Shown here: piece after piece, positions 1 through 64,000 of the stretch
Position numbering within the stretch: position 1 is the stretch's first letter
Layout: each line of letters opens with the position of its first letter
Assembly (NCBI GenBank): GCA_002716625.1
Contig: PBAS01000007.1
Coordinates: 1 to 64,000, forward strand
Origin: Phycisphaeraceae bacterium
GTDB taxonomy: Bacteria; Planctomycetota; Phycisphaerae; Phycisphaerales; Phycisphaeraceae
Length of the DNA: 64,000 nt
Direction of reading: 5' to 3'
Notes under the pieces: model-generated
Told to the model about the DNA's origin: nothing
Seen by the model: only the letters and a program-made list of their open reading frames with translations
The model's database searches: none
Made by a program: the position numbers and the translations under genes

Positions 1-207
1 TCGCGTGGAACGATAGAAGCGACCAAAGTCAGAGAGTCGTACCTCTTTGTTCTCGGCCAGTGCTTCACCAATGATCTTAAAAGTCATATCTATCACGTCA
101 CGGACAATGTTCTCGTCCTCGGCCACCAGCAAATCTTCTAAATCTTTACGTATGATTTGCTCGAACTCAGGACGGTTGATGCGGCGTGGCTCTTCTGCAG
201 GCTTCAA
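1..207 (-). CDS. HU/IHF-family DNA-binding protein (partial at window edge)
   Basis: The minus strand is open from a TTG codon at 205-207 to the window edge, giving 69 residues without a stop. The TTG is preceded by a good Shine-Dalgarno (GGGAGG, about 3 bases away). The protein contains an amphipathic helix (PEFEQIIRKDLEDLL) followed by an ALAENKEVRLSDFGRFYRS segment. This matches the helix-turn and beta entry of HU/IHF subunits (compare ENGEQVKLSGFG in IHF-alpha). It starts 11 bases after the stop of a second HU/IHF-like gene, so the two are probably co-translated and may form a heterodimer that bends DNA. The C-terminal DNA-binding arm lies outside the window. The family call is fairly safe; the start codon is inferred from the ribosome site. 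Confidence 0.72.
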   Translation of the reverse strand, partial: MKPAEEPRRINRPEFEQIIRKDLEDLLVAEDENIVRDVIDMTFKIIGEALAENKEVRLSDFGRFYRSTR

Positions 208-218
208 GTGACCTCCCG

Positions 219-554
219 TTATTTGATTTGATTGATAATGCGCTTTCTGAAAGGGGGTGTAACAGAGAAGCGGAGCTTTTGACGTGCGGGGATATTGCTA
301 GGAACGCCAGTCTTAGGGTTACGGCCTACTCGCTCGCCCTTGGTGTTACAGCTAAATACCCCAATACCACTAAATACGACGGTCTGGCCCTCATTCATAA
401 CGCTAGCCTTGATTTGCTCCAGCATCTTATCTATCACAGATTCACAAATTACTTTGCTGCCACGGTGGCGGTCATAAATACGATGACTAACTTTGTCCAC
501 TATGTCGCTTTTGGTCATGACCTCTACGTCGTTTTTGGTGGTGATTTCAGACAC
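219..554 (-). CDS. IHF-alpha-like DNA-bending protein
   Basis: This is an HU/IHF-family protein. It has an N-terminal MTKSDIVDKV-type helix, a VVFSGIGVFSCN segment in the position of LSGFGNF, and the family hallmark GRNPKTG in the DNA-binding arm (about residues 77-83), followed by IPARQKLRFSVTPPFRK. IHF/HU proteins bend DNA in replication initiation, packaging and recombination; an element-encoded copy could serve the iteron origin or head assembly. Two starts are possible. GTG at 552-554 has AGAGGA 8 bases upstream but overlaps the preceding gene by 31 bases. ATG at 516-518 lies 5 bases after that gene's stop, in a sequence resembling MTKxDI starts of IHF. Either way it is coupled to the upstream gene. 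Confidence 0.85.
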   Translation of the reverse strand: MSEITTKNDVEVMTKSDIVDKVSHRIYDRHRGSKVICESVIDKMLEQIKASVMNEGQTVVFSGIGVFSCNTKGERVGRNPKTGVPSNIPARQKLRFSVTPPFRKRIINQIK

Positions 555-802
555 TCTAAATCCTCTTTTATCTGTTTTAATGTAACCCCATATTTCAAGC
601 CATACTCCCTTATCGCCTCTGCTATAACTTCTTCATTGCTATTGCATCCTGATCGCTTCTTAACTTCTTCTATAAGGCCTCTCTGGGTGGCTGAGCTACG
701 AAAATAAATGCGCTTGACTCCAAAACTATCCATTCGCGCCTTGTGACGCTTGGAGCGTTGGGCTGGGGTTAAAGGGGCTCGTTTCTTCTTTCGCTCTTTC
801 AT
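524..802 (-). CDS. Small basic protein, possible ribbon-helix-helix regulator
   Basis: A 92-residue protein starting at ATG 800-802. The longer upstream extension of the frame is hydrophobic, crosses a promoter-like region and is rejected. The N-terminus is strongly basic (KERKKKRAPLTPAQRSKRHKARM). It is followed by a short strand-like KRIYFRS and two predicted helices, GLIEEVKKRS and SNEEVIAEAIREYG, an arrangement seen in ribbon-helix-helix regulators. No single diagnostic motif proves that. It is the first gene of a minus-strand transcription unit: a TATAAT box at 834-839 lies upstream, and the recurrent GGTTCGGAAT dyad at 821-830 sits at the predicted start site. IHF-like genes follow. Function unknown; a DNA-binding regulator is a reasonable guess. 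Confidence 0.6.
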   Translation of the reverse strand: MKERKKKRAPLTPAQRSKRHKARMDSFGVKRIYFRSSATQRGLIEEVKKRSGCNSNEEVIAEAIREYGLKYGVTLKQIKEDLECLKSPPKTT

Positions 803-820
803 ATCAACGATTATACACAC

Positions 821-839
821 ATTCCGAACCACTATTATA
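821..839 (-). promoter_or_regulatory. Promoter with recurrent TTCSGAA operator
   Basis: On the minus strand, TATAAT (834-839) is followed after three bases by GGTTCGGAAT (821-830), which would cover the transcription start. The first ATG downstream is at 802. The same -10/dyad arrangement recurs at several other gene starts in the window. Confidence 0.6.
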
Positions 840-853
840 AAAAGAGTATAAAA

Positions 854-884
854 AAAACGCGGCATCAAATACCGCGTTTTTATT
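854..884. terminator. Bidirectional intrinsic terminator
   Basis: A perfect 9-bp stem, AAAACGCGG (854-862) with CCGCGTTTT (872-880) and a 9-base loop, flanked by A and T runs. It ends the minus-strand unit carrying the gene at 902-1603. Confidence 0.85.
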
Positions 885-901
885 AAGAGTGATTCAACTG
901 T

Positions 902-1603
902 CTATTGCCGTTTGAACTGAGAGAAATGGCTAAGCGTACCTTGCTGGGTGTTGAGTGGCTTCTTAATGGTCTTGGCCTGCTTGGCAATCTTATACAGCAA
1001 AGCCTCCCACTCCATGTAAGGCATATCACGCCAACCACTTACAGGCTGGCCCTGATCATTCATGAATATGTAAGTGTGCTTAGCTTCTTTGAATGGGATA
1101 GGTTCCTCGTTCTGGCCCTTACGGACCTCAAAGATGCTGCGACTAGGGATATAACGAACTTTTAGGCCTACTGTCGCTGCTACCGCTTTAATTACACCGC
1201 TATCAACTCTAATGTCTTCTTTGAAGATCTTCGTATTCACGATCTCACGGCGGTTCTCTATCGTCTCTTTGCGCCATTCAAAAATGATGCAGCGAACGTG
1301 AGGGGTGCGAATGTCGCTTTTAAGCTTAAGCATGCCAGCTTCATACAGCTGAGTGATGATTCGATAGTTGATCTTAGTTCTTGGTGCAATGGTGTTACCC
1401 ACGCCCTCATAATCACAAACGTATGCACCGGTTAACCACTTGTAAGCCTGCTGGCTGCCAAACTCACTCGCTGGGGTGTAGCTTAAGATCAGGTTGTCTC
1501 GATACAGGTAGTCGCAAAGGAAATTCCGAACGGCCTTAGACGCATTCAGTTTAGATAGGTCAAAAGGACGAATTTCGTCCTTTTGATACTTCTCAGCTAG
1601 CAT
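902..1603 (-). CDS. Hypothetical early protein
   Basis: A 233-residue protein with no family I recognise. The start ATG at 1601-1603 has AGGA about 7 bases upstream. The sequence is mixed alpha/beta and rather basic. It begins with a charged segment (AEKYQKDEIRPFDLSK) and contains aromatic-rich stretches such as FLCDYLYRDNLILSY and YEAGMLKLKSDIRTPHVRC. No transmembrane segment or metal-binding cluster is visible. It follows the VRR-NUC nuclease gene after 23 bases and ends just before a strong terminator, so the two form a small operon. A copy of the TTCSGAA dyad falls inside codons 25-28. A role in DNA metabolism is possible from context only. Confidence 0.6.
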   Translation of the reverse strand: MLAEKYQKDEIRPFDLSKLNASKAVRNFLCDYLYRDNLILSYTPASEFGSQQAYKWLTGAYVCDYEGVGNTIAPRTKINYRIITQLYEAGMLKLKSDIRTPHVRCIIFEWRKETIENRREIVNTKIFKEDIRVDSGVIKAVAATVGLKVRYIPSRSIFEVRKGQNEEPIPFKEAKHTYIFMNDQGQPVSGWRDMPYMEWEALLYKIAKQAKTIKKPLNTQQGTLSHFSQFKRQ

Positions 1604-1626
1604 AACTTTTCCTAGTGTTTGTCACA

Positions 1627-2355
1627 TTATGCTGCCAGTGTAGTTTTGTTATCGAATGATGGCAACGCTAAGTAATTCGTCAGCTGCTCCATGCAGGCAT
1701 CAAACCCTTTGGCCGCAACCACGTAATACCCCATTTTTTGATACCGTTCCATCTTGTCTTTCTGCTCTTTGCTAACGGTACCTTTATCGGTTTTTACCTC
1801 CAAAAACATCCCGTGATAGATCCCTTTGGGGATGGGAATAAATACATCCGGTGTGCCTTTCTTTTGGCCCTCATACTTCATGAGGCTAGCCGCTCTAGGG
1901 GTTCGATAACCACCATTGGGGATAGCAAATACGAACTCATACTCGTTCGGGTATTGGACCTCTATCGTGTAGAACAAGCGTACCTGCAGCCAGTGCTCTG
2001 CTAGCTTTGTATCATTGAGCTCTTTGGGTGTCTTAATCCCTTGGGCCAATCGCTGCTTGTGTGGCGATTCCAGTGTGACTTTCTTTTGTGTGGCCGCTCT
2101 GGCCACCTCACTGTCTCGCTTAAGAATGGCCACCAGCCAATTAGGAAGCTCAGACGTATCCATTAGCGCTGTGCTTACCTGTGCTGCAGTTGGTGGAGTC
2201 ATTACACTTGCTGATATTCGATTAAGCTCTGCTATGGGAGCGTCAATGTTGAAGTCGCCACCATGGCCAGCCTTAACCCCTTTCCTCTTCCATTTTTTAC
2301 GCTTCTCTACCTGCTTGAATAGGAAGTCGTTTCCGAACCTTGCGCCTTTAGCCAT
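1627..2355 (-). CDS. VRR-NUC domain nuclease
   Basis: A 242-residue protein with a C-terminal VRR-NUC (PD-(D/E)xK superfamily) nuclease domain at about residues 118-230. Visible signature residues are Glu120 in AEHWLQVRLF, IPNGGYRT at 145-152, KGTPD with Asp170, and the catalytic LEVKT with Glu186 and Lys188, followed by the helix SKEQKDKMERYQKMGY. The N-terminal 40 residues are very basic (VEKRKKWKRKG) and probably bind DNA. VRR-NUC enzymes act on structured or branched DNA and are common in phage replication modules. The leader upstream (about 2356-2500) is long and can fold into two strong hairpins, suggesting post-transcriptional control. Confidence 0.85.
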   Translation of the reverse strand: MAKGARFGNDFLFKQVEKRKKWKRKGVKAGHGGDFNIDAPIAELNRISASVMTPPTAAQVSTALMDTSELPNWLVAILKRDSEVARAATQKKVTLESPHKQRLAQGIKTPKELNDTKLAEHWLQVRLFYTIEVQYPNEYEFVFAIPNGGYRTPRAASLMKYEGQKKGTPDVFIPIPKGIYHGMFLEVKTDKGTVSKEQKDKMERYQKMGYYVVAAKGFDACMEQLTNYLALPSFDNKTTLAA

Positions 2356-2429
2356 AATCCAAGTTCACTTATTGCTTTCTAAAATCAATGCTCTTAATGT
2401 CTGTTCGTAGCTTGGTTTAAGTTCATCGT

Positions 2430-2495
2430 CTCTGGGGGTTAGTTACCCCATAAGCTCAGAGGCCGTCTTGGAGGCGTGAGAAACCTCAACAAGAC
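2430..2495 (-). ncRNA. Structured 5' leader of the nuclease gene
   Basis: Read on the minus strand, two hairpins lie in the untranslated leader. The first pairs GTCTTG..GAGG with CCTC..CAAGAC (2465-2495). The second pairs CTCTG and GGGGT with ACCCC and CAGAG (2430-2461). Both are longer than expected by chance. The leader lies between a TTCSGAA dyad (2505-2513) and the gene start at 2355. It could be an attenuator or protein-binding leader; no known riboswitch class was recognised. Confidence 0.4.
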
Positions 2496-2504
2496 GTTAA
2501 GGAA

Positions 2505-2513
2505 ATTCCGAAT
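2505..2513. promoter_or_regulatory. TTCSGAA dyad upstream of nuclease leader
   Basis: ATTCCGAAT, a copy of the recurrent dyad, 150 bases upstream of the VRR-NUC start. A -10-like TATCAA overlaps its upstream edge on the minus strand, but no convincing -35 is seen, so the promoter assignment is weak. Confidence 0.4.
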
Positions 2514-2520
2514 TGATATG

Positions 2521-2784
2521 CTAGTACGTACAAAGCCCCCCGCCATTTTGGTGGGGGCTTTTTATATCAAGATAACGCCTTGAGCTGCGCTCTCTTATTT
2601 TCTGATTCCAGAGCATTTCCAGCTCTCCATTCCTTGCCTCATAAGTTTCAATCTCAAACTTACATTTGGAGCACGTTAGCCATTCATGGCCAACACCATC
2701 GCCGTCATAAAGAGGACGGCCACCACACGGGCAAGGTAACGCGGTGCGCTCTGTTACATCGATGTAAGCGCTACTGGGATACAT
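2521..2784 (-). CDS. Lar-like restriction alleviation protein (zinc ribbon)
   Basis: An 87-residue protein read from ATG 2782-2784, which has AGGGG 8 bases upstream. A longer frame exists but lacks a ribosome site. It carries two Cys pairs, LPCPCGGRPLYDGDG and WLTCSKCKFE, then a C-terminal ELEMLWNQKI. This is the order seen in Lar restriction-alleviation proteins (CPFCG..., C..C, then A..WN). Lar proteins of lambdoid phages relieve type I restriction by stimulating host modification. The start overlaps the preceding gene by 14 bases, so translation is coupled. Function is inferred from the motif order; other small phage zinc ribbons share parts of it. Confidence 0.65.
   Translation of the reverse strand: MYPSSAYIDVTERTALPCPCGGRPLYDGDGVGHEWLTCSKCKFEIETYEARNGELEMLWNQKIRERSSRRYLDIKSPHQNGGGLCTY
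2529..2565. terminator. G/C-rich intrinsic terminator
   Basis: AAAGCCCCCCGCC pairs with GGTGGGGGCTTTTT around a short ATTTT loop. It overlaps the final codons of the Lar-like gene, so the last dozen residues of that protein are encoded by the hairpin. The T run is stronger on the plus side. Confidence 0.7.
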
Positions 2785-2968
2785 GCTCGATACCCCTATA
2801 GGCCTGTTTCGACTCGCGCATCGTGCTACCTCTGGCCTTGCCATTGGCTAGCTGGTGGCTGATACATTTTCTGTCTGAACATTCAGTTACAAGACTGAAA
2901 AGCTCACGACGCGTTCTGGTTAATACCCCGCACCAGTGACAGCGCGGGTTAATCTTCTTGTTAATCAT
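2771..2968 (-). CDS. Small zinc-finger-like protein
   Basis: A 65-residue protein starting at ATG 2966-2968, which overlaps the stop region of the upstream HTH gene by 8 bases (coupled translation). It has two Cys clusters, RCHWCGVL and ECSDRKCISHQ, that could hold one zinc ion, and an otherwise basic, serine-rich sequence. The upstream extension of the frame has no ribosome site. No family was recognised. It sits in a compact early operon between an HTH protein and the Lar-like protein. Confidence 0.55.
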   Translation of the reverse strand: MINKKINPRCHWCGVLTRTRRELFSLVTECSDRKCISHQLANGKARGSTMRESKQAYRGIEHVSQ

Positions 2969-3323
2969 TCGATGGCAATCCCAATGCTGTAGACCAAAGG
3001 CCAAGGTTATTCTTAGGTGAGACACGTTCGGGCTTATGTCGCTTCTGGATCGATTCCGCAGCTTTGCCTATGTCGCCGTCACACTTCTTTAAGTGATGAT
3101 GCACAGTTGTTTTTGAGACGCCTAAAGCCTTAGCAATGGCCGGTACCCCAACATGACCGTTCCATACATGACGCGGAGCGCCGCCGTTGCTCTGGCGAAG
3201 ATCCACATCCTGAATCGCTTCCTCAATACTCATACCCTTTGCTACCCTTGCCTTAATCGTTACAGCTGGAATGTCGCACTGGCGCGACAATTCCTCATAC
3301 TTAAACTCTCCCTTATGCCTCAT
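2961..3323 (-). CDS. Double helix-turn-helix DNA-binding protein
   Basis: A 120-residue protein with two HTH-like units. The first is at about residues 8-36 (YEELSRQCDIPAVTIKARVAKG). The second, very clear, is at about 60-80 (VPAIAKALGVSKTTVHHHLKK). The C-terminal tail is basic. It is probably a transcriptional regulator or a replication accessory protein. It begins 2 bases after the stop of the long coiled-coil gene and overlaps the following zinc-finger-like gene, so all are translated from one mRNA. The family cannot be named more precisely from the sequence. Confidence 0.7.
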   Translation of the reverse strand: MRHKGEFKYEELSRQCDIPAVTIKARVAKGMSIEEAIQDVDLRQSNGGAPRHVWNGHVGVPAIAKALGVSKTTVHHHLKKCDGDIGKAAESIQKRHKPERVSPKNNLGLWSTALGLPSND

Positions 3324-3325
3324 GG

Positions 3326-5026
3326 CTACTTCCTTTTTGACTTCTTGCCTCGCTTGCGGCTATTGGCCTTTGGTTGGGGTTTATCAGGCACACGACCACC
3401 TTTGCTTCTCATCTTGTAATCAGTGTCAAAACGCTTGTTAATTCGGTTCAATAGGGCTTGAGATTTAGGCGCTAGTAACTTGGCCTTTTCAATGTTCGCC
3501 AATGCACGGGTAAGTTCATGTTCTGGGATGTATTCATATAAGCGCTGAGCAATCTCAACGTAGGAAACTTGGGTACACCACTCGATATCAAAGTGGTTCG
3601 CGTAGTGGATCACTTTCTTGGCGCGTTCAGTGGCACGATACAGAGCCAATTCCATTTTCTTAACCGGTACCGCTTTTACAGCTTCGGTAAACTCGTCCCA
3701 ATATTGCTCTGGCAATGCGTATTGAGGATCCACTAAATCAGATAGATATGGCTTGCCATCTTCACCAATGTAAGCAGTGTGGCCACGGCCAGTATTAAGA
3801 TCCATAAGGTACATCAAGCCAAAGTCTAGGTGAGGCATTGGCTGGCCATCTTGAGGACGAATAGAGTTAGACTTGGCCAACATAAACGCTTGCCAGCTGC
3901 CCCCTTTCCATACCACTTTCATATCGTGGAACTCGACGGCCTGACCTAAGTACAGGTTGTCATTGCGAAGCTCATGGTTTTCAGCGCAGATAATCGACGT
4001 GAAGCCCATTAGCTCATCAAGGTGATGCATCACAAGGTGGTAATTGCGATCAGCGTTTCTCAAACCCTCGTCTGTGTGGGCGATCTGTGCTCGTTGGGTT
4101 TCCACCAGCTCTGTGAGCATTTCAATGTGTGAACGGCCCTCTTCCAAATCTTTCGCATTGCCTTTCACCTCTTGGTCAAGCTTTGCGTTTGTCGCAGCGG
4201 TCTTTTGTTGACGTTCGGACATAACCGCCAGCTCATTGGTTAGCGATTTCACCTTGGCTTGCGCTTCACTCAAGTCTTTTGGATCGACTTCCGTCTTTCC
4301 AGCCAGAGCCACTTTGACTTTGTTCTCGATAAGCTTCGGCACACCCTCAAGCTCTGCCTTAGCAATACGGTGCGCGTTCTCAAGTTCAGAGTTAGAACGC
4401 TTTAGCTCGTCATACTTGGTCTGCAGCTGCTCAAGTTCTCCAGACACTCGGCTCGCTTCGGCTTCGGCGGCGTTTCGCTGGGTTCTAAACACCTCCGTAC
4501 TGCCCTGTAGGCGTTCGAGGTTGTTCTTAGTCTCTTCCAGCTCTTTTTTAACGGCGGCCAGCTTTTCCTCTTGGGGCTTGCCAAGCGCCGAAAGCGTTTG
4601 AATTTGAATTTCTAAATCGGATACTTCACCTGTCAGGTTCTCCACCTTTTCGCTCAAGGCTTGCTTCTCTACGCCATACTCACCAATTTGAGTTAGGTAG
4701 CTCTGGTTCATTGCCTCAAGTTCAAAGTTCTTCGATTTATAGTTCTCCACTTCATCATTCAATTTGGCTTTATCACCCAGCGCTTTGGCTACCGTTTGTT
4801 GAATGATTTCAGGCGTGCGGTCCACTTTAGCCTGCAGTTCGTTACGTTCCTGCTCTAAAGCGCCAAGGCCAGACAGCTTGGACTTCAAATCATCAATGGT
4901 TAGTTCGAGTACCATGATGGTGGAGATCTCGCTTTCAGAAAGCTCTACACCTGACTCACTCAGTGGCCAAGGGATCTCTACAGCTAGAATGTTTTCGGTC
5001 GGGTTTTCTAAGGTGTTTGTGCTCAT
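3326..5026 (-). CDS. Long coiled-coil protein, function unknown
   Basis: A 566-residue protein. About residues 40-330 are heptad-rich, Glu/Lys/Leu-dominated coiled coil. Examples are EKVENLTGEVSDLEIQIQTL and KKELEETKNNLERLQ. Residues 350-500 form a more globular region with WKGGSWQAFMLAK and LYLMDLNTGRGHTAY-like segments (the latter near residue 420). The C-terminus is a strongly basic tail (RKRGKKSKRK). No Walker motifs are present, so it is not an SMC ATPase. It could be an early scaffold, partition or nucleoid-binding protein. It lies in the early operon between a 97-residue gene and the HTH gene. Confidence 0.65.
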   Translation of the reverse strand: MSTNTLENPTENILAVEIPWPLSESGVELSESEISTIMVLELTIDDLKSKLSGLGALEQERNELQAKVDRTPEIIQQTVAKALGDKAKLNDEVENYKSKNFELEAMNQSYLTQIGEYGVEKQALSEKVENLTGEVSDLEIQIQTLSALGKPQEEKLAAVKKELEETKNNLERLQGSTEVFRTQRNAAEAEASRVSGELEQLQTKYDELKRSNSELENAHRIAKAELEGVPKLIENKVKVALAGKTEVDPKDLSEAQAKVKSLTNELAVMSERQQKTAATNAKLDQEVKGNAKDLEEGRSHIEMLTELVETQRAQIAHTDEGLRNADRNYHLVMHHLDELMGFTSIICAENHELRNDNLYLGQAVEFHDMKVVWKGGSWQAFMLAKSNSIRPQDGQPMPHLDFGLMYLMDLNTGRGHTAYIGEDGKPYLSDLVDPQYALPEQYWDEFTEAVKAVPVKKMELALYRATERAKKVIHYANHFDIEWCTQVSYVEIAQRLYEYIPEHELTRALANIEKAKLLAPKSQALLNRINKRFDTDYKMRSKGGRVPDKPQPKANSRKRGKKSKRK

Positions 5027-5063
5027 GTTTCTTTTTCTTTTATCGGGACGGGGAACGTCTTAC

Positions 5064-5357
5064 TTATTGCTGGGCGAACGCTTCTAAACGCTCAGTTAAA
5101 TCCGGTAGCCATACCATGGTTTCGCTACCTCGATGTGAGTAATCAAGATCGCTATCTAAGATCGTTTCAGCTGCGTTCTTAGGACAACCATTGAGCTCTT
5201 TGGCTATCTCTCGGTGCGAAAAGTGAAAGGCAGATTCGTTATCAGTAAAATCCGTCTCTTGGGTATCTTCCCGCATATCGCGAAGAGCCTTGTTTGTCAT
5301 GCGGCGCAGAACAATGATGAGATCTTTCTGTCCGGTTAGTTTGGTTACTGTAGCCAT
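5064..5357 (-). CDS. Hypothetical protein downstream of ssb
   Basis: A 97-residue protein starting 7 bases after the SSB stop, with GGTGACAC before the ATG. It contains an acidic stretch (REDTQETDFTDNESAF), a helical FSHREIAKELNGCP segment that could be an HTH-like helix, and a C-terminal WLPDLTERLEAFAQQ. No family was recognised. Its position directly behind ssb suggests a replication or recombination accessory role, by context only. Confidence 0.55.
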   Translation of the reverse strand: MATVTKLTGQKDLIIVLRRMTNKALRDMREDTQETDFTDNESAFHFSHREIAKELNGCPKNAAETILDSDLDYSHRGSETMVWLPDLTERLEAFAQQ

Positions 5358-5364
5358 GTGTCAC

Positions 5365-5871
5365 CTATGAACATGCGTATGCGCTGCGAGCGTTTCGAGC
5401 GTAGGTGTCACGAAACGGCATATCATCATCGAAGTCCATTGGAGGCTCGTTGTATTGCGGCTGGGCCTGCTGTGGCTGCTGTGGTTGACCCCAACCGCCT
5501 TGCTGTTGACCTTGGCCACCACGGCCACCCAGCATTTGCATAACACCATTGAAGCCCTGCACCACCACTTCTGTGGTGTAACGGTCCTGACCGCTTTGGT
5601 CCTGCCACTTACGAGTTTCCAGCTTACCCTCAATGTAAACCTGTGAGCCTTTGCGCAAGTACTCACCAGCTACTTCGGCTAACTTCCCGTACAGAGCGAC
5701 ACGGTGCCACTCTGTCTTTTCGCGCTGTTCGCCAGTGGCTTTATCGCGCCATGTTTCAGACGTCGCAACGGTAATGTTCGCCACTGCTCCGCCGTTTGGC
5801 ATATAGCGGATTTCTGGATCGTTCCCCAAATTCCCCACCAATATGACCTTATTAACACCTCTTGATGCCAT
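5365..5871 (-). CDS. ssb: Single-stranded DNA-binding protein with extended C-terminus
   Basis: A 168-residue bacterial-type SSB. The OB-fold domain is complete at residues 1-112 ([52 protein letters not shown]). A Gly/Gln/Pro-rich linker follows (113-144), then the acidic tip MDFDDDMPF (145-153). In bacterial SSBs this tip is the very C-terminus and its final Phe carboxylate docks partner proteins; here 15 extra residues ([15 protein letters not shown]) follow before a TAG. The OB domain is very close to Vibrio SSBs as I remember them, suggesting recent capture from a host. The start has AAGGA 7 bases upstream. It coats single-stranded DNA during replication. Confidence 0.95.
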
Positions 5872-5899
5872 GTTGATTCCTTAAATTTGATTACTGGTG

Positions 5900-6169
5900 C
5901 TAGCTGTTGCCATGCATCGTGCCAACACCAAAAAATAACCATTCTCTGTTTACACCACTTATTTCAGCGGCTAACTCAAGAGGCCGACACTTAAAGTCGA
6001 CCTCACCTTTTTCCATCAACTTGTAGGTGCCATTGCTGATACCAATCCGTGATGAAAATTCATTCATAGACATGCCTACTTGCTGCCTTGCTTGCCAAAG
6101 CCTTACACCCCGTTCTTTTCGGTAGCTGGCTGACTGAATCTCATTAATCCGTTCTTTTGGACGAACCAT
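5900..6169 (-). CDS. XRE-type helix-turn-helix regulator
   Basis: An 89-residue protein read from ATG 6167-6169. A longer frame inside the upstream gene is less likely. It contains a Cro/CI-type HTH at about residues 22-70: RLWQARQQVGMSMNEFSSRI, then GISNGTYKLMEKGE, where the second and third helices form the recognition unit. The ending VNREWLFFGVG resembles short phage repressors that place a WL.xG motif after the HTH. It overlaps the preceding zinc-finger gene by 26 bases. It is a candidate for the protein that binds one of the dispersed operators of this element, but nothing in the sequence proves which. Confidence 0.75.
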   Translation of the reverse strand: MVRPKERINEIQSASYRKERGVRLWQARQQVGMSMNEFSSRIGISNGTYKLMEKGEVDFKCRPLELAAEISGVNREWLFFGVGTMHGNS

Positions 6170-6581
6170 GAAATTCTTGGATTGCATCCTCTTCACGCTC
6201 TGCCTCGGTTTTTGTTGCTCGATATAAGGCCTCACGGCTTCTTTGCACATCGCGTTTAGCCCACTCCATACAAAGCTTTTGCCATTTGATGATGGCGATC
6301 GGATTGCTTAAGTCGTAAGTGGTACCCCAGCAAGCCGAGCACTCCCATTTACTGAAAAGAGTCTTTACCCACCCCTTGCCTCCACATGTTGGACAAGGGG
6401 CTGGCCTATCTCTCAAGGCAGGATCGGCATCAGCCAAGTTGCTGAGTACTTGTTGCTCTTGCTGTTGGTTCGGATCCTCAAAACCGTAGCTTTCCAAGAT
6501 AGAGGGAGTTGCGTTGTCACGCTTCTTTACTCGCTCTTCGAGTGTTGCTCGTTTTTGCTCTGCAATCTCATTCATCACCAT
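6144..6581 (-). CDS. Zinc-ribbon protein of the early operon
   Basis: A 145-residue protein. The N-terminal half is charged and Gln-rich (EDPNQQQEQQVLSN). The central zinc ribbon has CPTCGGKGWVKT and WECSACWGTTY, resembling one DnaJ-type CxxCxGxG pair, then a helical C-terminus (LCMEWAKRDVQRSREALYRATKTEAEREED). It is the first gene of the ssb operon. The promoter is TTGTAC (6621-6626), a 16-base spacer and TATAAA (6599-6604), with the GGTTCGGAAT dyad at 6583-6592. An alternative start is ATG 6573-6575. Function unknown; such ribbons often mediate nucleic-acid or partner binding. Confidence 0.6.
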   Translation of the reverse strand: MVMNEIAEQKRATLEERVKKRDNATPSILESYGFEDPNQQQEQQVLSNLADADPALRDRPAPCPTCGGKGWVKTLFSKWECSACWGTTYDLSNPIAIIKWQKLCMEWAKRDVQRSREALYRATKTEAEREEDAIQEFHGSSKRTD

Positions 6582-6582
6582 T

Positions 6583-6626
6583 ATTCCGAACCATTAATTT
6601 TATATGAGTATTACAAATAGGTACAA
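6583..6626 (-). promoter_or_regulatory. Promoter of the ssb operon with TTCSGAA operator
   Basis: TTGTAC (6621-6626), 16-base spacer, TATAAA (6599-6604), then GGTTCGGAAT (6583-6592) reaching almost to the ATG at 6581. Placement of the dyad over the start site suggests repression. Confidence 0.6.
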
Positions 6627-6641
6627 ATAATGCAAAAAGTA

Positions 6642-6670
6642 TTGAAGTGTTTATGTGTTTTGTGTAAATT
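6642..6670 (+). promoter_or_regulatory. Sigma-70-like promoter, divergent
   Basis: TTGAAG (6642-6647), a 17-base spacer and TAAATT (6665-6670), about 45 bases upstream of the plus-strand gene at 6715. It lies back to back with the ssb-operon promoter. Confidence 0.5.
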
Positions 6671-6714
6671 TCAAATCGAGCAAGCAAACAAAATGACAAT
6701 TTGAGGCAAAAAAA

Positions 6715-6948
6715 ATGGCAATTTCAAAAACTAAAAGCGTACACGATGGTTTTCAAAGTGATTTAAAGTCGTATCAGAAATCTCATAAAGCAACCGTGTT
6801 TGACGTGATGGTGGTTCGCCACATCCAAAGCGGTACAAATGAGATTTCACGACTTGAGAAGATACTTAGAATGAACAAAGAGCGCATAATAGGCGCAATT
6901 AGCAAACATCTATTTAAGGTCAATGAGAAAACAATCGACCTAATCTAA
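6715..6948 (+). CDS. Small basic protein, possible regulator
   Basis: A 77-residue, Lys/Arg-rich protein with GAGG 8 bases before its ATG. The second half (NEISRLEKILRMNKERIIGAI) reads as two helices with a turn, compatible with a small HTH. No family was recognised. It is transcribed alone, divergently from the ssb operon, and is closed by a perfect terminator 20 bases downstream. This monocistronic, divergent arrangement is typical of regulators such as Cro-like proteins or antirepressors, but that is inference from context. Confidence 0.6.
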   Translation: MAISKTKSVHDGFQSDLKSYQKSHKATVFDVMVVRHIQSGTNEISRLEKILRMNKERIIGAISKHLFKVNEKTIDLI

Positions 6949-6967
6949 ACCACCAGCAATAACGAAC

Positions 6968-6997
6968 AAAGGCCGCTTAATAAGCGGCCTTTTTATT
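6968..6997 (+). terminator. Intrinsic terminator
   Basis: AAAGGCCGCTTA pairs with TAAGCGGCCTTT across a single-base centre, followed by more T residues. It ends the gene at 6715-6948. Confidence 0.9.
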
Positions 6998-7088
6998 TGT
7001 TCGTAATAGACAAATCCGAGAACCCAATAAAACAAAACAAACGTGTGATTAACCAAAATCACCAATAAACTTAGGCGCTCGGAACAGA

Positions 7089-7322
7089 TTAGATAATCGA
7101 ACAAGATTTAGGATAGATTGACTCTGCACCAATTACAATTCTATCTGTCGCATTTAGAGTTACGCCAGATATCGACACGTCTTGCAAAACACACAAGATA
7201 GCCCCCAACCGGTACACGTTCCCCTCGCCTTTTCCGATCACTGATAAGCCCTCAAATTCGAACTCACCTAAATGATCCTTTTCTTTGATGAGCACACGCT
7301 CGCCACGTTTAATCAATGGCAC
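7089..7322 (-). CDS. Hypothetical small beta-rich protein
   Basis: A 77-residue protein with a strong ribosome site (GAGGGGGAG) before the ATG. It consists mostly of alternating short strands (RGERVLIKEKDHLGEFEFEG, GLSVIGKGEGNVYRLG, DVSISGVTLNATDRIVIG), which suggests a small beta-barrel or SH3-like fold. No family was recognised. It begins 32 bases downstream of the winged-helix gene at 7355-8287 and is probably co-transcribed with it. Confidence 0.55.
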   Translation of the reverse strand: MPLIKRGERVLIKEKDHLGEFEFEGLSVIGKGEGNVYRLGAILCVLQDVSISGVTLNATDRIVIGAESIYPKSCSII

Positions 7323-7354
7323 TCCCCCTCTTGGTGGTTTCCAGTTCTTTAGCG

Positions 7355-8287
7355 TTATAGTAGGCGCAGCTGAACTCGGCCAAAACGGTCGCGATAGAAC
7401 TCCGCACGGCCCATAGCTACGTCATTTTCATTCATTTCAATAAACATTTGGTTTGCAGCGACCTTGGCTTCGTCTGGTGTACCACCAAAAGCAGCAACTT
7501 CTAGCGCTTCCCGCTCTTTCTGGGCCTTATGCTCTCCACCAATGACGTAATGTAAGAACTTCTTAAACGGTTTCGCGAGTTCAAAGCCGTGCTCAGCATG
7601 GAGTCTGATCAGCTTCTTAGCTCCAGAGGCCGTTATTCTCTTAGTCTTAGCTGCTAGTTGTAGAGACTTTACGGTGTTGGCATCTTTCCCAAAGAATCGA
7701 ACAAAAAAGGTATCACTAGGAAAAGCACAGCTCTTATTTTTATTCCTCTCTTTAGAGAGATCTTTTGATCTTTGCCTGCAATTTTGAGGATCCTGTTTTT
7801 GGTGTGAGCCCTTACAGGTATTAACAGGATCGCACTTATCCACGCTCGACCGACCCAACTGCAGGTTTTCGCGAACCACATACTTTTCAGCTGCTTGCTT
7901 AGCGTAGTTATACACACCTGTGAACAATGATTTAACGCCATCAACCAAGATCTGGATGTGACGACGTGATTGGCCAGTTTGTTGGTTGAAGACCGAGTGA
8001 CGGGTAATTAAATTGGCCTGCTGGGCCTTGGTAAGAAGATCGTAAACGGTGCGTTCGCCAACCATCTTGCAGCCGAACTTTGCCGCGCTCTGGTTGTAAA
8101 GAGAAGTAAGACGATCTGTTGATGCGTAGCAGTCGCTACCATGCTTCAAAATATGACTAGCAATACCTGACATTAGACAGGCCAGCTTTCTAACCACGGC
8201 GGGTTGTGTCTGGCTTATGTTGCCAGCTTGGCTCCTAAAACCGCTCGAAAGGTAACGCGGGTTTAAGATTAACGCGGAATTATCCAT
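7355..8287 (-). CDS. Winged-helix protein, possible replication or regulatory factor
   Basis: About 310 residues from ATG 8285-8287; a TTG four codons upstream is possible. The N-terminal part (residues about 35-120) looks like a winged helix: CYASTDRLTSLYNQSAAKFG, then GERTVYDLLTKAQQANLITR, then a wing QTGQSRRHIQILVDG. This layout is found in N-terminal domains of phage and plasmid replication proteins. The middle is basic and low in hydrophobics. The C-terminal 100 residues are helical (SGAKKLIRLHAEHGFELAKPFKKFL). I cannot name the family. The long upstream region contains a nested inverted repeat (8333-8385) that may control it. Confidence 0.6.
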   Translation of the reverse strand: MDNSALILNPRYLSSGFRSQAGNISQTQPAVVRKLACLMSGIASHILKHGSDCYASTDRLTSLYNQSAAKFGCKMVGERTVYDLLTKAQQANLITRHSVFNQQTGQSRRHIQILVDGVKSLFTGVYNYAKQAAEKYVVRENLQLGRSSVDKCDPVNTCKGSHQKQDPQNCRQRSKDLSKERNKNKSCAFPSDTFFVRFFGKDANTVKSLQLAAKTKRITASGAKKLIRLHAEHGFELAKPFKKFLHYVIGGEHKAQKEREALEVAAFGGTPDEAKVAANQMFIEMNENDVAMGRAEFYRDRFGRVQLRLL

Positions 8288-8332
8288 AAAAACGCTCAAA
8301 TTCTAGGCGTGATTGTTTGCCAGCGATCTGAA

Positions 8333-8385
8333 CTATGGTTATAATTACAGCTGTTGGTGTTTCTGTAATTTGTTCCGTTCCATAG
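8333..8385. promoter_or_regulatory. Nested inverted repeat upstream of the winged-helix gene
   Basis: An inner dyad ATTACAG (8344-8350)/CTGTAAT (8363-8369) is nested in an outer dyad CTATGG (8333-8338)/CCATAG (8380-8385). The two centres nearly coincide. It could be a leader-RNA structure or a compound operator, 46 bases before the ATG. Confidence 0.4.
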
Positions 8386-8519
8386 CTTAGGGCTGGTCGA
8401 CTTACGAACCACATTGAGATTGAGAAGCGGCTAACTTCCTTTCTCTCATTGGGTTCTTCGGAATCCAATAAATAACTTACGGCATATCAAGGCATCCTTA
8501 GTGTGTCGTTCAGCTTAAA

Positions 8520-8579
8520 GTTTCTCAGGCTTTAAGCTTCTTTTTCGAAGTAAAGGCTCAGTGTTTGCGCACTGGGCTT
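8520..8579 (+). terminator. Terminator-like hairpins in a gene-poor stretch
   Basis: GCTCAGTG pairs (one G-T) with CACTGGGC and is followed by TTTTTC near 8570-8580. A weaker CTTAAAG/CTTTAAG hairpin precedes it. The 8288-8815 interval otherwise holds no convincing gene. Confidence 0.45.
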
Positions 8580-8770
8580 TTTCTTTGTCTGCTGGTCGAA
8601 AAATCAACACACTTTGTTGGTCAATGAGTTACTGGCAGACAACCAAGATCCATTATTGATCATTCTGAGAGGATCTAACAAGGCATTTCACCCAACCAAA
8701 TCAAACTCTCCTGAAATAATCGCGGACGTCATATTATCAAATAAATCTAAATTTTGTAGCCGTTTTCGTT

Positions 8771-8833
8771 TAACATTATTCCGAACAACTTCCCTAGACT
8801 GTTGATAAGGCTGTTATGAAATTTATTCCGAAC
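8771..8833 (+). promoter_or_regulatory. Tandem TTCSGAA operators around a start codon
   Basis: ATTCCGAAC occurs at 8778-8786, just after a TAACAT -10-like box (8771-8776). It occurs again at 8825-8833 inside codons 4-6 of the downstream gene, 47 bases away. Two operators bracketing a start would permit strong repression, possibly by looping or a roadblock. Confidence 0.5.
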
Positions 8834-9181
8834 AAGACACCAGAGCAAGAACTCAAAGATAAAGTAGATCTTGTAAAACAAGAGCTTAAGAGAAAGCAAT
8901 ACCCATCAAAACACGCGCCAAAAGTCGAATCTGACCTGTTGATAACTATTTCAGGCTGTAGCTTAAACTTTTTGAAGCAAGAAAAGGGAATGCTGGTTTT
9001 GCAGGCAAATAAGAAGCTGGCCTTTGAGAATGGTACCAATATTCTCAGAGCCTTATCTTACATTGCTGGGGTGTATGAGCATGTAACGATTGCTGGCTGG
9101 ACTTGGCGACCAATACGCTACAAAAAGCATAAGTTGTATCTACGCCCTGTCGCTCCTGTAGATTTAGGTAGATCCGAGTGA
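8816..9181 (+). CDS. Hypothetical protein under tandem operators
   Basis: A 121-residue, Lys-rich protein. The N-terminus is helical (EQELKDKVDLVKQELKRKQY). The remainder alternates strands (SDLLITISGCSLNFLKQE, GMLVLQANKKLAFENG, EHVTIAGWTWRPIRYKKHKLYLRP). No family was recognised and no signal peptide is present. It is a single plus-strand gene between minus-strand units, ended by a strong bidirectional terminator. Two copies of the TTCSGAA dyad flank its start codon, so it is probably tightly controlled; a lysogeny or immunity function would fit but is unproven. Confidence 0.6.
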   Translation: MKFIPNKTPEQELKDKVDLVKQELKRKQYPSKHAPKVESDLLITISGCSLNFLKQEKGMLVLQANKKLAFENGTNILRALSYIAGVYEHVTIAGWTWRPIRYKKHKLYLRPVAPVDLGRSE

Positions 9182-9192
9182 TTAATCAATAA

Positions 9193-9222
9193 AAAAGAGC
9201 CTCTATCACTAGAGGCTCTTTT
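9193..9222. terminator. Bidirectional intrinsic terminator
   Basis: AAAAGAGCCTCTA pairs with TAGAGGCTCTTTT around a CACT-type loop. It separates the convergent gene at 8816-9181 from the end of the protease/scaffold gene. Confidence 0.9.
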
Positions 9223-9249
9223 CTGTGATCGCTATCACGCAGGATCTTC

Positions 9250-10221
9250 TTAGCTGAAACGTGTCGTTGATGGATCGAAGTCGATAGCATTTCTCTTAAG
9301 AATAGAACCCGCCTCAGACGTGCGACGAGTAATCGTACTAGCTGGCTCATACCCGCCTGTTGGAAGTGTCTTAGACTGATTACCGCCCAATGATTCAAAT
9401 AACGCCTGTACGACCTTTACATCGTCTTCACTGGCCATGCTGCCAATTGCTTTGCGCTGAGCGTCTGATAGGTACACTGGCAAGCTATTCGCGGCCTCCA
9501 GCAACATATCACCAATAGAGTTACGCGAATCAATCTGATCACGCAGTTCATTGTTGACGCTCTCCAGATACATAACATGATTTTCTAGATCTGCAGTGTT
9601 GGGTACCAGTGATGCACTTTGGATAGAATCAGCAATGGCCATTGCGTCGTCATACTCGAAACCGCCATGATTCTGCAGTGATTCAAGGATCATATCGCTC
9701 GCGTTCGCGCTCTCCAACATCATTGATGGATGGTCCAATGATAGGTAGTTAGGCTGCAGAACGTAATCCATACCATGGAATGACGTCGTTAGTGATGCTT
9801 GTGGTGTATCACGGCCACCGGTAGCCCATGACCAGCCACCAGCGCCAGATTCCCAAAGAGAAAGAGCAATTTTGCCCGTTGGGGTATCGAAAAACTCTTC
9901 TTCATGAGTGATCACGCCATTGTCATCACAAGTGATTGACTTGGTGCGGTTCGATGGCACGTTCTCCACCACCACCGGCTTACCTTGGACCATAATCACT
10001 TCGGTTTCGCCAATATCTAACTTGTTCGCACGTTGGCGCGGCTGGTGGCCATAATAACCATACGCCTCACCAACACGCAGTAACTCTTGTGTGCGTTGGT
10101 TGGCCAGCATGGATTGCACGCCTTTCACAATGTAATTGCGCTTATTCGCGCTTAGCTGTCGACCATCGTTGAACAGGCTAAAGCTATCTTTGACGGTCTT
10201 TAGTGTTTTTAGCTGTCGCAT
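9250..10221 (-). CDS. Head maturation protease fused to scaffold-like tail
   Basis: A 323-residue protein translated immediately after the portal (stop and start overlap as TAATG), the usual place of the prohead protease. Residues 1-160 contain GEAYGYYGHQ (His59) and GGWSWATGG (Ser131), plausible catalytic residues of the herpes/T4-type Ser-His maturation-protease fold. Residues 165-280 resemble a scaffold and carry repeated hydrophobic-hydrophobic-Glu-Ser/Ala sites: MMLES 167-171, MILES 177-181, MYLES 217-221, MLLEA 239-243 and ALFES 273-277. These would be self-cleavage sites. The protease call rests on position and architecture more than on an invariant motif. Confidence 0.7.
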   Translation of the reverse strand: MRQLKTLKTVKDSFSLFNDGRQLSANKRNYIVKGVQSMLANQRTQELLRVGEAYGYYGHQPRQRANKLDIGETEVIMVQGKPVVVENVPSNRTKSITCDDNGVITHEEEFFDTPTGKIALSLWESGAGGWSWATGGRDTPQASLTTSFHGMDYVLQPNYLSLDHPSMMLESANASDMILESLQNHGGFEYDDAMAIADSIQSASLVPNTADLENHVMYLESVNNELRDQIDSRNSIGDMLLEAANSLPVYLSDAQRKAIGSMASEDDVKVVQALFESLGGNQSKTLPTGGYEPASTITRRTSEAGSILKRNAIDFDPSTTRFS

Positions 10222-11906
10222 TAATTATCCCCCTGTGGAATGTGTTGAATTTCGCTCATGAGTTCGAGCAAGGTATCCCTGACGAACATCTCCGCTTCTT
10301 GGCGGTCTGTGGTACCAAGAGACTCAAGCATCGAGTCGTTTTCAGACGCGGATTTAGCGAGCTCTTTGATCGCTTTCTTAGCCAGCTCTGGGTCGATTTC
10401 TAGAACGGATGTGTAGATGTGGTTTTTGAGTGATTCACTATTGCCAATTGGTGATTGCTCGATTAGGTCAAGAACGGTGGCAAAGATCGTCGCGTAGTTA
10501 GCTTTCGCCTCTTGGTTCGCTGCTTCTTCTTGAGCTACTGCGGTATTGACGGAGTTGAATTGAATTTCGAAAGGTTCTTCACCTGTTGGCCAGTACTTGC
10601 CATCACGGTGAATCGTATGAATATCGATAGCACGACGAACAAAGCGAGCGACTGCAGCGCGAATTTGATGTGCTCGCAATGCGGATTGGATAGAGGTACG
10701 CAAAAAGCCGCCCTCCCCTAGCCCACCAGAGAGAAGATCACCAAAACCAAGCATTGACGGGTCCAACCCGATGCTTGCGGCCATGCGTTTAAGGTGGAAC
10801 ATAATATCTTCGATATGAGAGATATTCGGGTCAGTCGTGAACGTGTCGATTTGCACGCCGCCCTTACCCTCAGTCATTAATGGGATAAGGGTATTAATAA
10901 CCGTTGGGATAAAGCCTTGCTTGCGGGAGTTCTTTACAATCTTCTGGCGGTCTGACTGCATTTGAGCAGCAAGTAGATTGACGTATTCTGCCGCGCCTGC
11001 AGAATCAAGACCGGCTGTATTCACACCTACCAAACGATCAATTAGTGAGGCATTAACACGGCTGGCCCCTAATGATGCGATGCTCTGGCGTAGCATTTCC
11101 CACGACTCATACGTGCTGTGCAGTATCGAGGTACCGTAGTTTTGAGTTTCAATTGGTTGACGGCTGTAAGCATCGTCAAAGAGTGAGTATGCTTGGCCAG
11201 TGTAGTTAACCGGCTCTTTATCCATGTTCGGACGCCAAACCGGCATCTTAAGAGGGATAAGCGCCCATGGTTCAGCTAATCGCACTTGCTCGCCGTCTTG
11301 ACGTACCTTGAGGTGTTCAGACGTGAAACCACACAACACACCGGCACGCTCATATTCTCGAATCTGCTTAGCTTGCGTATAAAAATTCGATTCAAAGTGA
11401 GTGATGCCTTTGCCGTTCTGGGCGTATGGCCTGACGTAATTCACCCCGAAGACCAGCATGGGATAAGACCAGTTCATGATCTCTTCATTGATGGCCACCA
11501 TGAGTTCACGATTTAGCTGCGCTACATACTCTGCATGCTCTTCTGATTTCGGATGCAAAAAGACCGCTAGACCATTTTTGTCTGACGCGGATAGAGCGTG
11601 GCCAAGGTGAATGTTGAGTGCTGCATCAATGGTACTGTCCTCTGACATTTCCTTGAAAATCTCATAGAGCATGTACCGGTCTTCGGGGAGCTTGCGAATG
11701 TGAAAACGCTCACGACCTTTGCGGCCCTCTTTGGTTAAAGAGCCACTTTTCTCGCTTGGTGATTCGCTGCGTTCTTGGAAATTAGAGGCTCCATAGCTCG
11801 CACCGCTCTCATAACTTACACCAGCCTCTTTATCGTCTTTATCACTCCAAAAAGGAAAGGCTCGCCGTAGAGCTTCCTGTAAGCCATTGGTGCTGTTATC
11901 CGACAT
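10221..11906 (-). CDS. Portal protein (T4 gp20-type)
   Basis: A 561-residue portal vertex protein. Characteristic features of myovirus portals are an RYMLYEIFKEMSEDSTIDAAL segment (near residue 80), MNWSYPMLVFGVNYVRPY, a SILHSTYESWEMLRQSIASL helix region, a long internal helix containing KIVKNSRKQGFIPTV, and HLKRMAASIGLDPSMLGFGD. The SMLES site near residue 526 matches the proposed maturation-cleavage motif, so the C-terminal 30 residues may be trimmed. It forms the dodecameric channel for DNA packaging. The SD (AGAGG) lies in a small hairpin at 11913-11929. Confidence 0.85.
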   Translation of the reverse strand: MSDNSTNGLQEALRRAFPFWSDKDDKEAGVSYESGASYGASNFQERSESPSEKSGSLTKEGRKGRERFHIRKLPEDRYMLYEIFKEMSEDSTIDAALNIHLGHALSASDKNGLAVFLHPKSEEHAEYVAQLNRELMVAINEEIMNWSYPMLVFGVNYVRPYAQNGKGITHFESNFYTQAKQIREYERAGVLCGFTSEHLKVRQDGEQVRLAEPWALIPLKMPVWRPNMDKEPVNYTGQAYSLFDDAYSRQPIETQNYGTSILHSTYESWEMLRQSIASLGASRVNASLIDRLVGVNTAGLDSAGAAEYVNLLAAQMQSDRQKIVKNSRKQGFIPTVINTLIPLMTEGKGGVQIDTFTTDPNISHIEDIMFHLKRMAASIGLDPSMLGFGDLLSGGLGEGGFLRTSIQSALRAHQIRAAVARFVRRAIDIHTIHRDGKYWPTGEEPFEIQFNSVNTAVAQEEAANQEAKANYATIFATVLDLIEQSPIGNSESLKNHIYTSVLEIDPELAKKAIKELAKSASENDSMLESLGTTDRQEAEMFVRDTLLELMSEIQHIPQGDN

Positions 11907-11912
11907 TTTAAA

Positions 11913-11929
11913 CCTCTATAGGTTAGAGG
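11913..11929 (-). promoter_or_regulatory. Hairpin containing the portal ribosome-binding site
   Basis: CCTCTA pairs with TAGAGG around a 5-base loop; one arm is the AGAGG Shine-Dalgarno of the portal gene. Formation of the hairpin would reduce translation. Confidence 0.4.
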
Positions 11930-12094
11930 CTGTTTTCTTAGTTTTGCGGGGTTTATTGATAATAACTCATTGAGCATTAAGCCACCAATAGGGATGTTAA
12001 GGCCTTTTGTAATAAGGGCTTAAAGAACTAACTAAACAAATCAACACTCAAGCCACCCTTTCAAGTTACCCATGAAAATGGTTAATTTTTGTTG

Positions 12095-12123
12095 TTGTTT
12101 TGGCTGTTCTTATTCGGAATAAT
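12095..12123 (+). promoter_or_regulatory. Promoter with operator, upstream of the DarB-like gene
   Basis: TTGTTT (12095-12100), a 17-base spacer and AATAAT (12118-12123). The dyad ATTCGGAAT (12112-12120) overlaps the -10. It would start a 220-base leader for the DarB-like gene. The 11907-12349 interval holds no gene. Confidence 0.5.
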
Positions 12124-12220
12124 CAACCCGTTCAAAAAACAGTGTTATGAAAGGAGCAATCCTCAAATAACATATCATTTCATTAATTTAAGTGGCGTTT
12201 TTTTGGGCGGGGAACTTGAG

Positions 12221-12253
12221 AGGCCAAGCTATTTATTTAGCTTGGCCTTTCTG
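12221..12253 (+). terminator. Leader terminator or attenuator hairpin
   Basis: AGGCCAAGCT (12221-12230) pairs perfectly with AGCTTGGCCT (12239-12248), loop of 8 bases, followed by a TTCTGCTTTC tract. It lies in the leader before the DarB-like gene and could attenuate transcription. Confidence 0.6.
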
Positions 12254-12268
12254 CTTTCTGGCTTAAAA

Positions 12269-12282
12269 TTTCGCATGCGAAA
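12269..12282. promoter_or_regulatory. GCATGC palindrome site 1
   Basis: TTTCGCATGCGAAA, a perfect 14-bp palindrome, 67 bases before the DarB-like start. It belongs to a set of six near-identical sites found only at the two Dar gene blocks. Confidence 0.65.
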
Positions 12283-12349
12283 ATCTCCCTTTCCTTTATC
12301 ATATCGTTAGCTTCCCTGCTGAAAAATGCCCTCCTACGTGGAGGCAACG

Positions 12350-15300
12350 ATGGATAAAGCCATTATCCAAGCGATTGATAGCACCCGTAACATTGATGAG
12401 CTGGTCGCCCAGTTCGAAACGTTACTTAAGGTGGATCTCAGTAATACCCCTACCGGCAAGAAACGGATTGCCGCAAACCAAAAAGCGAAAGACATTCTCG
12501 CCAAATACAATGGCGACTACTCCAATGTTTCACCGGAAGACAAAGCCGCATTGCGCGATTACACCGGCTTTGGCGGCATTGGTGGTTCAACCAACGAATA
12601 CTACACACCAAAATGGGTAGCCGAGGCGGTCTGGGAATCGTTGCGCTCCTATGGCTTTGATGGTGGTTCAGTTCTAGAGCCTAGTGCCGGTGTTGGCGTG
12701 TTCAGTGAAACCAAACCCGCGAACGCGCTTAATACGTCTGTAGAAATGGATCCGACTTCTGCAGCGATTAACCAAATCCTCCACCAAGATGACCACGTTA
12801 TTAACTCTGGCTTTGAGGCTGTGGCCAACGATCCAAGTGTTGGTAACTTTGACGCCGTAATTGGCAACCCACCTTATGGTGTCCGAGACGCCAGTGCGAA
12901 CGATGACCGTGAGTACAAAAACATTAAGTACGCAGATCAGTACTTCGTGACACGTTCAATTGATAAGGCCCGTGCTGGTGGTTTGATCGCTTTAGTTCTG
13001 CCTACGCGTATTGTGGAATCTGGCAACCTGAAAAAATGGCGTACCAGCATTGCATTAAAAGCCGAGTTCTTAGGCGCTCACCGATTACCAACAGGCACGT
13101 TTGCCGATACTGGTGTTGTGACTGATTTAGTGATCTGGCGTAAACATAGTGAAGCTGGCCAAGAGCTAATTGATAACGCCAGCAAAGAAGCGCTCGAGCA
13201 GAGCGGTGTACTTTGGGATACATGGCTAACCGGCAAATGGTTTAAGCGTGAGGGTAAGAAGTTCATCAACGGTGAAGAGTCGACACAAGGTGCGGGTAAG
13301 TTTGCTCGTAAAGTCGTGGACCGTGGGAACCGCTCTAACATGGATATCAAAGAAGCCCTAACCCGCCGCTTTGATAGCCATATTGACTGGGACTCACTTG
13401 ATAGCAACGTTGAGCCACCAGCAAGCACCAAGTATGACGACGGCGATACCATTTTCAGAAATGGCCTCCAGTTCGAAATGCAAGATGGTGAGTGGATTGA
13501 ATCCGAAAACAACGCCAAGCGCGGGAACGTCGACAAATCGACATATGGCGTGACGCATTCTGACGATCTGCAAGCAGCGACCTACTCGATTGATTCCATG
13601 ATGAACCTGACGGCCAGCCAAGCGCTTAAGGCCTATGAAGATTTCCCATACCTTTGTCATGATGATTTTAAAGCCGTTGTACGTTCTATTGCCAAGCTGC
13701 CACAAGGCCAGCAAGAACTCGCATACAAGGGGGTGTTATTAGGGCGCAAAGTCAAAACCTTATCGACCATGGTAGCCGGTGGCCGTAGCCGCTCTAAAAC
13801 GGAATTACTTCACGCTGCAGTGAATAGCGAAGAGCAAAGTATTGCTGATTATCGCACCCGTCTTGGTGGCCAGATAACAGAGCTTAATGCTCTTATGGGA
13901 AACAGCCATATTTCGCAGAAAGAGCTAGCCAAGCTTGATGAGTCGTTTATCTCTGACTGGCATAGCTATAAATCGTCTATCGATAACTCTGGCAAACTGT
14001 CGGACCTGTTAACCGGTGATCTACGAGTTGAGCACACAAACCAATATAACAGCTCGAGAATGGCTGACGTTCTTCACTTCTGTGAGCGTGAGCTTGGCCA
14101 TACTTCACTCACCCTTGATGAAATCCGTGTTTACTACACGGCCCCAGACATTGCCAACCTAAGCGATGATCAGTTGCTCGAGAAGCTTGCGCTTATGGAT
14201 GAGGTAGCCATCAATAACGATGGTTCTATTCAGGCCATGCACCGTGCTTGCTCTGGCCATGTTGGACGTCGCATCGAAGCCCTGCAGAATCAACTATCTG
14301 TGGCCACCAGCGACAATGTAAAAGCCAACTACATGCGTCAGCTCGAAACCATTGAAGCTAAGCGAAACAAGATCTCACTCGATGAGGTGAAAGTTAAACT
14401 CACAGACAACTGGATCCCGCGTCATATCATGCTGGAGTTCCTGCAGGATTCTGGCTACGTCGATTTTGAGCTAGGTGAATGGGAAGAGAACGAATTTACT
14501 TACATTGATGATGATGGCGAAGAGAAGACCAGTGTTGAGCGTGAATTTGTTCAGAGCGAAACCGGCACCCAGTTTAGTGGGTACCGTTGGCGTGATGGCA
14601 AGAAGCGTAATGCTGGTGATGAAGCTTTTGAGCGTCAAATCGAATCCTACATCAATGAGGGTAAAGTGCGTGGTGGTGGCGATAACGCTGAAAAGTCACT
14701 GGTCCGTTCTAAGATTCGCTCTCTCGATGATGAGTTCACCAACTGGCTCGCAGCCAGCGATCACTCTGACGAACTGGAAGAGCAGTATAACAACACGTTC
14801 AACAACTGGATTAAACCAGAGTTCGATGGTAGTGACTTAGGCCTAGAGGGTGTTTCTGGTGCCATTGAGTTCATGCCTTACCAAAATTCGACCATTCGAC
14901 GCCATAGCGCAGACGGCAACGGGATCCTTGCTTTGGGTACCGGCTTAGGTAAGACCCTCACGGGCTTAGGTCTGATTCAGCACAACCTATCAACCAAGCG
15001 TGCAAGCCGTGTTGGTGTCGTGGTCCCTAAATCAACGCTAGAAAACTGGTTCTATGAATCGGATCTGTTCTTTGGTGAAGAGAATCTAAGTGACAAAATT
15101 TTTGTTGGTTTAGACGTGGCCAAAGACAAGAACGGCACTATTGAGCGTGAGACGGTTCTCGATGAGAACGGGGATCCTCGCCTTGATAAGAAAGGCGAAC
15201 CAATTAAGCGTGCCAAGCTAAAAGTTGTCACCAACGGTAAGAAGATAGCCGAGCAGCTTCACGCGGTAACACAATCTACCGCTCGCATTGTGGTGATGAC

Positions 15301-18300
15301 TAAAGACGTTTACGGACGTATTCCAATGAAACCGGAAACCATCAGTGAAAACGTGATGGAAATGAAAGAAGCCGGTTTGATTGCAGGCTCTCATAAGCTG
15401 GTGAAAGACGCTCAAAACCACCGCGATAAAGAGAAGAACGCACGATTCGAAAATAAGTTCTCAGACGACGGTACCGCGAAGAATGAAACCCTACCGTACT
15501 TTGAAGATCTGCTATTCGATTCTGTCATGGTGGATGAGGCTCACGACTTCCGTAACTCGTACAAAGGCGGCTCATATCGTAACAACCTGGCATTCCTGCC
15601 AAGCCAAGCGCAAGCAAACCGCGCTATCGATATGCAGCTTAAAAACAACTTGGTGAAAGCACGTAATGACGGCAACGGGATCTACTTCCTGACGGCTACA
15701 CCTACGGTTAACTCACCGGTTGATATGTTCAATATGCTGTCTCACATCGTACCGGCTGAAACGTTCGCCAAGATGGGTATTTTCGATTCCGACGACTTTA
15801 TCCGTATGTTTGGTAAGACTGGTGAAGCTCTGGTAACTAAGCTCTCTGGTGAAGTGGAAAGCAAAGAGGCCTTGCTGGGTTTCCAGAACCTCGACGCGCT
15901 GCGTAACATCGTTAACCGATACATGACGATGGAAGATGCCAAGAGTGTTGGTGCAGAGGTCCACATTCCCGATCTCATTGCAGCCACCAGCAAAGTGCAA
16001 ATGAACGATGAGCAAGAAGCCCTGTATGAAGAGCTGCGCCATCGTGCTGACGCTATCTCAAACCCTGACGAGCCAGAGAACCAAGAGATTGTCGAACAGT
16101 ACCCAAATGACACTGTTTTCGGCCTTATCCGTAAAATGGATAAAGTCTCAACCGACTTGGACCTTTACCACGAACGTGTAACTTATCGTTTCAGCAAAAC
16201 CAAAATGAATGACGTGCAGGCCGCGCTCGATGCGCTACCAAGTACCGTTACTATCTTGGTGGAAGAAGTCACAGACAGCGGTGAAGTAAAGTTCAAGAAA
16301 AAAGCCGTCAAACTTGAGAAAGAGATCGTTGTTGAGGGTAAGCACGCGGTTGTTCGTCTGCGCCAAGAGTTTGCAGATCAGTTCGTTGATATGCTCGACA
16401 AGGGCAAAATCAAATACTCACACCCAGTGTCACCTAAGTACGCCAAGTTCTTAGACAAGGCCAAAGAAGTGTACATGGCTGGCGGTAAACAACTGGTATT
16501 CAGTGAAGAAAAGAGCCAACACAAAAAGCTCGCCAAGATCATTGCAGACCATACCGGTTGTAAGATGAGTGAAATTGGCATTCTGAACAGTGACACCGTA
16601 GCCGGTAAGAAAGGTTCAAAGGCGTCCGAAGATGATCAGGAAGCTGGCTTAGAAGCGATGGCCAAGAGCTATAACACCAGCAAGTACAAGTTTATGATCC
16701 TCAACAAAAAGGGCGAAGTCGGTATTAACTTGCATCATGGTACCACTGACATTCATCACCTAACCTTGCCTTGGACGCCGATGAGCATCACCCAGCGTAA
16801 TGGCCGCGGTGCGCGTGTTGGTTCTAAGCAAGCAAGCGTGAACGTTCACTACTACACATCCAAAGGCAGCTTTGATGACTTCCGTCTGGCCACTATCACA
16901 CGTAAGGCGAACTGGATTGAAACCATGTTCAAAGGTGATGAGAAATTTGTTGCGAACGCTGACGCGGATAGCTCTGGTGAAACGGCGATCATGCTGGCAG
17001 CTGATCCAGAAGAAGCCAAGCGCCGCATTGAAGCGAGCAAACGAGAAGCTGAACGCAAGCAGAAAGCCGAGAAAGTGCGTCAAACTTCAATCAGCATGAA
17101 TAAGTTCATTCACGCAACGAACCAGCTGAATGTTGACCTTGATGAAATCAGTAGCGAGATCACCGAGCTGGAAAGCAAGCTTGAAGAGCAAGCGGAGAAA
17201 GTCGAAAAAACCAGAGCAAACGCTGACGGTGCGAAAAGTAACTCGTATGAGTACCGACAATATACCCGCGCCAAGTCTGACCATCACGAAACTCAAAAGC
17301 GTCTGACTACGCTAAACCGAGCTCGCGACAACCAGAAGAAAGCCGCAAATACTCTTAAGAAGCTCACGCCATCTATTCAGAACGAAATCAATGAGGGCAA
17401 CCTAAAAGATTACCCTGACTTTTTGACGCACCCAGAGCTTTACCTAGTGAAGAACGGCAAGATTGTTCGCCAAGGTTACACCTACAAAGTGAAAACCAAA
17501 GAGCGCTCTTGGGATCTCGACTACGTGAACGATAGCATTATGACTATTCAAAAATTGGATCGTAAGTCTGGTACCGTGAACGGCCTACTGGTGGAAGAGA
17601 ACGGGAAAGAAGTTAGCCGAGGTAATAACGCGCACCCAATTGAGCAAGTCTTTGAACTGGCCAACGTGGACCAATCTCGCGCTGAACTCGAAGCAAAAGC
17701 ACTAACCGGTGTATCACTGGCTGATACCTGCAAAGTGTTTGACCGTGAAACTTACTTTGAGCTGGTTGAGGCTGGAAAAATCAAACGCTACGGCTTTGAA
17801 AGCAATTGCCTGATTAAAACCGCCGACGGCTACAAAACGCCTTATGGATTTAAGCACTCTGCAGAAGAGCCGCTTGTTTATCCTGACGCAACCGACAAAG
17901 CCGTATTTAAAGGCTTGCTGGCTCAAATTGTGAATGAGTTAGAAAGCAAGGGCCGCGTACAGCTGAGCTCTTCTATCCTGACTCACTTCCTTGGCCGTAA
18001 CTGGGAAGAAATGGCCAAAGAGCAAGGTAAGAAAGCCGACGAACAAGACGTAATCGAGCGTATCACGCTGGAGATTAAGAAGTTCGAGACGGATAACCAA
18101 GCACTCTACAATCAAGCCCTCCTGAAAGCAGAGAGCACCTATCACGGCTCTATTGAGTTCTTTAAAGCTCTAGAAAAGTACATTGATGATCTGAACTGGA
18201 AAGGCTACGTGAACCGTACTGAGATCGTGACATTCAAGCGCCGCCAAATGACGCGCTATGGTGAAACGTTAAAAGAGCGTTCGGCCCAGCACATTGCAGA

Positions 18301-19093
18301 ACAAGAGTACTTACTGTTTAGCAGCTTCACCAAACTTGTCGCCAGCGACCCAACGCGCCCTAAGCGACTGGCAGAGGTTGCCACGGCCATGAAGAAATAC
18401 AAACCAACGTCTGACCATCACCTCATTAAGGTGGTCGATAGTCTGTACTCTGGTGACGTTCAAGAGGCCATGCTGCAGGTGTGTGCTGACCTCCACGCAA
18501 TTGGCTACAAGTCGTTTGATTCTGGTGATGGCCTGCTGGTGGCTGAAAGCTGGGACTTTACTCGCGCCAAGGGCAACTTTGGATCCATGTTCATGGGTTA
18601 CGGTAGCAGCGGCATCGACCGCCAAACGTTCATTGATAAGTACCTCACTGCAGAAGCGATGAAGCCAACGCCGGTTGTCGTGACAGAAAAGCAAGCTGAG
18701 AAGCTGGAGAACATCGACGGCTTTGACGCTGGCTCTGTTGATACGTTCGCAGAGGCCGTATCTCAACTAGGCATCGAAGTGAAGACGCTAACGCAAGATA
18801 TTCCTAAATGGTCATTCCAACGTAATGGCCGTGGTAAGCGCTACGGTGGTCAGCCAATGGAAGCATTTAAGTTCATTGGCCTTATGAGCAACGAACGCGG
18901 CGGCGGCCCACTGAAAGAGCTCCTAGCTGGCAACCGATCATTGAAAGCTGAGCTCGATGCGAAGTTCATCCCAGCGGGGGCGTTCGTAGAGTATGGCTTT
19001 GAGGGTGGCTGGTGGTTCATTAATGCAAGCAGCGACCTAGCCAGCCTAGCCGATCAGTTATTTGATACTGCAGGCGTATCAAAAGCGGCGTAA
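12350..19093 (+). CDS. darB: DarB-like antirestriction protein: DNA methylase plus helicase
   Basis: 2247 residues from ATG 12350, which has GGAGG 7 bases upstream; an earlier ATG at 12326 lacks one. The N-terminal region has the DarB-type LRDYTGFGGIGG, followed by an N6-adenine methylase: motif I LEPSAGVGVF (109-118) and catalytic NPPYG (173-177). A superfamily-2/SNF2-like helicase follows, with Walker A LGTGLGKTLTGL (about 860-871), VMVDEAHDF (about 1060) and arginine-finger motif QRNGRGARVG (about 1481-1490). The last 700 residues are coiled and unassigned. In phage P1, DarB is carried in the head and protects incoming DNA in cis from type I restriction. This is twice a usual methylase-helicase length, as expected for polyvalent proteins. 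Confidence 0.88.
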   Translation: MDKAIIQAIDSTRNIDELVAQFETLLKVDLSNTPTGKKRIAANQKAKDILAKYNGDYSNVSPEDKAALRDYTGFGGIGGSTNEYYTPKWVAEAVWESLRSYGFDGGSVLEPSAGVGVFSETKPANALNTSVEMDPTSAAINQILHQDDHVINSGFEAVANDPSVGNFDAVIGNPPYGVRDASANDDREYKNIKYADQYFVTRSIDKARAGGLIALVLPTRIVESGNLKKWRTSIALKAEFLGAHRLPTGTFADTGVVTDLVIWRKHSEAGQELIDNASKEALEQSGVLWDTWLTGKWFKREGKKFINGEESTQGAGKFARKVVDRGNRSNMDIKEALTRRFDSHIDWDSLDSNVEPPASTKYDDGDTIFRNGLQFEMQDGEWIESENNAKRGNVDKSTYGVTHSDDLQAATYSIDSMMNLTASQALKAYEDFPYLCHDDFKAVVRSIAKLPQGQQELAYKGVLLGRKVKTLSTMVAGGRSRSKTELLHAAVNSEEQSIADYRTRLGGQITELNALMGNSHISQKELAKLDESFISDWHSYKSSIDNSGKLSDLLTGDLRVEHTNQYNSSRMADVLHFCERELGHTSLTLDEIRVYYTAPDIANLSDDQLLEKLALMDEVAINNDGSIQAMHRACSGHVGRRIEALQNQLSVATSDNVKANYMRQLETIEAKRNKISLDEVKVKLTDNWIPRHIMLEFLQDSGYVDFELGEWEENEFTYIDDDGEEKTSVEREFVQSETGTQFSGYRWRDGKKRNAGDEAFERQIESYINEGKVRGGGDNAEKSLVRSKIRSLDDEFTNWLAASDHSDELEEQYNNTFNNWIKPEFDGSDLGLEGVSGAIEFMPYQNSTIRRHSADGNGILALGTGLGKTLTGLGLIQHNLSTKRASRVGVVVPKSTLENWFYESDLFFGEENLSDKIFVGLDVAKDKNGTIERETVLDENGDPRLDKKGEPIKRAKLKVVTNGKKIAEQLHAVTQSTARIVVMTKDVYGRIPMKPETISENVMEMKEAGLIAGSHKLVKDAQNHRDKEKNARFENKFSDDGTAKNETLPYFEDLLFDSVMVDEAHDFRNSYKGGSYRNNLAFLPSQAQANRAIDMQLKNNLVKARNDGNGIYFLTATPTVNSPVDMFNMLSHIVPAETFAKMGIFDSDDFIRMFGKTGEALVTKLSGEVESKEALLGFQNLDALRNIVNRYMTMEDAKSVGAEVHIPDLIAATSKVQMNDEQEALYEELRHRADAISNPDEPENQEIVEQYPNDTVFGLIRKMDKVSTDLDLYHERVTYRFSKTKMNDVQAALDALPSTVTILVEEVTDSGEVKFKKKAVKLEKEIVVEGKHAVVRLRQEFADQFVDMLDKGKIKYSHPVSPKYAKFLDKAKEVYMAGGKQLVFSEEKSQHKKLAKIIADHTGCKMSEIGILNSDTVAGKKGSKASEDDQEAGLEAMAKSYNTSKYKFMILNKKGEVGINLHHGTTDIHHLTLPWTPMSITQRNGRGARVGSKQASVNVHYYTSKGSFDDFRLATITRKANWIETMFKGDEKFVANADADSSGETAIMLAADPEEAKRRIEASKREAERKQKAEKVRQTSISMNKFIHATNQLNVDLDEISSEITELESKLEEQAEKVEKTRANADGAKSNSYEYRQYTRAKSDHHETQKRLTTLNRARDNQKKAANTLKKLTPSIQNEINEGNLKDYPDFLTHPELYLVKNGKIVRQGYTYKVKTKERSWDLDYVNDSIMTIQKLDRKSGTVNGLLVEENGKEVSRGNNAHPIEQVFELANVDQSRAELEAKALTGVSLADTCKVFDRETYFELVEAGKIKRYGFESNCLIKTADGYKTPYGFKHSAEEPLVYPDATDKAVFKGLLAQIVNELESKGRVQLSSSILTHFLGRNWEEMAKEQGKKADEQDVIERITLEIKKFETDNQALYNQALLKAESTYHGSIEFFKALEKYIDDLNWKGYVNRTEIVTFKRRQMTRYGETLKERSAQHIAEQEYLLFSSFTKLVASDPTRPKRLAEVATAMKKYKPTSDHHLIKVVDSLYSGDVQEAMLQVCADLHAIGYKSFDSGDGLLVAESWDFTRAKGNFGSMFMGYGSSGIDRQTFIDKYLTAEAMKPTPVVVTEKQAEKLENIDGFDAGSVDTFAEAVSQLGIEVKTLTQDIPKWSFQRNGRGKRYGGQPMEAFKFIGLMSNERGGGPLKELLAGNRSLKAELDAKFIPAGAFVEYGFEGGWWFINASSDLASLADQLFDTAGVSKAA

Positions 19094-19100
19094 CTTAAAA

Positions 19101-19114
19101 TTTCGCATGCGAAA
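19101..19114. promoter_or_regulatory. GCATGC palindrome site 2
   Basis: TTTCGCATGCGAAA, just after the DarB-like stop and 50 bases before the next gene. Confidence 0.65.
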
Positions 19115-19135
19115 ATGTGGAGAGATTCGCTAGAA

Positions 19136-19150
19136 TTTCGCATGCGGAAA
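19136..19150. promoter_or_regulatory. GCATGC palindrome site 3 (variant)
   Basis: TTTCGCATGCGGAAA: same core with one inserted G, 35 bases from site 2 and 13 bases before the next ATG, overlapping its ribosome-site region. Confidence 0.6.
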
Positions 19151-19163
19151 CTTGGAGAGAAAA

Positions 19164-19580
19164 ATGATTACTCAAGTACAACTGCCAACACAGGCACAGA
19201 TAAAGTCATTGGTTGATGAAGCCACCAGCAAGGTAGGCCGTGAGGTTTTCTTGGAGAATAACCTGCGCGGCATTAAGACGATGTTAGACAGTAACCCTAG
19301 TCTGTATCATCACTATGGCCCGTATTGGTGGGCCGTTAAGGGCTTGCTGGTCGCCAATGGGGTTTTAGATGGCCAAGAAGACGAGCCAATCACACGCGAG
19401 CACTTTAAGTTTGATGATCCGATTTATACATTGTGTGCGGCTTGGGCTTACCACCAGCATCAAATCGAAAGCATGGTGATTAATACCAACCTGCACTATT
19501 TTGACTTGGACGGCGAACCATACGAATATGCACTTGAAGATCTAGAAATGGAAACGTGGGCGAAAAGTAGAAAGCGTTAG
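19164..19580 (+). CDS. Hypothetical companion of the DarB-like gene
   Basis: A 138-residue acidic protein starting at ATG 19164 with TTGGAGAG upstream. The frame extends upstream to a TTG inside that ribosome site, which is rejected. It is helical, with YHHYGPYWWAVKGLLVANGV in the middle and an acidic C-terminal third (YFDLDGEPYEYALEDLEME). No family was recognised. It is flanked by palindrome sites 2-4 and is co-directional with the DarB-like gene, so it is probably part of the same antirestriction or head-injection programme. Confidence 0.6.
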   Translation: MITQVQLPTQAQIKSLVDEATSKVGREVFLENNLRGIKTMLDSNPSLYHHYGPYWWAVKGLLVANGVLDGQEDEPITREHFKFDDPIYTLCAAWAYHQHQIESMVINTNLHYFDLDGEPYEYALEDLEMETWAKSRKR

Positions 19581-19584
19581 CCGA

Positions 19585-19600
19585 TTTTCGCATGCGAAAA
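19585..19600. promoter_or_regulatory. GCATGC palindrome site 4
   Basis: TTTTCGCATGCGAAAA, a perfect 16-bp palindrome 5 bases after the stop of the 138-residue gene; being downstream, it is not a simple promoter operator. Confidence 0.65.
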
Positions 19601-19614
19601 CTGAGCATTAAAGG

Positions 19615-19653
19615 GGGGTGTTTGTGGTGAACAGCCCCCTTGTTTTTTTTGGT
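19615..19653 (+). terminator. Intrinsic terminator
   Basis: A GGGGGGTGTT arm pairs with AACAGCCCCC (one bulge), followed by TTGTTTTTTTT. It ends the DarB-like operon. Confidence 0.75.
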
Positions 19654-19717
19654 AAATCTAATTTATCTATTTAGATACAACTACTTAGAGTGGTTTTTAA
19701 CGTGGTGCAAAAATCAC

Positions 19718-19824
19718 GGTAAATTTGTCACGACTAGGTGTGCTAAGGTAAATCTGTCACGACTTGAGCGCCAGAGTGATGTTTACGGTAAATTTGTCAC
19801 GGTTGGGCGGTAGATCTGTCACGA
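19718..19824 (+). repeat. Iteron cluster A (4 copies, downstream of rep)
   Basis: Four direct repeats with consensus GGTAAATCTGTCACGA start at 19718, 19747, 19787 and 19809. They lie beyond the 3' end of the rep gene, a common place for incompatibility/copy-control iterons (as incC-like sets), separate from the origin iterons. Confidence 0.88.
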
Positions 19825-19864
19825 TGCGTGTAGCCTGCGCATCCACAGACCACACGTTGAAACA

Positions 19865-20767
19865 CTATAAGGCTCTCAATGCTTCGATTGCATCTTCACA
19901 TAACTGGCCGCCAGATAAAGAAAACTCTGTTAGGTTCTTTTTTAAAACCTGCAGTTCCTTTTTGGTTACGTCCTCTTTGGCCACCAGCTTGCTATGAATC
20001 ACTTGAGCTTGCTCTAGTGGCGTCAGCTCTTCCTCGATCACTTTGGTAGATTTGTCACGAATGATGCTATCCCACTCAAAGTTTATGTATATTTCACCGT
20101 TGCGCTTTTCTTCGGTGTATCTCAGCTTAATATCTGTTTTCTTTGCAATGTCCTCAACCGATGGCTTAAGGAAACGGCGTCTAAAGTCGCTCATACGCTC
20201 GTAAGACTTTGGCAAGCAATAACGGTCAATCATCCACTGAACAGTGAACGACACGCTATTGCGGCGGTTAGACCATTGCTTGATTGACTCATACAGCCTC
20301 ATCGAGTGGCCAGAGCCAAGTTCACCAGCGTCACCAATCAGGAACTTAGTAAAATCAGATTTCACCTCTGTGATGATGCTTATCAGCTCCGCATTGAAAT
20401 AGAACGTCGTTACACCACGCTTAGGACGATGAGAGCGCTTAACCATCCAAGTAAAGCTGTCATAGGCCTTGTCCTCGTCGGTGTCCTCATCAGGAAGATA
20501 AAACACAACCTCTTTCCCTTTCATAGCGCTAGCAGCTGCAGCAATCTCTTTGCTGGCGTTCTCGCTATTGAACAACGAAGCATAACGGTTCGTTTCTATA
20601 TCGACACTTACATGCCCGAACTCGGTTTTCTTGTAGTCGACGGGATTATCTAGAAAGTGTTTCAGCGCAATATAAAGGATCCGCTTTTCATTTCTACCAA
20701 GGCTATAGGCTGCTGTAGTCAGCGCGTTAGACTGGCGAAGCACATCCTGTTTTGTGATCTGTGACAT
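19865..20767 (-). CDS. rep: Rep_3-family plasmid replication initiator
   Basis: A 300-residue initiator. The N-terminal VLRQSNALTTAAYSLGRNEKRILYIAL is the hallmark of the Rep_3 family (RepE of F, pi of R6K), in which the first winged helix mediates dimerisation. The second winged helix (about residues 145-240: SMRLYESIKQW, SYERMSDFRRRFLKPSVEDI) binds iterons. Monomers activate the origin; dimers repress rep. Supporting context: iterons flank the gene on both sides, one lies inside it (20045), and an inverted pair of half-iterons overlaps the promoter (20781-20809). The ATG itself sits within an iteron-like sequence. Confidence 0.92.
   Translation of the reverse strand: MSQITKQDVLRQSNALTTAAYSLGRNEKRILYIALKHFLDNPVDYKKTEFGHVSVDIETNRYASLFNSENASKEIAAAASAMKGKEVVFYLPDEDTDEDKAYDSFTWMVKRSHRPKRGVTTFYFNAELISIITEVKSDFTKFLIGDAGELGSGHSMRLYESIKQWSNRRNSVSFTVQWMIDRYCLPKSYERMSDFRRRFLKPSVEDIAKKTDIKLRYTEEKRNGEIYINFEWDSIIRDKSTKVIEEELTPLEQAQVIHSKLVAKEDVTKKELQVLKKNLTEFSLSGGQLCEDAIEALRAL
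20045..20060 (+). repeat. Single iteron within the rep coding region
   Basis: GGTAGATTTGTCACGA lies inside the C-terminal half of rep (codons for DKST near IRDKSTKV), matching the iteron consensus at 14 of 16 positions. Confidence 0.7.
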
Positions 20768-20774
20768 ATCTACC
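20760..20774 (-). promoter_or_regulatory. Iteron-like sequence overlapping the rep start codon
   Basis: On the minus strand GGTAGATATGTCACA embeds the ATG of rep and resembles GGTAGATCTGTCACGA. Rep binding here could block translation initiation or transcription. Confidence 0.5.
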
Positions 20775-20780
20775 TTAAAA

Positions 20781-20809
20781 ATCGTGACAAGTTATTCTGT
20801 TGTCACGAT
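20781..20809. promoter_or_regulatory. Rep operator (inverted half-iterons)
   Basis: ATCGTGACA (20781-20789) and TGTCACGAT (20801-20809) are perfect inverted repeats of the iteron's TGTCACGA half, with an 11-base spacer. On the minus strand the first arm overlaps a TATCGT -10 box preceded 17 bases earlier by TTGTTT. This is the classical autorepression site of Rep_3 dimers. Confidence 0.82.
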
Positions 20810-20869
20810 AGTTGGTATTCAGAAACAAAACAACTATTCATTTCAATAATTGAGAGAATAAATACACAC

Positions 20870-21140
20870 ACCAAGGCTATCTTTTCGGTAAATCTGTCAC
20901 GAAATAGCGGTAGATCTGTCACGAATTGGGGTAAATCTGTCACGAAATACGAGGGTTAACGGTAGATGCGTCACGGCGCACGGTAGAACTGTCACGTAAA
21001 AGTAATGTAAGTCCATGAATGCAATAGCTTTTGCCAACCTAAGAAGATCTTAAGAAGATCCTAATAAGAGTTAAAAACTATTGTAATAATGAATGTGGGT
21101 AAAAGGGATAACTCTATGAGTGGCTTAAAGTTATCCACAT
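20870..21140 (+). other. Iteron-type plasmid origin of replication
   Basis: Five iterons start at 20887, 20909, 20930, 20961 and 20982, spaced 21-22 bases (31 once), so they lie on one helix face. They are followed by repeated AAGAAGATC (21041-21049, 21052-21060), an AT-rich region, and a perfect DnaA box TTATCCACA (21131-21139). The order iterons, unwinding repeats, DnaA box is that of a Rep/DnaA-dependent theta origin. The 20768-21246 interval carries no gene. Confidence 0.85.
20887..20997 (+). repeat. Iteron cluster B (5 copies, origin)
   Basis: Five direct repeats of GGTARATCTGTCACGA. The first three are near-perfect; the last two deviate (GGTAGATGCGTCACGG, GGTAGAACTGTCACGT). Confidence 0.9.
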
Positions 21141-21184
21141 AATTAAAATCAAATGCAACAAGTGAAACGTATTTGATGATTTAT

Positions 21185-21215
21185 AATTGAAATCGTTTCA
21201 ATTGGGGTATATATT
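21185..21215 (+). promoter_or_regulatory. parAB promoter with palindromic operator
   Basis: TTGAAA (21187-21192), a 17-base spacer and TATATT (21210-21215) make a good promoter. A perfect dyad, AATTGAAA/TTTCAATT (21185-21192 and 21196-21203), covers the -35, suiting autorepression by the ParA N-terminal HTH domain. Confidence 0.75.
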
Positions 21216-21246
21216 TATCTCAACCTAAATAAATTGAGAGCATCCC

Positions 21247-22497
21247 ATGCGTGAATTAGATCGACTGCAGCAAATCGCGGAAAACATGAAATCTGAGCAA
21301 TTAACCCATAAAGAACTGATTGCACAGCGTACTCATATCAACGTTTCAGACGAAGAGATCGACGGTATGGATAGACTTATCTATAACCACTCTCTGAATA
21401 AAAAAAGTTTCCGTGAGTTCATGAAACTTGCTCCTGTCACCTTTCAAAATCGCATTCAAAAAGAGATTGATGATGGCGTGATTCCAGAGCCGATCTATCA
21501 AAATAAACAACACCTGTTTACACGCATGCACATTCAAACCCTAATGGACCACTGGGGGATGCCGAAATACAGCGACCAGTATGAACCTAGAGCTATTGCG
21601 ATTGAAAACCAAAAGGGCGGCACTGGAAAATCCTCGACCTCTGCAATACTTGCTACAGCTTCGGCTTTAGACTTACAAACCAACGCTAAAGTGTTACTGA
21701 TTGACCTTGATTCTCAAGGTACGCTGGGCCAAAGCATGATCTCAACGAATGTAGACGACGATGCTATCTATCTAACTGCAGTTGATATCGCACTAGGTAA
21801 AAAAGAATCAACGGGCGACTACGCGAACCTTGTTCAGAATGGTTACACCGACCGTGAAATCATTCTGAATGCCCCTTTTAGCACGCATTTACCAAACTTA
21901 GACGTGATGCCTGCGTTCAGTACCGATGAACGCTTTCATGACTTATTCTGGCAGGCCCAGACCGACGAAGAAAAGAACCAGTTGGTGAGTCGCTTTGCGC
22001 ATGAAGTTATTCCAGTGCTTAAAGAAAAATACGACTTAATCATCATAGATACACCACCACAAGAGTCGCCGTTAATTTGGATGGTGAACGAAGCAATTGA
22101 TTGTTTGCTAGTTCCTATTTCTCCGCGTGAATACGACTTTGCAGCTACCGCGAACTATCTTTTGACCACGCACGCACGATTTGAGGGATTACCGTCGAAT
22201 GGTAATAACTTACTTTGGAGCCGTGTACTTATTGTTAATCATGATGAGAAAAGCCCGTCCGAACTGGACGTAATCGACAAACTAAGCCGTACAGTTCAAG
22301 ACCGTTTGCTTTCTACTTACATCGTACATTCTGAATTGGTTGCTGCAGCTGCAGAACTTAACCGAACCGCATTAGATGTGGCCAAGTCAGAAAAGCTCGT
22401 ACCGCCTAGAAAGTATGATGATGCAATGACGTCAATTAACTCTGTTTATAAGCAGTTCATTCGTGAAATTAAATCTATCTCAGTGAGAGGAAAATAA
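21247..22497 (+). CDS. parA: Type Ia plasmid partition ATPase ParA
   Basis: A 416-residue P1/F-type ParA. The N-terminal ~110 residues are an extra DNA-binding domain typical of type Ia (helix-rich, with FREFMKLAPVTFQNRIQKE). The deviant Walker A motif is KGGTGKSS (123-130), with LLIDLDSQGTLG as the A' motif and LIIIDTPPQESP as Walker B. It would segregate the element by ATP-dependent patterning on the nucleoid, and repress its own promoter through the palindrome at 21185-21203. parB follows after a single base, so the two are co-translated. Confidence 0.95.
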   Translation: MRELDRLQQIAENMKSEQLTHKELIAQRTHINVSDEEIDGMDRLIYNHSLNKKSFREFMKLAPVTFQNRIQKEIDDGVIPEPIYQNKQHLFTRMHIQTLMDHWGMPKYSDQYEPRAIAIENQKGGTGKSSTSAILATASALDLQTNAKVLLIDLDSQGTLGQSMISTNVDDDAIYLTAVDIALGKKESTGDYANLVQNGYTDREIILNAPFSTHLPNLDVMPAFSTDERFHDLFWQAQTDEEKNQLVSRFAHEVIPVLKEKYDLIIIDTPPQESPLIWMVNEAIDCLLVPISPREYDFAATANYLLTTHARFEGLPSNGNNLLWSRVLIVNHDEKSPSELDVIDKLSRTVQDRLLSTYIVHSELVAAAAELNRTALDVAKSEKLVPPRKYDDAMTSINSVYKQFIREIKSISVRGK

Positions 22498-22498
22498 G

Positions 22499-23521
22499 AT
22501 GAATCAAAACTGGGACCGTAAAGTTAGTAAGAATCAATTGTTAGGTAAGGCAGGCTTGAGCACAGTTAGCCAAGGAAACAAACTGTCTACCTCAAAAACC
22601 AGCAATATGAAAAGCTATAAGCTTGAGAACGGGGCAGTCGAGGCTATACGCCGCGTTATACCGGCGTCTGAGGTGGCCGCTAAGACGGCGGTTCACCCTT
22701 TGAACCCTCGTAACCAAGAAGCCTTAAACCCCACGTCTGTGGCCAACACGTTGGCGTCTATCGAGAAAAATGAAATTGATACCGATTGTTTGGGTATTTG
22801 GTCAGACGATAATAAAGTCATTCTGATCATTGAGGGCAGCGTTCGCCGTTACTGTGCGATTGAGGCTCAAAAAGAATACCCTGTTTGGGTACTTCCAGCT
22901 GGTAGCGCGACCAACAAAGACATACGTCGTTTAATCAACGATGCCGAAGACGGCAAGAAACCGCATTCTCTGAGAGAAAAAGGCGGGGCTTACATGAAAG
23001 AAGCGTTAGAGCTCAACAAAGACGCTGAGAACTTGAAAGTAGATGATGTGGCCAAACTTATCGGGGTAGGGCGTGAAACGGTTAGAAAGGCGCTGCAAGC
23101 TTACACTCTGGATATTTCGCTATTAAAACTGCTTCCCGATTATGAGGGCGTATCAGGCGGTATTTACCCTGAACTATCTAAGATTGAAAAGGCCGTTAAG
23201 AAAGCCGACATAGCTATGAAAGATTTTGTTGATGCGGTAAAAGCGCACGCTACCTATCAAGCTGTTTTAGAGAATCAATCCACTGGCTCAGCTCAAAAAG
23301 CTGTCGTTAAAGTCATTCAAGATCAGCTCCAAAAGATGACGAACAAACGAACTGCAAATAAAGCTGAAAATTTTGAATTAGCGTCGTTCTCAGACCGTAA
23401 TAAATCGGCAAAGATGAAAGTCTCTGCAGACGGTCGAAAACATACCATTGAATTGAGTCGGATTGAGAAATCCATCGTTGATGACATAGAAAATTTCATC
23501 CGAGAAAGGCTGAAACAATAG
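22499..23521 (+). CDS. parB: Partition protein ParB (P1/F type)
   Basis: A 340-residue centromere-binding protein. The N-terminus is basic and would contact ParA. The ParB core has HPLNPRNQEALNPTSVANTL and IIEGSVRRYCAIE (the CTP-binding GxxRxxA-type box is recognisable as EGSVRRY). The HTH is at about residues 180-205 (VDDVAKLIGVGRETVRKAL), and the C-terminus is a dimerisation domain. It ends 20 bases before a perfect terminator. No classical parS was identified; candidates are the palindromes discussed in the findings. The start is fixed by the one-base gap to parA and a GAGAGGAAAA ribosome site. Confidence 0.92.
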   Translation: MNQNWDRKVSKNQLLGKAGLSTVSQGNKLSTSKTSNMKSYKLENGAVEAIRRVIPASEVAAKTAVHPLNPRNQEALNPTSVANTLASIEKNEIDTDCLGIWSDDNKVILIIEGSVRRYCAIEAQKEYPVWVLPAGSATNKDIRRLINDAEDGKKPHSLREKGGAYMKEALELNKDAENLKVDDVAKLIGVGRETVRKALQAYTLDISLLKLLPDYEGVSGGIYPELSKIEKAVKKADIAMKDFVDAVKAHATYQAVLENQSTGSAQKAVVKVIQDQLQKMTNKRTANKAENFELASFSDRNKSAKMKVSADGRKHTIELSRIEKSIVDDIENFIRERLKQ

Positions 23522-23540
23522 CGCTAAAATCACCAAAAGA

Positions 23541-23568
23541 ACCATGGCCAAACGCCATGGTTTTTTTT
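23541..23568 (+). terminator. parAB terminator
   Basis: ACCATGGC (23541-23548) pairs with GCCATGGT (23554-23561), followed by a run of eight T residues. Confidence 0.92.
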
Positions 23569-23630
23569 ATTTTTGCACCACAAGTTATCCTTGTTTAAGT
23601 TGTTGTTTTATTTGGTTAAAGTCAGATTTC

Positions 23631-23700
23631 CCAAAAAAAACAACGGGGTTGTTTTTTTGGGGAACAAGGGTAGGCGGCAAAAAAACAATAGGGTTGTTCA
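23631..23700 (-). terminator. Tandem A/T-rich terminators of the DdrB operon
   Basis: Two similar hairpins, each AACAA-GGG-TTGTT type. The first is flanked by long A and T tracts, CCAAAAAAAACAAC with GTTGTTTTTTTGG. On the minus strand both read as stem plus T run and would end the 23.7-31 kb unit. The duplicated layout could also be a partition or protein-binding site. Confidence 0.6.
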
Positions 23701-23727
23701 CCACAAAAATCCCCCTTGCTTTGGTCC

Positions 23728-25581
23728 TTATCGACCTGTTGCTGGTACGCTCATATCGCCCGTGCGTAACCACCATGCAAAATCAAATACACTCATGGCC
23801 ACCAGCGAACCAATACCATCCCAGCCCTCGGAATAGTTCGACAAATACGCTTCTTTCGCTTCACCTGCAGAATCAAAACCCAGCATTACTTTGTGTTCGT
23901 CAAAGTCGCCGTTGTCGTTCACTTGGTTCACGATAAAGACCTCTTTGCACTGCTGGTTGTGACCTAAAAATACATCAATCGGATCACCATCGGCCCCCAT
24001 CGTTCCGCTTATGTCACCGTAATGATTTTTTAGCTCAATGGACCATTGCTGGCCATTATCATCGGTACCCGCTCTTAAGCTGCCTTTTGGGTTCTCTATG
24101 GCAATCGCAAAGCCTGAAAATGTAAGTCGGCCCTTGCGGTAGTTCCCAGCTTCTTTTTGGGCGGCAGTAGGCTCTGGTAGATCGTTCTCTGGCGAAGTGG
24201 CAGCTTCATTCGCCATGCTATCAATTGATTCAAACATGAATCCAGCCTGCTGGCCGTCGCTCTCTAATTCTTGGTTAACGCGCCCTAAGATATCAATTAA
24301 AGTCGCTTGGCCACCGCCAAACATATCACCCATGGCTTGCCCTTGGTGCAACAACTCTTGGTTGATAGCTTCGGCCATAGCCTTAAATGCCGTCGCCATA
24401 CGTTTAGCGCTTCGATTATTGTTGGCAATGAAACGGGCCAAAGCTTCGGCCTCTGGATCGTTATCTCCGAACAAACCAGATTGCGCCAGTAGTTCGTCAA
24501 TGTTCTGACCTGAGTCTTTTGCTTGCCTTACTAGCTCAGTCGCTTTCACTAGTGATTCCAGTGCGTTCTCTGCCAGTGTCGGCTCTGACTGGTTGATATC
24601 AATAGCGTTAGCGACAAGGCCTACGGTTTGTTTATGCGCCTCCCCATTTAGATATTGCATTTCAACAAACGAACTGGCCGCACTGTTCATAGCATTTAAG
24701 ATATTGCGAATCTCTGGATCCGGTTCTTCGGACACAAGCTTAACCAGTTTTTCATTCTTATAGGCCTTGGCGAATACTGCGTTTTGCATACGCTCGATGA
24801 GCTGCTTAGTTGGGCGCCCATCTTCGGTAAGTAACCCAGCTGTTGAGTTATCCCCAATTTCAGTTAGGAAACTGTTTATAAAACCTTGGTTAGTTTGTGC
24901 GAGCAAGTTACCTGTTTCGCTTGGATTGAATAGAGCAATCATTTGGTCGTTGATGCGTTCAGCGTCCACCCACGCGGTTTCTGCAGCGCTCATTTGCTGC
25001 AAATCCGATAGGTTTGAATCACGGGCGAACTTAGCTCTATCGAGCTCAGTGATACGCTCACGAACCAGTACCGGCTCTTTCATGCTTTTAACGTCGTTAG
25101 CATCGAGATCAAAGCGTTCAGCATTATCAATCAGGTATTGGCGGTAGTGATCGGCTTTGCCTTGTTGGTAAGCACTGATCAACGCCATGGTTCGACCGTT
25201 GCCAGACTCCACCACGTTATCACCGCCGACAATTGGAGCACCATGGGAGCTTAGGCCGCTGTCAGTAAGCTGCTGCGGTCTTAAGTCGCTGGCCATCTTT
25301 GAGATTTGCAGTTTGGAAGATACGCGGGTGCGATCACGGGGCTGGAGCTCTTGAGGAAAGTCTGGGTTAATTCGACCATCTTGAGTGTTAGACGGCACCA
25401 AATCGGACGCTTCCACTAGCTTAAAGCCTGTTTCAACCTCATCACCTTTGGCTGTCACTACGTAGCTTGTACGGCCCGTGGATGGGGTAGGGGAGGGAGC
25501 CGATTCGGTTTGAGAACTTTTAACAATGTCACACAGCTCATTGATACTGGCTGCGGCGGCGATTTTTTCTTTTTTAGACAA
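23728..25581 (-). CDS. ddrB: DdrB-like polyvalent protein (ParB-like plus pyrophosphatase-like domains)
   Basis: About 617 residues, probably starting at TTG 25579-25581, which has GGAGG 5 bases upstream; the frame extends four codons further into that ribosome site. Residues 60-200 form a ParB/DdrB-like domain (PIVGGDNVVESGNGRTMALIS, with GNGR near 130). Residues 470-600 match the pyrophosphatase-like domain of polyvalent proteins (YRKGRLTFSGFAIAIENPKG, GADGDPIDVFLGHN). Polyvalent proteins of P1-type phages and conjugative elements are delivered with the DNA and counter host defences. A palindrome site lies 30 bases upstream of the start. FMFES near residue 450 resembles the proposed maturation cleavage site. 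Confidence 0.8.
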   Translation of the reverse strand: MSKKEKIAAAASINELCDIVKSSQTESAPSPTPSTGRTSYVVTAKGDEVETGFKLVEASDLVPSNTQDGRINPDFPQELQPRDRTRVSSKLQISKMASDLRPQQLTDSGLSSHGAPIVGGDNVVESGNGRTMALISAYQQGKADHYRQYLIDNAERFDLDANDVKSMKEPVLVRERITELDRAKFARDSNLSDLQQMSAAETAWVDAERINDQMIALFNPSETGNLLAQTNQGFINSFLTEIGDNSTAGLLTEDGRPTKQLIERMQNAVFAKAYKNEKLVKLVSEEPDPEIRNILNAMNSAASSFVEMQYLNGEAHKQTVGLVANAIDINQSEPTLAENALESLVKATELVRQAKDSGQNIDELLAQSGLFGDNDPEAEALARFIANNNRSAKRMATAFKAMAEAINQELLHQGQAMGDMFGGGQATLIDILGRVNQELESDGQQAGFMFESIDSMANEAATSPENDLPEPTAAQKEAGNYRKGRLTFSGFAIAIENPKGSLRAGTDDNGQQWSIELKNHYGDISGTMGADGDPIDVFLGHNQQCKEVFIVNQVNDNGDFDEHKVMLGFDSAGEAKEAYLSNYSEGWDGIGSLVAMSVFDFAWWLRTGDMSVPATGR

Positions 25582-25610
25582 TGTAGCCTCCAAAGTATGG
25601 AAGCGGCGAA

Positions 25611-25626
25611 TTTTCGCATGCGAAAA
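25611..25626. promoter_or_regulatory. GCATGC palindrome site 5
   Basis: TTTTCGCATGCGAAAA, a perfect 16-bp palindrome between the 46-residue gene and the DdrB-like gene, 30 bases before the latter's start. Confidence 0.65.
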
Positions 25627-25644
25627 CTTTTGAGCGGGGAGTTC

Positions 25645-25785
25645 TCAAAGAGCTAGCAATAGTCGATGGAGTTCATCAGCGTATTGAACGCGTTCGGCTT
25701 TGGTAAGTTCTACGTTACTCGCTTGTTTCAGATAATACTCGCATCGGTGTTCGTGCCAAGCTTCATCTTCTTCCTGTTTACTCAT
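25645..25785 (-). CDS. Small protein (46 residues) between palindromes
   Basis: An open frame from ATG 25783-25785 to TGA 25645-25647, with TAGGA 6 bases before the ATG. The product is acidic and helical (SKQEEDEAWHEHRCEYYLKQ, then LTKAERVQYADELHRLLLAL). No family was recognised. It is supported as a real gene by its ribosome site, by filling the only gap between its neighbours, and by having palindrome site 6 just upstream and site 5 just downstream, the same pattern as the other genes of this block. Confidence 0.55.
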   Translation of the reverse strand: MSKQEEDEAWHEHRCEYYLKQASNVELTKAERVQYADELHRLLLAL

Positions 25786-25798
25786 AATAGATCCTAAT

Positions 25799-25812
25799 TT
25801 TCGCATGCGAAA
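25799..25812. promoter_or_regulatory. GCATGC palindrome site 6
   Basis: TTTCGCATGCGAAA, 14 bases upstream of the 46-residue gene's ATG and just inside the gap after the 241-residue gene. Confidence 0.65.
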
Positions 25813-25813
25813 T

Positions 25814-26539
25814 TTATGCTGCAGTAGTCATCTTATCTGGGTTTGCTTCAAACCAAGCTAACGCGCCCTGCTTCACTTCATTTAGCGTTAAGCCCTCACT
25901 ATGGACGTCTCGCATCACCTCGACAAACTCTGCCGGTGCACTGGTGTTGAAGTCTCCAGCTTTATATTTTGCGATCAGCTCACTTTCGCTTTCTAGCGGC
26001 TCGGTACCAGCTTCGACGTGCTTGTTTATCGTTTTCTTGGCTTTGGTTCGATCTGCTTGCGACCAACTACCAAACCCGCCGTTTTTCTTAGCTGAACCAG
26101 CCTCTTTGTCCCAGTAATCATAACCACGCGCAATGTGGCCCTTATACCCAAACGAGTAGCCATACCGAGATTTATATACAACGTAGTTTTTGCCTTTCTC
26201 GACTAGCTTGATCTCAGGATCAAAAGCCATTTCGTATTCGTACCAGTTTGGCGCATTTAGCACGCTACCAAGTTGTTCAATCTTGTCTGAACGTGATAAC
26301 GCTGAGAAATCTTGGACAGAGATAAACGACTCTTGATTATCTGGCTCAGGCTCCGCAACCGGCTCAGATTCATCTTTGGTTACTGAACCGGTACCTTTGA
26401 TTTTCTTAATTGTGTCTGCGAGCTCACGGGTTTTCTGAATGCGTTCACCAATAGGCAGCTGGCCGCCTTTGATTTGTGATTTTAGATCGGAGGCTTGGCG
26501 AGTTAGCCCCATTCTTTCTTTTAAACTTAACATCATCAT
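25814..26539 (-). CDS. Hypothetical protein of the Dar operon
   Basis: About 241 residues; three consecutive ATGs occur, and the third (26531-26533) is best spaced from TAGGA. The N-terminus is basic and helical (LKERMGLTRQASDLKSQIKGG), followed by an acidic Glu/Pro linker. A compact central region is rich in Tyr and Trp (NWYEYEMAFDPEIK, VVYKSRYGYSFGYKGHIARG). No family was recognised. It follows the DarA-like gene after 35 bases containing a GGCCGC/GCGGCC hairpin. It belongs to the block of likely injected antirestriction proteins by position. Confidence 0.6.
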   Translation of the reverse strand: MMMLSLKERMGLTRQASDLKSQIKGGQLPIGERIQKTRELADTIKKIKGTGSVTKDESEPVAEPEPDNQESFISVQDFSALSRSDKIEQLGSVLNAPNWYEYEMAFDPEIKLVEKGKNYVVYKSRYGYSFGYKGHIARGYDYWDKEAGSAKKNGGFGSWSQADRTKAKKTINKHVEAGTEPLESESELIAKYKAGDFNTSAPAEFVEVMRDVHSEGLTLNEVKQGALAWFEANPDKMTTAA

Positions 26540-26574
26540 TCCTATTGGCCGCCATTGCTAGCGGCCTGTTCGTG

Positions 26575-29500
26575 TTAAAGCGCTTCAATCATTGCAGTGA
26601 TGGCCAACATAGCCGACTCCATGAGGGCTTCGTTTTCATCCACGCTATCTGCAGACTCAAAATAGGCATACGCCGCTTCAAGTTCATTTTGATGCTTGTC
26701 GATAACGGCCTGTTCTGGCTCGCCGGTATAGTCTCGGATTGCTTCCAGATTTTTGATGTGTTCCATTTCTTCACCATCTTGTTCTTGTTCTGGTGCCTTA
26801 TCTGTTAGCCCCAAACCAAAGATACAAAGCATTTCTAGTTCACTATGATTATCAAAATCCCCGAAGTGCTGAGCTTTGTCATGGCTATAGGCCGCAAACT
26901 TAAACTCACCGCCTCTAACCACTGGGTAGATTAATACTCGCTGTGTGCCAATCATCGCGCTTAAGGCACTGTGGCCATATAAGCCATCAATTGACGGGTC
27001 AGGGTTTGAGCTTAGAGATTTGCCAATGTTAATCTGGCCTTGGAACCCATCACCAAAATAAACATTTTGTGATTGCCAGTCGGTTAGCGCTTCAAGGTTC
27101 GCTTTGGCCTTTTCTTCTAGCGCGGCTGTTAGATGCTCATGAAGATCTGCAATCTTGTCGATCAGAGATTCTTCATCGTTGGCCTTGAACGTTTTAGCAT
27201 TGCCGTTTGGTAGTGTGACAGACTGTTCACCAAGCTTGATTTCGAAGTTAGTGAACTCTTCCAACTGCTCCAACATGATCGCGCTGTCAGAGTCTAGAGC
27301 TTCACGAATACCATTTACGTCGATAGTGGGTTCTGCTGACTCTTCACCTTGATGGTGAACCTCCTCTAGCGATTCAAGCTCTTCTACTTTCCGCTCACGG
27401 CGTAGCTCGCTATCGACTTTTAGGCGTCCACCATAGAAATTCACATCGAAGTAATCAGTCATTGAGTCACTTTCGTCATAGTTGAACTGATCTGTGAAAG
27501 CATCGACAAAAGTAATCAGTTGGCGAACTTCCTCGCTGTACTGTTCAGGCGCACCGGCTAATGAACCTTGCGGATTGTCTATTTCCCATTGTAGGAACTC
27601 TGGGCTATATAGCGTCACGTTCTCTGGTAGTTCAACAAGATTTAGATTGATACCATTACCATCTTTTTTGACTGAGATTTTTACGCTCGATGGCAGGCGA
27701 CCGGATTTGCGCATTTGAGTCATAAAGGCACGGATACGCTTAGCAATCTGCGTAGTATCTGTAATGCCCTCTTCCTCATAGATTGATCCAGAAGTGAACT
27801 CATTAGCGTTTAAATCCATGAGTTGTTGCTGTTCTTCGGTGCGCCCCTTTGCGGCTTCGTCTGCGTCATCGCTGGCCAAAGCATTATCTATATTTAAGTC
27901 TTTGTCTGGTTCTGACTGTGATTCAGGCTCAGTACTTTGACCTTGCTCTGATTGGCGTTCAGATTGCTGTTGAGCGTAGTCTGCAAGGATAACCGACTTA
28001 ATCTGGTCCCAAGTCGTTAGGCCAGTGCTGCCCTCTGTCGATAGCGGAGATCCCTCTGAATGGTATACAGAGAACGTCGCGTTATCGTAAGCGCGAACTA
28101 AGAACTCACCATAAACGTCGTCTTCGTCAGCGTCCGGTGCGTAGAAGTACACAAACGGATCTGTTGGGTCGGCCTTGTCCATGGTCCAGTCACTTGCAAT
28201 GTTCTTACGGCCAATCACGCTCATTAGCGCTTCTTTGAGTTGCTTATTAATATACTCTTCTGTCAGCTCTGGGAACGCTGGTGATAGGTTGTTTTCGACA
28301 AGCTCAATGAGGCTTTCATTTTGAAGATCAGAAAAGTCCATCTGGCCACCGTTGATAAGTGCGACCGCATCTTTAACCACATCGTCCATGTAGTCTGGAA
28401 TCGTGGTTGCAGCATCACGGCCATTGGCCTGCAGGCGTTGCTCAAACTTATCGGTGAGTTCTGCCTGTGCCGCTTCGTAACCTTGAGGGAAGCCAGCACT
28501 GATCACTGCCTGACGACGCTCATCACCGGTCATATCATCCCATTGCGGTGTATCTTCGCCTCCAGCACCATTTAAGCTAACAACGTTGCTTGTTGCGCCA
28601 CTTGCGCGGTCTAACTCTTCTTGAGTGTAACCATTTCGCATTAGAGTGTTTTTCACATCAGTGCCGAACTGTTCCATCTTCTCAGTACCGTAGTGCTTGA
28701 GCTTTGATAGGCTTGGATACGTGATGGTTTCTACAAACAGGCCACCAGCAACAACCCACGTCGCTTGGACCTCTTTACCCGTTCTTTTCACGGTGATGTG
28801 ACAATGTTCGCCATACTCAATGACATACTCGCCATCATCCAAAGCAGCTGCTTTTAACTTGGTTAATGAGTTTTTGGTTGGGAACCCATCAGCATCATCA
28901 ACTAGGTAGTAATAATCATCGTATTGGTTGCTTGGGTAGTTGTCCGATGGCGTTGACTCCACCGAGTTTTGAACCGTGATTTGTTCAGCGTAGTAATCTA
29001 AGTGCTCTTTAAAGGCTGAGTAAGTGCTGCCGGTCGCCTTTACGTCTCCTGCAGGGTTTACGATTGAATAACCGGTGTTGCCATCAAATAGCACTTCGTA
29101 ACCAGCATCACGCAGTTTTTGAACCGTCGCTTTATCTTGGCCAGACAAGTTAGCTTGGAGCTCTGGCTCATTAAACGAAACATGAGTCACATCCCCTGTC
29201 GGGCTCTCTTCTGGTGCCTGTTCTGGCTCTGATTCTACCGCGTTAACATTGCCAAGCTTCCAAATGCTATTGCGTGAGGTTACAGCTGGCTTATCAGCTA
29301 CGTCGTTAAATGCGCTTAGCATTGTTAGTGCGTCATCAACAAGCTGTTGCTCACCGTTCTTATGCATGGTTTTAATGCGGCCTGTCATGTTCTGAACGAA
29401 CAGAGAACGATCCGAACCATTAGCGCCATTGATATCGATATCGGCAATGGTACCCAGCGTAGAAATGAGATTGGTCCCTTTAGGACCGTGGCCCTGAACG

Positions 29501-30384
29501 GTTTTCATAGCCGCTCTTAGTTTAGGCTCATCAAATAGGTCACGATAAGGATCACCACTGTTAGGCGCTGCATCAGCCGCCGTGGCTGGCTCTTGAGCTT
29601 CTGGTGCTTGGGTGTTCAGTTGTTTACGCAGCTCTTCTTGAATTTCATTTTGCGTATCAATCTTGGTTCGCGCACGGCTGATTTTCTTTGAAAGTGCGTC
29701 AGATTCGCTCTCAAGTGAATCGGTTTCTTCATTTAGCTCGGCGGTTTGCTCTTCAAGGGATTGGGCTTGCTCTTGAGCTTGTTGGAGCGCTGCAGCGTCA
29801 GCGTTCTTTTTCTCTTGAGCGGCTGCGAACTTCTCGCTATTGGCCGTTACCAAAGAGCCAAGCTTTGTGGTTGCTTCTTTAAGTGATACATCCATGCCGC
29901 CTTTTGGTGCGACCGTATGAGTCACATCACGACTGTTGATCATGAAGCGAAAAGCGATAAGCGTATCGTCGCTGTTAATTTTCAGTGGATCATTGTCTGG
30001 GGCGTGGAACGCGATAGAAACACTCTGGCCATCAGATAAAGGAATCTTAGCGATTTGAACGGCGACCGCGCCCGATTTACGAGGCTTACCGATCTCGATA
30101 TCACCTGCAGTTATCTCGCCTGTCTTTTTCGATAGCTGGTTAGCAAACTTTTTCATTCGCTGGCCAAGCATTGCGGCTTTTGACTTGAACGCTTCGAGCA
30201 TCATTTGTGGCACTGGCTCACACTGGAACAAAAGCGTATTTTCCAGATCTTCCAATGAAACAGACTCAAGAATAAGGTCATTAGGATCCGACTTAAACAC
30301 ACTGTCTAGCTGGGCTGGAGTAAGTGGTTTAGCAAGGTGCTCGATGCGGTCCACTACTTTGATTTGTTTTTGGTTCTTAAACAT
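26575..30384 (-). CDS. darA: DarA-like internal head protein
   Basis: 1269 residues. Residues about 65-190 resemble the N-terminal domain of P1 DarA: SKKTGEITAGDIEIGKP, then VSIAFHAPDNDPLKINSDD, FRFMINSRDVTHTVAPKGG. A coiled coil (190-255) follows, then a long acidic, low-complexity and modular remainder of unknown function. DarA is a P1 internal head protein needed for antirestriction and for loading other Dar proteins. Likely maturation sites LILES (37-41), MMLEA (61-65), and ALMES and MIEA near the C-terminus fit processing of an internal head protein. It overlaps the upstream gene by 8 bases. The DarA assignment is from memory of the domain; the remaining 1000 residues are unassigned. Confidence 0.65.
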   Translation of the reverse strand: MFKNQKQIKVVDRIEHLAKPLTPAQLDSVFKSDPNDLILESVSLEDLENTLLFQCEPVPQMMLEAFKSKAAMLGQRMKKFANQLSKKTGEITAGDIEIGKPRKSGAVAVQIAKIPLSDGQSVSIAFHAPDNDPLKINSDDTLIAFRFMINSRDVTHTVAPKGGMDVSLKEATTKLGSLVTANSEKFAAAQEKKNADAAALQQAQEQAQSLEEQTAELNEETDSLESESDALSKKISRARTKIDTQNEIQEELRKQLNTQAPEAQEPATAADAAPNSGDPYRDLFDEPKLRAAMKTVQGHGPKGTNLISTLGTIADIDINGANGSDRSLFVQNMTGRIKTMHKNGEQQLVDDALTMLSAFNDVADKPAVTSRNSIWKLGNVNAVESEPEQAPEESPTGDVTHVSFNEPELQANLSGQDKATVQKLRDAGYEVLFDGNTGYSIVNPAGDVKATGSTYSAFKEHLDYYAEQITVQNSVESTPSDNYPSNQYDDYYYLVDDADGFPTKNSLTKLKAAALDDGEYVIEYGEHCHITVKRTGKEVQATWVVAGGLFVETITYPSLSKLKHYGTEKMEQFGTDVKNTLMRNGYTQEELDRASGATSNVVSLNGAGGEDTPQWDDMTGDERRQAVISAGFPQGYEAAQAELTDKFEQRLQANGRDAATTIPDYMDDVVKDAVALINGGQMDFSDLQNESLIELVENNLSPAFPELTEEYINKQLKEALMSVIGRKNIASDWTMDKADPTDPFVYFYAPDADEDDVYGEFLVRAYDNATFSVYHSEGSPLSTEGSTGLTTWDQIKSVILADYAQQQSERQSEQGQSTEPESQSEPDKDLNIDNALASDDADEAAKGRTEEQQQLMDLNANEFTSGSIYEEEGITDTTQIAKRIRAFMTQMRKSGRLPSSVKISVKKDGNGINLNLVELPENVTLYSPEFLQWEIDNPQGSLAGAPEQYSEEVRQLITFVDAFTDQFNYDESDSMTDYFDVNFYGGRLKVDSELRRERKVEELESLEEVHHQGEESAEPTIDVNGIREALDSDSAIMLEQLEEFTNFEIKLGEQSVTLPNGNAKTFKANDEESLIDKIADLHEHLTAALEEKAKANLEALTDWQSQNVYFGDGFQGQINIGKSLSSNPDPSIDGLYGHSALSAMIGTQRVLIYPVVRGGEFKFAAYSHDKAQHFGDFDNHSELEMLCIFGLGLTDKAPEQEQDGEEMEHIKNLEAIRDYTGEPEQAVIDKHQNELEAAYAYFESADSVDENEALMESAMLAITAMIEAL

Positions 30385-31006
30385 TATTGGCCGCCTCTAC
30401 TTGCTTCTCTAATTCTTTGGTTTCTTGTAGCTCTGCTTTCAGCTCGGCTTCTAAGGCCTCTAGAGTTTGGCGTTTTGAATCAACGTCAGTTTGGGCGCTG
30501 TCTCGCGCAGCTTGAGCGTTAGCATGGTTGGTAGTTGCTACAGATAGCGCTTGGTTGGCTTCTTCAAGACGTTTGCCAATAGAGCGAGAGGCGGGTGCTG
30601 TGCTCGATGTGTCTTTGATTGCCTTGGCTGCTTTACGGGCCACTGCCTTATCAAATTTCTTCTGGTTACGATCCAATAATCGCGTCATTTCTTTAGCCAG
30701 TTGGCGCTCATTTTTCACGCTTGGGATTGGCTGCTTGGTCGCGTTAAGTTGCATCTGGAAAATGTCGCCAGCATCACCGATAAACAACGTCATAGTTTGG
30801 CCATTCTCAAAGAAGAACTTAGCCTTTTTGACTTGTTCACCATCGCGGCGAGATTTTTTATTGGAGGCTTCAACATCAGTTACCGGAGAACCGGCACTTT
30901 TCAAAGCGGTGATGAGCTTTTTAAGCCCTTTCTCGGTTACATTGTCAAAGTCCACCACCACGTAACCGTGAGATTGGTCTTTGGCAAATCGACTGTGATT
31001 TCGCAA
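30377..31006 (-). CDS. DarA N-domain-like small paralogue
   Basis: 209 residues from a TTG at 31004-31006, with AGAGG 7 bases upstream; no ATG precedes the conserved part. Residues 1-120 form a domain with KKAKFFFENGQTMTLFIGDAG and IFQMQLNATKQPIPSVKNERQ. Its layout (residue change to an N-terminal globular domain followed by a coiled coil) mirrors the first 250 residues of the downstream 1269-residue protein. The C-terminus is a clear heptad coiled coil. It may be an accessory internal protein that pairs with the DarA-like protein. The ribosome site sits in a GCCAC/GTGGC hairpin loop. Confidence 0.6.
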   Translation of the reverse strand: MRNHSRFAKDQSHGYVVVDFDNVTEKGLKKLITALKSAGSPVTDVEASNKKSRRDGEQVKKAKFFFENGQTMTLFIGDAGDIFQMQLNATKQPIPSVKNERQLAKEMTRLLDRNQKKFDKAVARKAAKAIKDTSSTAPASRSIGKRLEEANQALSVATTNHANAQAARDSAQTDVDSKRQTLEALEAELKAELQETKELEKQVEAANNV

Positions 31007-31010
31007 GGTG

Positions 31011-31032
31011 CCACCTCTATGAAAGAGTGGCG
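31011..31032 (-). promoter_or_regulatory. Hairpin enclosing a ribosome-binding site
   Basis: GCCAC pairs with GTGGC, and the loop holds the AGAGG ribosome site of the TTG-started gene at 31006. Together with the weak start codon, this suggests low, regulated translation. Confidence 0.4.
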
Positions 31033-31071
31033 TTAAGAGGACGGGGATCCGGTGTCGATTGTAATCCTAAT

Positions 31072-31488
31072 CTATTCGATTTCAAATTCCTCCGTGTACG
31101 TTACGACCGTTGAAAAAATCTTATACAGTGGATTTAAGAGCGAACAAGAACGCTCTATTTTCACATTTAAGATCCAATCCCCTGATAATGCGCCACCAGC
31201 CTCTTTGGCCAGCTCTACACGGTCAAAGTTAATATACTCGCTGTTGAGTCCACTTTTAGAAAAGTCTAAAGATCTGGTTTTTGTGACCACTGCAGACGGA
31301 CGTTTCTTACTGCGCAGTGAGTAAGTCAATGTACCGCTGGAAATTGCTCTTTTGGCTGAGAACGTCAGCGCAAAGCGCACTGTCTGCTCATCATCAACAT
31401 GTCGTGCATCTTCAATGGTTACAGCGTTACGTTGAAGCAAAACTCGATCAGCAACGGCCATACCACCAATGATTGCTAATTCCATCAT
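31072..31488 (-). CDS. Putative antiholin/holin partner
   Basis: 138 residues. Its start (ATGATG) overlaps the TGA of the holin-like gene, so translation is coupled. It has no transmembrane segment. It is a beta-rich soluble protein (VRFALTFSAKRAISSGTLTYS, GALSGDWILNVKIERS). In P1 the holin gene lydA is followed by the antiholin lydB and then darA; the order here is the same, so an antiholin role is suggested by position only. No sequence motif confirms it. Confidence 0.5.
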   Translation of the reverse strand: MMELAIIGGMAVADRVLLQRNAVTIEDARHVDDEQTVRFALTFSAKRAISSGTLTYSLRSKKRPSAVVTKTRSLDFSKSGLNSEYINFDRVELAKEAGGALSGDWILNVKIERSCSLLNPLYKIFSTVVTYTEEFEIE

Positions 31489-31808
31489 TTGCCCTGTCCT
31501 CCAATATTAAATAGTCTCGTTAAACCATCACTTGCGGATTGCCTCAGAAAAGCCAAAGAATCCGCGCCATTGTTTGAAAGAATAAGAACCAGAGCACAAG
31601 TAATATTGCGATCCACTTCCTCACTCTCACACATATAGGCGACCACTAAACCGACTACTATGGCCAGCGTTATCTCTGTCATGAGGTCCATAAATCCACC
31701 TTTCAAACGCGACACGCGCTTGCCGTGAAGAAATGACCCCACACCAGAGAGAAAAGACAAAGCCAAGACGCTAATGGCAAAGCTTTGTTCAAGCTCAAAA
31801 ACTGGCAT
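31485..31808 (-). CDS. Lambda-S-like holin
   Basis: 107 residues with three hydrophobic segments (about 8-27, 45-62 and 70-88), separated by a basic HGKRVSRLKGG loop. The loop-then-helix order FLHGKRVSRLKGGFMDLMTE and SNNGADSLAFLRQ parallels lambda S/P1 LydA holins (AYLRGRYNGG..., GYIGTDSIGSL). Holins permeabilise the inner membrane at a set time. The start has an excellent ribosome site (AGGGGGATTC). The promoter (TTGAGC at 31862-31867, TAGACT at 31838-31843) contains the recurrent dyad. A second lysis module is present near 60.5 kb. Confidence 0.7.
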   Translation of the reverse strand: MPVFELEQSFAISVLALSFLSGVGSFLHGKRVSRLKGGFMDLMTEITLAIVVGLVVAYMCESEEVDRNITCALVLILSNNGADSLAFLRQSASDGLTRLFNIGGQGK

Positions 31809-31837
31809 GAATCCCCCTTTTGTTATGTGTAATTTGT

Positions 31838-31867
31838 AGTCTATTCGGAATGAGAACCACAGCTCAA
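31838..31867 (-). promoter_or_regulatory. Holin-operon promoter with TTCSGAA dyad
   Basis: Minus strand TTGAGC (31862-31867), 18-base spacer, TAGACT (31838-31843). ATTCCGAAT (31843-31851) lies in the spacer adjoining the -10. Confidence 0.5.
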
Positions 31868-31897
31868 TAGATGGGCGTTACCTTGTTTTTAAGGCAT

Positions 31898-31924
31898 AAA
31901 AAAAAGGGCTCGATTGAGCCCTTT
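31898..31924 (-). terminator. Terminator of the tail-fibre operon
   Basis: AAAGGGCTC (31903-31911) pairs with GAGCCCTTT (31916-31924), loop of 4, with an A run on the plus strand giving a U run in minus-strand RNA. Confidence 0.9.
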
Positions 31925-31935
31925 AGTGATTAGTT

Positions 31936-33762
31936 TTAGTTGATCAGTTGCCATGTAGCGTTGGATGGGTTGGTTTGGAAACCATTTATTTTTGGCAGGT
32001 AGTTGTTTGAACCATGACCACACGCGTACAGCTTTCCTGCGCGGGTTAAACAATAAGTCGTTTGGTCATTGTAGTGTTGCGCTGTATACATACCTACAAC
32101 CTCATCACCCTTATCAATCGGAACCTGACGTACTTTCATGGTCTTGTAGCTGGCTTCTTTGTCTTTGAGCCCGTAGCCACCAGCACCATAACGATTGGTA
32201 CCAAAGTAACAATACATACCGCGCTCATTCCAGAACACCTGATCCATTAGGTATGGAGTGTAAGAGCCGCTGCATTGGAAATTGCACTTAGGGCTACTTA
32301 GACCTGACAGGTTTACGTCCCTTGGGCGAGATAGATCTGCAGCCTTTGCAGCCCATCGGTTGTTATGGTTCATGCCCCATACGCGATATGTATTACTTTG
32401 CTTCATAATATGAGAGCCGTAATGCCCTCCACTGTAAAGCTCCATTACATTGGTTGCGACTCGAACAAACGTTGTTGAATCAGTATGAGTACCACGACCT
32501 GCAGCGTAATTGGCACCATCACCAGCAAAATAAAGCTCACCACTATTGGTGCGAATGAATGTAAAGCCCGCTGCAGATTCGCCGCCGCCTGTGTGGTAGC
32601 CGTACCCACCGCGAATCTCTTCAATCTTGGCTACAAGGCCGGTCGACAAGTTTACTTTTTTCCATGTGCTGGTATTTGTTGTTGAACCTATACCTAGCTG
32701 GCCCTGACCGTTATAGCCACAAGCAAAAAGTTTATTGTCCGTGGTAACTAAGAACGTACATCCATACCACCCACCCATTGAGAATATTTTCTTTACTTTT
32801 TGTGCGGCGATATTTTCAGGCAGAGCAATTAACCGACCTGAATTAGCAGTAATTGCAGACGTATTGCCGTCCCCAGTTCGACCATAAGCATTCGCGCCAA
32901 AAGCCATAATTTTCGTTCTAGTTTTGTCTCTCACGTAGAACATGGGAGTGCGGCCATAACAGAAGTCTATAGGCTTCCAATATTCAGTCACTTCCTTAAT
33001 GATTGGCGTTGGTGAGAAACGATTCGCTGCTTGGCCACCCATCCCGCCATAGCTAGCGTTACCACAGCCCCAAATTTCATGTAGATTATTTTCTCGGTTG
33101 TACAAGACAAAGTATGAGGTTTGATGCCCCATAAAGACGTCTTCAACTTCATGAGTGCTGTAAGGGAGATTTATCAGAACAAATCCAAACTGATTAACCG
33201 CTTGCCCCTCGCCTTGCCCTAGTGCGTAATCATCGCTAAGACCAAAACCGTACAAACGGCCATTTTTCATCAATGCAAATCGCTGTCTCCACCCGCCATG
33301 GAGGAATAGTTTCTCGACGGCCATCGAGCCTGCACCGGCTTGTTCAGCTGCCGTTTTGACGGCTAGAGCACTGGCGTACTTTGTCGAGCTAGAGTCGTTA
33401 ATGTCACTGGTAATGTTTCGATTGTTGGGGCTGAAAACTCGCTGGGTACCATCGTATACCCCTTTCTTACCCGTGACCTTATGGTCTGATTCAAAGTCTT
33501 TAAAAGCGCGAATGTACTTGTCGGTAAAGTCGATTGTAGAGTCACCAGCGGCATTATTTGAAATAGCCACTGTGCCATTCTCATGGATAGTGATATGAGC
33601 GTTTTTGCCATGCAGGCCAGCCATGAGCTCGCCATCCACAGGCTGAAATGAATAAGAGACTTGGTATTGAGGGTTTCCACCATCAATGACAAATGACTTG
33701 GCGGTGCTTTTCCCGCGAACGTCATGATTGCCGTGTACTTTTGTTGGGCCTAACTCAGCCAT
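31936..33762 (-). CDS. Tail fibre with RCC1-like beta-propeller tip
   Basis: 608 residues. The first ~135 residues are fibre shaft, ending in the RVFSPNNRNIT module shared with neighbouring fibres. Residues ~150-605 carry repeated blades of the RCC1 type: LYGFGLSDDYALGQGEG, EIWGCGNASYGGMGG, IMAFGANAYGRTGDG, LFACGYNGQGQLGIGS, LYFAGDGANYAAGRGT, YRVWGMNHNNRW, MYCYFGTNRYGAGGYG and LYACGHGSNNYLP. Each blade has a strand, a W/F/CG motif and a G.LG-type turn. Such propellers bind protein or glycan ligands, so this is likely a receptor-binding tip. It is the distal gene of the fibre operon and is followed by the terminator. Confidence 0.82.
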   Translation of the reverse strand: MAELGPTKVHGNHDVRGKSTAKSFVIDGGNPQYQVSYSFQPVDGELMAGLHGKNAHITIHENGTVAISNNAAGDSTIDFTDKYIRAFKDFESDHKVTGKKGVYDGTQRVFSPNNRNITSDINDSSSTKYASALAVKTAAEQAGAGSMAVEKLFLHGGWRQRFALMKNGRLYGFGLSDDYALGQGEGQAVNQFGFVLINLPYSTHEVEDVFMGHQTSYFVLYNRENNLHEIWGCGNASYGGMGGQAANRFSPTPIIKEVTEYWKPIDFCYGRTPMFYVRDKTRTKIMAFGANAYGRTGDGNTSAITANSGRLIALPENIAAQKVKKIFSMGGWYGCTFLVTTDNKLFACGYNGQGQLGIGSTTNTSTWKKVNLSTGLVAKIEEIRGGYGYHTGGGESAAGFTFIRTNSGELYFAGDGANYAAGRGTHTDSTTFVRVATNVMELYSGGHYGSHIMKQSNTYRVWGMNHNNRWAAKAADLSRPRDVNLSGLSSPKCNFQCSGSYTPYLMDQVFWNERGMYCYFGTNRYGAGGYGLKDKEASYKTMKVRQVPIDKGDEVVGMYTAQHYNDQTTYCLTRAGKLYACGHGSNNYLPKINGFQTNPSNATWQLIN

Positions 33763-33820
33763 GCTGCCTACCTCTAAAAGTAAGCGGCGTTTTGGTTAAG
33801 AACGGGGAACTGTTCTTAGT

Positions 33821-36800
33821 TTATACTTCTATGAAGTTTTGAGAAACAAAGGCACCGTGTTTCTTTGCTCCGCATTCGTCATCATACTCTACACCATTGC
33901 TGTAAGAGTGAATCAAAGGCACATGGTCACAACCGTTTAAGATATCCTCCAGTGGCATTTCTGACCCGTCCATAGCTTCTACGCGTGGCTTATAGAATGA
34001 CTGTTTCGTGTTGGTGATTGTTGAGTAATACAGATAAGAGCGTGCGCGGCCCTTAACGGCATTCGCACCCCAACGATAAGGCGTCAGACCCGACTGAATC
34101 TTGGTACCGTCAGCTTTATAAATACCATCGTCTGTAAATGTCTCTGCAGTGGTACCCGCTGGATAGACGTAAGCCACCAGCAACATCCAATCATTGTCGT
34201 GGCCACTTGGAACGGCACCAGCATAGAAATATGGATTTCCGTTTGCGCTGCCGCCTAGACTCTCTAGTGCGGTTTTATTTGCACTATCAAGACCGTAGCA
34301 ACCCCAGTACATCGAACCATTGCCCGTAACGTCGCGCTTTATCCAAATGCAGTAACGATAGGCTTTAGTCTTATCGATAGGGAATGATGAGCTATTAAAG
34401 CCACCGTCTGAATCACTGCTCGCGCTATTGCTTGGCGTTTGCCACATCACATCCATTTCGCCTTGCGGGTTCTCATCAATAACGATGTTATTCTCTTCGG
34501 CCCCACCATTGCGACCAAAACCAACCGCCGACGTATCACCAATACGCCACGTTGAATAGTCAAGTAATGTAGGTTTAAAGTTGTTCTCAATGATCGCTCT
34601 TGAGCTCACGATGCCCTGCTTGTTTATGTTGGTGTGCTCTTTACCCTCACTGATTTCAAAGCCATTGCGAAGAACGTAGAGTTCTACGTGACGCACCGTT
34701 GTAGGTGTGCTCGGCGCTAGAGCTGGGATACCTAGCCCATGAGTCACCTTAGAGCCAAGGGCGTAATACCAGTTTGTGGAATACGTACAAGCCTCTGCGA
34801 TACAACTAGTGGGAGAATCCGATAACTTCATTGCCCCAAAGCGTGACTTATCTTTACCAGCTGGGAACTTAATCAGTTTAAAGCCACGGGCCGTGGATTC
34901 GTTGATGTTGTTCTGTTGCTTCCAGATAATTTCAATATCGTGCTCTGGGTATACCAGCTTAAACGTGAGTTCGTCCTGACCGTTACGATACTGTTCTAAA
35001 TCGCCTAATCGGCTGTATTTTGCATCATTAGGGTTAAGACCAACCGGCTCGAACAACTCATTTCCTGACCACCACTGCTTAGTTTGCGTTAGATCGTGGT
35101 TATACACCTTTTCCCATGGCAACTCTTTGATGCTGCTAGCGCGGAGTTCTCCAGACTTACTCAAGGATGCTGCAGTGTGATACAGCGCTTTAATGTCATC
35201 ATCAGACATAAGACCACCAGACAGCTCCCACCCTGCAATATCACCCATGAATGACTCATGGAAGTAATCTGAATAGGCGCGAGGGTGGCCACCAATGGTC
35301 CATTTGTTTGCTGGTGGATTATTAAAGGATGCGGTTTCGTGGAAGTTGTAACTACTGACCAGCTTCACACCGTCAACAAAGAGCGACACCGTTTTACTTT
35401 GATAAGAGAATCGAGCTGAAAACAAGTGCCATTCGCTGTCATTGGTGGCCAGTGGTACTGTTGGATCTTTTGTTCCCCAGCCGTGCATCTGGAAACGGTT
35501 GTTTTGAATACCGAACCACAAGTCGCCATAAATTCCAGATTCAATGAATTCTTGACTGTTATATGTGGCCAGAGGATAACGATCCCCGCTTGGCAAGGTG
35601 CCGTGACGCGCCCATACATTGAGAGTGAAGCCATCACCGTGCTTTGCGTCGGTGAAAATCATTTCTCGACCGTCATTGTTGGTCGTTTCATCACGGTTTA
35701 CGGTTGGAAAGTGGTAATAGCCGCCTCCTTTTGGCGCTGTTGAGTCCTTTTTCCAGACTGGTGCTTGGTTGAGTTTTAGCTGGCCAATAGATAACCCCCC
35801 AACAATATCCTGATTCATTAGATCGATGCTCGAAAAACCGGTGGCCCACTCTCGACGCTCCAGCTGGATCTTATCCGCGTATAGTCTAGAGCCCTCGGCG
35901 CTGTAGTTGCCATAAAAATAAATCGATAAGTTAGCTTCGATATTGACGGACGCAGGAATGTAAGTGGAATAAATGTGGTGTTCCCAAGTGTTGTTGACCT
36001 TGTTCACATGCGTTCTTTTGTGAGGCAACCATGTGCGTTTGCCATTGGTCCCGATTACGTAGAAACCTACATTGAACCCAGCCAATGAGCCCCCAGCGTT
36101 TTGCTCTACTTTTTGCATCCAAGATATAGTAATAGGATCGCCAATCTTAAAGCCCAAATCGTCAAGATTACCAAGAGAGGTGGCAGTACCTAACCAGCGC
36201 TTAGCTTGGCCATGCTTCGCATTGTCGTTGATATGAAGAATACAGTTGCCACCATCGACGCCCTGACCAGCGACACCCATGGCATGGTACCCAATGTTTG
36301 GTGAGGGTACGCCACTGTTGTAACCACCGGACCAGTTGTTAAGTGAGATAGCGTCAGCATGTAGGGTTTTATCCCATCCGTAGCTGTTTGTTGTCGACGC
36401 ACCGCCATTCAATAGCGGGTTATTAATGATATTTTCGGTAACGTTGCACTCTTCGGAGAAAGAGAAGTTAGCGATATCACCACGGGCCAATTCTTTAATC
36501 GTCTTAAGTGAAATAGCGCCATCGTACAAACGCACATCTTGGAGATGGGATTTTGCGGTGTGGTGAGCGTGAAGATTCAACGTTGTACCGGCTTTAATAG
36601 GACAGATTTCGCCTTGAACACCATAGGTACCATCAAGCTGGCCATTCAACCATACTTCAATTGTGCTGCCTTTACGGCGCACCACAACGTGAAACCATGA
36701 GTTGATAGAACCTGCTTTTGTCGCTGAAGCATTATGGCGAACAGAACCATTACCTGATTTTGCGCCATTGAACCAGTTACACCAGTAATCCGGTGCGTTG

Positions 36801-37117
36801 GTGTTAACACTGATATCGCCACGTTCGAAACGAGCCGTAGCTGCGCCACCGTCAGGTGTGTAGCTAATAATATCCCCCCAATCAACCACGCCAGACGCAT
36901 AAGATTGTCGAACCCAAAAGGCCAGCGTGGCCTCGGTACCTGATAACACCTTATCCAAGGTTTTTGACTTGGGAATAGCAAGAATGTCAGCTAAGGCCTT
37001 ATTCGATAAGACCCCGCCGACGTCAGACGGCTGAGTGGAATTGGTCGGGTGATTCCCATTACCCGACCAGTCCTTAGCGTCTTTGTGAAGTGGATACCAC
37101 GCCAACAAATTAGCCAT
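33821..37117 (-). CDS. Tail fibre/adhesin with LamG-type lectin domains
   Basis: 1098 residues. It begins at residue 5 with a concanavalin-A/LamG-like domain (WYPLHKDAKDWSGNGNHP, ATLAFWVRQS, WFHVVVRRKGSTIEVWLNGQ). A second such domain lies at about residues 485-670 (FTLNVWARHG, SEWHLFSARFSYQSKTVSLF, WTIGGHPRAYSDYF). Between and after these are jelly-roll-like segments, including a carbohydrate-binding-like GFNVGFYVIGTNGKRTW region. LamG/lectin domains bind sugars, so the product probably recognises surface polysaccharide or lipopolysaccharide. It lacks the RVFSPNN shaft module and may attach to a fibre rather than form one. Confidence 0.75.
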   Translation of the reverse strand: MANLLAWYPLHKDAKDWSGNGNHPTNSTQPSDVGGVLSNKALADILAIPKSKTLDKVLSGTEATLAFWVRQSYASGVVDWGDIISYTPDGGAATARFERGDISVNTNAPDYWCNWFNGAKSGNGSVRHNASATKAGSINSWFHVVVRRKGSTIEVWLNGQLDGTYGVQGEICPIKAGTTLNLHAHHTAKSHLQDVRLYDGAISLKTIKELARGDIANFSFSEECNVTENIINNPLLNGGASTTNSYGWDKTLHADAISLNNWSGGYNSGVPSPNIGYHAMGVAGQGVDGGNCILHINDNAKHGQAKRWLGTATSLGNLDDLGFKIGDPITISWMQKVEQNAGGSLAGFNVGFYVIGTNGKRTWLPHKRTHVNKVNNTWEHHIYSTYIPASVNIEANLSIYFYGNYSAEGSRLYADKIQLERREWATGFSSIDLMNQDIVGGLSIGQLKLNQAPVWKKDSTAPKGGGYYHFPTVNRDETTNNDGREMIFTDAKHGDGFTLNVWARHGTLPSGDRYPLATYNSQEFIESGIYGDLWFGIQNNRFQMHGWGTKDPTVPLATNDSEWHLFSARFSYQSKTVSLFVDGVKLVSSYNFHETASFNNPPANKWTIGGHPRAYSDYFHESFMGDIAGWELSGGLMSDDDIKALYHTAASLSKSGELRASSIKELPWEKVYNHDLTQTKQWWSGNELFEPVGLNPNDAKYSRLGDLEQYRNGQDELTFKLVYPEHDIEIIWKQQNNINESTARGFKLIKFPAGKDKSRFGAMKLSDSPTSCIAEACTYSTNWYYALGSKVTHGLGIPALAPSTPTTVRHVELYVLRNGFEISEGKEHTNINKQGIVSSRAIIENNFKPTLLDYSTWRIGDTSAVGFGRNGGAEENNIVIDENPQGEMDVMWQTPSNSASSDSDGGFNSSSFPIDKTKAYRYCIWIKRDVTGNGSMYWGCYGLDSANKTALESLGGSANGNPYFYAGAVPSGHDNDWMLLVAYVYPAGTTAETFTDDGIYKADGTKIQSGLTPYRWGANAVKGRARSYLYYSTITNTKQSFYKPRVEAMDGSEMPLEDILNGCDHVPLIHSYSNGVEYDDECGAKKHGAFVSQNFIEV

Positions 37118-37130
37118 TAATCATTACTCC

Positions 37131-39206
37131 TTAGTGGAAAACAAAGTTGATTGATTCTGTAGCAGCATCAAACTTGATACCAGCTTTGGACGTTAAACCT
37201 ATCTCGTCGTTGAACGTCTTCTTACCGGCTACAGTCTGATTGCCAGACGTTTGCACAAATGCTGTTGAGTCTTTGCCGTCTAACTTGTTTGCGTCTGCTG
37301 CTTTCGCTGTCTTACCTAAGTAACGGCCATCACCAGTAGCTTGCGTCATCTTGCCATTAGCAAGGTTGTAAGCTGACACCGCTTTGTCGTAAGCCGTTTT
37401 GACACCTTTGGCCGTCGCATACTTCGTTGTGCTTGCATCGTTTACAGCGCTTGTTTGAGGCGCATTCACAACTGAGCTCAAACCAACATCCGATTTAGTC
37501 AAGGTTAACCATGCTTTCATGGCCGTCTTGGTCATCGCTCGGAGGAAGTTATCGTTTGAGTTGTTGTTGCGGAATACGATTGCAGCGCTTGATGATGGCG
37601 CAGAGGTTTGGTTGTCGTAAGTTGTTCGAACTAGACGAGCAGACAAATCACCAGAGCCATCACGCTGGGCGATTGTGTTACCCGATGGTGCCGTGCTTTG
37701 AACTTTACCGCCTAGCTTGGCAGAATCAGCCGCTTTGGCTGCCTTGCCTAACCACCAGCCATCACCTTGTGCTTTAGTGATCTTGCTTGCGGCAAGGTCA
37801 TACGCTGCTTTAACCGCTTTTGCACTCGCGTAGATCGTGCTCGATGTGCTCGTCACGGAATCCGTGATATTGCGGTTGTTCGGGCTGAATACGCGCTGGC
37901 CAGCTTCATAGATATTGTTGGCAACACGTAAGCCGTCTCTTTTCAGCGTCGCCTCTTCAATACCGTCAATCGTCCATTTAAAGAACTCATTGCCGTTATC
38001 AAGCGTGCCAAACTCAAGGTATGAGTTAGTATCACCGTCAGAGTCATTCTTGAACTTAATGAATGCACCGTCAGTGTTGCGCGTCCAGAAAATACCCTCA
38101 TTGTTATCAACAAACGTGATATTTCCTTTCATGGTACCGCCGTTTTTCGGCAGTGCAGCACTCGCTAAGTTATAGGCGGAGTTGCCCTTATTTAGCGCTT
38201 CGACACCTTTGTCATAAGCAGTTTTAACAGCTTTCGAACTTGCATAGACAGACGTGTTAGAGCTGTTAATCGCTTCACTAATGTTGCGGTTGTTCGGGCT
38301 GAATACGCGCTGACCTTTCTCATACAAGCCCGTTGCATTGAACTTAACGATCTCTTCGGCTCGACCGCCAACCATTCTACGGAATGAGAAGTTGGAAGCA
38401 TCGCCATCGGCATCGTTGTTGTGAGTAAAGAAGATCGAGCTGTCATCGACGTGAACCGAAACATTGTCGTCTTGGCCCGTTTGCGAATTGGAGCTTCTTT
38501 GAAAACGAAATGGAGTGCTACCAGCGCTGGTGTTGACGTTGATGCCTTTCGCGTTCAGCACAGAGGATAAGGTACCCCCGACAAGCTTGAGATAGCGACG
38601 ATCGGCGCTTGCCTGCGTCATCTTGCTTGCTGCCAAGTCATAAGCGGCCTTAACCGCTTTTGGCGTAGCCGCTAGAGCCTCGCTGGTAGAGTTAATCGCA
38701 CTTGATAGCTTAGTTGCACCAAACACACTGGTCGATGCCACCACATAGGACCACTTTGAGTTGGCTTTACTCAAGGCTTGAACTGCTTTGTCATACGCTG
38801 ACTTAACCGACCTAGCACTGCCATAGACAGTGCTTGATGGATTGTTGACGGCATCGGTGATGTTGCGGTTATTTGGGCTGTAAACACGCTGGCGGTTGCT
38901 ACCATTACCATCGAATACGGCTAGGCCCCACAAGCCATCCCCTCCCATTGCTGCTTTAGGGTTGCCATTTTCAACCCATACAGCTTGGTGGCTACCGGCC
39001 ATAGTGCCACCAGTTTTGTTATTGGTGTGTTTGTAAGCCAGTCCGTAAAGATTGCCGAAATTAGAACCGTCAGCCGCGTTTTTATATGATTCCCCCATAG
39101 ACCAGATTTGATCGGTTTTGTGAGAATCATAGACCCCCACAACACCGCGATCTCTTGCTTGAGAAATTAGAACCCCGTTGAGGTAAACGTTGTTTAGCTT
39201 TTGCAT
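37131..39206 (-). CDS. Tail fibre protein (shaft-repeat type)
   Basis: 691 residues built of repeats: four copies of an RVFSPNNRNIT/AYDK-type module, phage-fibre repeats such as TKLSSAINSTSEALAATPKAV, and LAASKMTQASADRRYLKLVGG-like linkers ending near the C-terminus. The N-terminus (NNVYLNGVLISQARDRG) looks like an attachment segment. It starts 3 bases after the 1858-residue fibre. It is probably a secondary fibre or a half-fibre partner, modular and recombination-prone. No chaperone domain is visible. Confidence 0.75.
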   Translation of the reverse strand: MQKLNNVYLNGVLISQARDRGVVGVYDSHKTDQIWSMGESYKNAADGSNFGNLYGLAYKHTNNKTGGTMAGSHQAVWVENGNPKAAMGGDGLWGLAVFDGNGSNRQRVYSPNNRNITDAVNNPSSTVYGSARSVKSAYDKAVQALSKANSKWSYVVASTSVFGATKLSSAINSTSEALAATPKAVKAAYDLAASKMTQASADRRYLKLVGGTLSSVLNAKGINVNTSAGSTPFRFQRSSNSQTGQDDNVSVHVDDSSIFFTHNNDADGDASNFSFRRMVGGRAEEIVKFNATGLYEKGQRVFSPNNRNISEAINSSNTSVYASSKAVKTAYDKGVEALNKGNSAYNLASAALPKNGGTMKGNITFVDNNEGIFWTRNTDGAFIKFKNDSDGDTNSYLEFGTLDNGNEFFKWTIDGIEEATLKRDGLRVANNIYEAGQRVFSPNNRNITDSVTSTSSTIYASAKAVKAAYDLAASKITKAQGDGWWLGKAAKAADSAKLGGKVQSTAPSGNTIAQRDGSGDLSARLVRTTYDNQTSAPSSSAAIVFRNNNSNDNFLRAMTKTAMKAWLTLTKSDVGLSSVVNAPQTSAVNDASTTKYATAKGVKTAYDKAVSAYNLANGKMTQATGDGRYLGKTAKAADANKLDGKDSTAFVQTSGNQTVAGKKTFNDEIGLTSKAGIKFDAATESINFVFH

Positions 39207-39209
39207 AAG

Positions 39210-42200
39210 TTACCCCATGATCTTTGCTAGTTTCACAGTGAAAGGCACTGCTTTGGAAAGAGATTTGTTGCACATGATTTCGACTTTCTGGTCGATTTTG
39301 TTGCCAAGCTCTGTGCGAGTTCGAAGGAAGATGTATTCGCTGTTATCCGCATGACCCATGTTGTGCAGAGGAATCTCTGATAGGTCGACTTGGTTTGTGC
39401 CGCCAGCGAACCAATAGAATTGGCCCGTGTAGCTTTGGGTGTAAGCATTCCCGCCTTTGCCAGCGCTGCTGTACTGAATGAGGATCTGGTAAACCCCGCT
39501 TCCACCTTTAAAGTCAGAATTGTTCAGTAGGCCTTTCCATGCGTTAGCGGTGAGCTGCAGCGTTTTAACCGATTCGCTATTGACGGCGAGCTGTTTGGAT
39601 TGCTTGGCATCGTCGTTAATGCCAAGGTACTTGGCGGATAGCTTTTGGCTGCCCTCAATGAAGCAGTCAGAAACCCACATACGGCCTTTTTCAGCACTAA
39701 TGTAGGCTCTGGCATCACCATCACTGGCGAAGTAAGCGCCCCAACCGATACAACCAGCATCTTTTGCCGCTTTTAGGAATCCAGCATTAGTGTGCGAGTA
39801 ACCAATACCGTACATGTTGCCAAGCGAGGTATCTGACGGTTGGTAGTTGCTACCAATCGTGTAGATAGGGTTCGTTTTACCACTGTTCTCACCCACGTTG
39901 TTGTAAGAGCCAACCATATAACCTGCAGCGTGCGCCGTTCGTCCGATGTAGCTTTGGTTTAGTACGGGGTTTCTAAACGTGGTTTGGCCGTTTATTGTGA
40001 TCTTGCCAAAATCGTTGCCGTAGTTAATTTCCAGCCCCAAAGTTGAATGACCGACAAGCGCACGTTTACCGCGACAAAGCAGATCTTGGTTGCCGTTTGT
40101 GTCCCAAAATGACTTAACAAAATTATCTAGCTTCACATGCTTAGGTTGTGCCCCAACCTCTGCTGCCGTTGGCTTATGGTGTGTGCTGTATGCTTTTGCA
40201 ACACTCACATCCACTTTTTTGCTTGATGTTGGTTTGGTGCTATCAACAATGTCGACAACACGGTTTATACGTTGCCCTTTGCCGTTCGCATCCCAAACCA
40301 TGACAGAGAACGATTGCCAGTAGCCCATTCTTGGGAACCAGAACCACAATTTGCCATCACTACCATTCATCATGGTGATCTTGTCGGTAAACTCACCACT
40401 TAAGGCCAAGGCAGATACACTCATGAAGCCGTTGTTATAGAGATAGCCTTGAGCTGTCACACTAAATGGGGGCGCACCGCTGTATGACTTTCCGGTGATC
40501 TCCATGACAAACGACGGTCCATTTTTTTCAGACGATGTGAGATCGGTTTTAATCAACGTCCCGTGCGTAAAGTCACTTTGAGAATTGAAAGGAACAATTC
40601 GAGATAGAGTGTGGCCACTAATTTTGCTCGTATCTGCTGCTCTATCTGTTTTACCTAAGTAGTAGCTATCACCTTGCGATTTGCTGAGCTTACTAGCTGC
40701 AAGGTCATAGGCCATTTTTACCGCTTTAGGTGTGGCCGCTAACGTTTCGCTGGTTGAATTGATCGCGGTCAGTAGCTTGGTTGCACCGTAAGTTGTTTTT
40801 GAAGCAACAACATAGGTCCATTTTGAGTTGGCCTTGTTTAGTGCTTCGACGCCTTTATCGTGGGCCTTTTTAACAGCTCTGGCTGTGGCAGCAAGAACTT
40901 GGCTTGTTGAGCCTACCGAGTCGGTAAGCTGAACAGCACCCTTTTGACCTGTCGTTGCATCTTTAATCCCGATAACGCGATTAGCTGATAAATCACCGCC
41001 ACCGGTTAACGGGCCGCTAACAGAGACTTTGGTGGTCTTGTTTGCTTTTTTCCCTAGCTCAGTGTTGATGGCGCCAATATCAGAGTCGTTGTCTTTGAGC
41101 GCTTCACCTAGCTCTCGGATAGTATCGAGATCCTGTTGAGTTGCGCCGCCAAGTAACTTGCTGATTTCTGCGTTGGTGTGGTTTTTAGCGTTGTTCTCTG
41201 CAGCTACGGCGCGATTGTAAGTATCACGAACGGCTTTTGAGCTGGCCACAGTTGTAGTTGAAGTGGAACTTACCGAGTTAGAGATAGACGACTTGGCCAC
41301 TTTGGCGTTAGCAGCATTTAGCGCCTCTGTACCTCGGTCGTAAGCCGTTTTTGCCCCTTTCGCTGTTGCGTACTTCGTTGTGCTCGAATCGTTTACCGCG
41401 CTCGTTTGAGGCGCGTTAACCACATGATTCAGGCCTACGTCATTCTTATTGGGCTTGTTAGCTTCGGTGTAAATCGCAGAAGCAACACCCCAAGAGGTTG
41501 AATCGTAGTCTGGCTGTAGATGGAAAATTTTCTTAGCGGTTTTGCTAAACGCAAGGGCGTTCGGCTTACCACCTGTCGCATCCGAATAGGTATCAAGAAG
41601 TAACAGATCGCTGTAACCCGAACCAGCACCTACGGTTGGCGATGATACAAAGAACGGCTTAACCGCTTTTCTTGCTGAAATCCCCGATGTTTTTGGTTGA
41701 ACATCACGATCATCTACGGCTTCTAAACGGTGCGCGTCATGTGCTTTTACCGCTGTGCTGGTCTTACCTAGTTTGGTATCAATTGCTTTCTTAATGTTAT
41801 TCAGTTCAGTAGATAAGCCGTCAATATTGCCGATAACATGGTTGTGAGAGTCATCCTTAACCGTAACCGTGATCGTTTTGTTGCCAGAACCGTCGAACGT
41901 GGTCGAACCGGTAGCGTCACCAGCAAGTGCGATAGTACGAGCCGATTGCAGTTTAGTCGCCGTCTGAGCTGCTGGGAGGCTGGCTGAAACCGTGTCCTGA
42001 ACAGTGTCAAATTGAGAGGTAATACTTACTGTCCACCCCGCGGCGTACTTGGTTGCGTCGGCTGAGTAACCAACTAGAACGTTAAACACTCCAATCTGCA
42101 GATGATTCCAAGTGCTATTTAATTCACCAATCCAAAGACAGTGACTAGTACCGTCGTTACCAAAGCGAACGCGGTAATCTTTACCTGCGCTGTTAGTCAG

Positions 42201-44786
42201 TGTGATAACGGTTTGGTTGGTCCAGTCTTTGGAGCTGTATTGATAGCCTGCGATTAAAAGCTTCACAGATTCGTTAGCCGCGTAGTCGAAGATAGACACC
42301 TCGAACGACAACATATCGCTTTGGCCTTTAGTGATAGTTGGCAGTTTGATCTTGATTGCGCCGGTAGCCGATGAAGCGCCATTGTAAAGATAAGCACCAG
42401 CTGGGGCAGGAATGCGACCACCGTTGGCGTTATCTTTCAGATAAGGCGCATGGCCACTCGCCCATTGCGTATTACCCGTAACTACGTCGTCAGCGTCAGA
42501 ACGAATAAGCTGAGAGGCGCTTAACCCATCTAGTTTTGAAGCATTATCCGCTTTCGCATTTTTAGCTAGATAGTAGCTATCACCTTGAGCTTTTGTAATC
42601 TTGCTGGCTGCAAGGTTATAGGCTGACACCGCTTTGTCGTAGGCGACTTTTACCGCCTTTGGCGTTGCGGCCAATGTTTCACTGGTGGAGTTGACCGCCG
42701 TCAGTAGCTTGGTAGCACCATAAGCAGCTTTTGACGCAACAACATAGGTCCATTTTGAGTTGGCCTTGTTTAGTGCTTCGACGCCTTTATCGTGCGCAGC
42801 TTTTACAGCCTTTGAGCTGCCGACCGTAGAGCTTGATGATGATGTGACAGAATCCGAAATAGACGACTTTGCAACTTTAGTGTTAGCCGTGTTAATCGCC
42901 GCGATACCTTTATCATGCGCGGTCTTAACTGCTTTCGAACTGGCCACGGTTGTATTTGAACTTGATGTGACAGATTCAGAAATGACCGCTTTCGGGATCA
43001 TCGTATTGGCTTTGTTGAGCGCCTCGACGCCCTTATCATGCGCAATCTTAGCCGCTTTTGAGCTGGCAATATCTTCGCTCGAATCAGACGTAACCGAATC
43101 AGAAATATCGGCCTTGGCCACTTTAGTGCTGGCCAAGTTGTACGCTTGGTTTGCTCGGTCGTTCGCGGTCTTAACGGCTTTAGAGCTACCAACATTTGTT
43201 TGTGAATCAGACGTAACCGAATCAGAAATGACCGCTTTCGGGATCATCGTGTTGGCCTTGTTCAGCGCTTCGACGCCTTTGTTGTGCGCAATCTTAGCCG
43301 CTTTTGAACTGGCAACGTTTGTTTGTGAATCAGAGGTAACGGAGTCTGATACCTGAGTCTTGGCTACCTTTGTATTAGCAAGGTTGATCGCATCTACAGC
43401 TTTGTCGAATGCTGTTTTAATTGCCTTGGAACTACCAACGGTCGTTTTAGACGCCGACGTAACTGAGTCAGAGATAGACGTTTTGGCCACCTTGGTGTTA
43501 GCAAGGTTGATCGCTTCTACTGCTTTATCAAAAGCAATCTTAACGGCTTTAGAACTACCAACGGTCGTTTGTGAAGCTGAGTTGATAGCGTCAGAGATAG
43601 ACGTTTTAGCCACTTTGGTGTTAGCAAGGTTGATCGCCTCCACCCCTTTATCAAAGGCCGTCTTAACCCCTTTTGCGCTCGCGTAGATAATCTCAGATGG
43701 ATTATTGATAGCGCTTGTGATGTTACGGTTCCCCTCATGGAAAACCTTATGATTGGCCCATTTAAGCAGACCGTTACCATCACTGGTTAGAGAGAATGAT
43801 TTGCCGTCAGAACGGTTCAAAAATCGCAGTGCGCCAATGATGCCGGTGTTATCTGGGCGGTGGCCCTCGATATCGACATTTGAGTTTGCTTCGTCTGCAG
43901 ACTTAACCTTAAACGCACCAGTAAAGGTCCAAGCAGCTGTGACCGTTTGAGCCTTAGTTTTCGCCTTTTCCCACCATTGCTGAGTGCGAAGCGCGGTCAT
44001 GATCTTGTTGTTCGTCGATCCCGCCTCGGCGTCGGCTTGGGTGGCCGTTTCGTCGTTATGCCAGTATTTAGGGAACGGGTTATGCTCGGCTTTTAGGTTG
44101 TTGATAGCTCGCCAGAGCTGGGAAAGTTTAACGTGCTTAACTGCAGTGGATTTACCATCAATTTCAGCATTGTTCGCGGCGTTATCTTCGCGCTCGTACT
44201 GTTCGTGTGGATCTAGTTCGTCTTTGTGCGCGTCAAGGTCATAACCACCCGCTTTGCGATCTTCGTAATGGAAGTTAGACGGTTGCAGGCTTGTCGCACC
44301 ATCCGGTACCACGACTTTCGCTAAGATTAAGTGATGAGGCTTTACGTCGCCTTTTGGAAGCACTTTGACGCTGGCCGCATCGACCGTCGCATCTTTACTC
44401 ACCTGCTTGGTTTTCACGCCATGCTTATAGAACGCTTCAAGAACGACATAGGACGTAGCACCAGCTGGTACCGGTAAGACGATATCGTGCTGCTGTCTTA
44501 CCGTTAATAGGAAGTCTTCACGCTCGATGAGAGCAACACCAAAATCAACGGCTTTTCCATTTTGGCTTTGAGTGTTTTTGATCTTAACGTTTAGGCCTTG
44601 GTCTGGTAGACAGGCAAAACCACGATAGATACCGGCGCGAGCAACACCAAAGAACTTGCGGTTGATACTGGTCGATGATGCGATTTCAAGGTACTGAGTA
44701 TCTGTGATAAGAGGTAGTTGCTGGGTATCAGCAACACTCAAAGGCAAGATCACCGTTTCTTTAACTTGAGGGGTTTGGTCGCTCAT
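39210..44786 (-). CDS. Giant collar/tail fibre protein with 41-residue repeats
   Basis: 1858 residues. The N-terminal ~175 residues resemble phage tail-collar/proximal fibre domains (MSDQTPQVKETVILPLSV, SINRKFFGVARAGIYRGFA, YDLDAHKDELDPHEQYERED) that attach to the baseplate. Seven consecutive 41-residue repeats at residues ~379-665 (unit DKGVEALNKANTKVAKSSIS, then DSVTSSSxTTVxSSKAVKTAH) form a fibrous shaft, followed by further fibre repeats and two beta-rich sections. The C-terminal 150 residues have a different, beta-rich composition and may be a trimerisation or receptor tip. It is the largest fibre and immediately follows the baseplate gene cluster. Confidence 0.85.
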   Translation of the reverse strand: MSDQTPQVKETVILPLSVADTQQLPLITDTQYLEIASSTSINRKFFGVARAGIYRGFACLPDQGLNVKIKNTQSQNGKAVDFGVALIEREDFLLTVRQQHDIVLPVPAGATSYVVLEAFYKHGVKTKQVSKDATVDAASVKVLPKGDVKPHHLILAKVVVPDGATSLQPSNFHYEDRKAGGYDLDAHKDELDPHEQYEREDNAANNAEIDGKSTAVKHVKLSQLWRAINNLKAEHNPFPKYWHNDETATQADAEAGSTNNKIMTALRTQQWWEKAKTKAQTVTAAWTFTGAFKVKSADEANSNVDIEGHRPDNTGIIGALRFLNRSDGKSFSLTSDGNGLLKWANHKVFHEGNRNITSAINNPSEIIYASAKGVKTAFDKGVEAINLANTKVAKTSISDAINSASQTTVGSSKAVKIAFDKAVEAINLANTKVAKTSISDSVTSASKTTVGSSKAIKTAFDKAVDAINLANTKVAKTQVSDSVTSDSQTNVASSKAAKIAHNKGVEALNKANTMIPKAVISDSVTSDSQTNVGSSKAVKTANDRANQAYNLASTKVAKADISDSVTSDSSEDIASSKAAKIAHDKGVEALNKANTMIPKAVISESVTSSSNTTVASSKAVKTAHDKGIAAINTANTKVAKSSISDSVTSSSSSTVGSSKAVKAAHDKGVEALNKANSKWTYVVASKAAYGATKLLTAVNSTSETLAATPKAVKVAYDKAVSAYNLAASKITKAQGDSYYLAKNAKADNASKLDGLSASQLIRSDADDVVTGNTQWASGHAPYLKDNANGGRIPAPAGAYLYNGASSATGAIKIKLPTITKGQSDMLSFEVSIFDYAANESVKLLIAGYQYSSKDWTNQTVITLTNSAGKDYRVRFGNDGTSHCLWIGELNSTWNHLQIGVFNVLVGYSADATKYAAGWTVSITSQFDTVQDTVSASLPAAQTATKLQSARTIALAGDATGSTTFDGSGNKTITVTVKDDSHNHVIGNIDGLSTELNNIKKAIDTKLGKTSTAVKAHDAHRLEAVDDRDVQPKTSGISARKAVKPFFVSSPTVGAGSGYSDLLLLDTYSDATGGKPNALAFSKTAKKIFHLQPDYDSTSWGVASAIYTEANKPNKNDVGLNHVVNAPQTSAVNDSSTTKYATAKGAKTAYDRGTEALNAANAKVAKSSISNSVSSTSTTTVASSKAVRDTYNRAVAAENNAKNHTNAEISKLLGGATQQDLDTIRELGEALKDNDSDIGAINTELGKKANKTTKVSVSGPLTGGGDLSANRVIGIKDATTGQKGAVQLTDSVGSTSQVLAATARAVKKAHDKGVEALNKANSKWTYVVASKTTYGATKLLTAINSTSETLAATPKAVKMAYDLAASKLSKSQGDSYYLGKTDRAADTSKISGHTLSRIVPFNSQSDFTHGTLIKTDLTSSEKNGPSFVMEITGKSYSGAPPFSVTAQGYLYNNGFMSVSALALSGEFTDKITMMNGSDGKLWFWFPRMGYWQSFSVMVWDANGKGQRINRVVDIVDSTKPTSSKKVDVSVAKAYSTHHKPTAAEVGAQPKHVKLDNFVKSFWDTNGNQDLLCRGKRALVGHSTLGLEINYGNDFGKITINGQTTFRNPVLNQSYIGRTAHAAGYMVGSYNNVGENSGKTNPIYTIGSNYQPSDTSLGNMYGIGYSHTNAGFLKAAKDAGCIGWGAYFASDGDARAYISAEKGRMWVSDCFIEGSQKLSAKYLGINDDAKQSKQLAVNSESVKTLQLTANAWKGLLNNSDFKGGSGVYQILIQYSSAGKGGNAYTQSYTGQFYWFAGGTNQVDLSEIPLHNMGHADNSEYIFLRTRTELGNKIDQKVEIMCNKSLSKAVPFTVKLAKIMG
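42792..43652 (-). repeat. Seven 123-bp tandem repeats in the fibre gene
   Basis: Seven in-frame 123-bp units, diverged at third positions but strongly conserved in the encoded DSVTS...SSKAVK core, plus a partial eighth unit. Divergence of synonymous sites suggests an old array, not a recent expansion. Confidence 0.85.
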
Positions 44787-44788
44787 AA

Positions 44789-45250
44789 TTAACCCTCCAC
44801 AATCGCAGATTGCAGTGAGTCACTACGGGCGGTTTTGATGATGATCTCTAGAGAAACACCACGGTGTGAATACACCCATACCGGCTGAGTTACAGCAATG
44901 GCAACGTAATTGCCTTTCTGGTCTTTAATACCGACACAAGAAAATTGATGCTGTGCGCCATCAGGAAAGGTACCGGCTGGTAAGCTGGCCGTTACAACGA
45001 TATTCCCGTTAACGTAGGTGTAGTTGGCATCAGAGGTGTGAAAGATGCCTTGAATGCTTTGCTTATCGGTAGGGATTGGCTGACAACTTGGTTTACCGCC
45101 AATTTCTTCGATTAAATCATAGCCCCAGTCGATCTGGCCGAACTGGAAAAAAGCGCTGTAACCATTAGGCAGACTAGATAAGGCTCGCTCATCATAGTAT
45201 TTGTCTAATAGTTCAGATCTTTCTAAGACAATATTAGATTGTGATTGCAC
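44789..45250 (-). CDS. Baseplate/fibre-linked protein, function unknown
   Basis: 153 residues starting with GTG at 45248-45250, with AGGTGA upstream. Segments AFFQFGQIDWGYDLIEEIG and HQFSCVGIKDQKGNYVAIA are beta-rich; no transmembrane region is present. It sits between the gpI-like baseplate gene and the giant fibre, 2 bases before the latter, so it probably links or caps the fibre attachment. No family was recognised. Confidence 0.6.
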   Translation of the reverse strand: MQSQSNIVLERSELLDKYYDERALSSLPNGYSAFFQFGQIDWGYDLIEEIGGKPSCQPIPTDKQSIQGIFHTSDANYTYVNGNIVVTASLPAGTFPDGAQHQFSCVGIKDQKGNYVAIAVTQPVWVYSHRGVSLEIIIKTARSDSLQSAIVEG

Positions 45251-45298
45251 TGCGTCACCTGTGAGGTTAGCGCAGCGTCTTGAGCTGGGGAGCTTTTT

Positions 45299-46141
45299 CT
45301 AATAGTACACTCTATCTAGAGCCAACGCATCAAGTGGAATGGCATCTAATCTAGGGCTGGTATAAACCGGTGTTACGGGTTTGTCTTCTGTGATTGGAAT
45401 TTTAGTTTGGGCCGTGGTTTTCTGGCTATCTGTTGAACATTCAACCTGTGTGATTGGTTCTATATAAGTCTTGGTCGATGTGCTTTGTTCTACCCATTCA
45501 ATCAGCTCGATGATATTAAGCTTGATGTAGTACACGTTACCGTCACAAGAGATACGCAGCGGGATAAGTGGATAGATTACTTGTCGAATACGCGCCTCAA
45601 AGGCTCGGATCTCTTCCTCACCAATGCCTCGCGAACCTGACTGAATCATGTTTACTGGGATGCGAATTACACCGCGACTTGTAAGGAAAAAGTCTTCACG
45701 CTTTAGATCGTGAAAGTCATCTAGTTTGTCTTCCTGAACAAACAAAGTGCCGTAAGGGTAACGATCTTGGTCGATAGGTGCATAGAGCCTAATCCACTCA
45801 ACATTCATCCCGTTAAACTCACGCGAGATTGTGGCCATGAGTGGGTAAACGGTTTTCTTAAAGTGAATTTCATCCCGACGCTGCATGATAACGTGAGGTA
45901 AATCCTCATCCGACACGTCACCCAAAGGGAAGATCTTGCGGAGCTCTTTGGTTTCTTCCAGTAGGTCGGTTTTGTTCATTTCATAAATGGAGCTGCGAGT
46001 TTTTAGCCGGTCGATGTAGGTTTCGACGTGGTTCTCCAGCACCTCACCAAATGCGAGCACAAAATCAGACCAGCTCTGCTCATTTTTTTTAGCGTTAGTA
46101 AGCTGGCCCTTAAGCCAGCTTTTGATTTTCGATTCAGACAT
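45299..46141 (-). CDS. Baseplate component (gpI-like position)
   Basis: 280 residues. The position after the J-like gene is that of P2 gpI-type baseplate proteins. Segments include KKNEQSWSDFVLAFGEVLENH, RLKTRSSIYEMNKTDLLEET and EIRAFEARIRQVIYPLIPLR. The tail ends in a Pro/Thr-rich stretch (KPVTPVYTSPRLDAIP). The sequence has no clear motif, so the family is assigned by context. It would connect the wedge ring to the fibres. Confidence 0.6.
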   Translation of the reverse strand: MSESKIKSWLKGQLTNAKKNEQSWSDFVLAFGEVLENHVETYIDRLKTRSSIYEMNKTDLLEETKELRKIFPLGDVSDEDLPHVIMQRRDEIHFKKTVYPLMATISREFNGMNVEWIRLYAPIDQDRYPYGTLFVQEDKLDDFHDLKREDFFLTSRGVIRIPVNMIQSGSRGIGEEEIRAFEARIRQVIYPLIPLRISCDGNVYYIKLNIIELIEWVEQSTSTKTYIEPITQVECSTDSQKTTAQTKIPITEDKPVTPVYTSPRLDAIPLDALALDRVYY

Positions 46142-46149
46142 GTTTTCCC

Positions 46150-47538
46150 TTAGTTGTAATTAAAACGAATAGTCGAGTTTTCTAGATCTAAAAATTGATA
46201 AGTGTCGACTGGAATCTCATTTACAAGGCCGATGCATTTCACTTCGAACTGCTCGATGCCAAGAGGGATTGATTCACTTTCAATCGATTTCCAGATCGTG
46301 TTTTTGTAGACCTGTTCGCTTTGCTTGGCGCTGCGACCAAAGCGTTTGGCCAACATGGCCGAAATGGCTTTTTCTACGTCCGTTGGGTTAATACCATTTA
46401 GCACCGAGCCGGTTACTTCGACCGTGTACTTGTGATCGCGTCGTGGCGAGAATATATAGTTCTCGTTGTAACCCTCACGCCCTTTGAATATTTCTAGGAT
46501 CTCAGCCTTAAGTGCATCGTCGGTTTTGATATCGGAATAAGCGGAAATAAAGATTGTGTTGATGTTCTTTAAGTCTGCCTTACCTGTCAGCTTCTCTTGG
46601 GCCTTTTCACCCCAAACAGACATCCACACGATACCGGCCACGTTGTTGGTAATGAACGTACTGTAATCGGCATCCCATGACAGCTGATCATCGTAAACGG
46701 TTGAGTAAAGCGCACTGTTGCGGATTGATTCGATATCTTCGCCACCAGCACCGCCGACAATGGCGGTTTTGGTTTTGACTTCAATCGGGATTTTCTGGCC
46801 ATCAAAGCCCTCGCTATCAATGAGCTCTAAAGGTTGGTCGTTAAGTAGTGTCGAATCGCCCACGGTAAGCCAAAGCTCGACCTCAATAACATCACCCTCT
46901 TTTGGTGCCTTGCCTGTAATGTTGTTACCAAATCGCACACCCAGCTGATCAGATGCCTTGTAATATTCCATGTAGGCTTTGGTTTCTGGACCACAGTTGC
47001 GGAACTTAAATGAGTGCTTCCAGAGCTCACCATTCACTCGAATCACCACGTTATGAATTTGCTCGGTAATATCATTAGGGAACAAGATCGATAACCAGTT
47101 TTTCTCATCAGTCACAACATGGCGCATCTTGGAGATTTCTAGTTGTTTGACTAAGTACTCGCGAGTTTCGTTTGCCTGCAGTTCGACACTATCCATGATG
47201 GTGTATCGCAGCTGGTTTGGTCCGAGGGCTTGAGTCAGCGCGGGTAATGTTTCTCGAAATGGTCCTGTATTTTTTAGGATGGCTGTACCACTGGATGGTG
47301 CAATTTTCCGACCTACATAACCTGCCCCCTCGGCACCGGCCAGAATGGAAGATCGGCGCGTGGCCAGTGTTAAAAATGACTCTTGGAGCGTTCGCTCGGA
47401 AGCTTGCGCGACACGCTCAATGATTTGAGCGACAAACAGAGCAATGTAAGCGACAAACTGAGAACCAATGAAGCGCTGCCACCAATCGGATTGCTTCAAT
47501 AGGTTTTCAAAGTCTTGTTTGATTTGCTCTTTATTCAT
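46150..47538 (-). CDS. Baseplate wedge protein J/gp6-like
   Basis: 462 residues. It contains the J-type hallmarks: N-terminal helices (IALFVAQIIERVAQASERTLQES), a beta-rich centre (LNDQPLELIDSEGFDGQKIP, EVKTKTAIVGGAGGEDIESIRN) and a C-terminal AEILEIFKGREGYNENYIFSP section followed by a VEVTGSVLNGINPTDVEKAI region. It forms the core ring of the baseplate with gp25. The preceding gene's stop overlaps its ATG by 4 bases, giving a wedge sub-operon. Confidence 0.8.
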   Translation of the reverse strand: MNKEQIKQDFENLLKQSDWWQRFIGSQFVAYIALFVAQIIERVAQASERTLQESFLTLATRRSSILAGAEGAGYVGRKIAPSSGTAILKNTGPFRETLPALTQALGPNQLRYTIMDSVELQANETREYLVKQLEISKMRHVVTDEKNWLSILFPNDITEQIHNVVIRVNGELWKHSFKFRNCGPETKAYMEYYKASDQLGVRFGNNITGKAPKEGDVIEVELWLTVGDSTLLNDQPLELIDSEGFDGQKIPIEVKTKTAIVGGAGGEDIESIRNSALYSTVYDDQLSWDADYSTFITNNVAGIVWMSVWGEKAQEKLTGKADLKNINTIFISAYSDIKTDDALKAEILEIFKGREGYNENYIFSPRRDHKYTVEVTGSVLNGINPTDVEKAISAMLAKRFGRSAKQSEQVYKNTIWKSIESESIPLGIEQFEVKCIGLVNEIPVDTYQFLDLENSTIRFNYN

Positions 47539-47879
47539 AGTCGTGTTTCCTTTTTGATATCTTGCTGGCCAAGGATCCCCACTTGAATTGAGTAGGTATC
47601 TACTTCGTGAGGTTTGACTGAAATGTGTGTAATCACCGCGCTTGGAACATCCTCTGGCAGGTTCATTAAGATTGAGTTCTCAATGGCTGCGGCGGTATCG
47701 TCACAGATCGGTAAATGTTTATATTGCTTGAGCTTGTTACCCCATTGCGGAGCTCCCCAAATCTCCCCTTGGGGAGTGTCTAACCATTCCGCGACTCGAA
47801 CGGCTACGGCTTGGTCTTCCCCGTAGGTATTAACACCGTCAATGTTTAGATTGAGTAGGTAATCAATTTCTTGGCTCAT
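47535..47879 (-). CDS. Baseplate wedge protein gp25/W-like
   Basis: 114 residues, the size of gp25/W wedge proteins. Recognisable elements are GEDQAVAVRVAEWLDTPQGE, IWGAPQWGNKLKQYKHLP, IENSILMNLPEDVPSAVI and a C-terminal strand pair. Its place immediately before the J-like gene, with ATGA overlap, is conserved in contractile tails. gp25 is the lysozyme-fold-like inner wedge that starts sheath assembly. Confidence 0.85.
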   Translation of the reverse strand: MSQEIDYLLNLNIDGVNTYGEDQAVAVRVAEWLDTPQGEIWGAPQWGNKLKQYKHLPICDDTAAAIENSILMNLPEDVPSAVITHISVKPHEVDTYSIQVGILGQQDIKKETRL

Positions 47880-47882
47880 CGG

Positions 47883-50800
47883 TTACTCCAAGTCAGCGCT
47901 TTGGCGCTGCAGTGAATGATCGTTAAAGTTGTTTGGAATAGCCCCCGTGCTCTTACTTGTTGATGCTGGAGTACTGTCTTTCGCTTTCACTGGACCGCCG
48001 TATCGGTAGATCTCTTTGGTGTTGGTACCACCAGCGGCCTTGCCGACCTCTTTGATGGCATCAAGAGACGCCTTATCGAGCGTGACCTCTTGCTTGCTGG
48101 ATTCACTTTTCAACTTCTCCGCGTCACGTTGTGCATAAATCTGGTTAACACTTTCGTTTTGGGCGATCTGATTAGTCGCCGTGGCCACGGTCTGGGTTGA
48201 GGTAGGCTGAGAAGCTTGCGCTACGTTCTTGGCTTGGCTCTGACGGCTTTGGCGCTCGATGAATGCCACACTGTTAGCCAGCTGGGTGTCTGCGCTGGTT
48301 TCAGTGTTATCACTGATAGATTTCATCGACTCCAGCTGTTTGGAGCGATCCACTTCGCTTGCTTCGGTCTGGGCCGTATTGCTTTGTGATTCCGTTGCTA
48401 GCTGGTTGGATTTTTCAATGGCTGTGCTAACACTCTCAAGCTGAGCGGCAGCTGCAGTGTGTGAAGCTTGGGTTACTTCATTGCTCATTACCGTGCGTTC
48501 ACTGATCGCCCCAATGCTTTCAAGTTGCTTGTCTACATTGCTTTGAGAGGCTTGAACCGTTGAGCTTTGTGATGTGCTCTGGCTTGCGCTTTCCAATGCT
48601 TTGCTTACGCTTTCTACTTGATTGTTTTCTGCAGAGGTTTGGCTCGCTTGGCTGGTGGATTGATCGCTGCTTCGCTCGATGAGCTGGCTATCGTTCTGCT
48701 TTGAAATTTGGCTGTCAGATTGGCTGTCGCTTTGCTGTGACGCCTTTTCAAGCGCGTTGCTAATGTGACTTACCTCATTTGCACTCGTCGCCTGTGAGGC
48801 CTCGCTGGTGCTGCTGGTTGCCTGTGTTGTTTCGTTGATGCCTTGAGCTCGAAGTTCAGAACGTTCGCGTGCTGATAACTGGCTTCGTGAGTCACTAGCT
48901 GTATGGCTCTCTTGTGTTCCAGTTTCGCTGCTACGTTCTTTCGCTTCGGTGGCCACATCACTTGAGCTCACAACATGCTGACGTTCTGCCGCTTCGATAG
49001 CATGGGTAGACTGGCGATCTCTCACTTGTTCAGTCGAGCTTTGATCACTTGACGCTTTCTCTTGCGCTTCGCTTACTAGTGACGACTGGCTACGTTCACT
49101 GCTTGAGCTTTGAACCTTATTACTTTGGCTTGATGCTTCGCTTTGAGTGGCTTGATGTGCGCTTTCGGAGACAGAAACCACCGAATCTATCTGGGAGTCA
49201 GACGCAACTTGTACAGCTTCGCTATGAGTACCGGTTTGATTGTTTTCGGAGCTTTCAGAGCGAGCGTTAACTTGCTCACTCTCTGTTGAGCTTTGCTCGC
49301 TGGTTTGCCCTGACTTATCCACGGTTGACGCGCTAGTACCATGAGTTGAAACAGACGACGCTTGGCTATCAACATGATCCGAGGCTGCAATCTCACTTAC
49401 TATGCTGACGCTTTCAGCTTGTGTTAAATCTTGAACCTGACTCGCTTCACTCGCGCTTGAGCTTTGTAATGAATCCAAGCCCGTGGTTGCCTCGATACGT
49501 TCGCTTTCTGCTGTTGTGTCGACACTGTTTGAATTGCGTTCATGCGTTGTGCCATCCGTCTTAGATGACTGCTCAGAGGCTTGAGAACTAGCCGAGGATG
49601 CTTGGCTATCTGTGGTTTCGCTTTGGCTTGCGCTTTCCAAAATAGAGGCGGTGCTGGCCAGTGGTGTATCGATATTGGTGTGCTCTGCTTGGCTGGTACC
49701 TTGCGAGATTTTAGTGTTGATATCTTCAAGCCTAGAGGCTGTCTCGATATCAACAAACCCACCATTGGCGAATGAGCTTTCGCTGTTCGCTTCTTGGATC
49801 TTCGCCACTTCCTCACGGCGTTTGATTTCAGCATCGACAACGGCCAGCTGTGCTTCTTTCTTGCTGCTCGATACAAGATCACCGCGCTCTGTTGCGACCT
49901 TGCCATCAATCGGCTGACCGATCTCGGAGGACACACTCTCGCGCTTCTCTTTTAGCTCTTTGTCGCGCTGCTCTTTAACGCTTTTAGCTTGGTTGTAAGA
50001 AATCCCCTCTTCATTGGCAATCGCCCATGTAGCCTGCATTTGACTGTAGGCGTCGTTTTTCCTTTGGTTCTCTTGTAGCGTGCGGCTAGATTGGCTATTA
50101 CCAGTATTCATTGCGCTGTTGTGAATAGCTTCGGCTTTGAATCGTGCCTCTTCCTGCTCACTAAACGTTTTGGCCACGCTATCCTGATCGCTTTGAGTGC
50201 TAACTTGCTGGCTGACTGCAGACGCACTTTGAGTGCTTTCATCAGTGGTTTGATTGGCGTTCGTCGTGCTTTCGGTTTTGCTGTCGCTTTCAGTGGATTC
50301 ACTCTCGCTATCATCACCGGCAAAGAATGAATAAATGCCCTTGGCCATATCACCAGAGGTAAAGCTCATTGCTTCTTGCGCACCCTCAATCCCCAGCGCT
50401 TCAAGGCCAGAGCCGATTAACCCAGCACCACCGCTAACAAGACCACCCATATCAAGGACCGACGCTAGAGCCATACTAGACTTTTGCCCTGTGGTAGCTT
50501 CTTCACCCTCTTTGAGATTGAATGTTTCACGCTGACGCTCAGTGTCAGTAAATCCACTAAATGCGTCATAGGCCATTAACGCTGGAGCGAGTAAAGGAAC
50601 GGCTTTTGCGGCTACACCACCAATCTTTGAAAGACCTTTAAACGCGGTACCGGCCATAGAGGTTCCTTTGGCCATTAGCGAGGATCCTTTGCCAGCTGCG
50701 CTACCTGCTACGTCACTCGCACCGGACAGAACCGAACGAATACGGCCACCTCTTCGGGTACCCTTGGCACCTTTACCTTTGCGACCTCTTCGACCTTTGC

Positions 50801-52502
50801 GATCCTCTTTGTCACGGCCAAACATATCACCGGCCAGATCCATAAGGCCACCACCGCCATCCCCACCACTGGCTTTAACTGCACTTTCGAGATCATCCAG
50901 CTTATCGAGTAACGCCTCTGAATGGCTCTCTTGAGCGCTGCTGGTTTCTTTTAAGACCTCCAGCTGTTCGGCGCGAAATGACGCCTCTTTGGCTGTACTG
51001 GTTAGTGAACGGGTAGCGCTGCGATCAGTCGTGTTATTGTTTGTAGTAGTTGTGACTGAGGTAGTTGATGACTGTACGCCACCACGGCTATCAGATAGAA
51101 CGCTGCTAGTGGAATTAGTAAGCTTATGGTCGCGTTGTTGTTCATGCTTGCTCTTCTGTTGGTTGTTGTTGGTAGTATCACTGCTGCTCTCGCGCTCGCG
51201 TTTAGACTCTTCTGCAAGTTCACTTGCGGAAGTAACACTTTGCGACTGGCTATCTGAGACTTGATTAGACAGACTCTCGCTAACAGACGTTAAGCTATCG
51301 GAGTTGTCGGTTTGCTGGGTTTGGCTGGCTTGCTGCTGCAGCTGCTCTGAACTTCGTGTTGCTGTCGATTCGGCAAGGTGACTGTCACTATCACGGGATG
51401 CCTGATCACGACTCTCACTCAAGCGCTCTGTTGAATCGCTCTGGCCACGCTCGGCAATCGTATTGCTATCGCGTTCGCTTTGGCTTTCAGTGCTGCTCTC
51501 GCTATCGCTGGTGGATTCCTCTTCGGTTGAGGTATCACGCTTTAGAAACGTGTTTACAAAACCATTCTCTTTAACGCTTTGGATGTTTGAACGCGCTTCT
51601 TTAACGCTATCCATGCCATCTTGAGACAGCTTGTACATTTCCTTAGCTGAGTAGAAAAAGGATCCACCGGTTGCGGCCCCTGCAGCCTCTTGTGCATCAT
51701 GATCTTCACCTAGCGTCGATTCTGCTTGGCGCAGGCTCAAATCTTTGATGGCAGAGCTAAACGAGGCAAAGATCGAGGTTTGCTTTTCGCTCTCTTGGCT
51801 GCGCTTCTCTGATTCGCGTTCTTTGGCTGTTTCAGAGGCAGAGCTATAGCGCTCTTGCTCGGTTTTACTGGCGTACTTACCATCACTGCGGCGCAAACGG
51901 CCACCAGCATCTTTCCAGTAACCATCAAACTCCGCTAAACCGTCCTCAATGGCGGCCTTAACATCACTTGGAAGAGAATCAAGCGCTGACGTATCGAGCT
52001 CGTTATCAATCTGAGGCTCAGAAACGTCTACATTAACGCTTGGCTGGCTCTCTGCAGAGACTTCGACTGGTTCAACGATAATTGGCTTGTCTTGCTTCTC
52101 GGTCGCCTCTGGGGCGCTCTCACGCTCATTGAGGACGTCAGCAATTGGCTTAACCATCGCTGCACTGTTCGGCTCTTCTTTTGCTTGGGCCTGTGCCGGT
52201 TCGCGGTCCATGGTCAGCTGTATCTCACCAGAACGTTGATCCGACTTAACACGGCGACCGCGTTGACGACGCTTTTCTTTGGTTGGCGGCTCGCTGCGTT
52301 GAGCGACTGCAGAATTGTCTTTTAATGCCTTTTCAATTGGTTTTGTATCGATGTTTGCGACGATTTCAGGCTGAACTGGTAGGCCAGACAAATTATCCAA
52401 CTTGTCTGCTATAGCCTGCAATTTTTTCAGCTCTTTGTCACTTGATGTTCGGACCACTTCAACGATAGAAAAGAGATCAAACTGTTGTTTTTTAGTGTCC
52501 AT
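47883..52502 (-). CDS. Tape-measure-like protein, extremely Ser/Gln/Glu-rich
   Basis: 1539 residues, lying between the chaperone/frameshift locus and gp25, the standard position of a tape measure. The N-terminal third and C-terminal half are dominated by Ser, Gln, Glu and Ala. The centre has a basic, Gly-rich RKGRRGRKGKGAKGTRRGG stretch (about residue 570) and hydrophobic helices (LLAPALMAYDAFSGFTDTE). At about 1.5 angstrom per residue it would span roughly 230 nm, a long contractile tail close to that of P1. The composition is unlike most tape measures, so the call rests on position, length and helical propensity. Confidence 0.65.
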   Translation of the reverse strand: MDTKKQQFDLFSIVEVVRTSSDKELKKLQAIADKLDNLSGLPVQPEIVANIDTKPIEKALKDNSAVAQRSEPPTKEKRRQRGRRVKSDQRSGEIQLTMDREPAQAQAKEEPNSAAMVKPIADVLNERESAPEATEKQDKPIIVEPVEVSAESQPSVNVDVSEPQIDNELDTSALDSLPSDVKAAIEDGLAEFDGYWKDAGGRLRRSDGKYASKTEQERYSSASETAKERESEKRSQESEKQTSIFASFSSAIKDLSLRQAESTLGEDHDAQEAAGAATGGSFFYSAKEMYKLSQDGMDSVKEARSNIQSVKENGFVNTFLKRDTSTEEESTSDSESSTESQSERDSNTIAERGQSDSTERLSESRDQASRDSDSHLAESTATRSSEQLQQQASQTQQTDNSDSLTSVSESLSNQVSDSQSQSVTSASELAEESKRERESSSDTTNNNQQKSKHEQQRDHKLTNSTSSVLSDSRGGVQSSTTSVTTTTNNNTTDRSATRSLTSTAKEASFRAEQLEVLKETSSAQESHSEALLDKLDDLESAVKASGGDGGGGLMDLAGDMFGRDKEDRKGRRGRKGKGAKGTRRGGRIRSVLSGASDVAGSAAGKGSSLMAKGTSMAGTAFKGLSKIGGVAAKAVPLLAPALMAYDAFSGFTDTERQRETFNLKEGEEATTGQKSSMALASVLDMGGLVSGGAGLIGSGLEALGIEGAQEAMSFTSGDMAKGIYSFFAGDDSESESTESDSKTESTTNANQTTDESTQSASAVSQQVSTQSDQDSVAKTFSEQEEARFKAEAIHNSAMNTGNSQSSRTLQENQRKNDAYSQMQATWAIANEEGISYNQAKSVKEQRDKELKEKRESVSSEIGQPIDGKVATERGDLVSSSKKEAQLAVVDAEIKRREEVAKIQEANSESSFANGGFVDIETASRLEDINTKISQGTSQAEHTNIDTPLASTASILESASQSETTDSQASSASSQASEQSSKTDGTTHERNSNSVDTTAESERIEATTGLDSLQSSSASEASQVQDLTQAESVSIVSEIAASDHVDSQASSVSTHGTSASTVDKSGQTSEQSSTESEQVNARSESSENNQTGTHSEAVQVASDSQIDSVVSVSESAHQATQSEASSQSNKVQSSSSERSQSSLVSEAQEKASSDQSSTEQVRDRQSTHAIEAAERQHVVSSSDVATEAKERSSETGTQESHTASDSRSQLSARERSELRAQGINETTQATSSTSEASQATSANEVSHISNALEKASQQSDSQSDSQISKQNDSQLIERSSDQSTSQASQTSAENNQVESVSKALESASQSTSQSSTVQASQSNVDKQLESIGAISERTVMSNEVTQASHTAAAAQLESVSTAIEKSNQLATESQSNTAQTEASEVDRSKQLESMKSISDNTETSADTQLANSVAFIERQSRQSQAKNVAQASQPTSTQTVATATNQIAQNESVNQIYAQRDAEKLKSESSKQEVTLDKASLDAIKEVGKAAGGTNTKEIYRYGGPVKAKDSTPASTSKSTGAIPNNFNDHSLQRQSADLE

Positions 52503-52666
52503 TTCGCACCTTGTCTTGTAACGCCTTATCTAATCGAATGGCGAGATCTTGAGGGGTGGAAAATACCGCGTTGACCGGTTGGCCAGCGTAAACCGTAAGG
52601 TTTTCAATTAGGGTATTCCAACCGATGGAATCAAATCTTTGCAATGTAGTCGTGGTGGTGAAAGGG
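52492..52666 (-). other. Possible +1 frameshift extension of the tail chaperone gene
   Basis: After codon CCC (52664-52666) of the 269-residue frame, the +1 frame stays open for 56 codons (TTTTTLQRFDSIGWNTLIEN, then DLAIRLDKALQDKVRNGH) until 52492, overlapping the tape-measure start. It has no start codon with a ribosome site. This resembles the G/GT arrangement of tail assembly chaperones. Confidence 0.4.
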
Positions 52667-53440
52667 CAATAGCAGTGTACGCACCGCCTTACCTCCTTTT
52701 TCAATAACTTTTGGACACTCTGGCACTTCGGTAACAAGGAAGTAACGGCCCTCAACATACTTGGTCAATAAGCCATGGCGTGACTCACGCAAAGCCTTTT
52801 CAACCTTGCTGCAGGCGCTCATAAACTCCACCGGCAAACGCATGGTTTTTATCTTCTCAACTTTCCATTGGGTCGCTTCGTCGCGATCTTCTGGCTGGCC
52901 CTCAATCGTCAGGCAATGTGCCATTTCATGGATGGCCATTTCATTAGCGGCTCGCTTCCAATCGAGGCTTTGAGGCTCGTATTCGTCGCGTTCGTTACGC
53001 AATAGCTCTATCTCTTCTATCGCTTCGCCGTTCATTGGGTGCACTTGCGCGTTGTGTATAACGCCGTTGATGGCCAGTTCAACTTTTAGCTCTGGTAGCT
53101 TTGGTACCGCCTTAGCCGTTTCCATTAGGTCGTACATGTAAATGTCGTGGTAATGCGTCTCACCACAAGTGTTGCACTCGTATGAGAACGGGACGGTACC
53201 CAGTTCGCTGGTGGCCATAAAGATCCACCATAAGGCGGTGCGGCGGTCCTCACCGGTCCATTTGCTGGAGTCGTTAAGCTCACCTTTGCTTAAGTCCTGC
53301 AGGTGGTTGAGGTATTGCGTTGTACTGCTTTCTTCTTGGCTTTCTTCAAGCTCACAGAACGTCAAGCCGTCTTCGACGTTAGGAACGCGGAAGTGAACGA
53401 TTGTTGTCATATGACTTGGTAGTGGAAATGGAGGGATCAT
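52631..53440 (-). CDS. Tail assembly chaperone/baseplate hub protein (gp26/gp51-like)
   Basis: 269 residues. A zinc-knuckle-like YECNTCGETHYHDIYMYDLM (about residue 88) resembles the CxxC...H region of T4-type gp26/gp51 baseplate hub proteins. A charged helical centre (EEIELLRNERDEYEPQSLDW) and an HMAHCLTIEG-like segment (IHEMAHCLTIEG) follow. It lies directly upstream of the tape measure, where tail chaperones are encoded, and its 3' end may be read by +1 frameshift into a 56-codon extension. Two starts are possible; ATG 53438-53440 has AAGG upstream. Confidence 0.55.
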   Translation of the reverse strand: MIPPFPLPSHMTTIVHFRVPNVEDGLTFCELEESQEESSTTQYLNHLQDLSKGELNDSSKWTGEDRRTALWWIFMATSELGTVPFSYECNTCGETHYHDIYMYDLMETAKAVPKLPELKVELAINGVIHNAQVHPMNGEAIEEIELLRNERDEYEPQSLDWKRAANEMAIHEMAHCLTIEGQPEDRDEATQWKVEKIKTMRLPVEFMSACSKVEKALRESRHGLLTKYVEGRYFLVTEVPECPKVIEKGGKAVRTLLLPFHHHDYIAKI

Positions 53441-53442
53441 AA

Positions 53443-53961
53443 TTAAAGTACCTTATTGCCTACACTCATGAATTTTTGGAAGATCAGCGGGAACGAGCGA
53501 ATGCTGTTTGCTGTATCACGCGAATTGTTGATGTTGCCTTTCTTGGTTGGGAATACCTGATAGGCCTTTCTAAACGTCTTGTTCCCGTCGTCATCGAGAT
53601 CGAAGATTTTGATTTTGAAAATGTAATCAATTGGGATATTGAGCGTGCCGTCTTGGTTCTTCACCTTGGCCAAGCGACCATCGAACCAATTACTGATCGT
53701 TTTCTTTTGGTCATCACGCACGGTCATAGTGATCTCACTAGCGCCAGCTGCCGTCGGCAATGCGATATGGCCAGAGCCCACTTGAAAGGTGTCGGCGTCA
53801 ATTGAGCCCTCACCATAATCAATGTCTTTCACGTAAATATCGAAGTCTGCCGGTGCGTCTGGTGCGTCAATTTCGATGGCCCACTGCCAGCCTTGCTGCC
53901 ATGGCTTTTCCATGAAGTTTTTGACTGAGCGTTTAGCGAGTTTCATGTATGGGTTTGACAC
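53443..53961 (-). CDS. Tail-tube-fold protein (possible tube initiator, gp48/54-like)
   Basis: 172 residues with tail-tube-like fold signatures: WQQGWQWAIEIDAPDAPADF, IALPTAAGASEITMTVRDDQ and a C-terminal RSFPLIFQKFMSVGNKVL. The Trp-rich start and beta composition match the tube/initiator family of contractile tails. It lies between a 186-residue unknown and the chaperone, where hub/tube initiator genes sit. It may form the platform on which the tube grows. Confidence 0.65.
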   Translation of the reverse strand: MSNPYMKLAKRSVKNFMEKPWQQGWQWAIEIDAPDAPADFDIYVKDIDYGEGSIDADTFQVGSGHIALPTAAGASEITMTVRDDQKKTISNWFDGRLAKVKNQDGTLNIPIDYIFKIKIFDLDDDGNKTFRKAYQVFPTKKGNINNSRDTANSIRSFPLIFQKFMSVGNKVL

Positions 53962-53963
53962 AG

Positions 53964-54524
53964 TTAGCCCCCCAGCAAGCTGATAGGCGGGATCATTGCT
54001 CGGTTGCTGCGCATCTGTGCTTCAAGGGCATCACGGCGCGTGGCCAAGTCGGTTTCTGCAGGTAGCCCAGAGGTGTCCATCTTGCCTGCAGTGGAAACTT
54101 GTCGGATGCGCTCTGAATTGGGAATAGTGATCAGGAGCTCAAGGTAATCCCCCAGCAAGCTAATGCTGGTGCTGGGTAGCTGGAACGTATCAAAATCGCT
54201 CTCAAGGACGTTTTTCAGATAAGAAAGCGTTAGAGGAAAGACTTCATCACCATCGAGCTCTAATTCAAGGTTTCCATCCCATACGGTTGAATTGATAAAG
54301 CGGTGCTCTTTATCTTTGAGAGACAGCTTGGATAAGAATAACGGTGGTAACTCGCACGAATCTGAGGCGTCTACAGCGCGGATACGGTGGCGATCGGAAA
54401 AACCAGCCAATTCTTGGTACTTGGCCAGCGCTTTTTTTAAGAGGCTAAGTAACGCTTTTTCATCCTCATGCAGTAGCACAGGGAAACGCGCTTTAACGTC
54501 CTCTAAAAGTTGTTTCGGGGTCAT
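53964..54524 (-). CDS. Tail-region protein, function unknown
   Basis: 186 residues, helical N-terminal part (LLEDVKARFPVLLHEDEKALL, LLKKALAKYQELAG) and a beta-containing remainder. It could be a tail-completion or hub protein, based on its position right after the terminator that follows the tube gene. The ribosome site GGAG (54530-54533) lies in a hairpin (54526-54545). A possible promoter lies between the terminator and this gene (TAGCAT near 54565-54570), making it the first gene of the baseplate operon. Confidence 0.6.
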   Translation of the reverse strand: MTPKQLLEDVKARFPVLLHEDEKALLSLLKKALAKYQELAGFSDRHRIRAVDASDSCELPPLFLSKLSLKDKEHRFINSTVWDGNLELELDGDEVFPLTLSYLKNVLESDFDTFQLPSTSISLLGDYLELLITIPNSERIRQVSTAGKMDTSGLPAETDLATRRDALEAQMRSNRAMIPPISLLGG

Positions 54525-54525
54525 A

Positions 54526-54545
54526 GCTGCTCCAATGGAGGCAGC
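54526..54545 (-). promoter_or_regulatory. Hairpin occluding a ribosome-binding site
   Basis: GCTGC and TCC pair with GGA and GCAGC around an AAT loop, with one bulged G. On the minus strand the GGAG ribosome site of the gene at 54524 is paired, directly before the ATG. Confidence 0.4.
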
Positions 54546-54590
54546 ATTTTTATAGCGGGGGAGCCCCTATGCTATATCACTCTTGCTCAT

Positions 54591-54620
54591 AAAAAAAGCC
54601 GCTGAAAAGTCAGCGGCTTT
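54591..54620 (-). terminator. Intrinsic terminator after the tail-tube gene
   Basis: AAAGCCGCTGA (54595-54605) pairs with TCAGCGGCTTT (54610-54620), loop of 4, with the A run (54591-54597) forming the U run of minus-strand RNA. Confidence 0.92.
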
Positions 54621-54638
54621 GGGTGGTATAGCGACACT

Positions 54639-55136
54639 TTAGAAGTCACACCAGTTGTATTGCAGCGTTAGAGACGGTTTCACGATTGCTGCCGTATCTT
54701 CTGTTGATAGATCGATAGCATCAGAACGAATCTTAGTGTGCTCAAGCTTGAATGAGTGAGACTTGGCACCTTTACCGCTTGTTGATTCTGGCGTTGATTC
54801 AATTGTGATAGTTAGGTACTGCTTGTCACGTACTACTTTACGCAGCATTTCCAGTACGGTACCGGTAATGGTTTCGACACACGTTACCGCGATCTCACCT
54901 TTGTTCTCTAGGACGCCGTTTTGCACGAATCCCATACCCATTTGACCATAGTCTTCTACGTCAGAACGGCCCATTGCTGGGAATTGAGTTGAACGGATTA
55001 ACACGGTTAGATCTGGGTATTCTTCGATTTTCATCTCGAACTCGGTACCCATCATCTTTTCACCAGCAGCTACGTTCTTAAGGAACTTCTGCTTTAGAAA
55101 CTTAGTGTCACCTTTGGCGTTGTGTGGACCAGCCAT
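54639..55136 (-). CDS. Tail tube protein
   Basis: 165 residues, the size and composition of contractile-tail tube proteins: MGTEFEMKIEEYPDLTVLIR, MGRSDVEDYGQMGMGFVQNG, GEIAVTCVETITGTVLEMLR and KPSLTLQYNWCDF at the end. It is the last gene before the strong terminator of the capsid-sheath operon. A TTCSGAA copy (55165-55173) lies in the end of the preceding gene, 29 bases before its ATG, but with no clear -10. Confidence 0.78.
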   Translation of the reverse strand: MAGPHNAKGDTKFLKQKFLKNVAAGEKMMGTEFEMKIEEYPDLTVLIRSTQFPAMGRSDVEDYGQMGMGFVQNGVLENKGEIAVTCVETITGTVLEMLRKVVRDKQYLTITIESTPESTSGKGAKSHSFKLEHTKIRSDAIDLSTEDTAAIVKPSLTLQYNWCDF

Positions 55137-55152
55137 AATAAACCTCTATTAT

Positions 55153-55761
55153 TTATTTGAAGTAGTTCGGAATTTGAGACTGATTAATCATCTGTTTCGG
55201 TGATGCTGTAACCGTCACGGTGTTGTAGGCAAAATGCCCCGCCTTGGTCTTCGGTGCGTTGGCGTTGTAACTCACTTCGCTAATTCGCATTGGTAAGTTA
55301 ATTTTGCGGCCAACGTTGAACACGGCGTCTGACGGAATACGGCCCCCGATACCATCAGTGCTAACCGGCACAGTGTTTTGAAGCTCTGGCGATACCATTT
55401 GGCAAAGCTTTTGGATTGGCATATCCACTTCGTTCAAAGCATCTGTGTACGCAACAAAGCGTAGAGTTAACGAGATTTCTGGGGGTTCGTTGCCCTGCCA
55501 AACTTGCTGGCTATTCCATAACGTCTTACTGGTTGTCTCCGACATTGCTTGCGTAAGGGACGCGGTTTTATCCACGGCCCCAACGTTACCTACAGAATCC
55601 CCCTCGAATGGAGACTCCCATAGCGCTCTAAACGCGAGCTGACATTCATCAGTCATGTAGGCAATGACCGTAACCTCCGTGCCACCGATGTTTTGTGTGA
55701 TGTAGCATTTGTTAAAGTTGGAAATGCCGTCATCACTAGGTACGCCGTAAATTACTGCCAT
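55153..55761 (-). CDS. Baseplate/tube-associated structural protein
   Basis: 202 residues, beta-rich. PPEISLTLRFVAYTDALNEV and IQKLCQMVSPELQNTVPVS resemble the segments of gp48/gp53-type baseplate and tube-capping proteins. It lies between the tail core protein and the tube. No single diagnostic residue was found, so the assignment to the tail completion/baseplate group is by similarity of layout and position. Confidence 0.55.
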   Translation of the reverse strand: MAVIYGVPSDDGISNFNKCYITQNIGGTEVTVIAYMTDECQLAFRALWESPFEGDSVGNVGAVDKTASLTQAMSETTSKTLWNSQQVWQGNEPPEISLTLRFVAYTDALNEVDMPIQKLCQMVSPELQNTVPVSTDGIGGRIPSDAVFNVGRKINLPMRISEVSYNANAPKTKAGHFAYNTVTVTASPKQMINQSQIPNYFK

Positions 55762-55773
55762 GGTTGCCCCTTA

Positions 55774-56436
55774 TTACATGCCGCGAGATTTACGCTGGCG
55801 CATGGATTTCTTACGGGCAGCTTTTGAAGCGCCAGTACGCGATTTAGCGCGAGCTTTTTTCAGTGCGGCCTTTTGTGCTGCACTCATGCGACGTTTGCGC
55901 TTTTTGGTGTTGATGAACGTCACTTTGCCGTCGCGAATTACTTTCTTTTTCGCTTCTAGCATCATGGATTCACGTACCGCGAACTCAGCAACCGCTTCGT
56001 CGGAATCAACGTTCTCAAGTCCCGCTTCTAGGGATTCGAAAATGTGGTTTACCGCTTCTTCGTCTTCGCCAAAGTCCAAAAGCTTATCTTCTTGAATACC
56101 TGAAATAGACAAGATGAATTCTGACGCGTGATTTTGTAGAGACTCATACATAGCCATTTGGCTATCGCTTAGCTCTTCATCATCAACACCGCCAGCAGAG
56201 CCATATAGCAATGCGTCTAACGTGTCTGCAGTTGCATCACCACCATTAGCCCATTGCACACACGCTGACGCTGCAGCCATGCGATCTTGGGTTACGGCCA
56301 TACGCTCGATAGACTCAAGCATCATGTTGTCGTCAACCGACTCAAAAAACGCTGTTTCTGTTAGGTCTTCCTCGGCCTGCACCACTGGTGCTTTAAAAGG
56401 ACGAGGAAGAACAGAACCTTTTTCAAACATGCTCAT
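55774..56436 (-). CDS. Prohead core/internal protein with basic C-terminal peptide
   Basis: 220 residues. Residues 1-160 are acidic and contain five candidate protease sites: AFFES (29-33), MMLES (38-42), MYES (96-99), IFES (132-135) and MMLEA (158-162). The last 60 residues are strongly basic (KKRKRRMSAAQKAALKKARA, then KAARKKSMRQRKSRGM). Cleavage at the last site would free a ~59-residue cationic, DNA-binding peptide. This is the design of T4 prohead core proteins that are processed into internal peptides. It lies between the sheath and the baseplate-type gene. No homologue is recognised, so the role is inference. Confidence 0.6.
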   Translation of the reverse strand: MSMFEKGSVLPRPFKAPVVQAEEDLTETAFFESVDDNMMLESIERMAVTQDRMAAASACVQWANGGDATADTLDALLYGSAGGVDDEELSDSQMAMYESLQNHASEFILSISGIQEDKLLDFGEDEEAVNHIFESLEAGLENVDSDEAVAEFAVRESMMLEAKKKVIRDGKVTFINTKKRKRRMSAAQKAALKKARAKSRTGASKAARKKSMRQRKSRGM

Positions 56437-56455
56437 TCTGTTCTCACTCTATTGA

Positions 56456-58033
56456 TTAGCGAACTAGGATTGGTTCACCGATTAATCGGCGGCCTGAACC
56501 GGTTGGACAGATAGACCAAGTGACTTTCCACAAGTCGATTTCGACTTGGATAATCTCAAAGGTCCATGGGGATTCACCGTCTTGCTCTGGGTCGCGTGGC
56601 GCTACCAGTGCACCCACAGTTTCGTAACCCTCAAAGATGGCTGTCATACCGTCTTCGATTGCTTTTTCTGTGTCGTCATCTGGACGGTGCTTGATGCGGT
56701 TCGCCAGTGCTACAAAGTCGCGAGAAATAGCGTCTGTAACAGAAACCACTTGTTCGAAACGTAGGTAGTTTTCAACCGGCGTCGACGTTAGAGAGTCATC
56801 AATGAACAGTGCACCGTTCTCGCTAACACCTAGTTTGTTAAGGCGTGCTTTGTACATTTCTTCAAAGTTAGGCTCTCCTGAACCACGTAGTGGCGTCAGG
56901 CCTGCACGCGAGATAACTGCACGCTCAACACCTGCCGGTGTGTAGTGCCAGCCACCTGTTGGAGAGGTCTTAGATACACCCAGTGCTTTCGCTGCGAACG
57001 CGATACCTGACGCGCCCCACGGACACTTGTTTTTGTACGTTGGACACTTCGCCGCATACGGCAAGTGAACGTAAGAGGCACGGTGGCAAGCTAGGTTTAG
57101 GCCTTGCTTGTGTGCTAGCGCTTGGGCGTGCGTTAGACGTGGGTTGATATCGTAGTAACCAGAGATACGACGATCATCACTCAGCTTTTGCAGCTTCTTC
57201 GTTACTGCGTCGTCGTAGCAGCTCAAACCACAAATGTAGTTAAAGCCAAGGACCGTAGAACGTAGCGCAGTGATCGCCGCGTCATAGTCAGAGGTCTTGA
57301 TAGCGCTTAGGTCGCCGTTTGAAGCGCCTGTAAACGCTGTTTCTGCCATTGCTGTTAGTTCAGCTTTAGCCGTTGCTGCGTCACATACACAAGATAGGTA
57401 CTTAGATTTCTGCTCTAGAACCGTCTCGATGTACGCCGTTGCACCCATCTGATCTTTTGCTTCTGGGTCGAATGAAACGATCCACTCTTCCAGAGTCGCT
57501 TTACCACCAGCTTCTTGAGTTTCTTTCAGCGTCAGCTTAAGCATGCCCTTGCCGTAAAGCTTCTCATCGACTGACTCGATAGAGACGCTACGGTTTGCTG
57601 ACTCAGCACCATCTTTAATGGCCAGAGCTAGGAACTCACCAGAGCCCAGATCAAGATCAGCGCTGTAAGCAATGGCTTCATTGGTGAATACCAATTTGTC
57701 AGCTGGCTTAGTCACTTTGATTGCTGGGAATGTCGCTGTTGCTGGAACAACACGAACGACTAGGCCGTCACCGCCTTTTAGTGCTTCCGCTAGGGTACGC
57801 ATACCGTCAGCGTGAACACCAAGGCTTGAATGGAATGGTTTACCCAGTACATCAGTTAGGTTCGCATCAGTAACGCGTAGTACTTCAAACGGTTTACCTT
57901 TCTGAGAAACGATAACACCAGCAAATGTCAGCTGGTTTGAACCACCACCACGCTTGGTTGTCGCGTCTGCATTGATTGGCGAAACAACGGTTTGAGCCAC
58001 GTTGTTCATTGCAAATCCAATATCTTTACTCAT
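56456..58033 (-). CDS. Tail sheath protein
   Basis: 525 residues. Family features include FAGVIVSQKGKPFEVLRVTD near the start, GGDGLVVRVVPATATFPAI, a FNYICGLSCYDDAVTKKLQK segment, and a C-terminal ENYLRFEQVVSVTDAISRDF...EIIQVEIDLWKVTWSICPTG typical of the sheath attachment region (domain IV). It contracts on injection. The start overlaps the HhH gene by 8 bases. It follows the capsid gene in a capsid-HhH-sheath operon. Confidence 0.85.
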   Translation of the reverse strand: MSKDIGFAMNNVAQTVVSPINADATTKRGGGSNQLTFAGVIVSQKGKPFEVLRVTDANLTDVLGKPFHSSLGVHADGMRTLAEALKGGDGLVVRVVPATATFPAIKVTKPADKLVFTNEAIAYSADLDLGSGEFLALAIKDGAESANRSVSIESVDEKLYGKGMLKLTLKETQEAGGKATLEEWIVSFDPEAKDQMGATAYIETVLEQKSKYLSCVCDAATAKAELTAMAETAFTGASNGDLSAIKTSDYDAAITALRSTVLGFNYICGLSCYDDAVTKKLQKLSDDRRISGYYDINPRLTHAQALAHKQGLNLACHRASYVHLPYAAKCPTYKNKCPWGASGIAFAAKALGVSKTSPTGGWHYTPAGVERAVISRAGLTPLRGSGEPNFEEMYKARLNKLGVSENGALFIDDSLTSTPVENYLRFEQVVSVTDAISRDFVALANRIKHRPDDDTEKAIEDGMTAIFEGYETVGALVAPRDPEQDGESPWTFEIIQVEIDLWKVTWSICPTGSGRRLIGEPILVR

Positions 58034-58442
58034 TGTTTGCCTCTTTCAGAGTTAAGTTGTTTGCGGCTAACTGCTTTTCAATTTCTTGAACACCAGCTGC
58101 AGCAATGCCTTTCACCTTTACAACGTCTTTCGCCGTCATAGCTGTGAGTTGGTCCAATGTCGTTACGCCCGAAGTCACAAGGGCTTTTTCTACGCTGGTG
58201 GTTAAACCAAGAGTGGAAATGCTTGCTGGATCGTCGGTACCGTCTTCGCTCTGTTGAGCTTCTTCCAGAGACGCACGAACGCTCAGCTCACCGTTTGGGT
58301 AAGCCTGTTCAAGTGCATTGAGGAAGTATTGGAAGTTGTGGACCGATACCTGTTGGTTGACGGCGCGAGCGCCAATCACGCGGCCAAGCAGCGTAATTTC
58401 GATTGGAGTGTGATTAGTGACGAAAATGATTTGTTCTTTCAT
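58026..58442 (-). CDS. Virion-operon protein with RNA polymerase alpha-CTD-like HhH domain
   Basis: 138 residues. Residues 76-132 (ISTLGLTTSVEKALVTSGVT, LDQLTAMTAKDVVKVKGIAA, AGVQEIEKQLAANNLTL) match the fold order of RpoA C-terminal domains (xLxLSxRxxxxLxxAGIxTVGEL, TxEDLxxIxxLGxKSLxEIxxxL). The N-terminal 60 residues are a beta-rich unit (TNHTPIEITLLGRVIGARAV). In alpha-CTD this module binds DNA and activators, but HhH modules also occur in structural DNA-binding proteins. Its place between capsid and sheath genes, with coupled translation, favours a virion or head-completion role. Confidence 0.65.
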   Translation of the reverse strand: MKEQIIFVTNHTPIEITLLGRVIGARAVNQQVSVHNFQYFLNALEQAYPNGELSVRASLEEAQQSEDGTDDPASISTLGLTTSVEKALVTSGVTTLDQLTAMTAKDVVKVKGIAAAGVQEIEKQLAANNLTLKEANNE

Positions 58443-58490
58443 GAGAACCTCCAGAGAGCGAGCAACCTAATAGGCTGCTCGCGCCACCTG

Positions 58491-60158
58491 TTAAGCCGCT
58501 TTCTTCGCTGGAGCTTCATTAATTAGCTTGAGGCGGTAGAAGTAATCTTCACCGTCATACGGGTGGATTTCACCGTAAGCCAATTCATAAAGTGTGTTGC
58601 TTGCTACAAGGTTCTTACCGATGCTGTGCGTGTACATCGTTGCAGCGATTGCGTCACCTGCTACGTAGCCTGCTTCTGAGTGAGAATCACCACGGCCATA
58701 ACAAAGCATTTCCATGGTGCCGATAACCACCGGTGCTTCGTACACTTTCCACATGCCAAATAGACGGCCTGCGTAGTGAATAGAGTTCTTCTGACGGTAG
58801 TTTGATGGAGTCACAAAGTATGGTGCGCCAAGCGTTTTCAGGATGTTCGCCGCTTGGGTGCCTGCGAAGATGCCGCGTAGGCCTGTTGTCTTCGTTTGTT
58901 GCAGGATCTTCGTAGAAATGTTCAGTAGCACTTCGTTTAGGCGCTCACGGTGCAGTTTCCAGTCTTCACCAGCTTCTACGTACAGGTTGAACGTTTCTTC
59001 ACGCTTACAAGAGAAATTCATATCGTTTAGGTGGCGAACTGATTTCTCTGCCGCTAGCGTGTTACGCATGTGAGACGTTTGCATTGACTTGATATCAATT
59101 TTGAATTCACGTTGCATTGTGAACATTGCTTGAATCGTTGCATCTGCAGCTACCGCGTTTTGACGTGGGCGCAGCGTCATTGAATCCATTTCATGTTCGA
59201 TAGTCGGGATAAGCTCTGGCTTCTTCTCGATATCGACTTCAAACTCAGCGTGAAGCTCAACACCTGTTGGTAGAGCTGTAGCCGACGCCGTAGTCACATC
59301 GATCTTGCCTTTCACGTAATCCACGTCACAGTTGAATACGATCTCTTCGCCAGACTGCAGCTTGTACTTGCCGCTCATCATGCCGCCTTTCGAATCCATA
59401 TCGCGACAAACGCGCTTACGGTCAACGAATAGAGACACTGACGTCTTAGTGAATGGGATTTCAAAGTCTGTGTGTTTGAGATCCGTTTTCGTACTGAACG
59501 TGAATTTCTTCTTAGAGCCGTCTGGGCGTTGACCGGCTGCGAACTCATAACGTTGGCGCATTGACGTGTACTGGCCAACCGTTGTTTGGTCGATTTCAGT
59601 ACCCACTTGGAAGTCACCGAAGTTAGAGCCTGTTTTACGGTACACTTTGAAGATCTCAACTTCGGTCGTGTTTGCAGGCATCATCGTTACTGCGTCTAGT
59701 GTTGCTGTTTCTAGCAATACAGGAAGAACGATACCCACCATACGAGCGCGAATTTCGACACCTTCTGACGTTGATAGTGACTGGCCAATCGACTCAAGCA
59801 TCATTTGACCCATGTTGCCGGAATTTGAACGGCCCTCTAGGCCCATCATGTTTTCCATTGTGCTGTACGCACTTGCTAACACTTCGTCGCGAGGCAGCTC
59901 ACCGTGAGATTTTTCGTACTCACGTAGTGCCGACTGCATGCCCGAAACAATACCGATGGATTGATCTTGAGTTAGGCCTGAAAGCATTGAGTCTTTGCTG
60001 ATCGCTTCCAGCATTGCGTCTGCACGCTCGCCATCGTCTGTTAGAAAGACGCCGGTTTGCGCGTTGAATTGCGAATCAAGACATAACGCACGCATAGATT
60101 GACTTAGCTCTGCGATTTTGGAAATTCGCTTGTTAAATGATTCTTTTTTATCTGACAT
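58491..60158 (-). CDS. Major capsid protein with cleaved prosequence
   Basis: 555 residues, T4 gp23-like in layout: an N-terminal delta/prosequence ending at MMLES (119-123) and likely cut after Glu122; an earlier site MLEA is at 49-52. The mature part begins SIGQSLSTSEGVEIRARMVG, then GIVLPVLLETATLDAVTMMP. A long E-loop/P-domain region, DSMTLRPRQNAVAADATIQA, and TTGLRGIFAGTQAANILKTL follow. The promoter upstream (TTTAAC at 60224-60229, TAATGT at 60202-60207) carries the recurrent dyad. It forms the icosahedral shell. Confidence 0.9.
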   Translation of the reverse strand: MSDKKESFNKRISKIAELSQSMRALCLDSQFNAQTGVFLTDDGERADAMLEAISKDSMLSGLTQDQSIGIVSGMQSALREYEKSHGELPRDEVLASAYSTMENMMGLEGRSNSGNMGQMMLESIGQSLSTSEGVEIRARMVGIVLPVLLETATLDAVTMMPANTTEVEIFKVYRKTGSNFGDFQVGTEIDQTTVGQYTSMRQRYEFAAGQRPDGSKKKFTFSTKTDLKHTDFEIPFTKTSVSLFVDRKRVCRDMDSKGGMMSGKYKLQSGEEIVFNCDVDYVKGKIDVTTASATALPTGVELHAEFEVDIEKKPELIPTIEHEMDSMTLRPRQNAVAADATIQAMFTMQREFKIDIKSMQTSHMRNTLAAEKSVRHLNDMNFSCKREETFNLYVEAGEDWKLHRERLNEVLLNISTKILQQTKTTGLRGIFAGTQAANILKTLGAPYFVTPSNYRQKNSIHYAGRLFGMWKVYEAPVVIGTMEMLCYGRGDSHSEAGYVAGDAIAATMYTHSIGKNLVASNTLYELAYGEIHPYDGEDYFYRLKLINEAPAKKAA

Positions 60159-60445
60159 GAAATAAACCTTAGTTACTTTTTAAAAAAGCTGTTCGGAATG
60201 AACATTAGCCACCTGCATGCGGCGTTAAAATTGTTCAATTTCCGATAGTAATTAAGATTTAAACTGAAAAAAATAGCCCGATTTTGTGCTTTAACTTATT
60301 GTAATTAAAAGAAAAGTTAACAAAAGGTAGGGGTTGATTAACAGGTAACTGTGAGAGGGGGTTTGATGGCTGATCGGATGACGATGAGGTTTTTAGATGT
60401 GGGCGGGGAACCCTGATTAAAAAAATCAAAAAAAAAATTACGAGA
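60159..60445. other. AT-rich intergenic region, no gene seen
   Basis: A 287-base gap between capsid and holin. It holds the capsid promoter/operator (60191-60229), a CGGGGAAC octamer (60404-60411) and long A and T runs (60420-60440). No open frame is credible. Confidence 0.7.
60191..60229 (-). promoter_or_regulatory. Capsid promoter with TTCSGAA operator
   Basis: Minus strand TTTAAC (60224-60229), 16-base spacer, TAATGT (60202-60207), then after two bases ATTCCGAAC (60191-60199) over the expected transcription start. Confidence 0.6.
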
Positions 60446-60787
60446 TTAGAGCGTACCCGCAATAATGCCGACAAGGTGCTCTAAGAGCTCAGCAGAATCG
60501 ATAGCTGCATCTGGGAGTTCGATACCCATAAACGCTGCCGCGATATCACGGATCACCCAGTTATAAACGCCAGTGATGGCCAAGGCCCACATGATCGCTG
60601 CGCGGCCTGTTCGTGCCAGTGGGTTGTTGCTCAGTGATGCGATGAGCTCCATTTTGACATGGAACTGTTGGCGCTCTTCGTCAGACGTGAACCATGAGTC
60701 ACCAAGTTCTTTGGTTTCTCGGATCACCTTGCTTAGTGAGTTGTTCGTGCCAAATAGGCCACCTAGTTTACCTAGTAGTGCTTTCAT
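60446..60787 (-). CDS. Holin-like protein (3TM GTA-type)
   Basis: 113 residues. An N-terminal basic, amphipathic segment (MKALLGKLGGLFGTNNSLSK), then two or three hydrophobic stretches (RAAIMWALAITGVYNWVIRD, HLVGIIAGTL). It resembles the three-TM holins that release gene-transfer agents and phages. It overlaps the amidase by 4 bases (coupled). It is a second holin candidate in this genome besides the lambda-S-like one; one may be a phase- or target-specific holin. Confidence 0.65.
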   Translation of the reverse strand: MKALLGKLGGLFGTNNSLSKVIRETKELGDSWFTSDEERQQFHVKMELIASLSNNPLARTGRAAIMWALAITGVYNWVIRDIAAAFMGIELPDAAIDSAELLEHLVGIIAGTL

Positions 60788-61335
60788 TGTGTTACCTCGT
60801 TTAGTACATGGTCGGCCAGCGCTCCAGCGATCACATTAGCTAGCTGCTCGCGTAGCGTAAGGCCCAGTTTTAAAGACTCATCATTTGAGAGAAAGAACGG
60901 CTCCAGAATCACCGCTGGCATGGCGGTTTTCTTTAGGAAGTACCAACCTCGATCCCCTTTCTTAATAGCCTTAAGGCCACGGTTTCGCTCATTGAGTAAG
61001 CCGTGAATTGGTGTCTGTAGTCGTGCTGCTAACGCTTTGCTGGCCTTGGATGTGTGCCAGTGCAACGTTTCAGCCCCTTTGGCGTTTTTGTTCTTCGCGC
61101 CGTTACAGTGAAGCTCGATAGCAAAGTCAGCGTTGGTGGCATTTACGTCTTTCACCATGCCGCTATAGCTTGAGCCTCGATACATGATGATCGGACGGAC
61201 ATTGCGGCTATGTAGACGCTCGGCAATGTGACCCGCCAATACATGGTTGAAGTCATATTCGTTCATTTCGGCGTTCGGGTTGTAACAACCGCCGTCAGCA
61301 TGACTATGACCCACAACGATACAAACAGTTTTCAT
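60784..61335 (-). CDS. N-acetylmuramoyl-L-alanine amidase (endolysin)
   Basis: 183 residues, Amidase_3 family. The zinc ligands and catalytic Glu are in their usual order: His10 (IVVGHS), Glu26 (MNEYDF), His76 (AIELHCNGA) and Glu145 (PAVILEPFFLSN). It cuts the amide bond between MurNAc and L-alanine. There is no signal peptide, so export needs the holin that follows. The promoter has TATACT (61372-61377) and the recurrent operator at 61361-61369. No cell-wall-binding domain is present. Confidence 0.9.
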   Translation of the reverse strand: MKTVCIVVGHSHADGGCYNPNAEMNEYDFNHVLAGHIAERLHSRNVRPIIMYRGSSYSGMVKDVNATNADFAIELHCNGAKNKNAKGAETLHWHTSKASKALAARLQTPIHGLLNERNRGLKAIKKGDRGWYFLKKTAMPAVILEPFFLSNDESLKLGLTLREQLANVIAGALADHVLNEVTQ

Positions 61336-61353
61336 GTTAAGTCTCTTTTAAGG

Positions 61354-61381
61354 TTGCGTTGTTCGGAATAGAGTATATAAT
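61354..61381 (+). promoter_or_regulatory. Divergent promoter sharing an operator with the lysis promoter
   Basis: Plus strand TTGCGT (61354-61359), 16-base spacer, TATAAT (61376-61381). The dyad GTTCGGAAT (61361-61369) lies in the spacer. The same dyad lies 2 bases downstream of the minus-strand TATACT (61372-61377) that drives the amidase. Confidence 0.6.
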
Positions 61382-61387
61382 CCCAAT

Positions 61388-61469
61388 CTCCTAGACATCC
61401 TTAATTAAGATATTTTCAGTTCCATGCTAACGGTTCTTTAGCCAAGCCTAACCCGCTTGGCTTTTTTTT
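61388..61469 (+). ncRNA. Candidate small RNA, about 82 nt
   Basis: A perfect -10 (TATAAT) upstream predicts a start near 61388, and a textbook terminator ends it: GCCAAGC (61441-61447), 7-base loop, GCTTGGC (61455-61461), eight T residues. No open frame is present. The RNA would be on the strand opposite to all neighbouring genes and would overlap only the last codon of the gene at 61468. Confidence 0.55.
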
Positions 61470-61470
61470 A
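61441..61470 (+). terminator. Terminator of the candidate small RNA
   Basis: A perfect 7-bp stem GCCAAGC/GCTTGGC with a 7-base loop and eight T residues on the plus strand only. It ends plus-strand transcription, although no plus-strand gene is present. Confidence 0.85.
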
Positions 61471-61812
61471 TTCTGCGTTTTCTACCTCAAACCCATTTCT
61501 TTTAAAATAAGTCTTTGTTGACGCCAGCGTCTTGTATGGAATCTCAAATGATGCCGAAACATTCCGGTTGTTAAACAGGTAAAAAATGCCACCTTTCTCG
61601 CTTGGTGAGACTCGAACCTCATCAAAAATCACATGCACCAAAGGACTTTTAAACATGGCCTTACCTGATTCGGTGTAGTTCTTGATTACAATAAAGCTAC
61701 GGTTTGTGTATGCCTTGCAGTAATAATTGAATGCCATGTATGCAGCGAATAAGGCTGCAGTGGTAGCAATAGCAAGGATATACGATGGAATAGTAATTAC
61801 CGTGTTAAACAT
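61468..61812 (-). CDS. Membrane-anchored protein, function unknown
   Basis: 114 residues. An N-terminal transmembrane segment (about 8-30: PSYILAIATTAALFAAYMAF) is followed by a soluble, basic beta-rich domain (VHVIFDEVRVSPSEKGGIFY, ASFEIPYKTLASTKTYFKRN). No lipobox and no Rz-like coiled coil were seen, so it is not an obvious spanin. Its own promoter has TACACT (61849-61854) plus the dyad at 61836-61845. It lies next to the lysis genes, which may hint at a lysis-control or membrane role. Confidence 0.6.
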   Translation of the reverse strand: MFNTVITIPSYILAIATTAALFAAYMAFNYYCKAYTNRSFIVIKNYTESGKAMFKSPLVHVIFDEVRVSPSEKGGIFYLFNNRNVSASFEIPYKTLASTKTYFKRNGFEVENAE

Positions 61813-61835
61813 TTCTCATCTTCTTTCATCTATTT

Positions 61836-61854
61836 GGTTCGGATTGGTAGTGTA
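61836..61854 (-). promoter_or_regulatory. Promoter with TTCSGAA-like operator
   Basis: Minus strand TACACT (61849-61854), three bases, AATCCGAACC (61836-61845). It has one mismatch to the dyad consensus. Confidence 0.5.
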
Positions 61855-61861
61855 ACAAAAC

Positions 61862-62620
61862 TCAATCTAACGGATAGACTTCTTTTACCGCATCCATGAT
61901 CGCGGGGTTGTTTAATTGATTCTCCCCTATCGTAAAGTCGACGGCCTTTTTGAAGTACGTATGTGCAGTGACACGTTCAGCGTGGGCGCTTGTGGTCATG
62001 GTCCCGATCACTCCTGCAGGCGTGGCCATGGTACCAATGAGCGGCTGCAGTTCACTGGCAAGGGTGGCTGCTTGGTTCTTGAGGTGTTGCGGTAGGTTAG
62101 GCTTAGAAGAGCCCCCACCACTATCACTGCCACCACTATCACTCGGCTTGGCCAAGATCCCGTTAATCTGCCCCATAAGAGACACAATTGGCGACTCTTT
62201 GGCCTTAACCGGTTTCACGGAGTTCTCCAGCGCGATTAGCTCAGACTTGCTCAAGATTGGCTGCAGGGAGGGCGCAGGCGTATCGTTGGGAATCGACTCT
62301 AACAGTCGATAGATTTCCACGCCCATGGCCACGGTGTTGAGTTCTTCTGGTTTCATGGCCAGAGCGATGTACCCATTCCAAGCATCAAGCTTACCGTGAG
62401 CGTCTGTAAGCTCACCTGACAACGATGTAATTGCGTTCGTGAGTGATTGCACACCACCAGCAACATAGTCGGCGTCATCGTCCATACACGCAGAAAACGA
62501 CGCCATCATTGCTGCCACGTCAGCCTTAATAGCTTGGCCTTTCGTTAGGTTAACGGCTTGGCCAATACCGCTACTTTTTGCAAAGCGCTTAAAACGCGCT
62601 AAATCTTTCTGTTGGATCAT
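61862..62620 (-). CDS. Tail spike-region protein, function unknown
   Basis: 252 residues. Mostly helical, with a Gly/Ser-rich linker near residue 160 (SDSGGSDSGGGSSKPN) dividing two halves. Segments include KGQAIKADVAAMMASFSACM and LASELQPLIGTMATPAGVIG. It directly follows the PAAR gene (4 bases between) and lies in the spike operon, so it may be an effector or accessory of the cell-puncturing device. No family was recognised. Confidence 0.6.
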   Translation of the reverse strand: MIQQKDLARFKRFAKSSGIGQAVNLTKGQAIKADVAAMMASFSACMDDDADYVAGGVQSLTNAITSLSGELTDAHGKLDAWNGYIALAMKPEELNTVAMGVEIYRLLESIPNDTPAPSLQPILSKSELIALENSVKPVKAKESPIVSLMGQINGILAKPSDSGGSDSGGGSSKPNLPQHLKNQAATLASELQPLIGTMATPAGVIGTMTTSAHAERVTAHTYFKKAVDFTIGENQLNNPAIMDAVKEVYPLD

Positions 62621-62624
62621 TGCC

Positions 62625-62909
62625 CTACCCTACGTTAAATCTAGGTTCGCCACTGACGACGGTATCACCACAAGCGGTACCATCACCGACTAATACAACC
62701 GGCTGGCCATATACCAGCATTTTGCTAGAGCCTAAAACCACACTGCCATGAGGCGGGGATTTTGGCTTTACGTGCGGTGCGATAGCGTGTCCGGTGGTCG
62801 CGATTGGTGAACCGTAGATCTTGAACTGGCCATTACCCCCGACAACAACGGTCGGATGGAATCCACCATGGCCAGAGGTGGTGGATCCTTGTTTTGCTGC
62901 AGCTGCCAT
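62625..62909 (-). CDS. PAAR-domain spike tip protein
   Basis: 94 residues. Repeated beta-turn modules typical of PAAR: STTSGHGGFHPTVVVGGNG, VVLGSSKMLVYGQPVVLVGD, and GTACGDTVVSGEPRFNVG, with PHVKPKSPPHGSVVLG between. His/Cys residues (TSGHGGFHP, GHAIAPH, GTACGD) are placed where PAAR proteins bind a metal at the tip. It caps the gp5-like spike encoded just upstream, as in T6SS and contractile phages. Confidence 0.85.
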   Translation of the reverse strand: MAAAAKQGSTTSGHGGFHPTVVVGGNGQFKIYGSPIATTGHAIAPHVKPKSPPHGSVVLGSSKMLVYGQPVVLVGDGTACGDTVVSGEPRFNVG

Positions 62910-62918
62910 AGCTTTTCC

Positions 62919-63680
62919 TTACTTAAAGTCGTAACTGGACGCTTTACCCGTCACATTGTTTGCTTTGAGGTTCAGACTTCCACCAGCCTCAAGATTCAAA
63001 TCACCTCCCGCTTTCACGGTGGTATCACCTCCACTTTTGAGCGTCCCATTACCGCCGCAATTGACGGAGGCATCTCCTGACACTTTGATTTCAATCTCGT
63101 TGTACTGGCCTAAGTGCTTACCGGTCGCGCTCTGGAACTGATCGCCCTCGGTGTGTATGACGCACTTACCATCGGGTGTTATCTCGATGGCGGTACCCGT
63201 GGCCACATGAGTGATGGACCAACCGCCTTGGTGCGTTTTGTGCTCGCGCAGACCTAAACGTTGGTAGAGATCATCTTTGCGGTCATACGCTGGTGGCGTA
63301 GGTTCTCCAGCTGAACGCTTGGGTGCAAATACGGGCTCATTTACATCGTCAGGCAGGTTTGATTCATAATTTGGCGCATGATAGAGGCTGCCAGTAATGA
63401 GCGGATAGCGAGTATCACCGCCACGCGGGAACGACACCCAAACAAGATCCCCAGCTTCGACCGGTACAACATGACCAGCGCTTGGTTTTGCCCCTAGAGG
63501 GAGTCGAAACTCAGCAAAAGGGAGATCCTTATCGGGGATATCATCCCAGAGCTTAAGCAAGCGAATTGACACCATGTACAGGCCTTTGGGATGGACCACA
63601 TCCACGACTTTAGCTTGGTAATCGCCTATTAGCCGGTTGGTTACGTTCGTGCGCTTTTGGTTTGAGTAATCATCACTCAT
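62919..63680 (-). CDS. Baseplate spike protein (gp5/VgrG-like)
   Basis: 253 residues. The N-terminal OB-fold (GDYQAKVVDVVHPKGLYMVS, AGDLVWVSFPRGGDTRYPLI) and a C-terminal beta-helix with regular repeats (GDASVNCGGNGTLKSGGDTT, VKAGGDLNLEAGGSLNLKAN) are those of gp5/VgrG-type trimeric spikes. There is no central lysozyme domain, unlike T4 gp5. Its start overlaps the stop of the preceding gene as ATGA. It supports the PAAR tip made by the next gene. Confidence 0.85.
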   Translation of the reverse strand: MSDDYSNQKRTNVTNRLIGDYQAKVVDVVHPKGLYMVSIRLLKLWDDIPDKDLPFAEFRLPLGAKPSAGHVVPVEAGDLVWVSFPRGGDTRYPLITGSLYHAPNYESNLPDDVNEPVFAPKRSAGEPTPPAYDRKDDLYQRLGLREHKTHQGGWSITHVATGTAIEITPDGKCVIHTEGDQFQSATGKHLGQYNEIEIKVSGDASVNCGGNGTLKSGGDTTVKAGGDLNLEAGGSLNLKANNVTGKASSYDFK

Positions 63681-63958
63681 AAGTTCTTTACTCCAAGCTC
63701 AATACGGCACTGGTACCGGTTGCCCTTTTGGTAGTGTGTGACACGGTTGATGATCTGCAGCTCTGGCATGGATTCATCAACTTCACTTTGTGGTAACTGC
63801 TTGTGAAGAATCACAGAGCACACAGCGATAGGTTTAAATTGAGTGTGACCGGTTAGCTCAACATCAATCACTGGGATGATGCCTATTGACTGGTTGTTGA
63901 GTGCCTTGATTTGGTTCACGCTGATCAACGTTGCTGGGCCGGTACCGGATTCACTCAT
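63677..63958 (-). CDS. Small baseplate hub-linked protein
   Basis: 93 residues, beta-rich (ISVNQIKALNNQSIGIIPVI, LQIINRVTHYQKGNRYQCRI). No family was recognised. It precedes the spike gene with ATGA overlap and follows a truncated frame, so it belongs to the hub operon. A role in hub or spike assembly is suggested by place only. Confidence 0.55.
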   Translation of the reverse strand: MSESGTGPATLISVNQIKALNNQSIGIIPVIDVELTGHTQFKPIAVCSVILHKQLPQSEVDESMPELQIINRVTHYQKGNRYQCRIELGVKNL

Positions 63959-63963
63959 ACCTG

Positions 63964-64000
63964 TTACCGTGTCCCACGTAGCGTAATTTCGGTTGAGAAC
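63964..64000 (-). CDS. 3' end of a hub-like gene (partial)
   Basis: Only 12 codons are visible, ending FSTEITLRGTR before a TAA at 63964-63966. Such an ending is common in baseplate hub proteins. A second frame (ending at 63951-63953 with NRYE) is also open, so which frame is real cannot be settled here. Confidence 0.3.
   Translation of the reverse strand, partial: FSTEITLRGTR

Follow-up and report, generated by a model that had tools for sequence, protein, structure and literature searches.

The window, meaning the whole 64,000-nucleotide stretch of DNA that was analysed, represents a P1-like phage-plasmid, containing relatives of the P1 portal, Pro, capsid, sheath, PmgG, tube and PmgC proteins along with DarA-like, Hdf-like, DarB-like and ParA/ParB-like genes. 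The capsid protein and Pro were named by homology to P1, and the Par genes from their own sequence. Positions 55774-56436 encode, on the minus strand, a protein of 220 residues followed by a stop; the earlier note had not named the strand, and the plus-strand reading of this interval from its first base contains many stops. The cleavage motif used throughout is defined as two hydrophobic residues and Glu, followed by Ser or Ala, with a vertical stroke marking the proposed cut. The features considered are as follows.

55774..56436, minus strand: gp21-family protein (PHROG 1053), 220 aa, proposed prohead core protein (translation, homology)
55954..56436, minus strand: acidic body of gp21, residues 1-161, predicted helical, net charge -30, proposed to give five fragments (composition, model)
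55777..55953, minus strand: basic C-terminal domain of gp21, residues 162-220, net charge +24, gp68-like (composition, model, profile comparison)
56341..56343, minus strand: codon of Glu32, proposed cut FFE|SV (motif)
56314..56316, minus strand: codon of Glu41, proposed cut MLE|SI (motif)
56143..56145, minus strand: codon of Glu98, proposed cut MYE|SL (motif)
56035..56037, minus strand: codon of Glu134, proposed cut IFE|SL (motif)
55954..55956, minus strand: codon of Glu161, last proposed cut MMLE|AKKK, aligned across the family (motif, family alignment)
58491..60158, minus strand: major capsid protein (MCP; P1 gp23 orthologue), MMLE122|S (alignment to the P1 cut)
9250..10221, minus strand: orthologue of the head maturation protease Pro, itself carrying five motif sites in the C-terminal half (homology, motif)
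26575..30384, minus strand: DarA-like internal head protein (Pfam DarA_N), N-terminal sites LILE40|S and MMLE64|A (Pfam, motif)
10221..11906, minus strand: portal protein, negative control (motif unswitched in the two plasmids checked)
56456..58033, minus strand: tail sheath (P1 gp22 orthologue), upstream neighbour of gp21, negative control (PHROG)
55153..55761, minus strand: PmgG orthologue (tube-baseplate linker in P1), downstream neighbour of gp21, negative control (PHROG)
54639..55136, minus strand: BplB tail tube orthologue, negative control (PHROG)

Several other genes of the window show features of their own. PHROGs places the window Pro in phrog_1801 'tail fiber protein' (E 1.4e-101), a label that is probably wrong. 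Between capsid and sheath, 58026-58442 (minus strand) encodes a 138-aa protein with no PHROG match; in Vibrio relatives the gene at this position carries the annotation RNA polymerase alpha C-terminal-domain protein. A 1539-aa protein with very long Ser/Gln/Glu-rich stretches (47883-52502, minus strand) stands in place of P1 Sit, the tape measure, and a 1858-aa probable tail fibre (39210-44786, minus strand) carries many near-repeats of a 'KVAK..ISDSVTS' unit. A tRNA scan gave no match, and PADLOC, applied to four window proteins, returned one weak match.

Judged by homology and gene order, the 220-aa protein is an orthologue of phage P1 gp21 (AAQ14136 / AAQ14028) and is called gp21 hereafter, giving a name to a sequence that the earlier note had not recognised. 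PHROG 1053, a family of unknown function, matches it at E 3.2e-54 across residues 13-220, and tblastn against P1-group phages gives a best E of 8e-15, with about 39% identity to P1 gp21 across residues 38-212. Matching records number 22 in phages at E<=1 and 882 in plasmids at E<=1e-3. The window and P1 proteins share the gene order sheath-21-PmgG-tube, the layout, the last cut site and the basic tail, but the P1 protein has 271 aa against 220 in the window, with a longer N-terminal part, and its gene record carries the annotation 'baseplate or tail tube'. The fuller order capsid - (small gene) - sheath - gp21 - PmgG - tube is common to the window, P1, D6 and JK004. By position and annotation, the same capsid-to-tube order recurs in 13 plasmid relatives with two annotation exceptions, namely Photobacterium p1_510, which has no listed PmgG gene, and one other plasmid, whose capsid gene is annotated in pieces. 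Used as a single query, gp21 found no relative among genome contigs and one identical copy only among viral contigs, and a search of 60 relatives and 396 class-level genomes, the window's own genome aside, gave no match. No Pfam match above the cut-off and no tail PHROG were obtained for gp21, the neighbouring sheath and tube having matched their PHROGs.

The protein divides into an acidic body (pI 4.05) and a basic tail of 59 residues (6687 Da, or 6.7 kDa, with a pI of 12), the tail measuring 55-61 aa with a net charge of +18 to +28 in 62 distinct family members. Cutting the body at all five sites would yield fragments of 32, 9, 57, 36 and 27 residues, each net acidic, and leave the tail intact. 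Among 100,000 composition-preserving shuffles of gp21 the mean was 0.35 motif sites and no copy had 5, ruling out a chance run of Glu sites; as background, a chosen subset of 36 window ORFs was counted, and the 32 left after setting aside gp21, Pro, the DarA-like protein and MCP hold 15 sites in 15,614 aa. In 61 of 62 members the body holds between three and six sites in Glu, Asp, Ser or Ala form. With the Ala form left out of the count, the motif appears 250 times in the bodies of the 62 members and never in the tails, which fits a tail that needs to be released whole or to stay bound. These figures bear out the earlier description of an acidic 220-residue protein with five proposed cut sites and about 59 very basic terminal residues.

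The motif is identical to a cut mapped in P1. The P1 capsid protein is cleaved between E120 and S121, AMLE|SVAAEM, as determined by Edman sequencing (PMC9024508), and MMLE122|S of the window MCP aligns with this site. P1 DarA carries DLLE68|A69, and the P1 virion structure paper describes a cryo-EM model of DarA only from residue 70 (PMC12810830). Elsewhere in the window, the DarA-like protein (26575-30384) has three C-terminal motif sites, YFE|S, LME|S and MIE|A, at residues 1243-1267, a pattern that suggests a second trimmed end. According to the accessible parts of three reports (PMC9026906, PMC9958956, PMC5694885), the head proteases of T4, phiKZ, 201phi2-1 and SPN3US all cut after Glu, and Asp at the cut position of T4 IPIII inhibits processing. 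As far as these sources extend, the proposed gp21 sites resemble those of T4 gp67/gp22 and of the phiKZ/SPN3US propeptides, which are cut at short Glu-ending motifs by the prohead protease, whereas P1-like phages differ from these systems in that Asp and Ser/Ala cut versions appear to be included. In the literature searched, which took in few subscription papers, no report was found that places P1 gp21 in the core, describes its cleavage, or shows Asp or Ser cleavage by such a head protease; one study groups P1 gp21 with tail-fibre-related genes (PMC11117986).

The family sample was drawn from profile searches, which yielded 15 genome loci and the best 80 of 151 viral relatives, together with loci collected earlier; a separate later search kept the best 80 of 113. 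Removal of duplicates reduced 114 loci with both proteins to 62 distinct gp21/MCP pairs, with L039 contributing gp21 only and L001 and L002 excluded as own or identical copies; L038 and L077 have no MCP site, leaving 60 pairs with an aligned one. Classes were set by hand from the same two positions, the MCP site and the last gp21 site, and 54 of the 62 pairs belong to the Glu class, 4 to the Asp class and 4 to the Ser/Ala class. At these positions (MCP first, gp21 second) the residue before the cut reads E,E in 50 pairs, D,D in 4, S,S in 3 and A,S in 1. Two further pairs read E,S because the gp21 site is shifted by one column, where they hold AMLE|S.

The site counts change jointly in several proteins. 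Glu/Asp/Ser/Ala sites in gp21 number 212/7/4/35 in the 54 Glu-class members, 0/14/1/1 in the 4 Asp-class members and 1/2/9/5 in the 4 Ser-class members, and the corresponding counts in the first 150 residues of the MCP frame are 134/2/11/68, 1/8/1/2 and 0/0/7/7. Pro, obtained from 12 of the 14 records searched, has 3-7 Glu sites in seven Glu-class proteins; 8, 7 and 5 Asp sites with no Glu in the Asp class; and, in the Ser class, 4 Ser sites in one protein and 4 Ala with 1 Ser in another. Aeromonas pASP-135, with the capsid site KMLD|S, carries four Asp sites in gp21 and eight in Pro, and neither protein has a Glu site. Moritella pMR24a, whose capsid site reads MLLS|S, carries three Ser sites in gp21, six in Pro, which again lacks Glu, and two in DarA. 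Motif counting finds in pASP-135 DarA one Asp site near the N-terminus and one Glu site at the far end, and inspection by eye finds AFTD|AIVT where P1 has DLLE|AISS; from these sequences DarA appears to follow the class switch less clearly than the capsid protein, gp21 and Pro.

Some further observations concern the same records. The P1-like phage-plasmid pMR24a carries an annotated diversity-generating retroelement (Avd and reverse transcriptase, 3494-5115), and pASP-135, an Asp-class P1-like phage-plasmid, carries integron and IS26-linked resistance genes (about 18687-49500). Position 28 of Pro (window numbering) is Arg in 9/9 Glu-class and 4/4 Asp-class proteins and Gln in 3/3 Ser-class proteins, and the aligned sequences present Arg28 as a candidate specificity position, the Ser class being one clade.

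On a tree of 59 MCPs built with the cut region removed, three class changes are needed, Asp twice and Ser once; the count used one label set on both sides and is a count of changes only, not evidence of correlation. With just three switches a formal sign test cannot reach significance, and the weight of the joint change, which is the strongest evidence, comes from the several sites in several proteins altered at each switch. The sites, their absence from the tail and their joint change in gp21, MCP and Pro, and partly in DarA, are direct observations on the sequences. Together with the identity of the motif to the Edman-mapped P1 capsid cut, the joint change argues for gp21 as a substrate of the head protease, in agreement with the earlier suggestion of cutting inside the head.

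Sheath, PmgG, tube and portal were used as control proteins. Glu/Asp/Ser sites in the sheath number 54/33/4 in 54 Glu-class proteins, 4/2/1 in 4 Asp-class proteins and 0/7/2 in 4 Ser-class proteins. The Asp-class sheaths retain one Glu each with no gain of Asp; the Ser-class sheaths have only 2 Ser and no Glu sites (0 in 4), the latter being a point against gp21 as a core protein. PmgG and tube, both found in 52/54 Glu-class loci, have few sites and no clear class switch. The portal, considered as a further Pro substrate, was rejected on its unswitched motif: it retains Glu in the Asp-class plasmid, with no class switch in the two plasmids checked, indicating that an isolated motif does not by itself mean cleavage.

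The AlphaFold2 model of gp21, built from 27 sequences, has a mean pLDDT of 75 and predicts for the tail a beta hairpin (163-176) followed by helices at 186-199 and 202-217. Ten-residue pLDDT means range from 86 to 94 over 181-220 and are 64 and 69 over 161-180, which gives the helices firmer support than the hairpin. Foldseek of the model against the PDB gave no match below E 1, and VIA-align reached a Z of 5 at most, offering no solved fold for the body and barely covering the tail. With the tail alone as query, tblastn matched P1-group phages only, in 21 records, and in 19 records in another run, where only 25 of 60 residues aligned among the matches listed. A Foldseek match led to SP15_037 of Bacillus phage SP-15, which the family profile finds at E 4.6e-24. 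The SP15_037 gene lies directly after a neck gene and two genes from the capsid gene, and its product resembles gp21 in having the same basic domain after an acidic region, among head genes, but extends about 85 residues beyond that domain. As a query against viral contigs SP15_037 found SP-15 itself only; a relative in Listeria phage LIS04 is 43.5% identical to the SP-15 protein. In the SP-15 record the annotation splits the major capsid gene (7480-9997) in two, and an endonuclease gene stands in between.

A single-profile HMM match of T4 gp68, biased and with an E of 0.015 over 6 sequences, was not strong enough to be relied on, and profile-profile comparison with shuffles was adopted for this reason. 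Alignment of the gp21 family to 17 gp68-type sequences by hhalign scored 46.1/52.8 in the two directions, with a probability of 91/95%, and 200 column-shuffled copies each way scored at most 33.9/35.0. The score was 34.8/42.0 on the first alignment and 32.9/41.0 without the bridging Vibrio phage D481, and control comparisons gave 15-17 for reversed profiles, 15-17 for the capsid family and 32.2 for gp21 versus Pro. On this profile similarity, the gp21 tail is probably a remote homologue of the T4 core protein gp68, the relationship being confined to the C-terminal region. The gp21 family gave no match to T4 gp67, Foldseek with a gp68 model did not return the gp21 family among the 50 matches listed, and the matches listed for the gp21 model likewise held no gp68 link.

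The two proteins share an acidic N-terminal part followed by a basic C-terminal part, which in gp68 comes right after LNE; the profile match spans gp68 50-140 and window gp21 145-220, and both predicted models end in two successive basic helices. They differ in that gp68 has 141 aa, a gene placed between gp67 and the protease gene, and an extra segment in its basic part, whereas gp21 has a longer body and is covered by the match in its last part only. In the T4 literature (PMC9026906, PMC9958956, PMC5694885), the core proteins are gp22, gp67 and gp68, whose cleavage yields small peptides that presumably exit the head, and gp68 is present at ~240 copies and stated not to be essential. The earlier remark that the design recalls T4 core proteins gains substance from the remote similarity of the tail to gp68.

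The motif sites, their joint change with the capsid protein and Pro, the gp68-like tail, the absence of gp21 from the published P1 virion descriptions and the place of the SP-15 homologue near the capsid gene lead us to regard gp21 as, very probably, a scaffold-type protein of the prohead core in P1-like phages, cut by the head protease Pro. By analogy with T4, the most likely course begins with full-length gp21, which would be enclosed as the capsid protein assembles with the portal, the conserved basic C-terminal domain holding it in the core via the capsid protein, another core protein or nucleic acid, and the acidic helical body filling the core. Pro would cut gp23, DarA, itself and gp21 after the hydrophobic-hydrophobic-Glu motif, turning the gp21 body into small acidic pieces that would leave, making room for DNA, and freeing the 59-residue basic domain uncut. 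Cutting of gp21 in vivo, its location in the core, the binding partner of the basic domain and its retention in the virion are what we infer here. No separate scaffold was found in P1 (PMC9024508), and the virion structure paper also says that P1 lacks one (PMC12810830).

Alternatively, as the earlier note had proposed, the last cut could release a histone-like peptide that would remain inside the mature head, there to condense or neutralise the DNA. A charge of +24 in 59 residues and the absence of the motif from the tail in 62/62 members suit such a role, as does a low-resolution protein density near DarA inside the P1 head that the authors left unassigned (PMC12810830). The P1 gp21 tail gives only two tryptic peptides of at least 6 residues (LTAAQK, AQTGAAK), so the published proteome could miss it, and the virion table alone says little about the tail domain. 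Against retention as a histone-like peptide, the two tail helices are confidently predicted, the hairpin less so, unlike a disordered histone-like tail; the T4 gp68 fragments presumably escape; and the SP-15 domain has about 85 further residues after it. At about 240 copies, the T4 gp68 number, such a peptide would neutralise only about 3% of the phosphates of a 95-kb genome. A histone-like, DNA-condensing peptide is on these grounds not supported and appears unlikely, scaffolding or capsid binding being likelier than DNA condensation as the role of the basic tail.

The annotation of P1 gp21 as a tail tube or baseplate protein has several observations in its favour, which at the same time count against gp21 as a core protein. 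The gene stands between sheath and PmgG/BplB, among tail genes and about 46 kb from Pro in the window. A point against the core reading alone is that P1 gene 21 is essential by CRISPRi, as against the non-essential T4 gp68; the knockdown may be polar onto downstream pmgG and bplB. Gene 21 amber mutants were reportedly scored as tail defective by Walker and Walker in 1983, a score that polarity onto pmgG/bplB or a misassigned mutation could explain. The evidence from virions points away from a tail role. The P1 virion proteome table contains 23 proteins, listing ORFs 55 and 57 and not ORF 56 (gene 21) (PMC9024508). The virion structure paper models or assigns almost all capsid, connector and baseplate proteins, and its accessible part does not name gp21 (PMC12810830); the tape measure and fibres are unresolved in that structure, so a small flexible tail part could hide. 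An earlier P1 tail paper models sheath, tube and terminator, again with gp21 unnamed in its accessible part (PMC10304247). Considering in addition that no tail family matches gp21 in PHROGs or, above the cut-off, in Pfam, and that its sites follow the head-protease code, which those of sheath, PmgG and tube do not clearly do, a tube or baseplate function is very improbable. There is likewise little likelihood that gp21 acts as a non-structural chaperone in tail or head-tail assembly, with the motif kept for another reason and only trimmed by Pro: its absence from the virion proteome table, tail-gene neighbourhood and apparent essentiality would agree with this, but it has a gp68-like tail and, in 61/62 members, three to six sites that switch with MCP and Pro, implying that gp21 regularly meets Pro, whose action is expected inside proheads.

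With gp21 taken as a prohead core protein, a broader scenario can be drawn, which as a whole we hold to be doubtful. P1-like phages would have a separate core protein in gp21, the residue after which Pro cuts would have changed at three points of the tree (two changes from Glu to Asp and one unrooted split between Glu and Ser/Ala) with the sites rewritten each time in the capsid protein, gp21 and Pro, and the freed basic domain would be kept in the mature head, at the capsid inner face or on the DNA, contributing to the density near DarA.

P1 is a standard transducing phage, and moving gp21 from the tail to the head core provides a testable candidate for the scaffold that P1 seemed to lack, as well as a possible candidate for the protein density inside the P1 head. 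A core role for gp21 would also correct a tail label that several records carry. That the residue before the cut switches jointly in the different Pro substrates constitutes a natural experiment in protease-substrate co-evolution, and it suggests that head-protease substrates may be found from sequence alone, as proteins whose sites switch together with the capsid site.

Follow-up and report, generated by a model that had tools for sequence, protein, structure and literature searches.

A candidate small RNA gene conserved beside the lysis genes of P1-like phage-plasmids carries a predicted phage-wide operator word in its promoter

Introduction

The OOP RNA of phage lambda is a short RNA (77 nt) read from its own promoter, pO, to its own terminator in opposition to phage genes; the promoter is tied to a repressor through a LexA site in the oop-pO sequence, and the RNA is antisense to cII (PMC5869508, PMC12197685). 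Phage-encoded RNAs of similar size can also act in trans: PreS of lambda (LPR1, ~88 nt) and VpdS of VP882 both favor phage replication, and VpdS acts in Vibrio (PMC12197685). In P1, 11 late promoters of the Lpa type have been reported, in which a 9-bp odd-centered repeat near -22 is followed by a -10 element before capsid and packaging genes (PMC10695390). P1 also has a regulator, C1, with many 17-bp operators over its genome, and a short regulatory RNA, C4, which is read from the promoter region of its own target, the icd-ant mRNA. P1 is a founding model of phage-plasmids, and many Vibrio plasmids contain P1-like elements.

Here we describe a candidate RNA of about 82 nt in a P1-like phage-plasmid contig. 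Like OOP, it is short, has its own promoter and terminator, lies opposed to phage genes, and has a promoter tied to a predicted repressor site; unlike OOP, it has no overlapping coding target, and its predicted control site is one of a set spread over the phage genome rather than a LexA site. As a candidate trans-acting sRNA it resembles PreS and VpdS in size and phage origin, with no known relation in sequence. A putative single phage regulator with many sites over the genome recalls C1, although the word concerned is a 9-mer; and as a candidate regulatory RNA of a P1-like phage it recalls C4, but forms a separate intergenic unit. The likeness of its promoter to the Lpa promoters is taken up below.

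Results

The contig and its relatives

The window is the whole stretch of 64,000 nucleotides analyzed here, bases 1-64000 of a contig of 79,454 bases (hereafter C7) that agrees with viral contig IMGVR_UViG_2786546905_000002 in all stretches compared. By its tail sheath and its capsid protein (32% to P1 gp23), C7 belongs to the P1-like phages, as a phage-plasmid contig. By capsid protein comparison its nearest relatives are Vibrio plasmids, mostly circular, with identities of 76% in Vibrio sp. THAF64 and ~70% in V. alginolyticus, V. diabolicus, and V. campbellii. The assembly that contains C7 does not look gammaproteobacterial, judging from an RpoB that is about equally distant from E. coli and from other phyla; Hfq was not detectable in it and 16S was not found. 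Because of these features, and because the relatives are Vibrio plasmids, C7 is probably misassigned (misbinned), and its real host is likely Vibrio or a relative.

Several other features of these elements deserve mention. The protein encoded at window positions 58026-58442, between capsid and sheath, is kept at 40-54% in four relatives, and proteins related to it are annotated as RNA polymerase alpha C-terminal domain proteins; it may be either a structural helix-hairpin-helix protein or a transcription factor. A 1539-aa protein (47883-52502) contains long Ser/Gln/Glu-rich stretches, and its low-complexity part looks expanded because the THAF64 homologue has ~950 aa. The E. coli Chi word GCTGGTGG is strongly enriched in all five phage-plasmids, 9-mers that contain it occurring in 26-44 copies (2-3 expected) in four of them and in 17-18 copies in V. 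campbellii. The palindrome TTTTCGCATGCGAAAA is repeated at window positions 19094-19151, 19581-19639, and 25594-25644, and its core CGCATGCGA counts 11 in C7 and 26 in V. alginolyticus XWV9 (both strands summed); it is perhaps the site of a second regulator or a partition site.

A promoter and a terminator delimit an intergenic RNA

An initial annotation had proposed a divergent plus-strand RNA of about 82 nt, with a promoter and terminator of its own, where no plus-strand gene exists. This unit is indeed present, with an exact -10 element and a strong terminator (Table 1). The terminator reads AGCCAAGC-CTAACCC-GCTTGGCT-TTTTTTT, the last T of the stem opening the run of eight T. The promoter is absent from our default scan, which asks for four of six matches at -35 where TTGCGT has three; its weight-matrix score is 10.9, a level reached ~10 times in 79 kb (both strands) and also in 5% of shuffles of the intergenic region. 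The terminator is one of five strong intrinsic terminators in the 79,454 bp of C7 (none in 20 whole-contig shuffles), and one like it arose in 3 of 20,000 shuffles of that intergenic region. The other four follow genes in the same direction, whereas this one has no preceding plus-strand gene. An AT-rich intergenic stretch might by chance hold a TATAAT and a hairpin, and the frequency of comparable promoters in shuffled sequence allows for that; the rarity of the terminator speaks against it, and the recurrence of promoter and terminator in every lineage examined (see below) contradicts the chance reading, to which we give almost no credence.

Table 1. Features of the small RNA locus and its neighbors (positions in the window)
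Feature	Position	Strand	Remarks
Major capsid protein	58491..60158	-	P1 gp23 homologue (32%); query used to find relatives
Second operator copy, upstream of the major capsid gene	60191..60199	+	Predicted; kept in THAF64 and V. alginolyticus-type relatives
Holin-like protein	60446..60787	-	phrog_3427
N-acetylmuramoyl-L-alanine amidase (endolysin)	60784..61335	-	Divergent neighbor of the RNA
-35 element TTGCGT	61354..61359	+	3/6 match; aligns with TTGACT/TTGATC/TTGATT/TTGTAC/TTGCAC in relatives
9-bp near-palindromic operator GTTCGGAAT	61361..61369	+	Predicted; in the promoter spacer
-10 element TATAAT	61376..61381	+	Exact; spacer of 16 from -35
Candidate small RNA, ~82 nt	61388..61469	+	No conserved ORF; inferred start ~7 nt past TATAAT, end at the last T
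CTAACGGTT	61427..61435	+	Like the core CTRACGTT of THAF64 and V. alginolyticus-type RNAs (by eye, suggestive only)
Intrinsic terminator	61440..61469	+	8-bp stem, 7-nt loop, 8 T
Small orphan gene	61468..61812	-	Stop codon abuts the RNA terminator

The C7 RNA contains a single ATG, which opens a 5-codon frame. No reading frame is common to all RNA lineages when frames are compared across them, and the longest frames have no conserved start and run into the terminator. A search of Rfam with the RNA returned no family above the gathering cut-off, only weak matches (e.g., RF02278 with 21 bits vs. 50). The RNAs fold better than their shuffled versions in most lineages (z from -2 to -4), the C7 RNA having little structure outside its terminator (z = -1.97), and their terminators carry 7-9 U, a tail that would suit Hfq binding. 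With its own promoter, an intrinsic terminator, and no conserved reading frame, the unit has the makeup of an autonomous intergenic phage sRNA gene.

The unit is conserved where the RNA body is not alignable

Because direct DNA searches found nothing (blastn of the C7 RNA against plasmids, and of the surrounding region against phages, gave no match), relatives were sought by capsid protein and synteny, and the corresponding intergenic region was then read. The resulting set comprised 15 distinct sequences in seven RNA lineages (C7; THAF64; two V. alginolyticus-type groups; V. campbellii; V. alginolyticus HNV2; and metagenome contig L017). All relatives read whose capsid identity reaches 62% have the RNA unit in the same position, opposite in strand to the lysis genes, and with one geometry: a -35 element, 2 nt (1 in C7), a near-palindrome of 9 bp, 6 nt, a -10 element, the RNA body (total RNA length 72-134 nt), and the terminator. 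The -35 element is good in six of the seven lineages. Broken promoters or stems in close relatives had been named as evidence that would count against the RNA, and the opposite was found, both elements being kept. More distant relatives (L007, L224, L225, and L226; capsid identity 41-57%) showed no RNA unit by the same terminator test. As an unbiased check, 2.9 million viral contigs were scanned for GTTCGGAAT-N6-TATANT, which gave at least 120 matches; among the 120 matches listed, five are followed within 170 nt by a terminator with a perfect stem, and each of these belongs to the RNA-unit family.

Ten unique V. alginolyticus-type sequences allowed variation to be compared between parts of the locus. 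The RNA body is variable at 6 of 76 sites and the amidase leader at 17 of 44 (Fisher P = 7e-5), with 0 of 6 variable sites in the -10 element and 1 of 9 in the 9-mer; the RNA body is thus clearly constrained relative to the leader within this group. Compared with third codon positions of the amidase (27 of 175 variable), the difference was not significant (P = 0.15). RNA bodies of different lineages are mostly not alignable. A core, CAACTRACGTTGA, is common to THAF64 and the V. alginolyticus types (one variant, L217); CTAACGGTT in C7 and CTGATCGTT in V. campbellii resemble it, a likeness that is suggestive only.

Retention of promoter and terminator over lineages whose RNA bodies mostly cannot be aligned would also fit a role for transcription itself, in which a divergent promoter with its terminator would serve to insulate the lysis genes or to modulate access of RNA polymerase and repressor, and the RNA would not matter. 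The constrained RNA body of the V. alginolyticus group and the presence of CAACTRACGTTGA in the THAF64 RNA as well speak against this reading, which we consider very unlikely. We regard it as highly probable that a real conserved sRNA gene occupies 61354-61469. It is not annotated in any of the ten plasmid records that contain a V. alginolyticus-type copy, and, to judge from its conserved arrangement, the RNA is very probably a previously undescribed phage regulatory RNA.

The lysis cassette next to the unit is modular. In HNV2 a glycosyl hydrolase 108 endolysin takes the place of the amidase, in L017 a non-amidase ORF does, and the RNA unit stays in both; the flanking holin, capsid, and small RNA are all kept at such swapped loci. 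Swap positions are 3297-3833 in L223 (glycosyl hydrolase 108) and 8796-9326 in L017.

The promoter faces away from the lysis genes

Promoter scores in the RNA direction are 10.9 in C7, 12.0 in THAF64, and 14.5 in XWV9, vs. 6.9, 1.7, and 5.5, respectively, toward the amidase; the conserved promoter of the intergenic region therefore belongs to the RNA and faces away from the lysis genes. The opposed -10-like TATACT on the minus strand is weak (6.9) and is not kept as a promoter, and a single bidirectional promoter for amidase and RNA was rejected for this reason. The initial annotation had the two promoters share one dyad, through which one protein would control both genes. What stands of this is a predicted protein-binding 9-mer in the spacer of the RNA promoter; a dyad shared with an amidase promoter finds no support, and neither does the proposed joint control, the site being one of 11-21 copies over the genome. 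The same predicted 9-mer site may nevertheless control the amidase.

The orphan gene on the far side of the RNA has distant homologues at the same location in relatives. A gene-strand terminator parts this gene from the RNA in THAF64 and the V. alginolyticus group, where the amidase therefore needs its own start; in C7, HNV2, and L017 none was seen in the interval from this gene to the amidase. The RNA is encoded opposite that interval, and it might base-pair with late mRNA extending from the orphan and baseplate genes into the lysis genes; cleavage or blockage of this mRNA would then delay lysis. Phage antisense RNAs against late or lysis genes, such as aQ and PAK_P4as15, are known (PMC12197685). 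However, the gene-strand terminator found in THAF64 and the V. alginolyticus group would leave few read-through transcripts as partners there, and the coding region of the amidase is not overlapped by the RNA. We consider antisense action of this kind improbable and place it second to action in trans.

The promoter carries the genome-wide 9-mer of each phage

The word GTTCGGAAT is the most overrepresented 9-mer of C7, with 11 copies against 0.3 expected under a third-order model and 0.5 in shuffles, and it is ~20 times denser there (11 in 79 kb) than in the rest of the assembly (21 in 3.27 Mb). Copies lie at window positions 821, 6583, 8778, 8825, 55165, 60191, and 61361 and at contig positions 69364, 71653, and 71754, and are mostly intergenic; the copy at 1523 is inside a gene. 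The same word ranks first among the 9-mers of THAF64 (21 copies) and in the top five of V. alginolyticus XWV9 (19 copies), while GTTCGTATT-type words take its place in V. campbellii and TTAGGAATT is second in HNV2. Each genome, with 11 to 21 operator copies, has in its RNA promoter its own version of the overrepresented 9-mer, or one base off. Because the word is repeated along each genome and varies as the genomes diverge, the RNA is quite likely wired to the phage's genome-wide regulator. Words of the GTTCGGAAT type would then make up a previously undescribed operator, distributed over the phage and changing together with its lineage. Most simply, each phage would encode a single DNA-binding protein whose regulon always includes the RNA. 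By Pfam/PHROG, the regulator candidates (candidates only) are a PadR-like and an HTH_3 protein.

Among 85 operator sites in five phages, 59% overlap a sigma-70-like promoter, vs. 10% of control positions, given approximate weight matrices and a word that cannot itself form a -10, so that placement in the spacer or at the start is partly forced. The sites center either near -22 or near +1, roughly half of them lying close to the start point. These positions fit steric repression but, given this forced placement, favor it only weakly.

The operator could instead be a late-activator site like that of P1 Lpa, in which case the RNA and the capsid gene would be late transcripts activated at about -22 and not derepressed. 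The P1 late promoters LP23, LPsit, LPhot, and LPpac have a 9-bp repeat annotated as the -22 region and a -10 element, with no annotated -35, and the phage 9-mers, likewise odd-centered near-palindromes, are often found at -20 to -25 and precede capsid, baseplate, and terminase-like genes. The Lpa word is, however, AAGTGACTT, and an Lpa homologue was rejected, phmmer over all ORFs of the five genomes giving none. The 9-mer of the RNA promoter does occupy a position that suits the Lpa type, but the RNA promoters have good -35 elements in most lineages, as noted above, and that of C7 also has a -35. A fixed spacing from operator to -10 was not seen across all sites, the spacing varying among them; besides the many sites at the start point, many others precede replication or early-type genes. 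We therefore find late activation doubtful, and repression rather than activation of the RNA promoter rather probable.

Two arrangements of operator copies stand out. A divergent control region at contig positions 71270-71833 has two copies ~100 bp apart, a spacing that recurs in THAF64, XWV9, and V. campbellii, and precedes a fast-evolving 120-aa protein, a very conserved phrog_8101 protein, and the PadR-like regulator; it is a candidate immunity or master control region. At window positions 821-870, and at 25395-25421 in THAF64, the operator is followed after 5 nt by TATAAT and, 6-7 nt further, by a start codon, which apparently yields a leaderless mRNA of a small protein and then an HU-like gene.

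No phage target above chance

Across 58 ortholog groups in five phages, duplex energies singled out no phage mRNA consistently beyond chance. The amidase came first, but only through inclusion of the antisense stretch in the region tested, and was rejected as a target on this account. The longest perfect complements of the RNA to its own phage genome equal those of shuffled RNAs. An overlap of the OOP type with a coding region was not found either: the RNA touches the stop codon of the orphan gene by 2 nt and does not reach the amidase. The suggestion that the RNA is a riboregulator of lysis thus finds no backing in complementarity, and the RNA persists where the amidase has given way to an unrelated endolysin; target prediction against phage mRNAs, likewise proposed at the outset, came out at chance level. 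By exclusion, and by analogy with PreS and VpdS (PMC12197685), we lean toward action in trans on host RNA.

Discussion

We propose that the unit encodes an autonomous phage sRNA that is probably under repression by the master regulator of the phage and acts in trans, probably through Hfq, on host RNAs, and we put the probability of this reading at roughly 0.6. The sequences themselves show the unit of promoter, operator, and terminator, its conservation, the constraint on the RNA body in one group, and the agreement of the operator with the overrepresented 9-mer of each genome; transcription, repression, action in trans, a role of Hfq, and targets are inferred from these. Sigma-70 RNA polymerase would start at ~61388 and stop at the intrinsic terminator, leaving an untranslated RNA of ~82 nt. 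A phage-encoded protein would bind GTTCGGAAT-type 9-mers throughout the genome, including the one between -35 and -10 of the RNA promoter, and would control this promoter, most likely by repressing it as a master repressor does other promoters. Once repression is lifted, the RNA would appear on induction or infection, and the free RNA with its U-tail would base-pair in trans, probably with host mRNAs or sRNAs through Hfq, in the manner of PreS and VpdS. That Hfq was not detectable in the assembly containing C7 speaks against this, although that assembly is probably not the true host.

Promoter, operator, and terminator may form a fixed "sRNA slot" beside the lysis genes, within which the RNA body turns over by lineage. 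We hold this idea only tentatively and think it less probable than not by some way; if true, the slot would be wired to a co-evolving master regulator, and the phage would swap its regulatory RNA to match host or rivals.

A conserved RNA under the global regulator of the phage would, if true, offer a direct handle on how phage-plasmids steer host expression or the timing of lysis, and the link between the overrepresented 9-mer and the RNA promoter may provide a route to the master regulator of this family.
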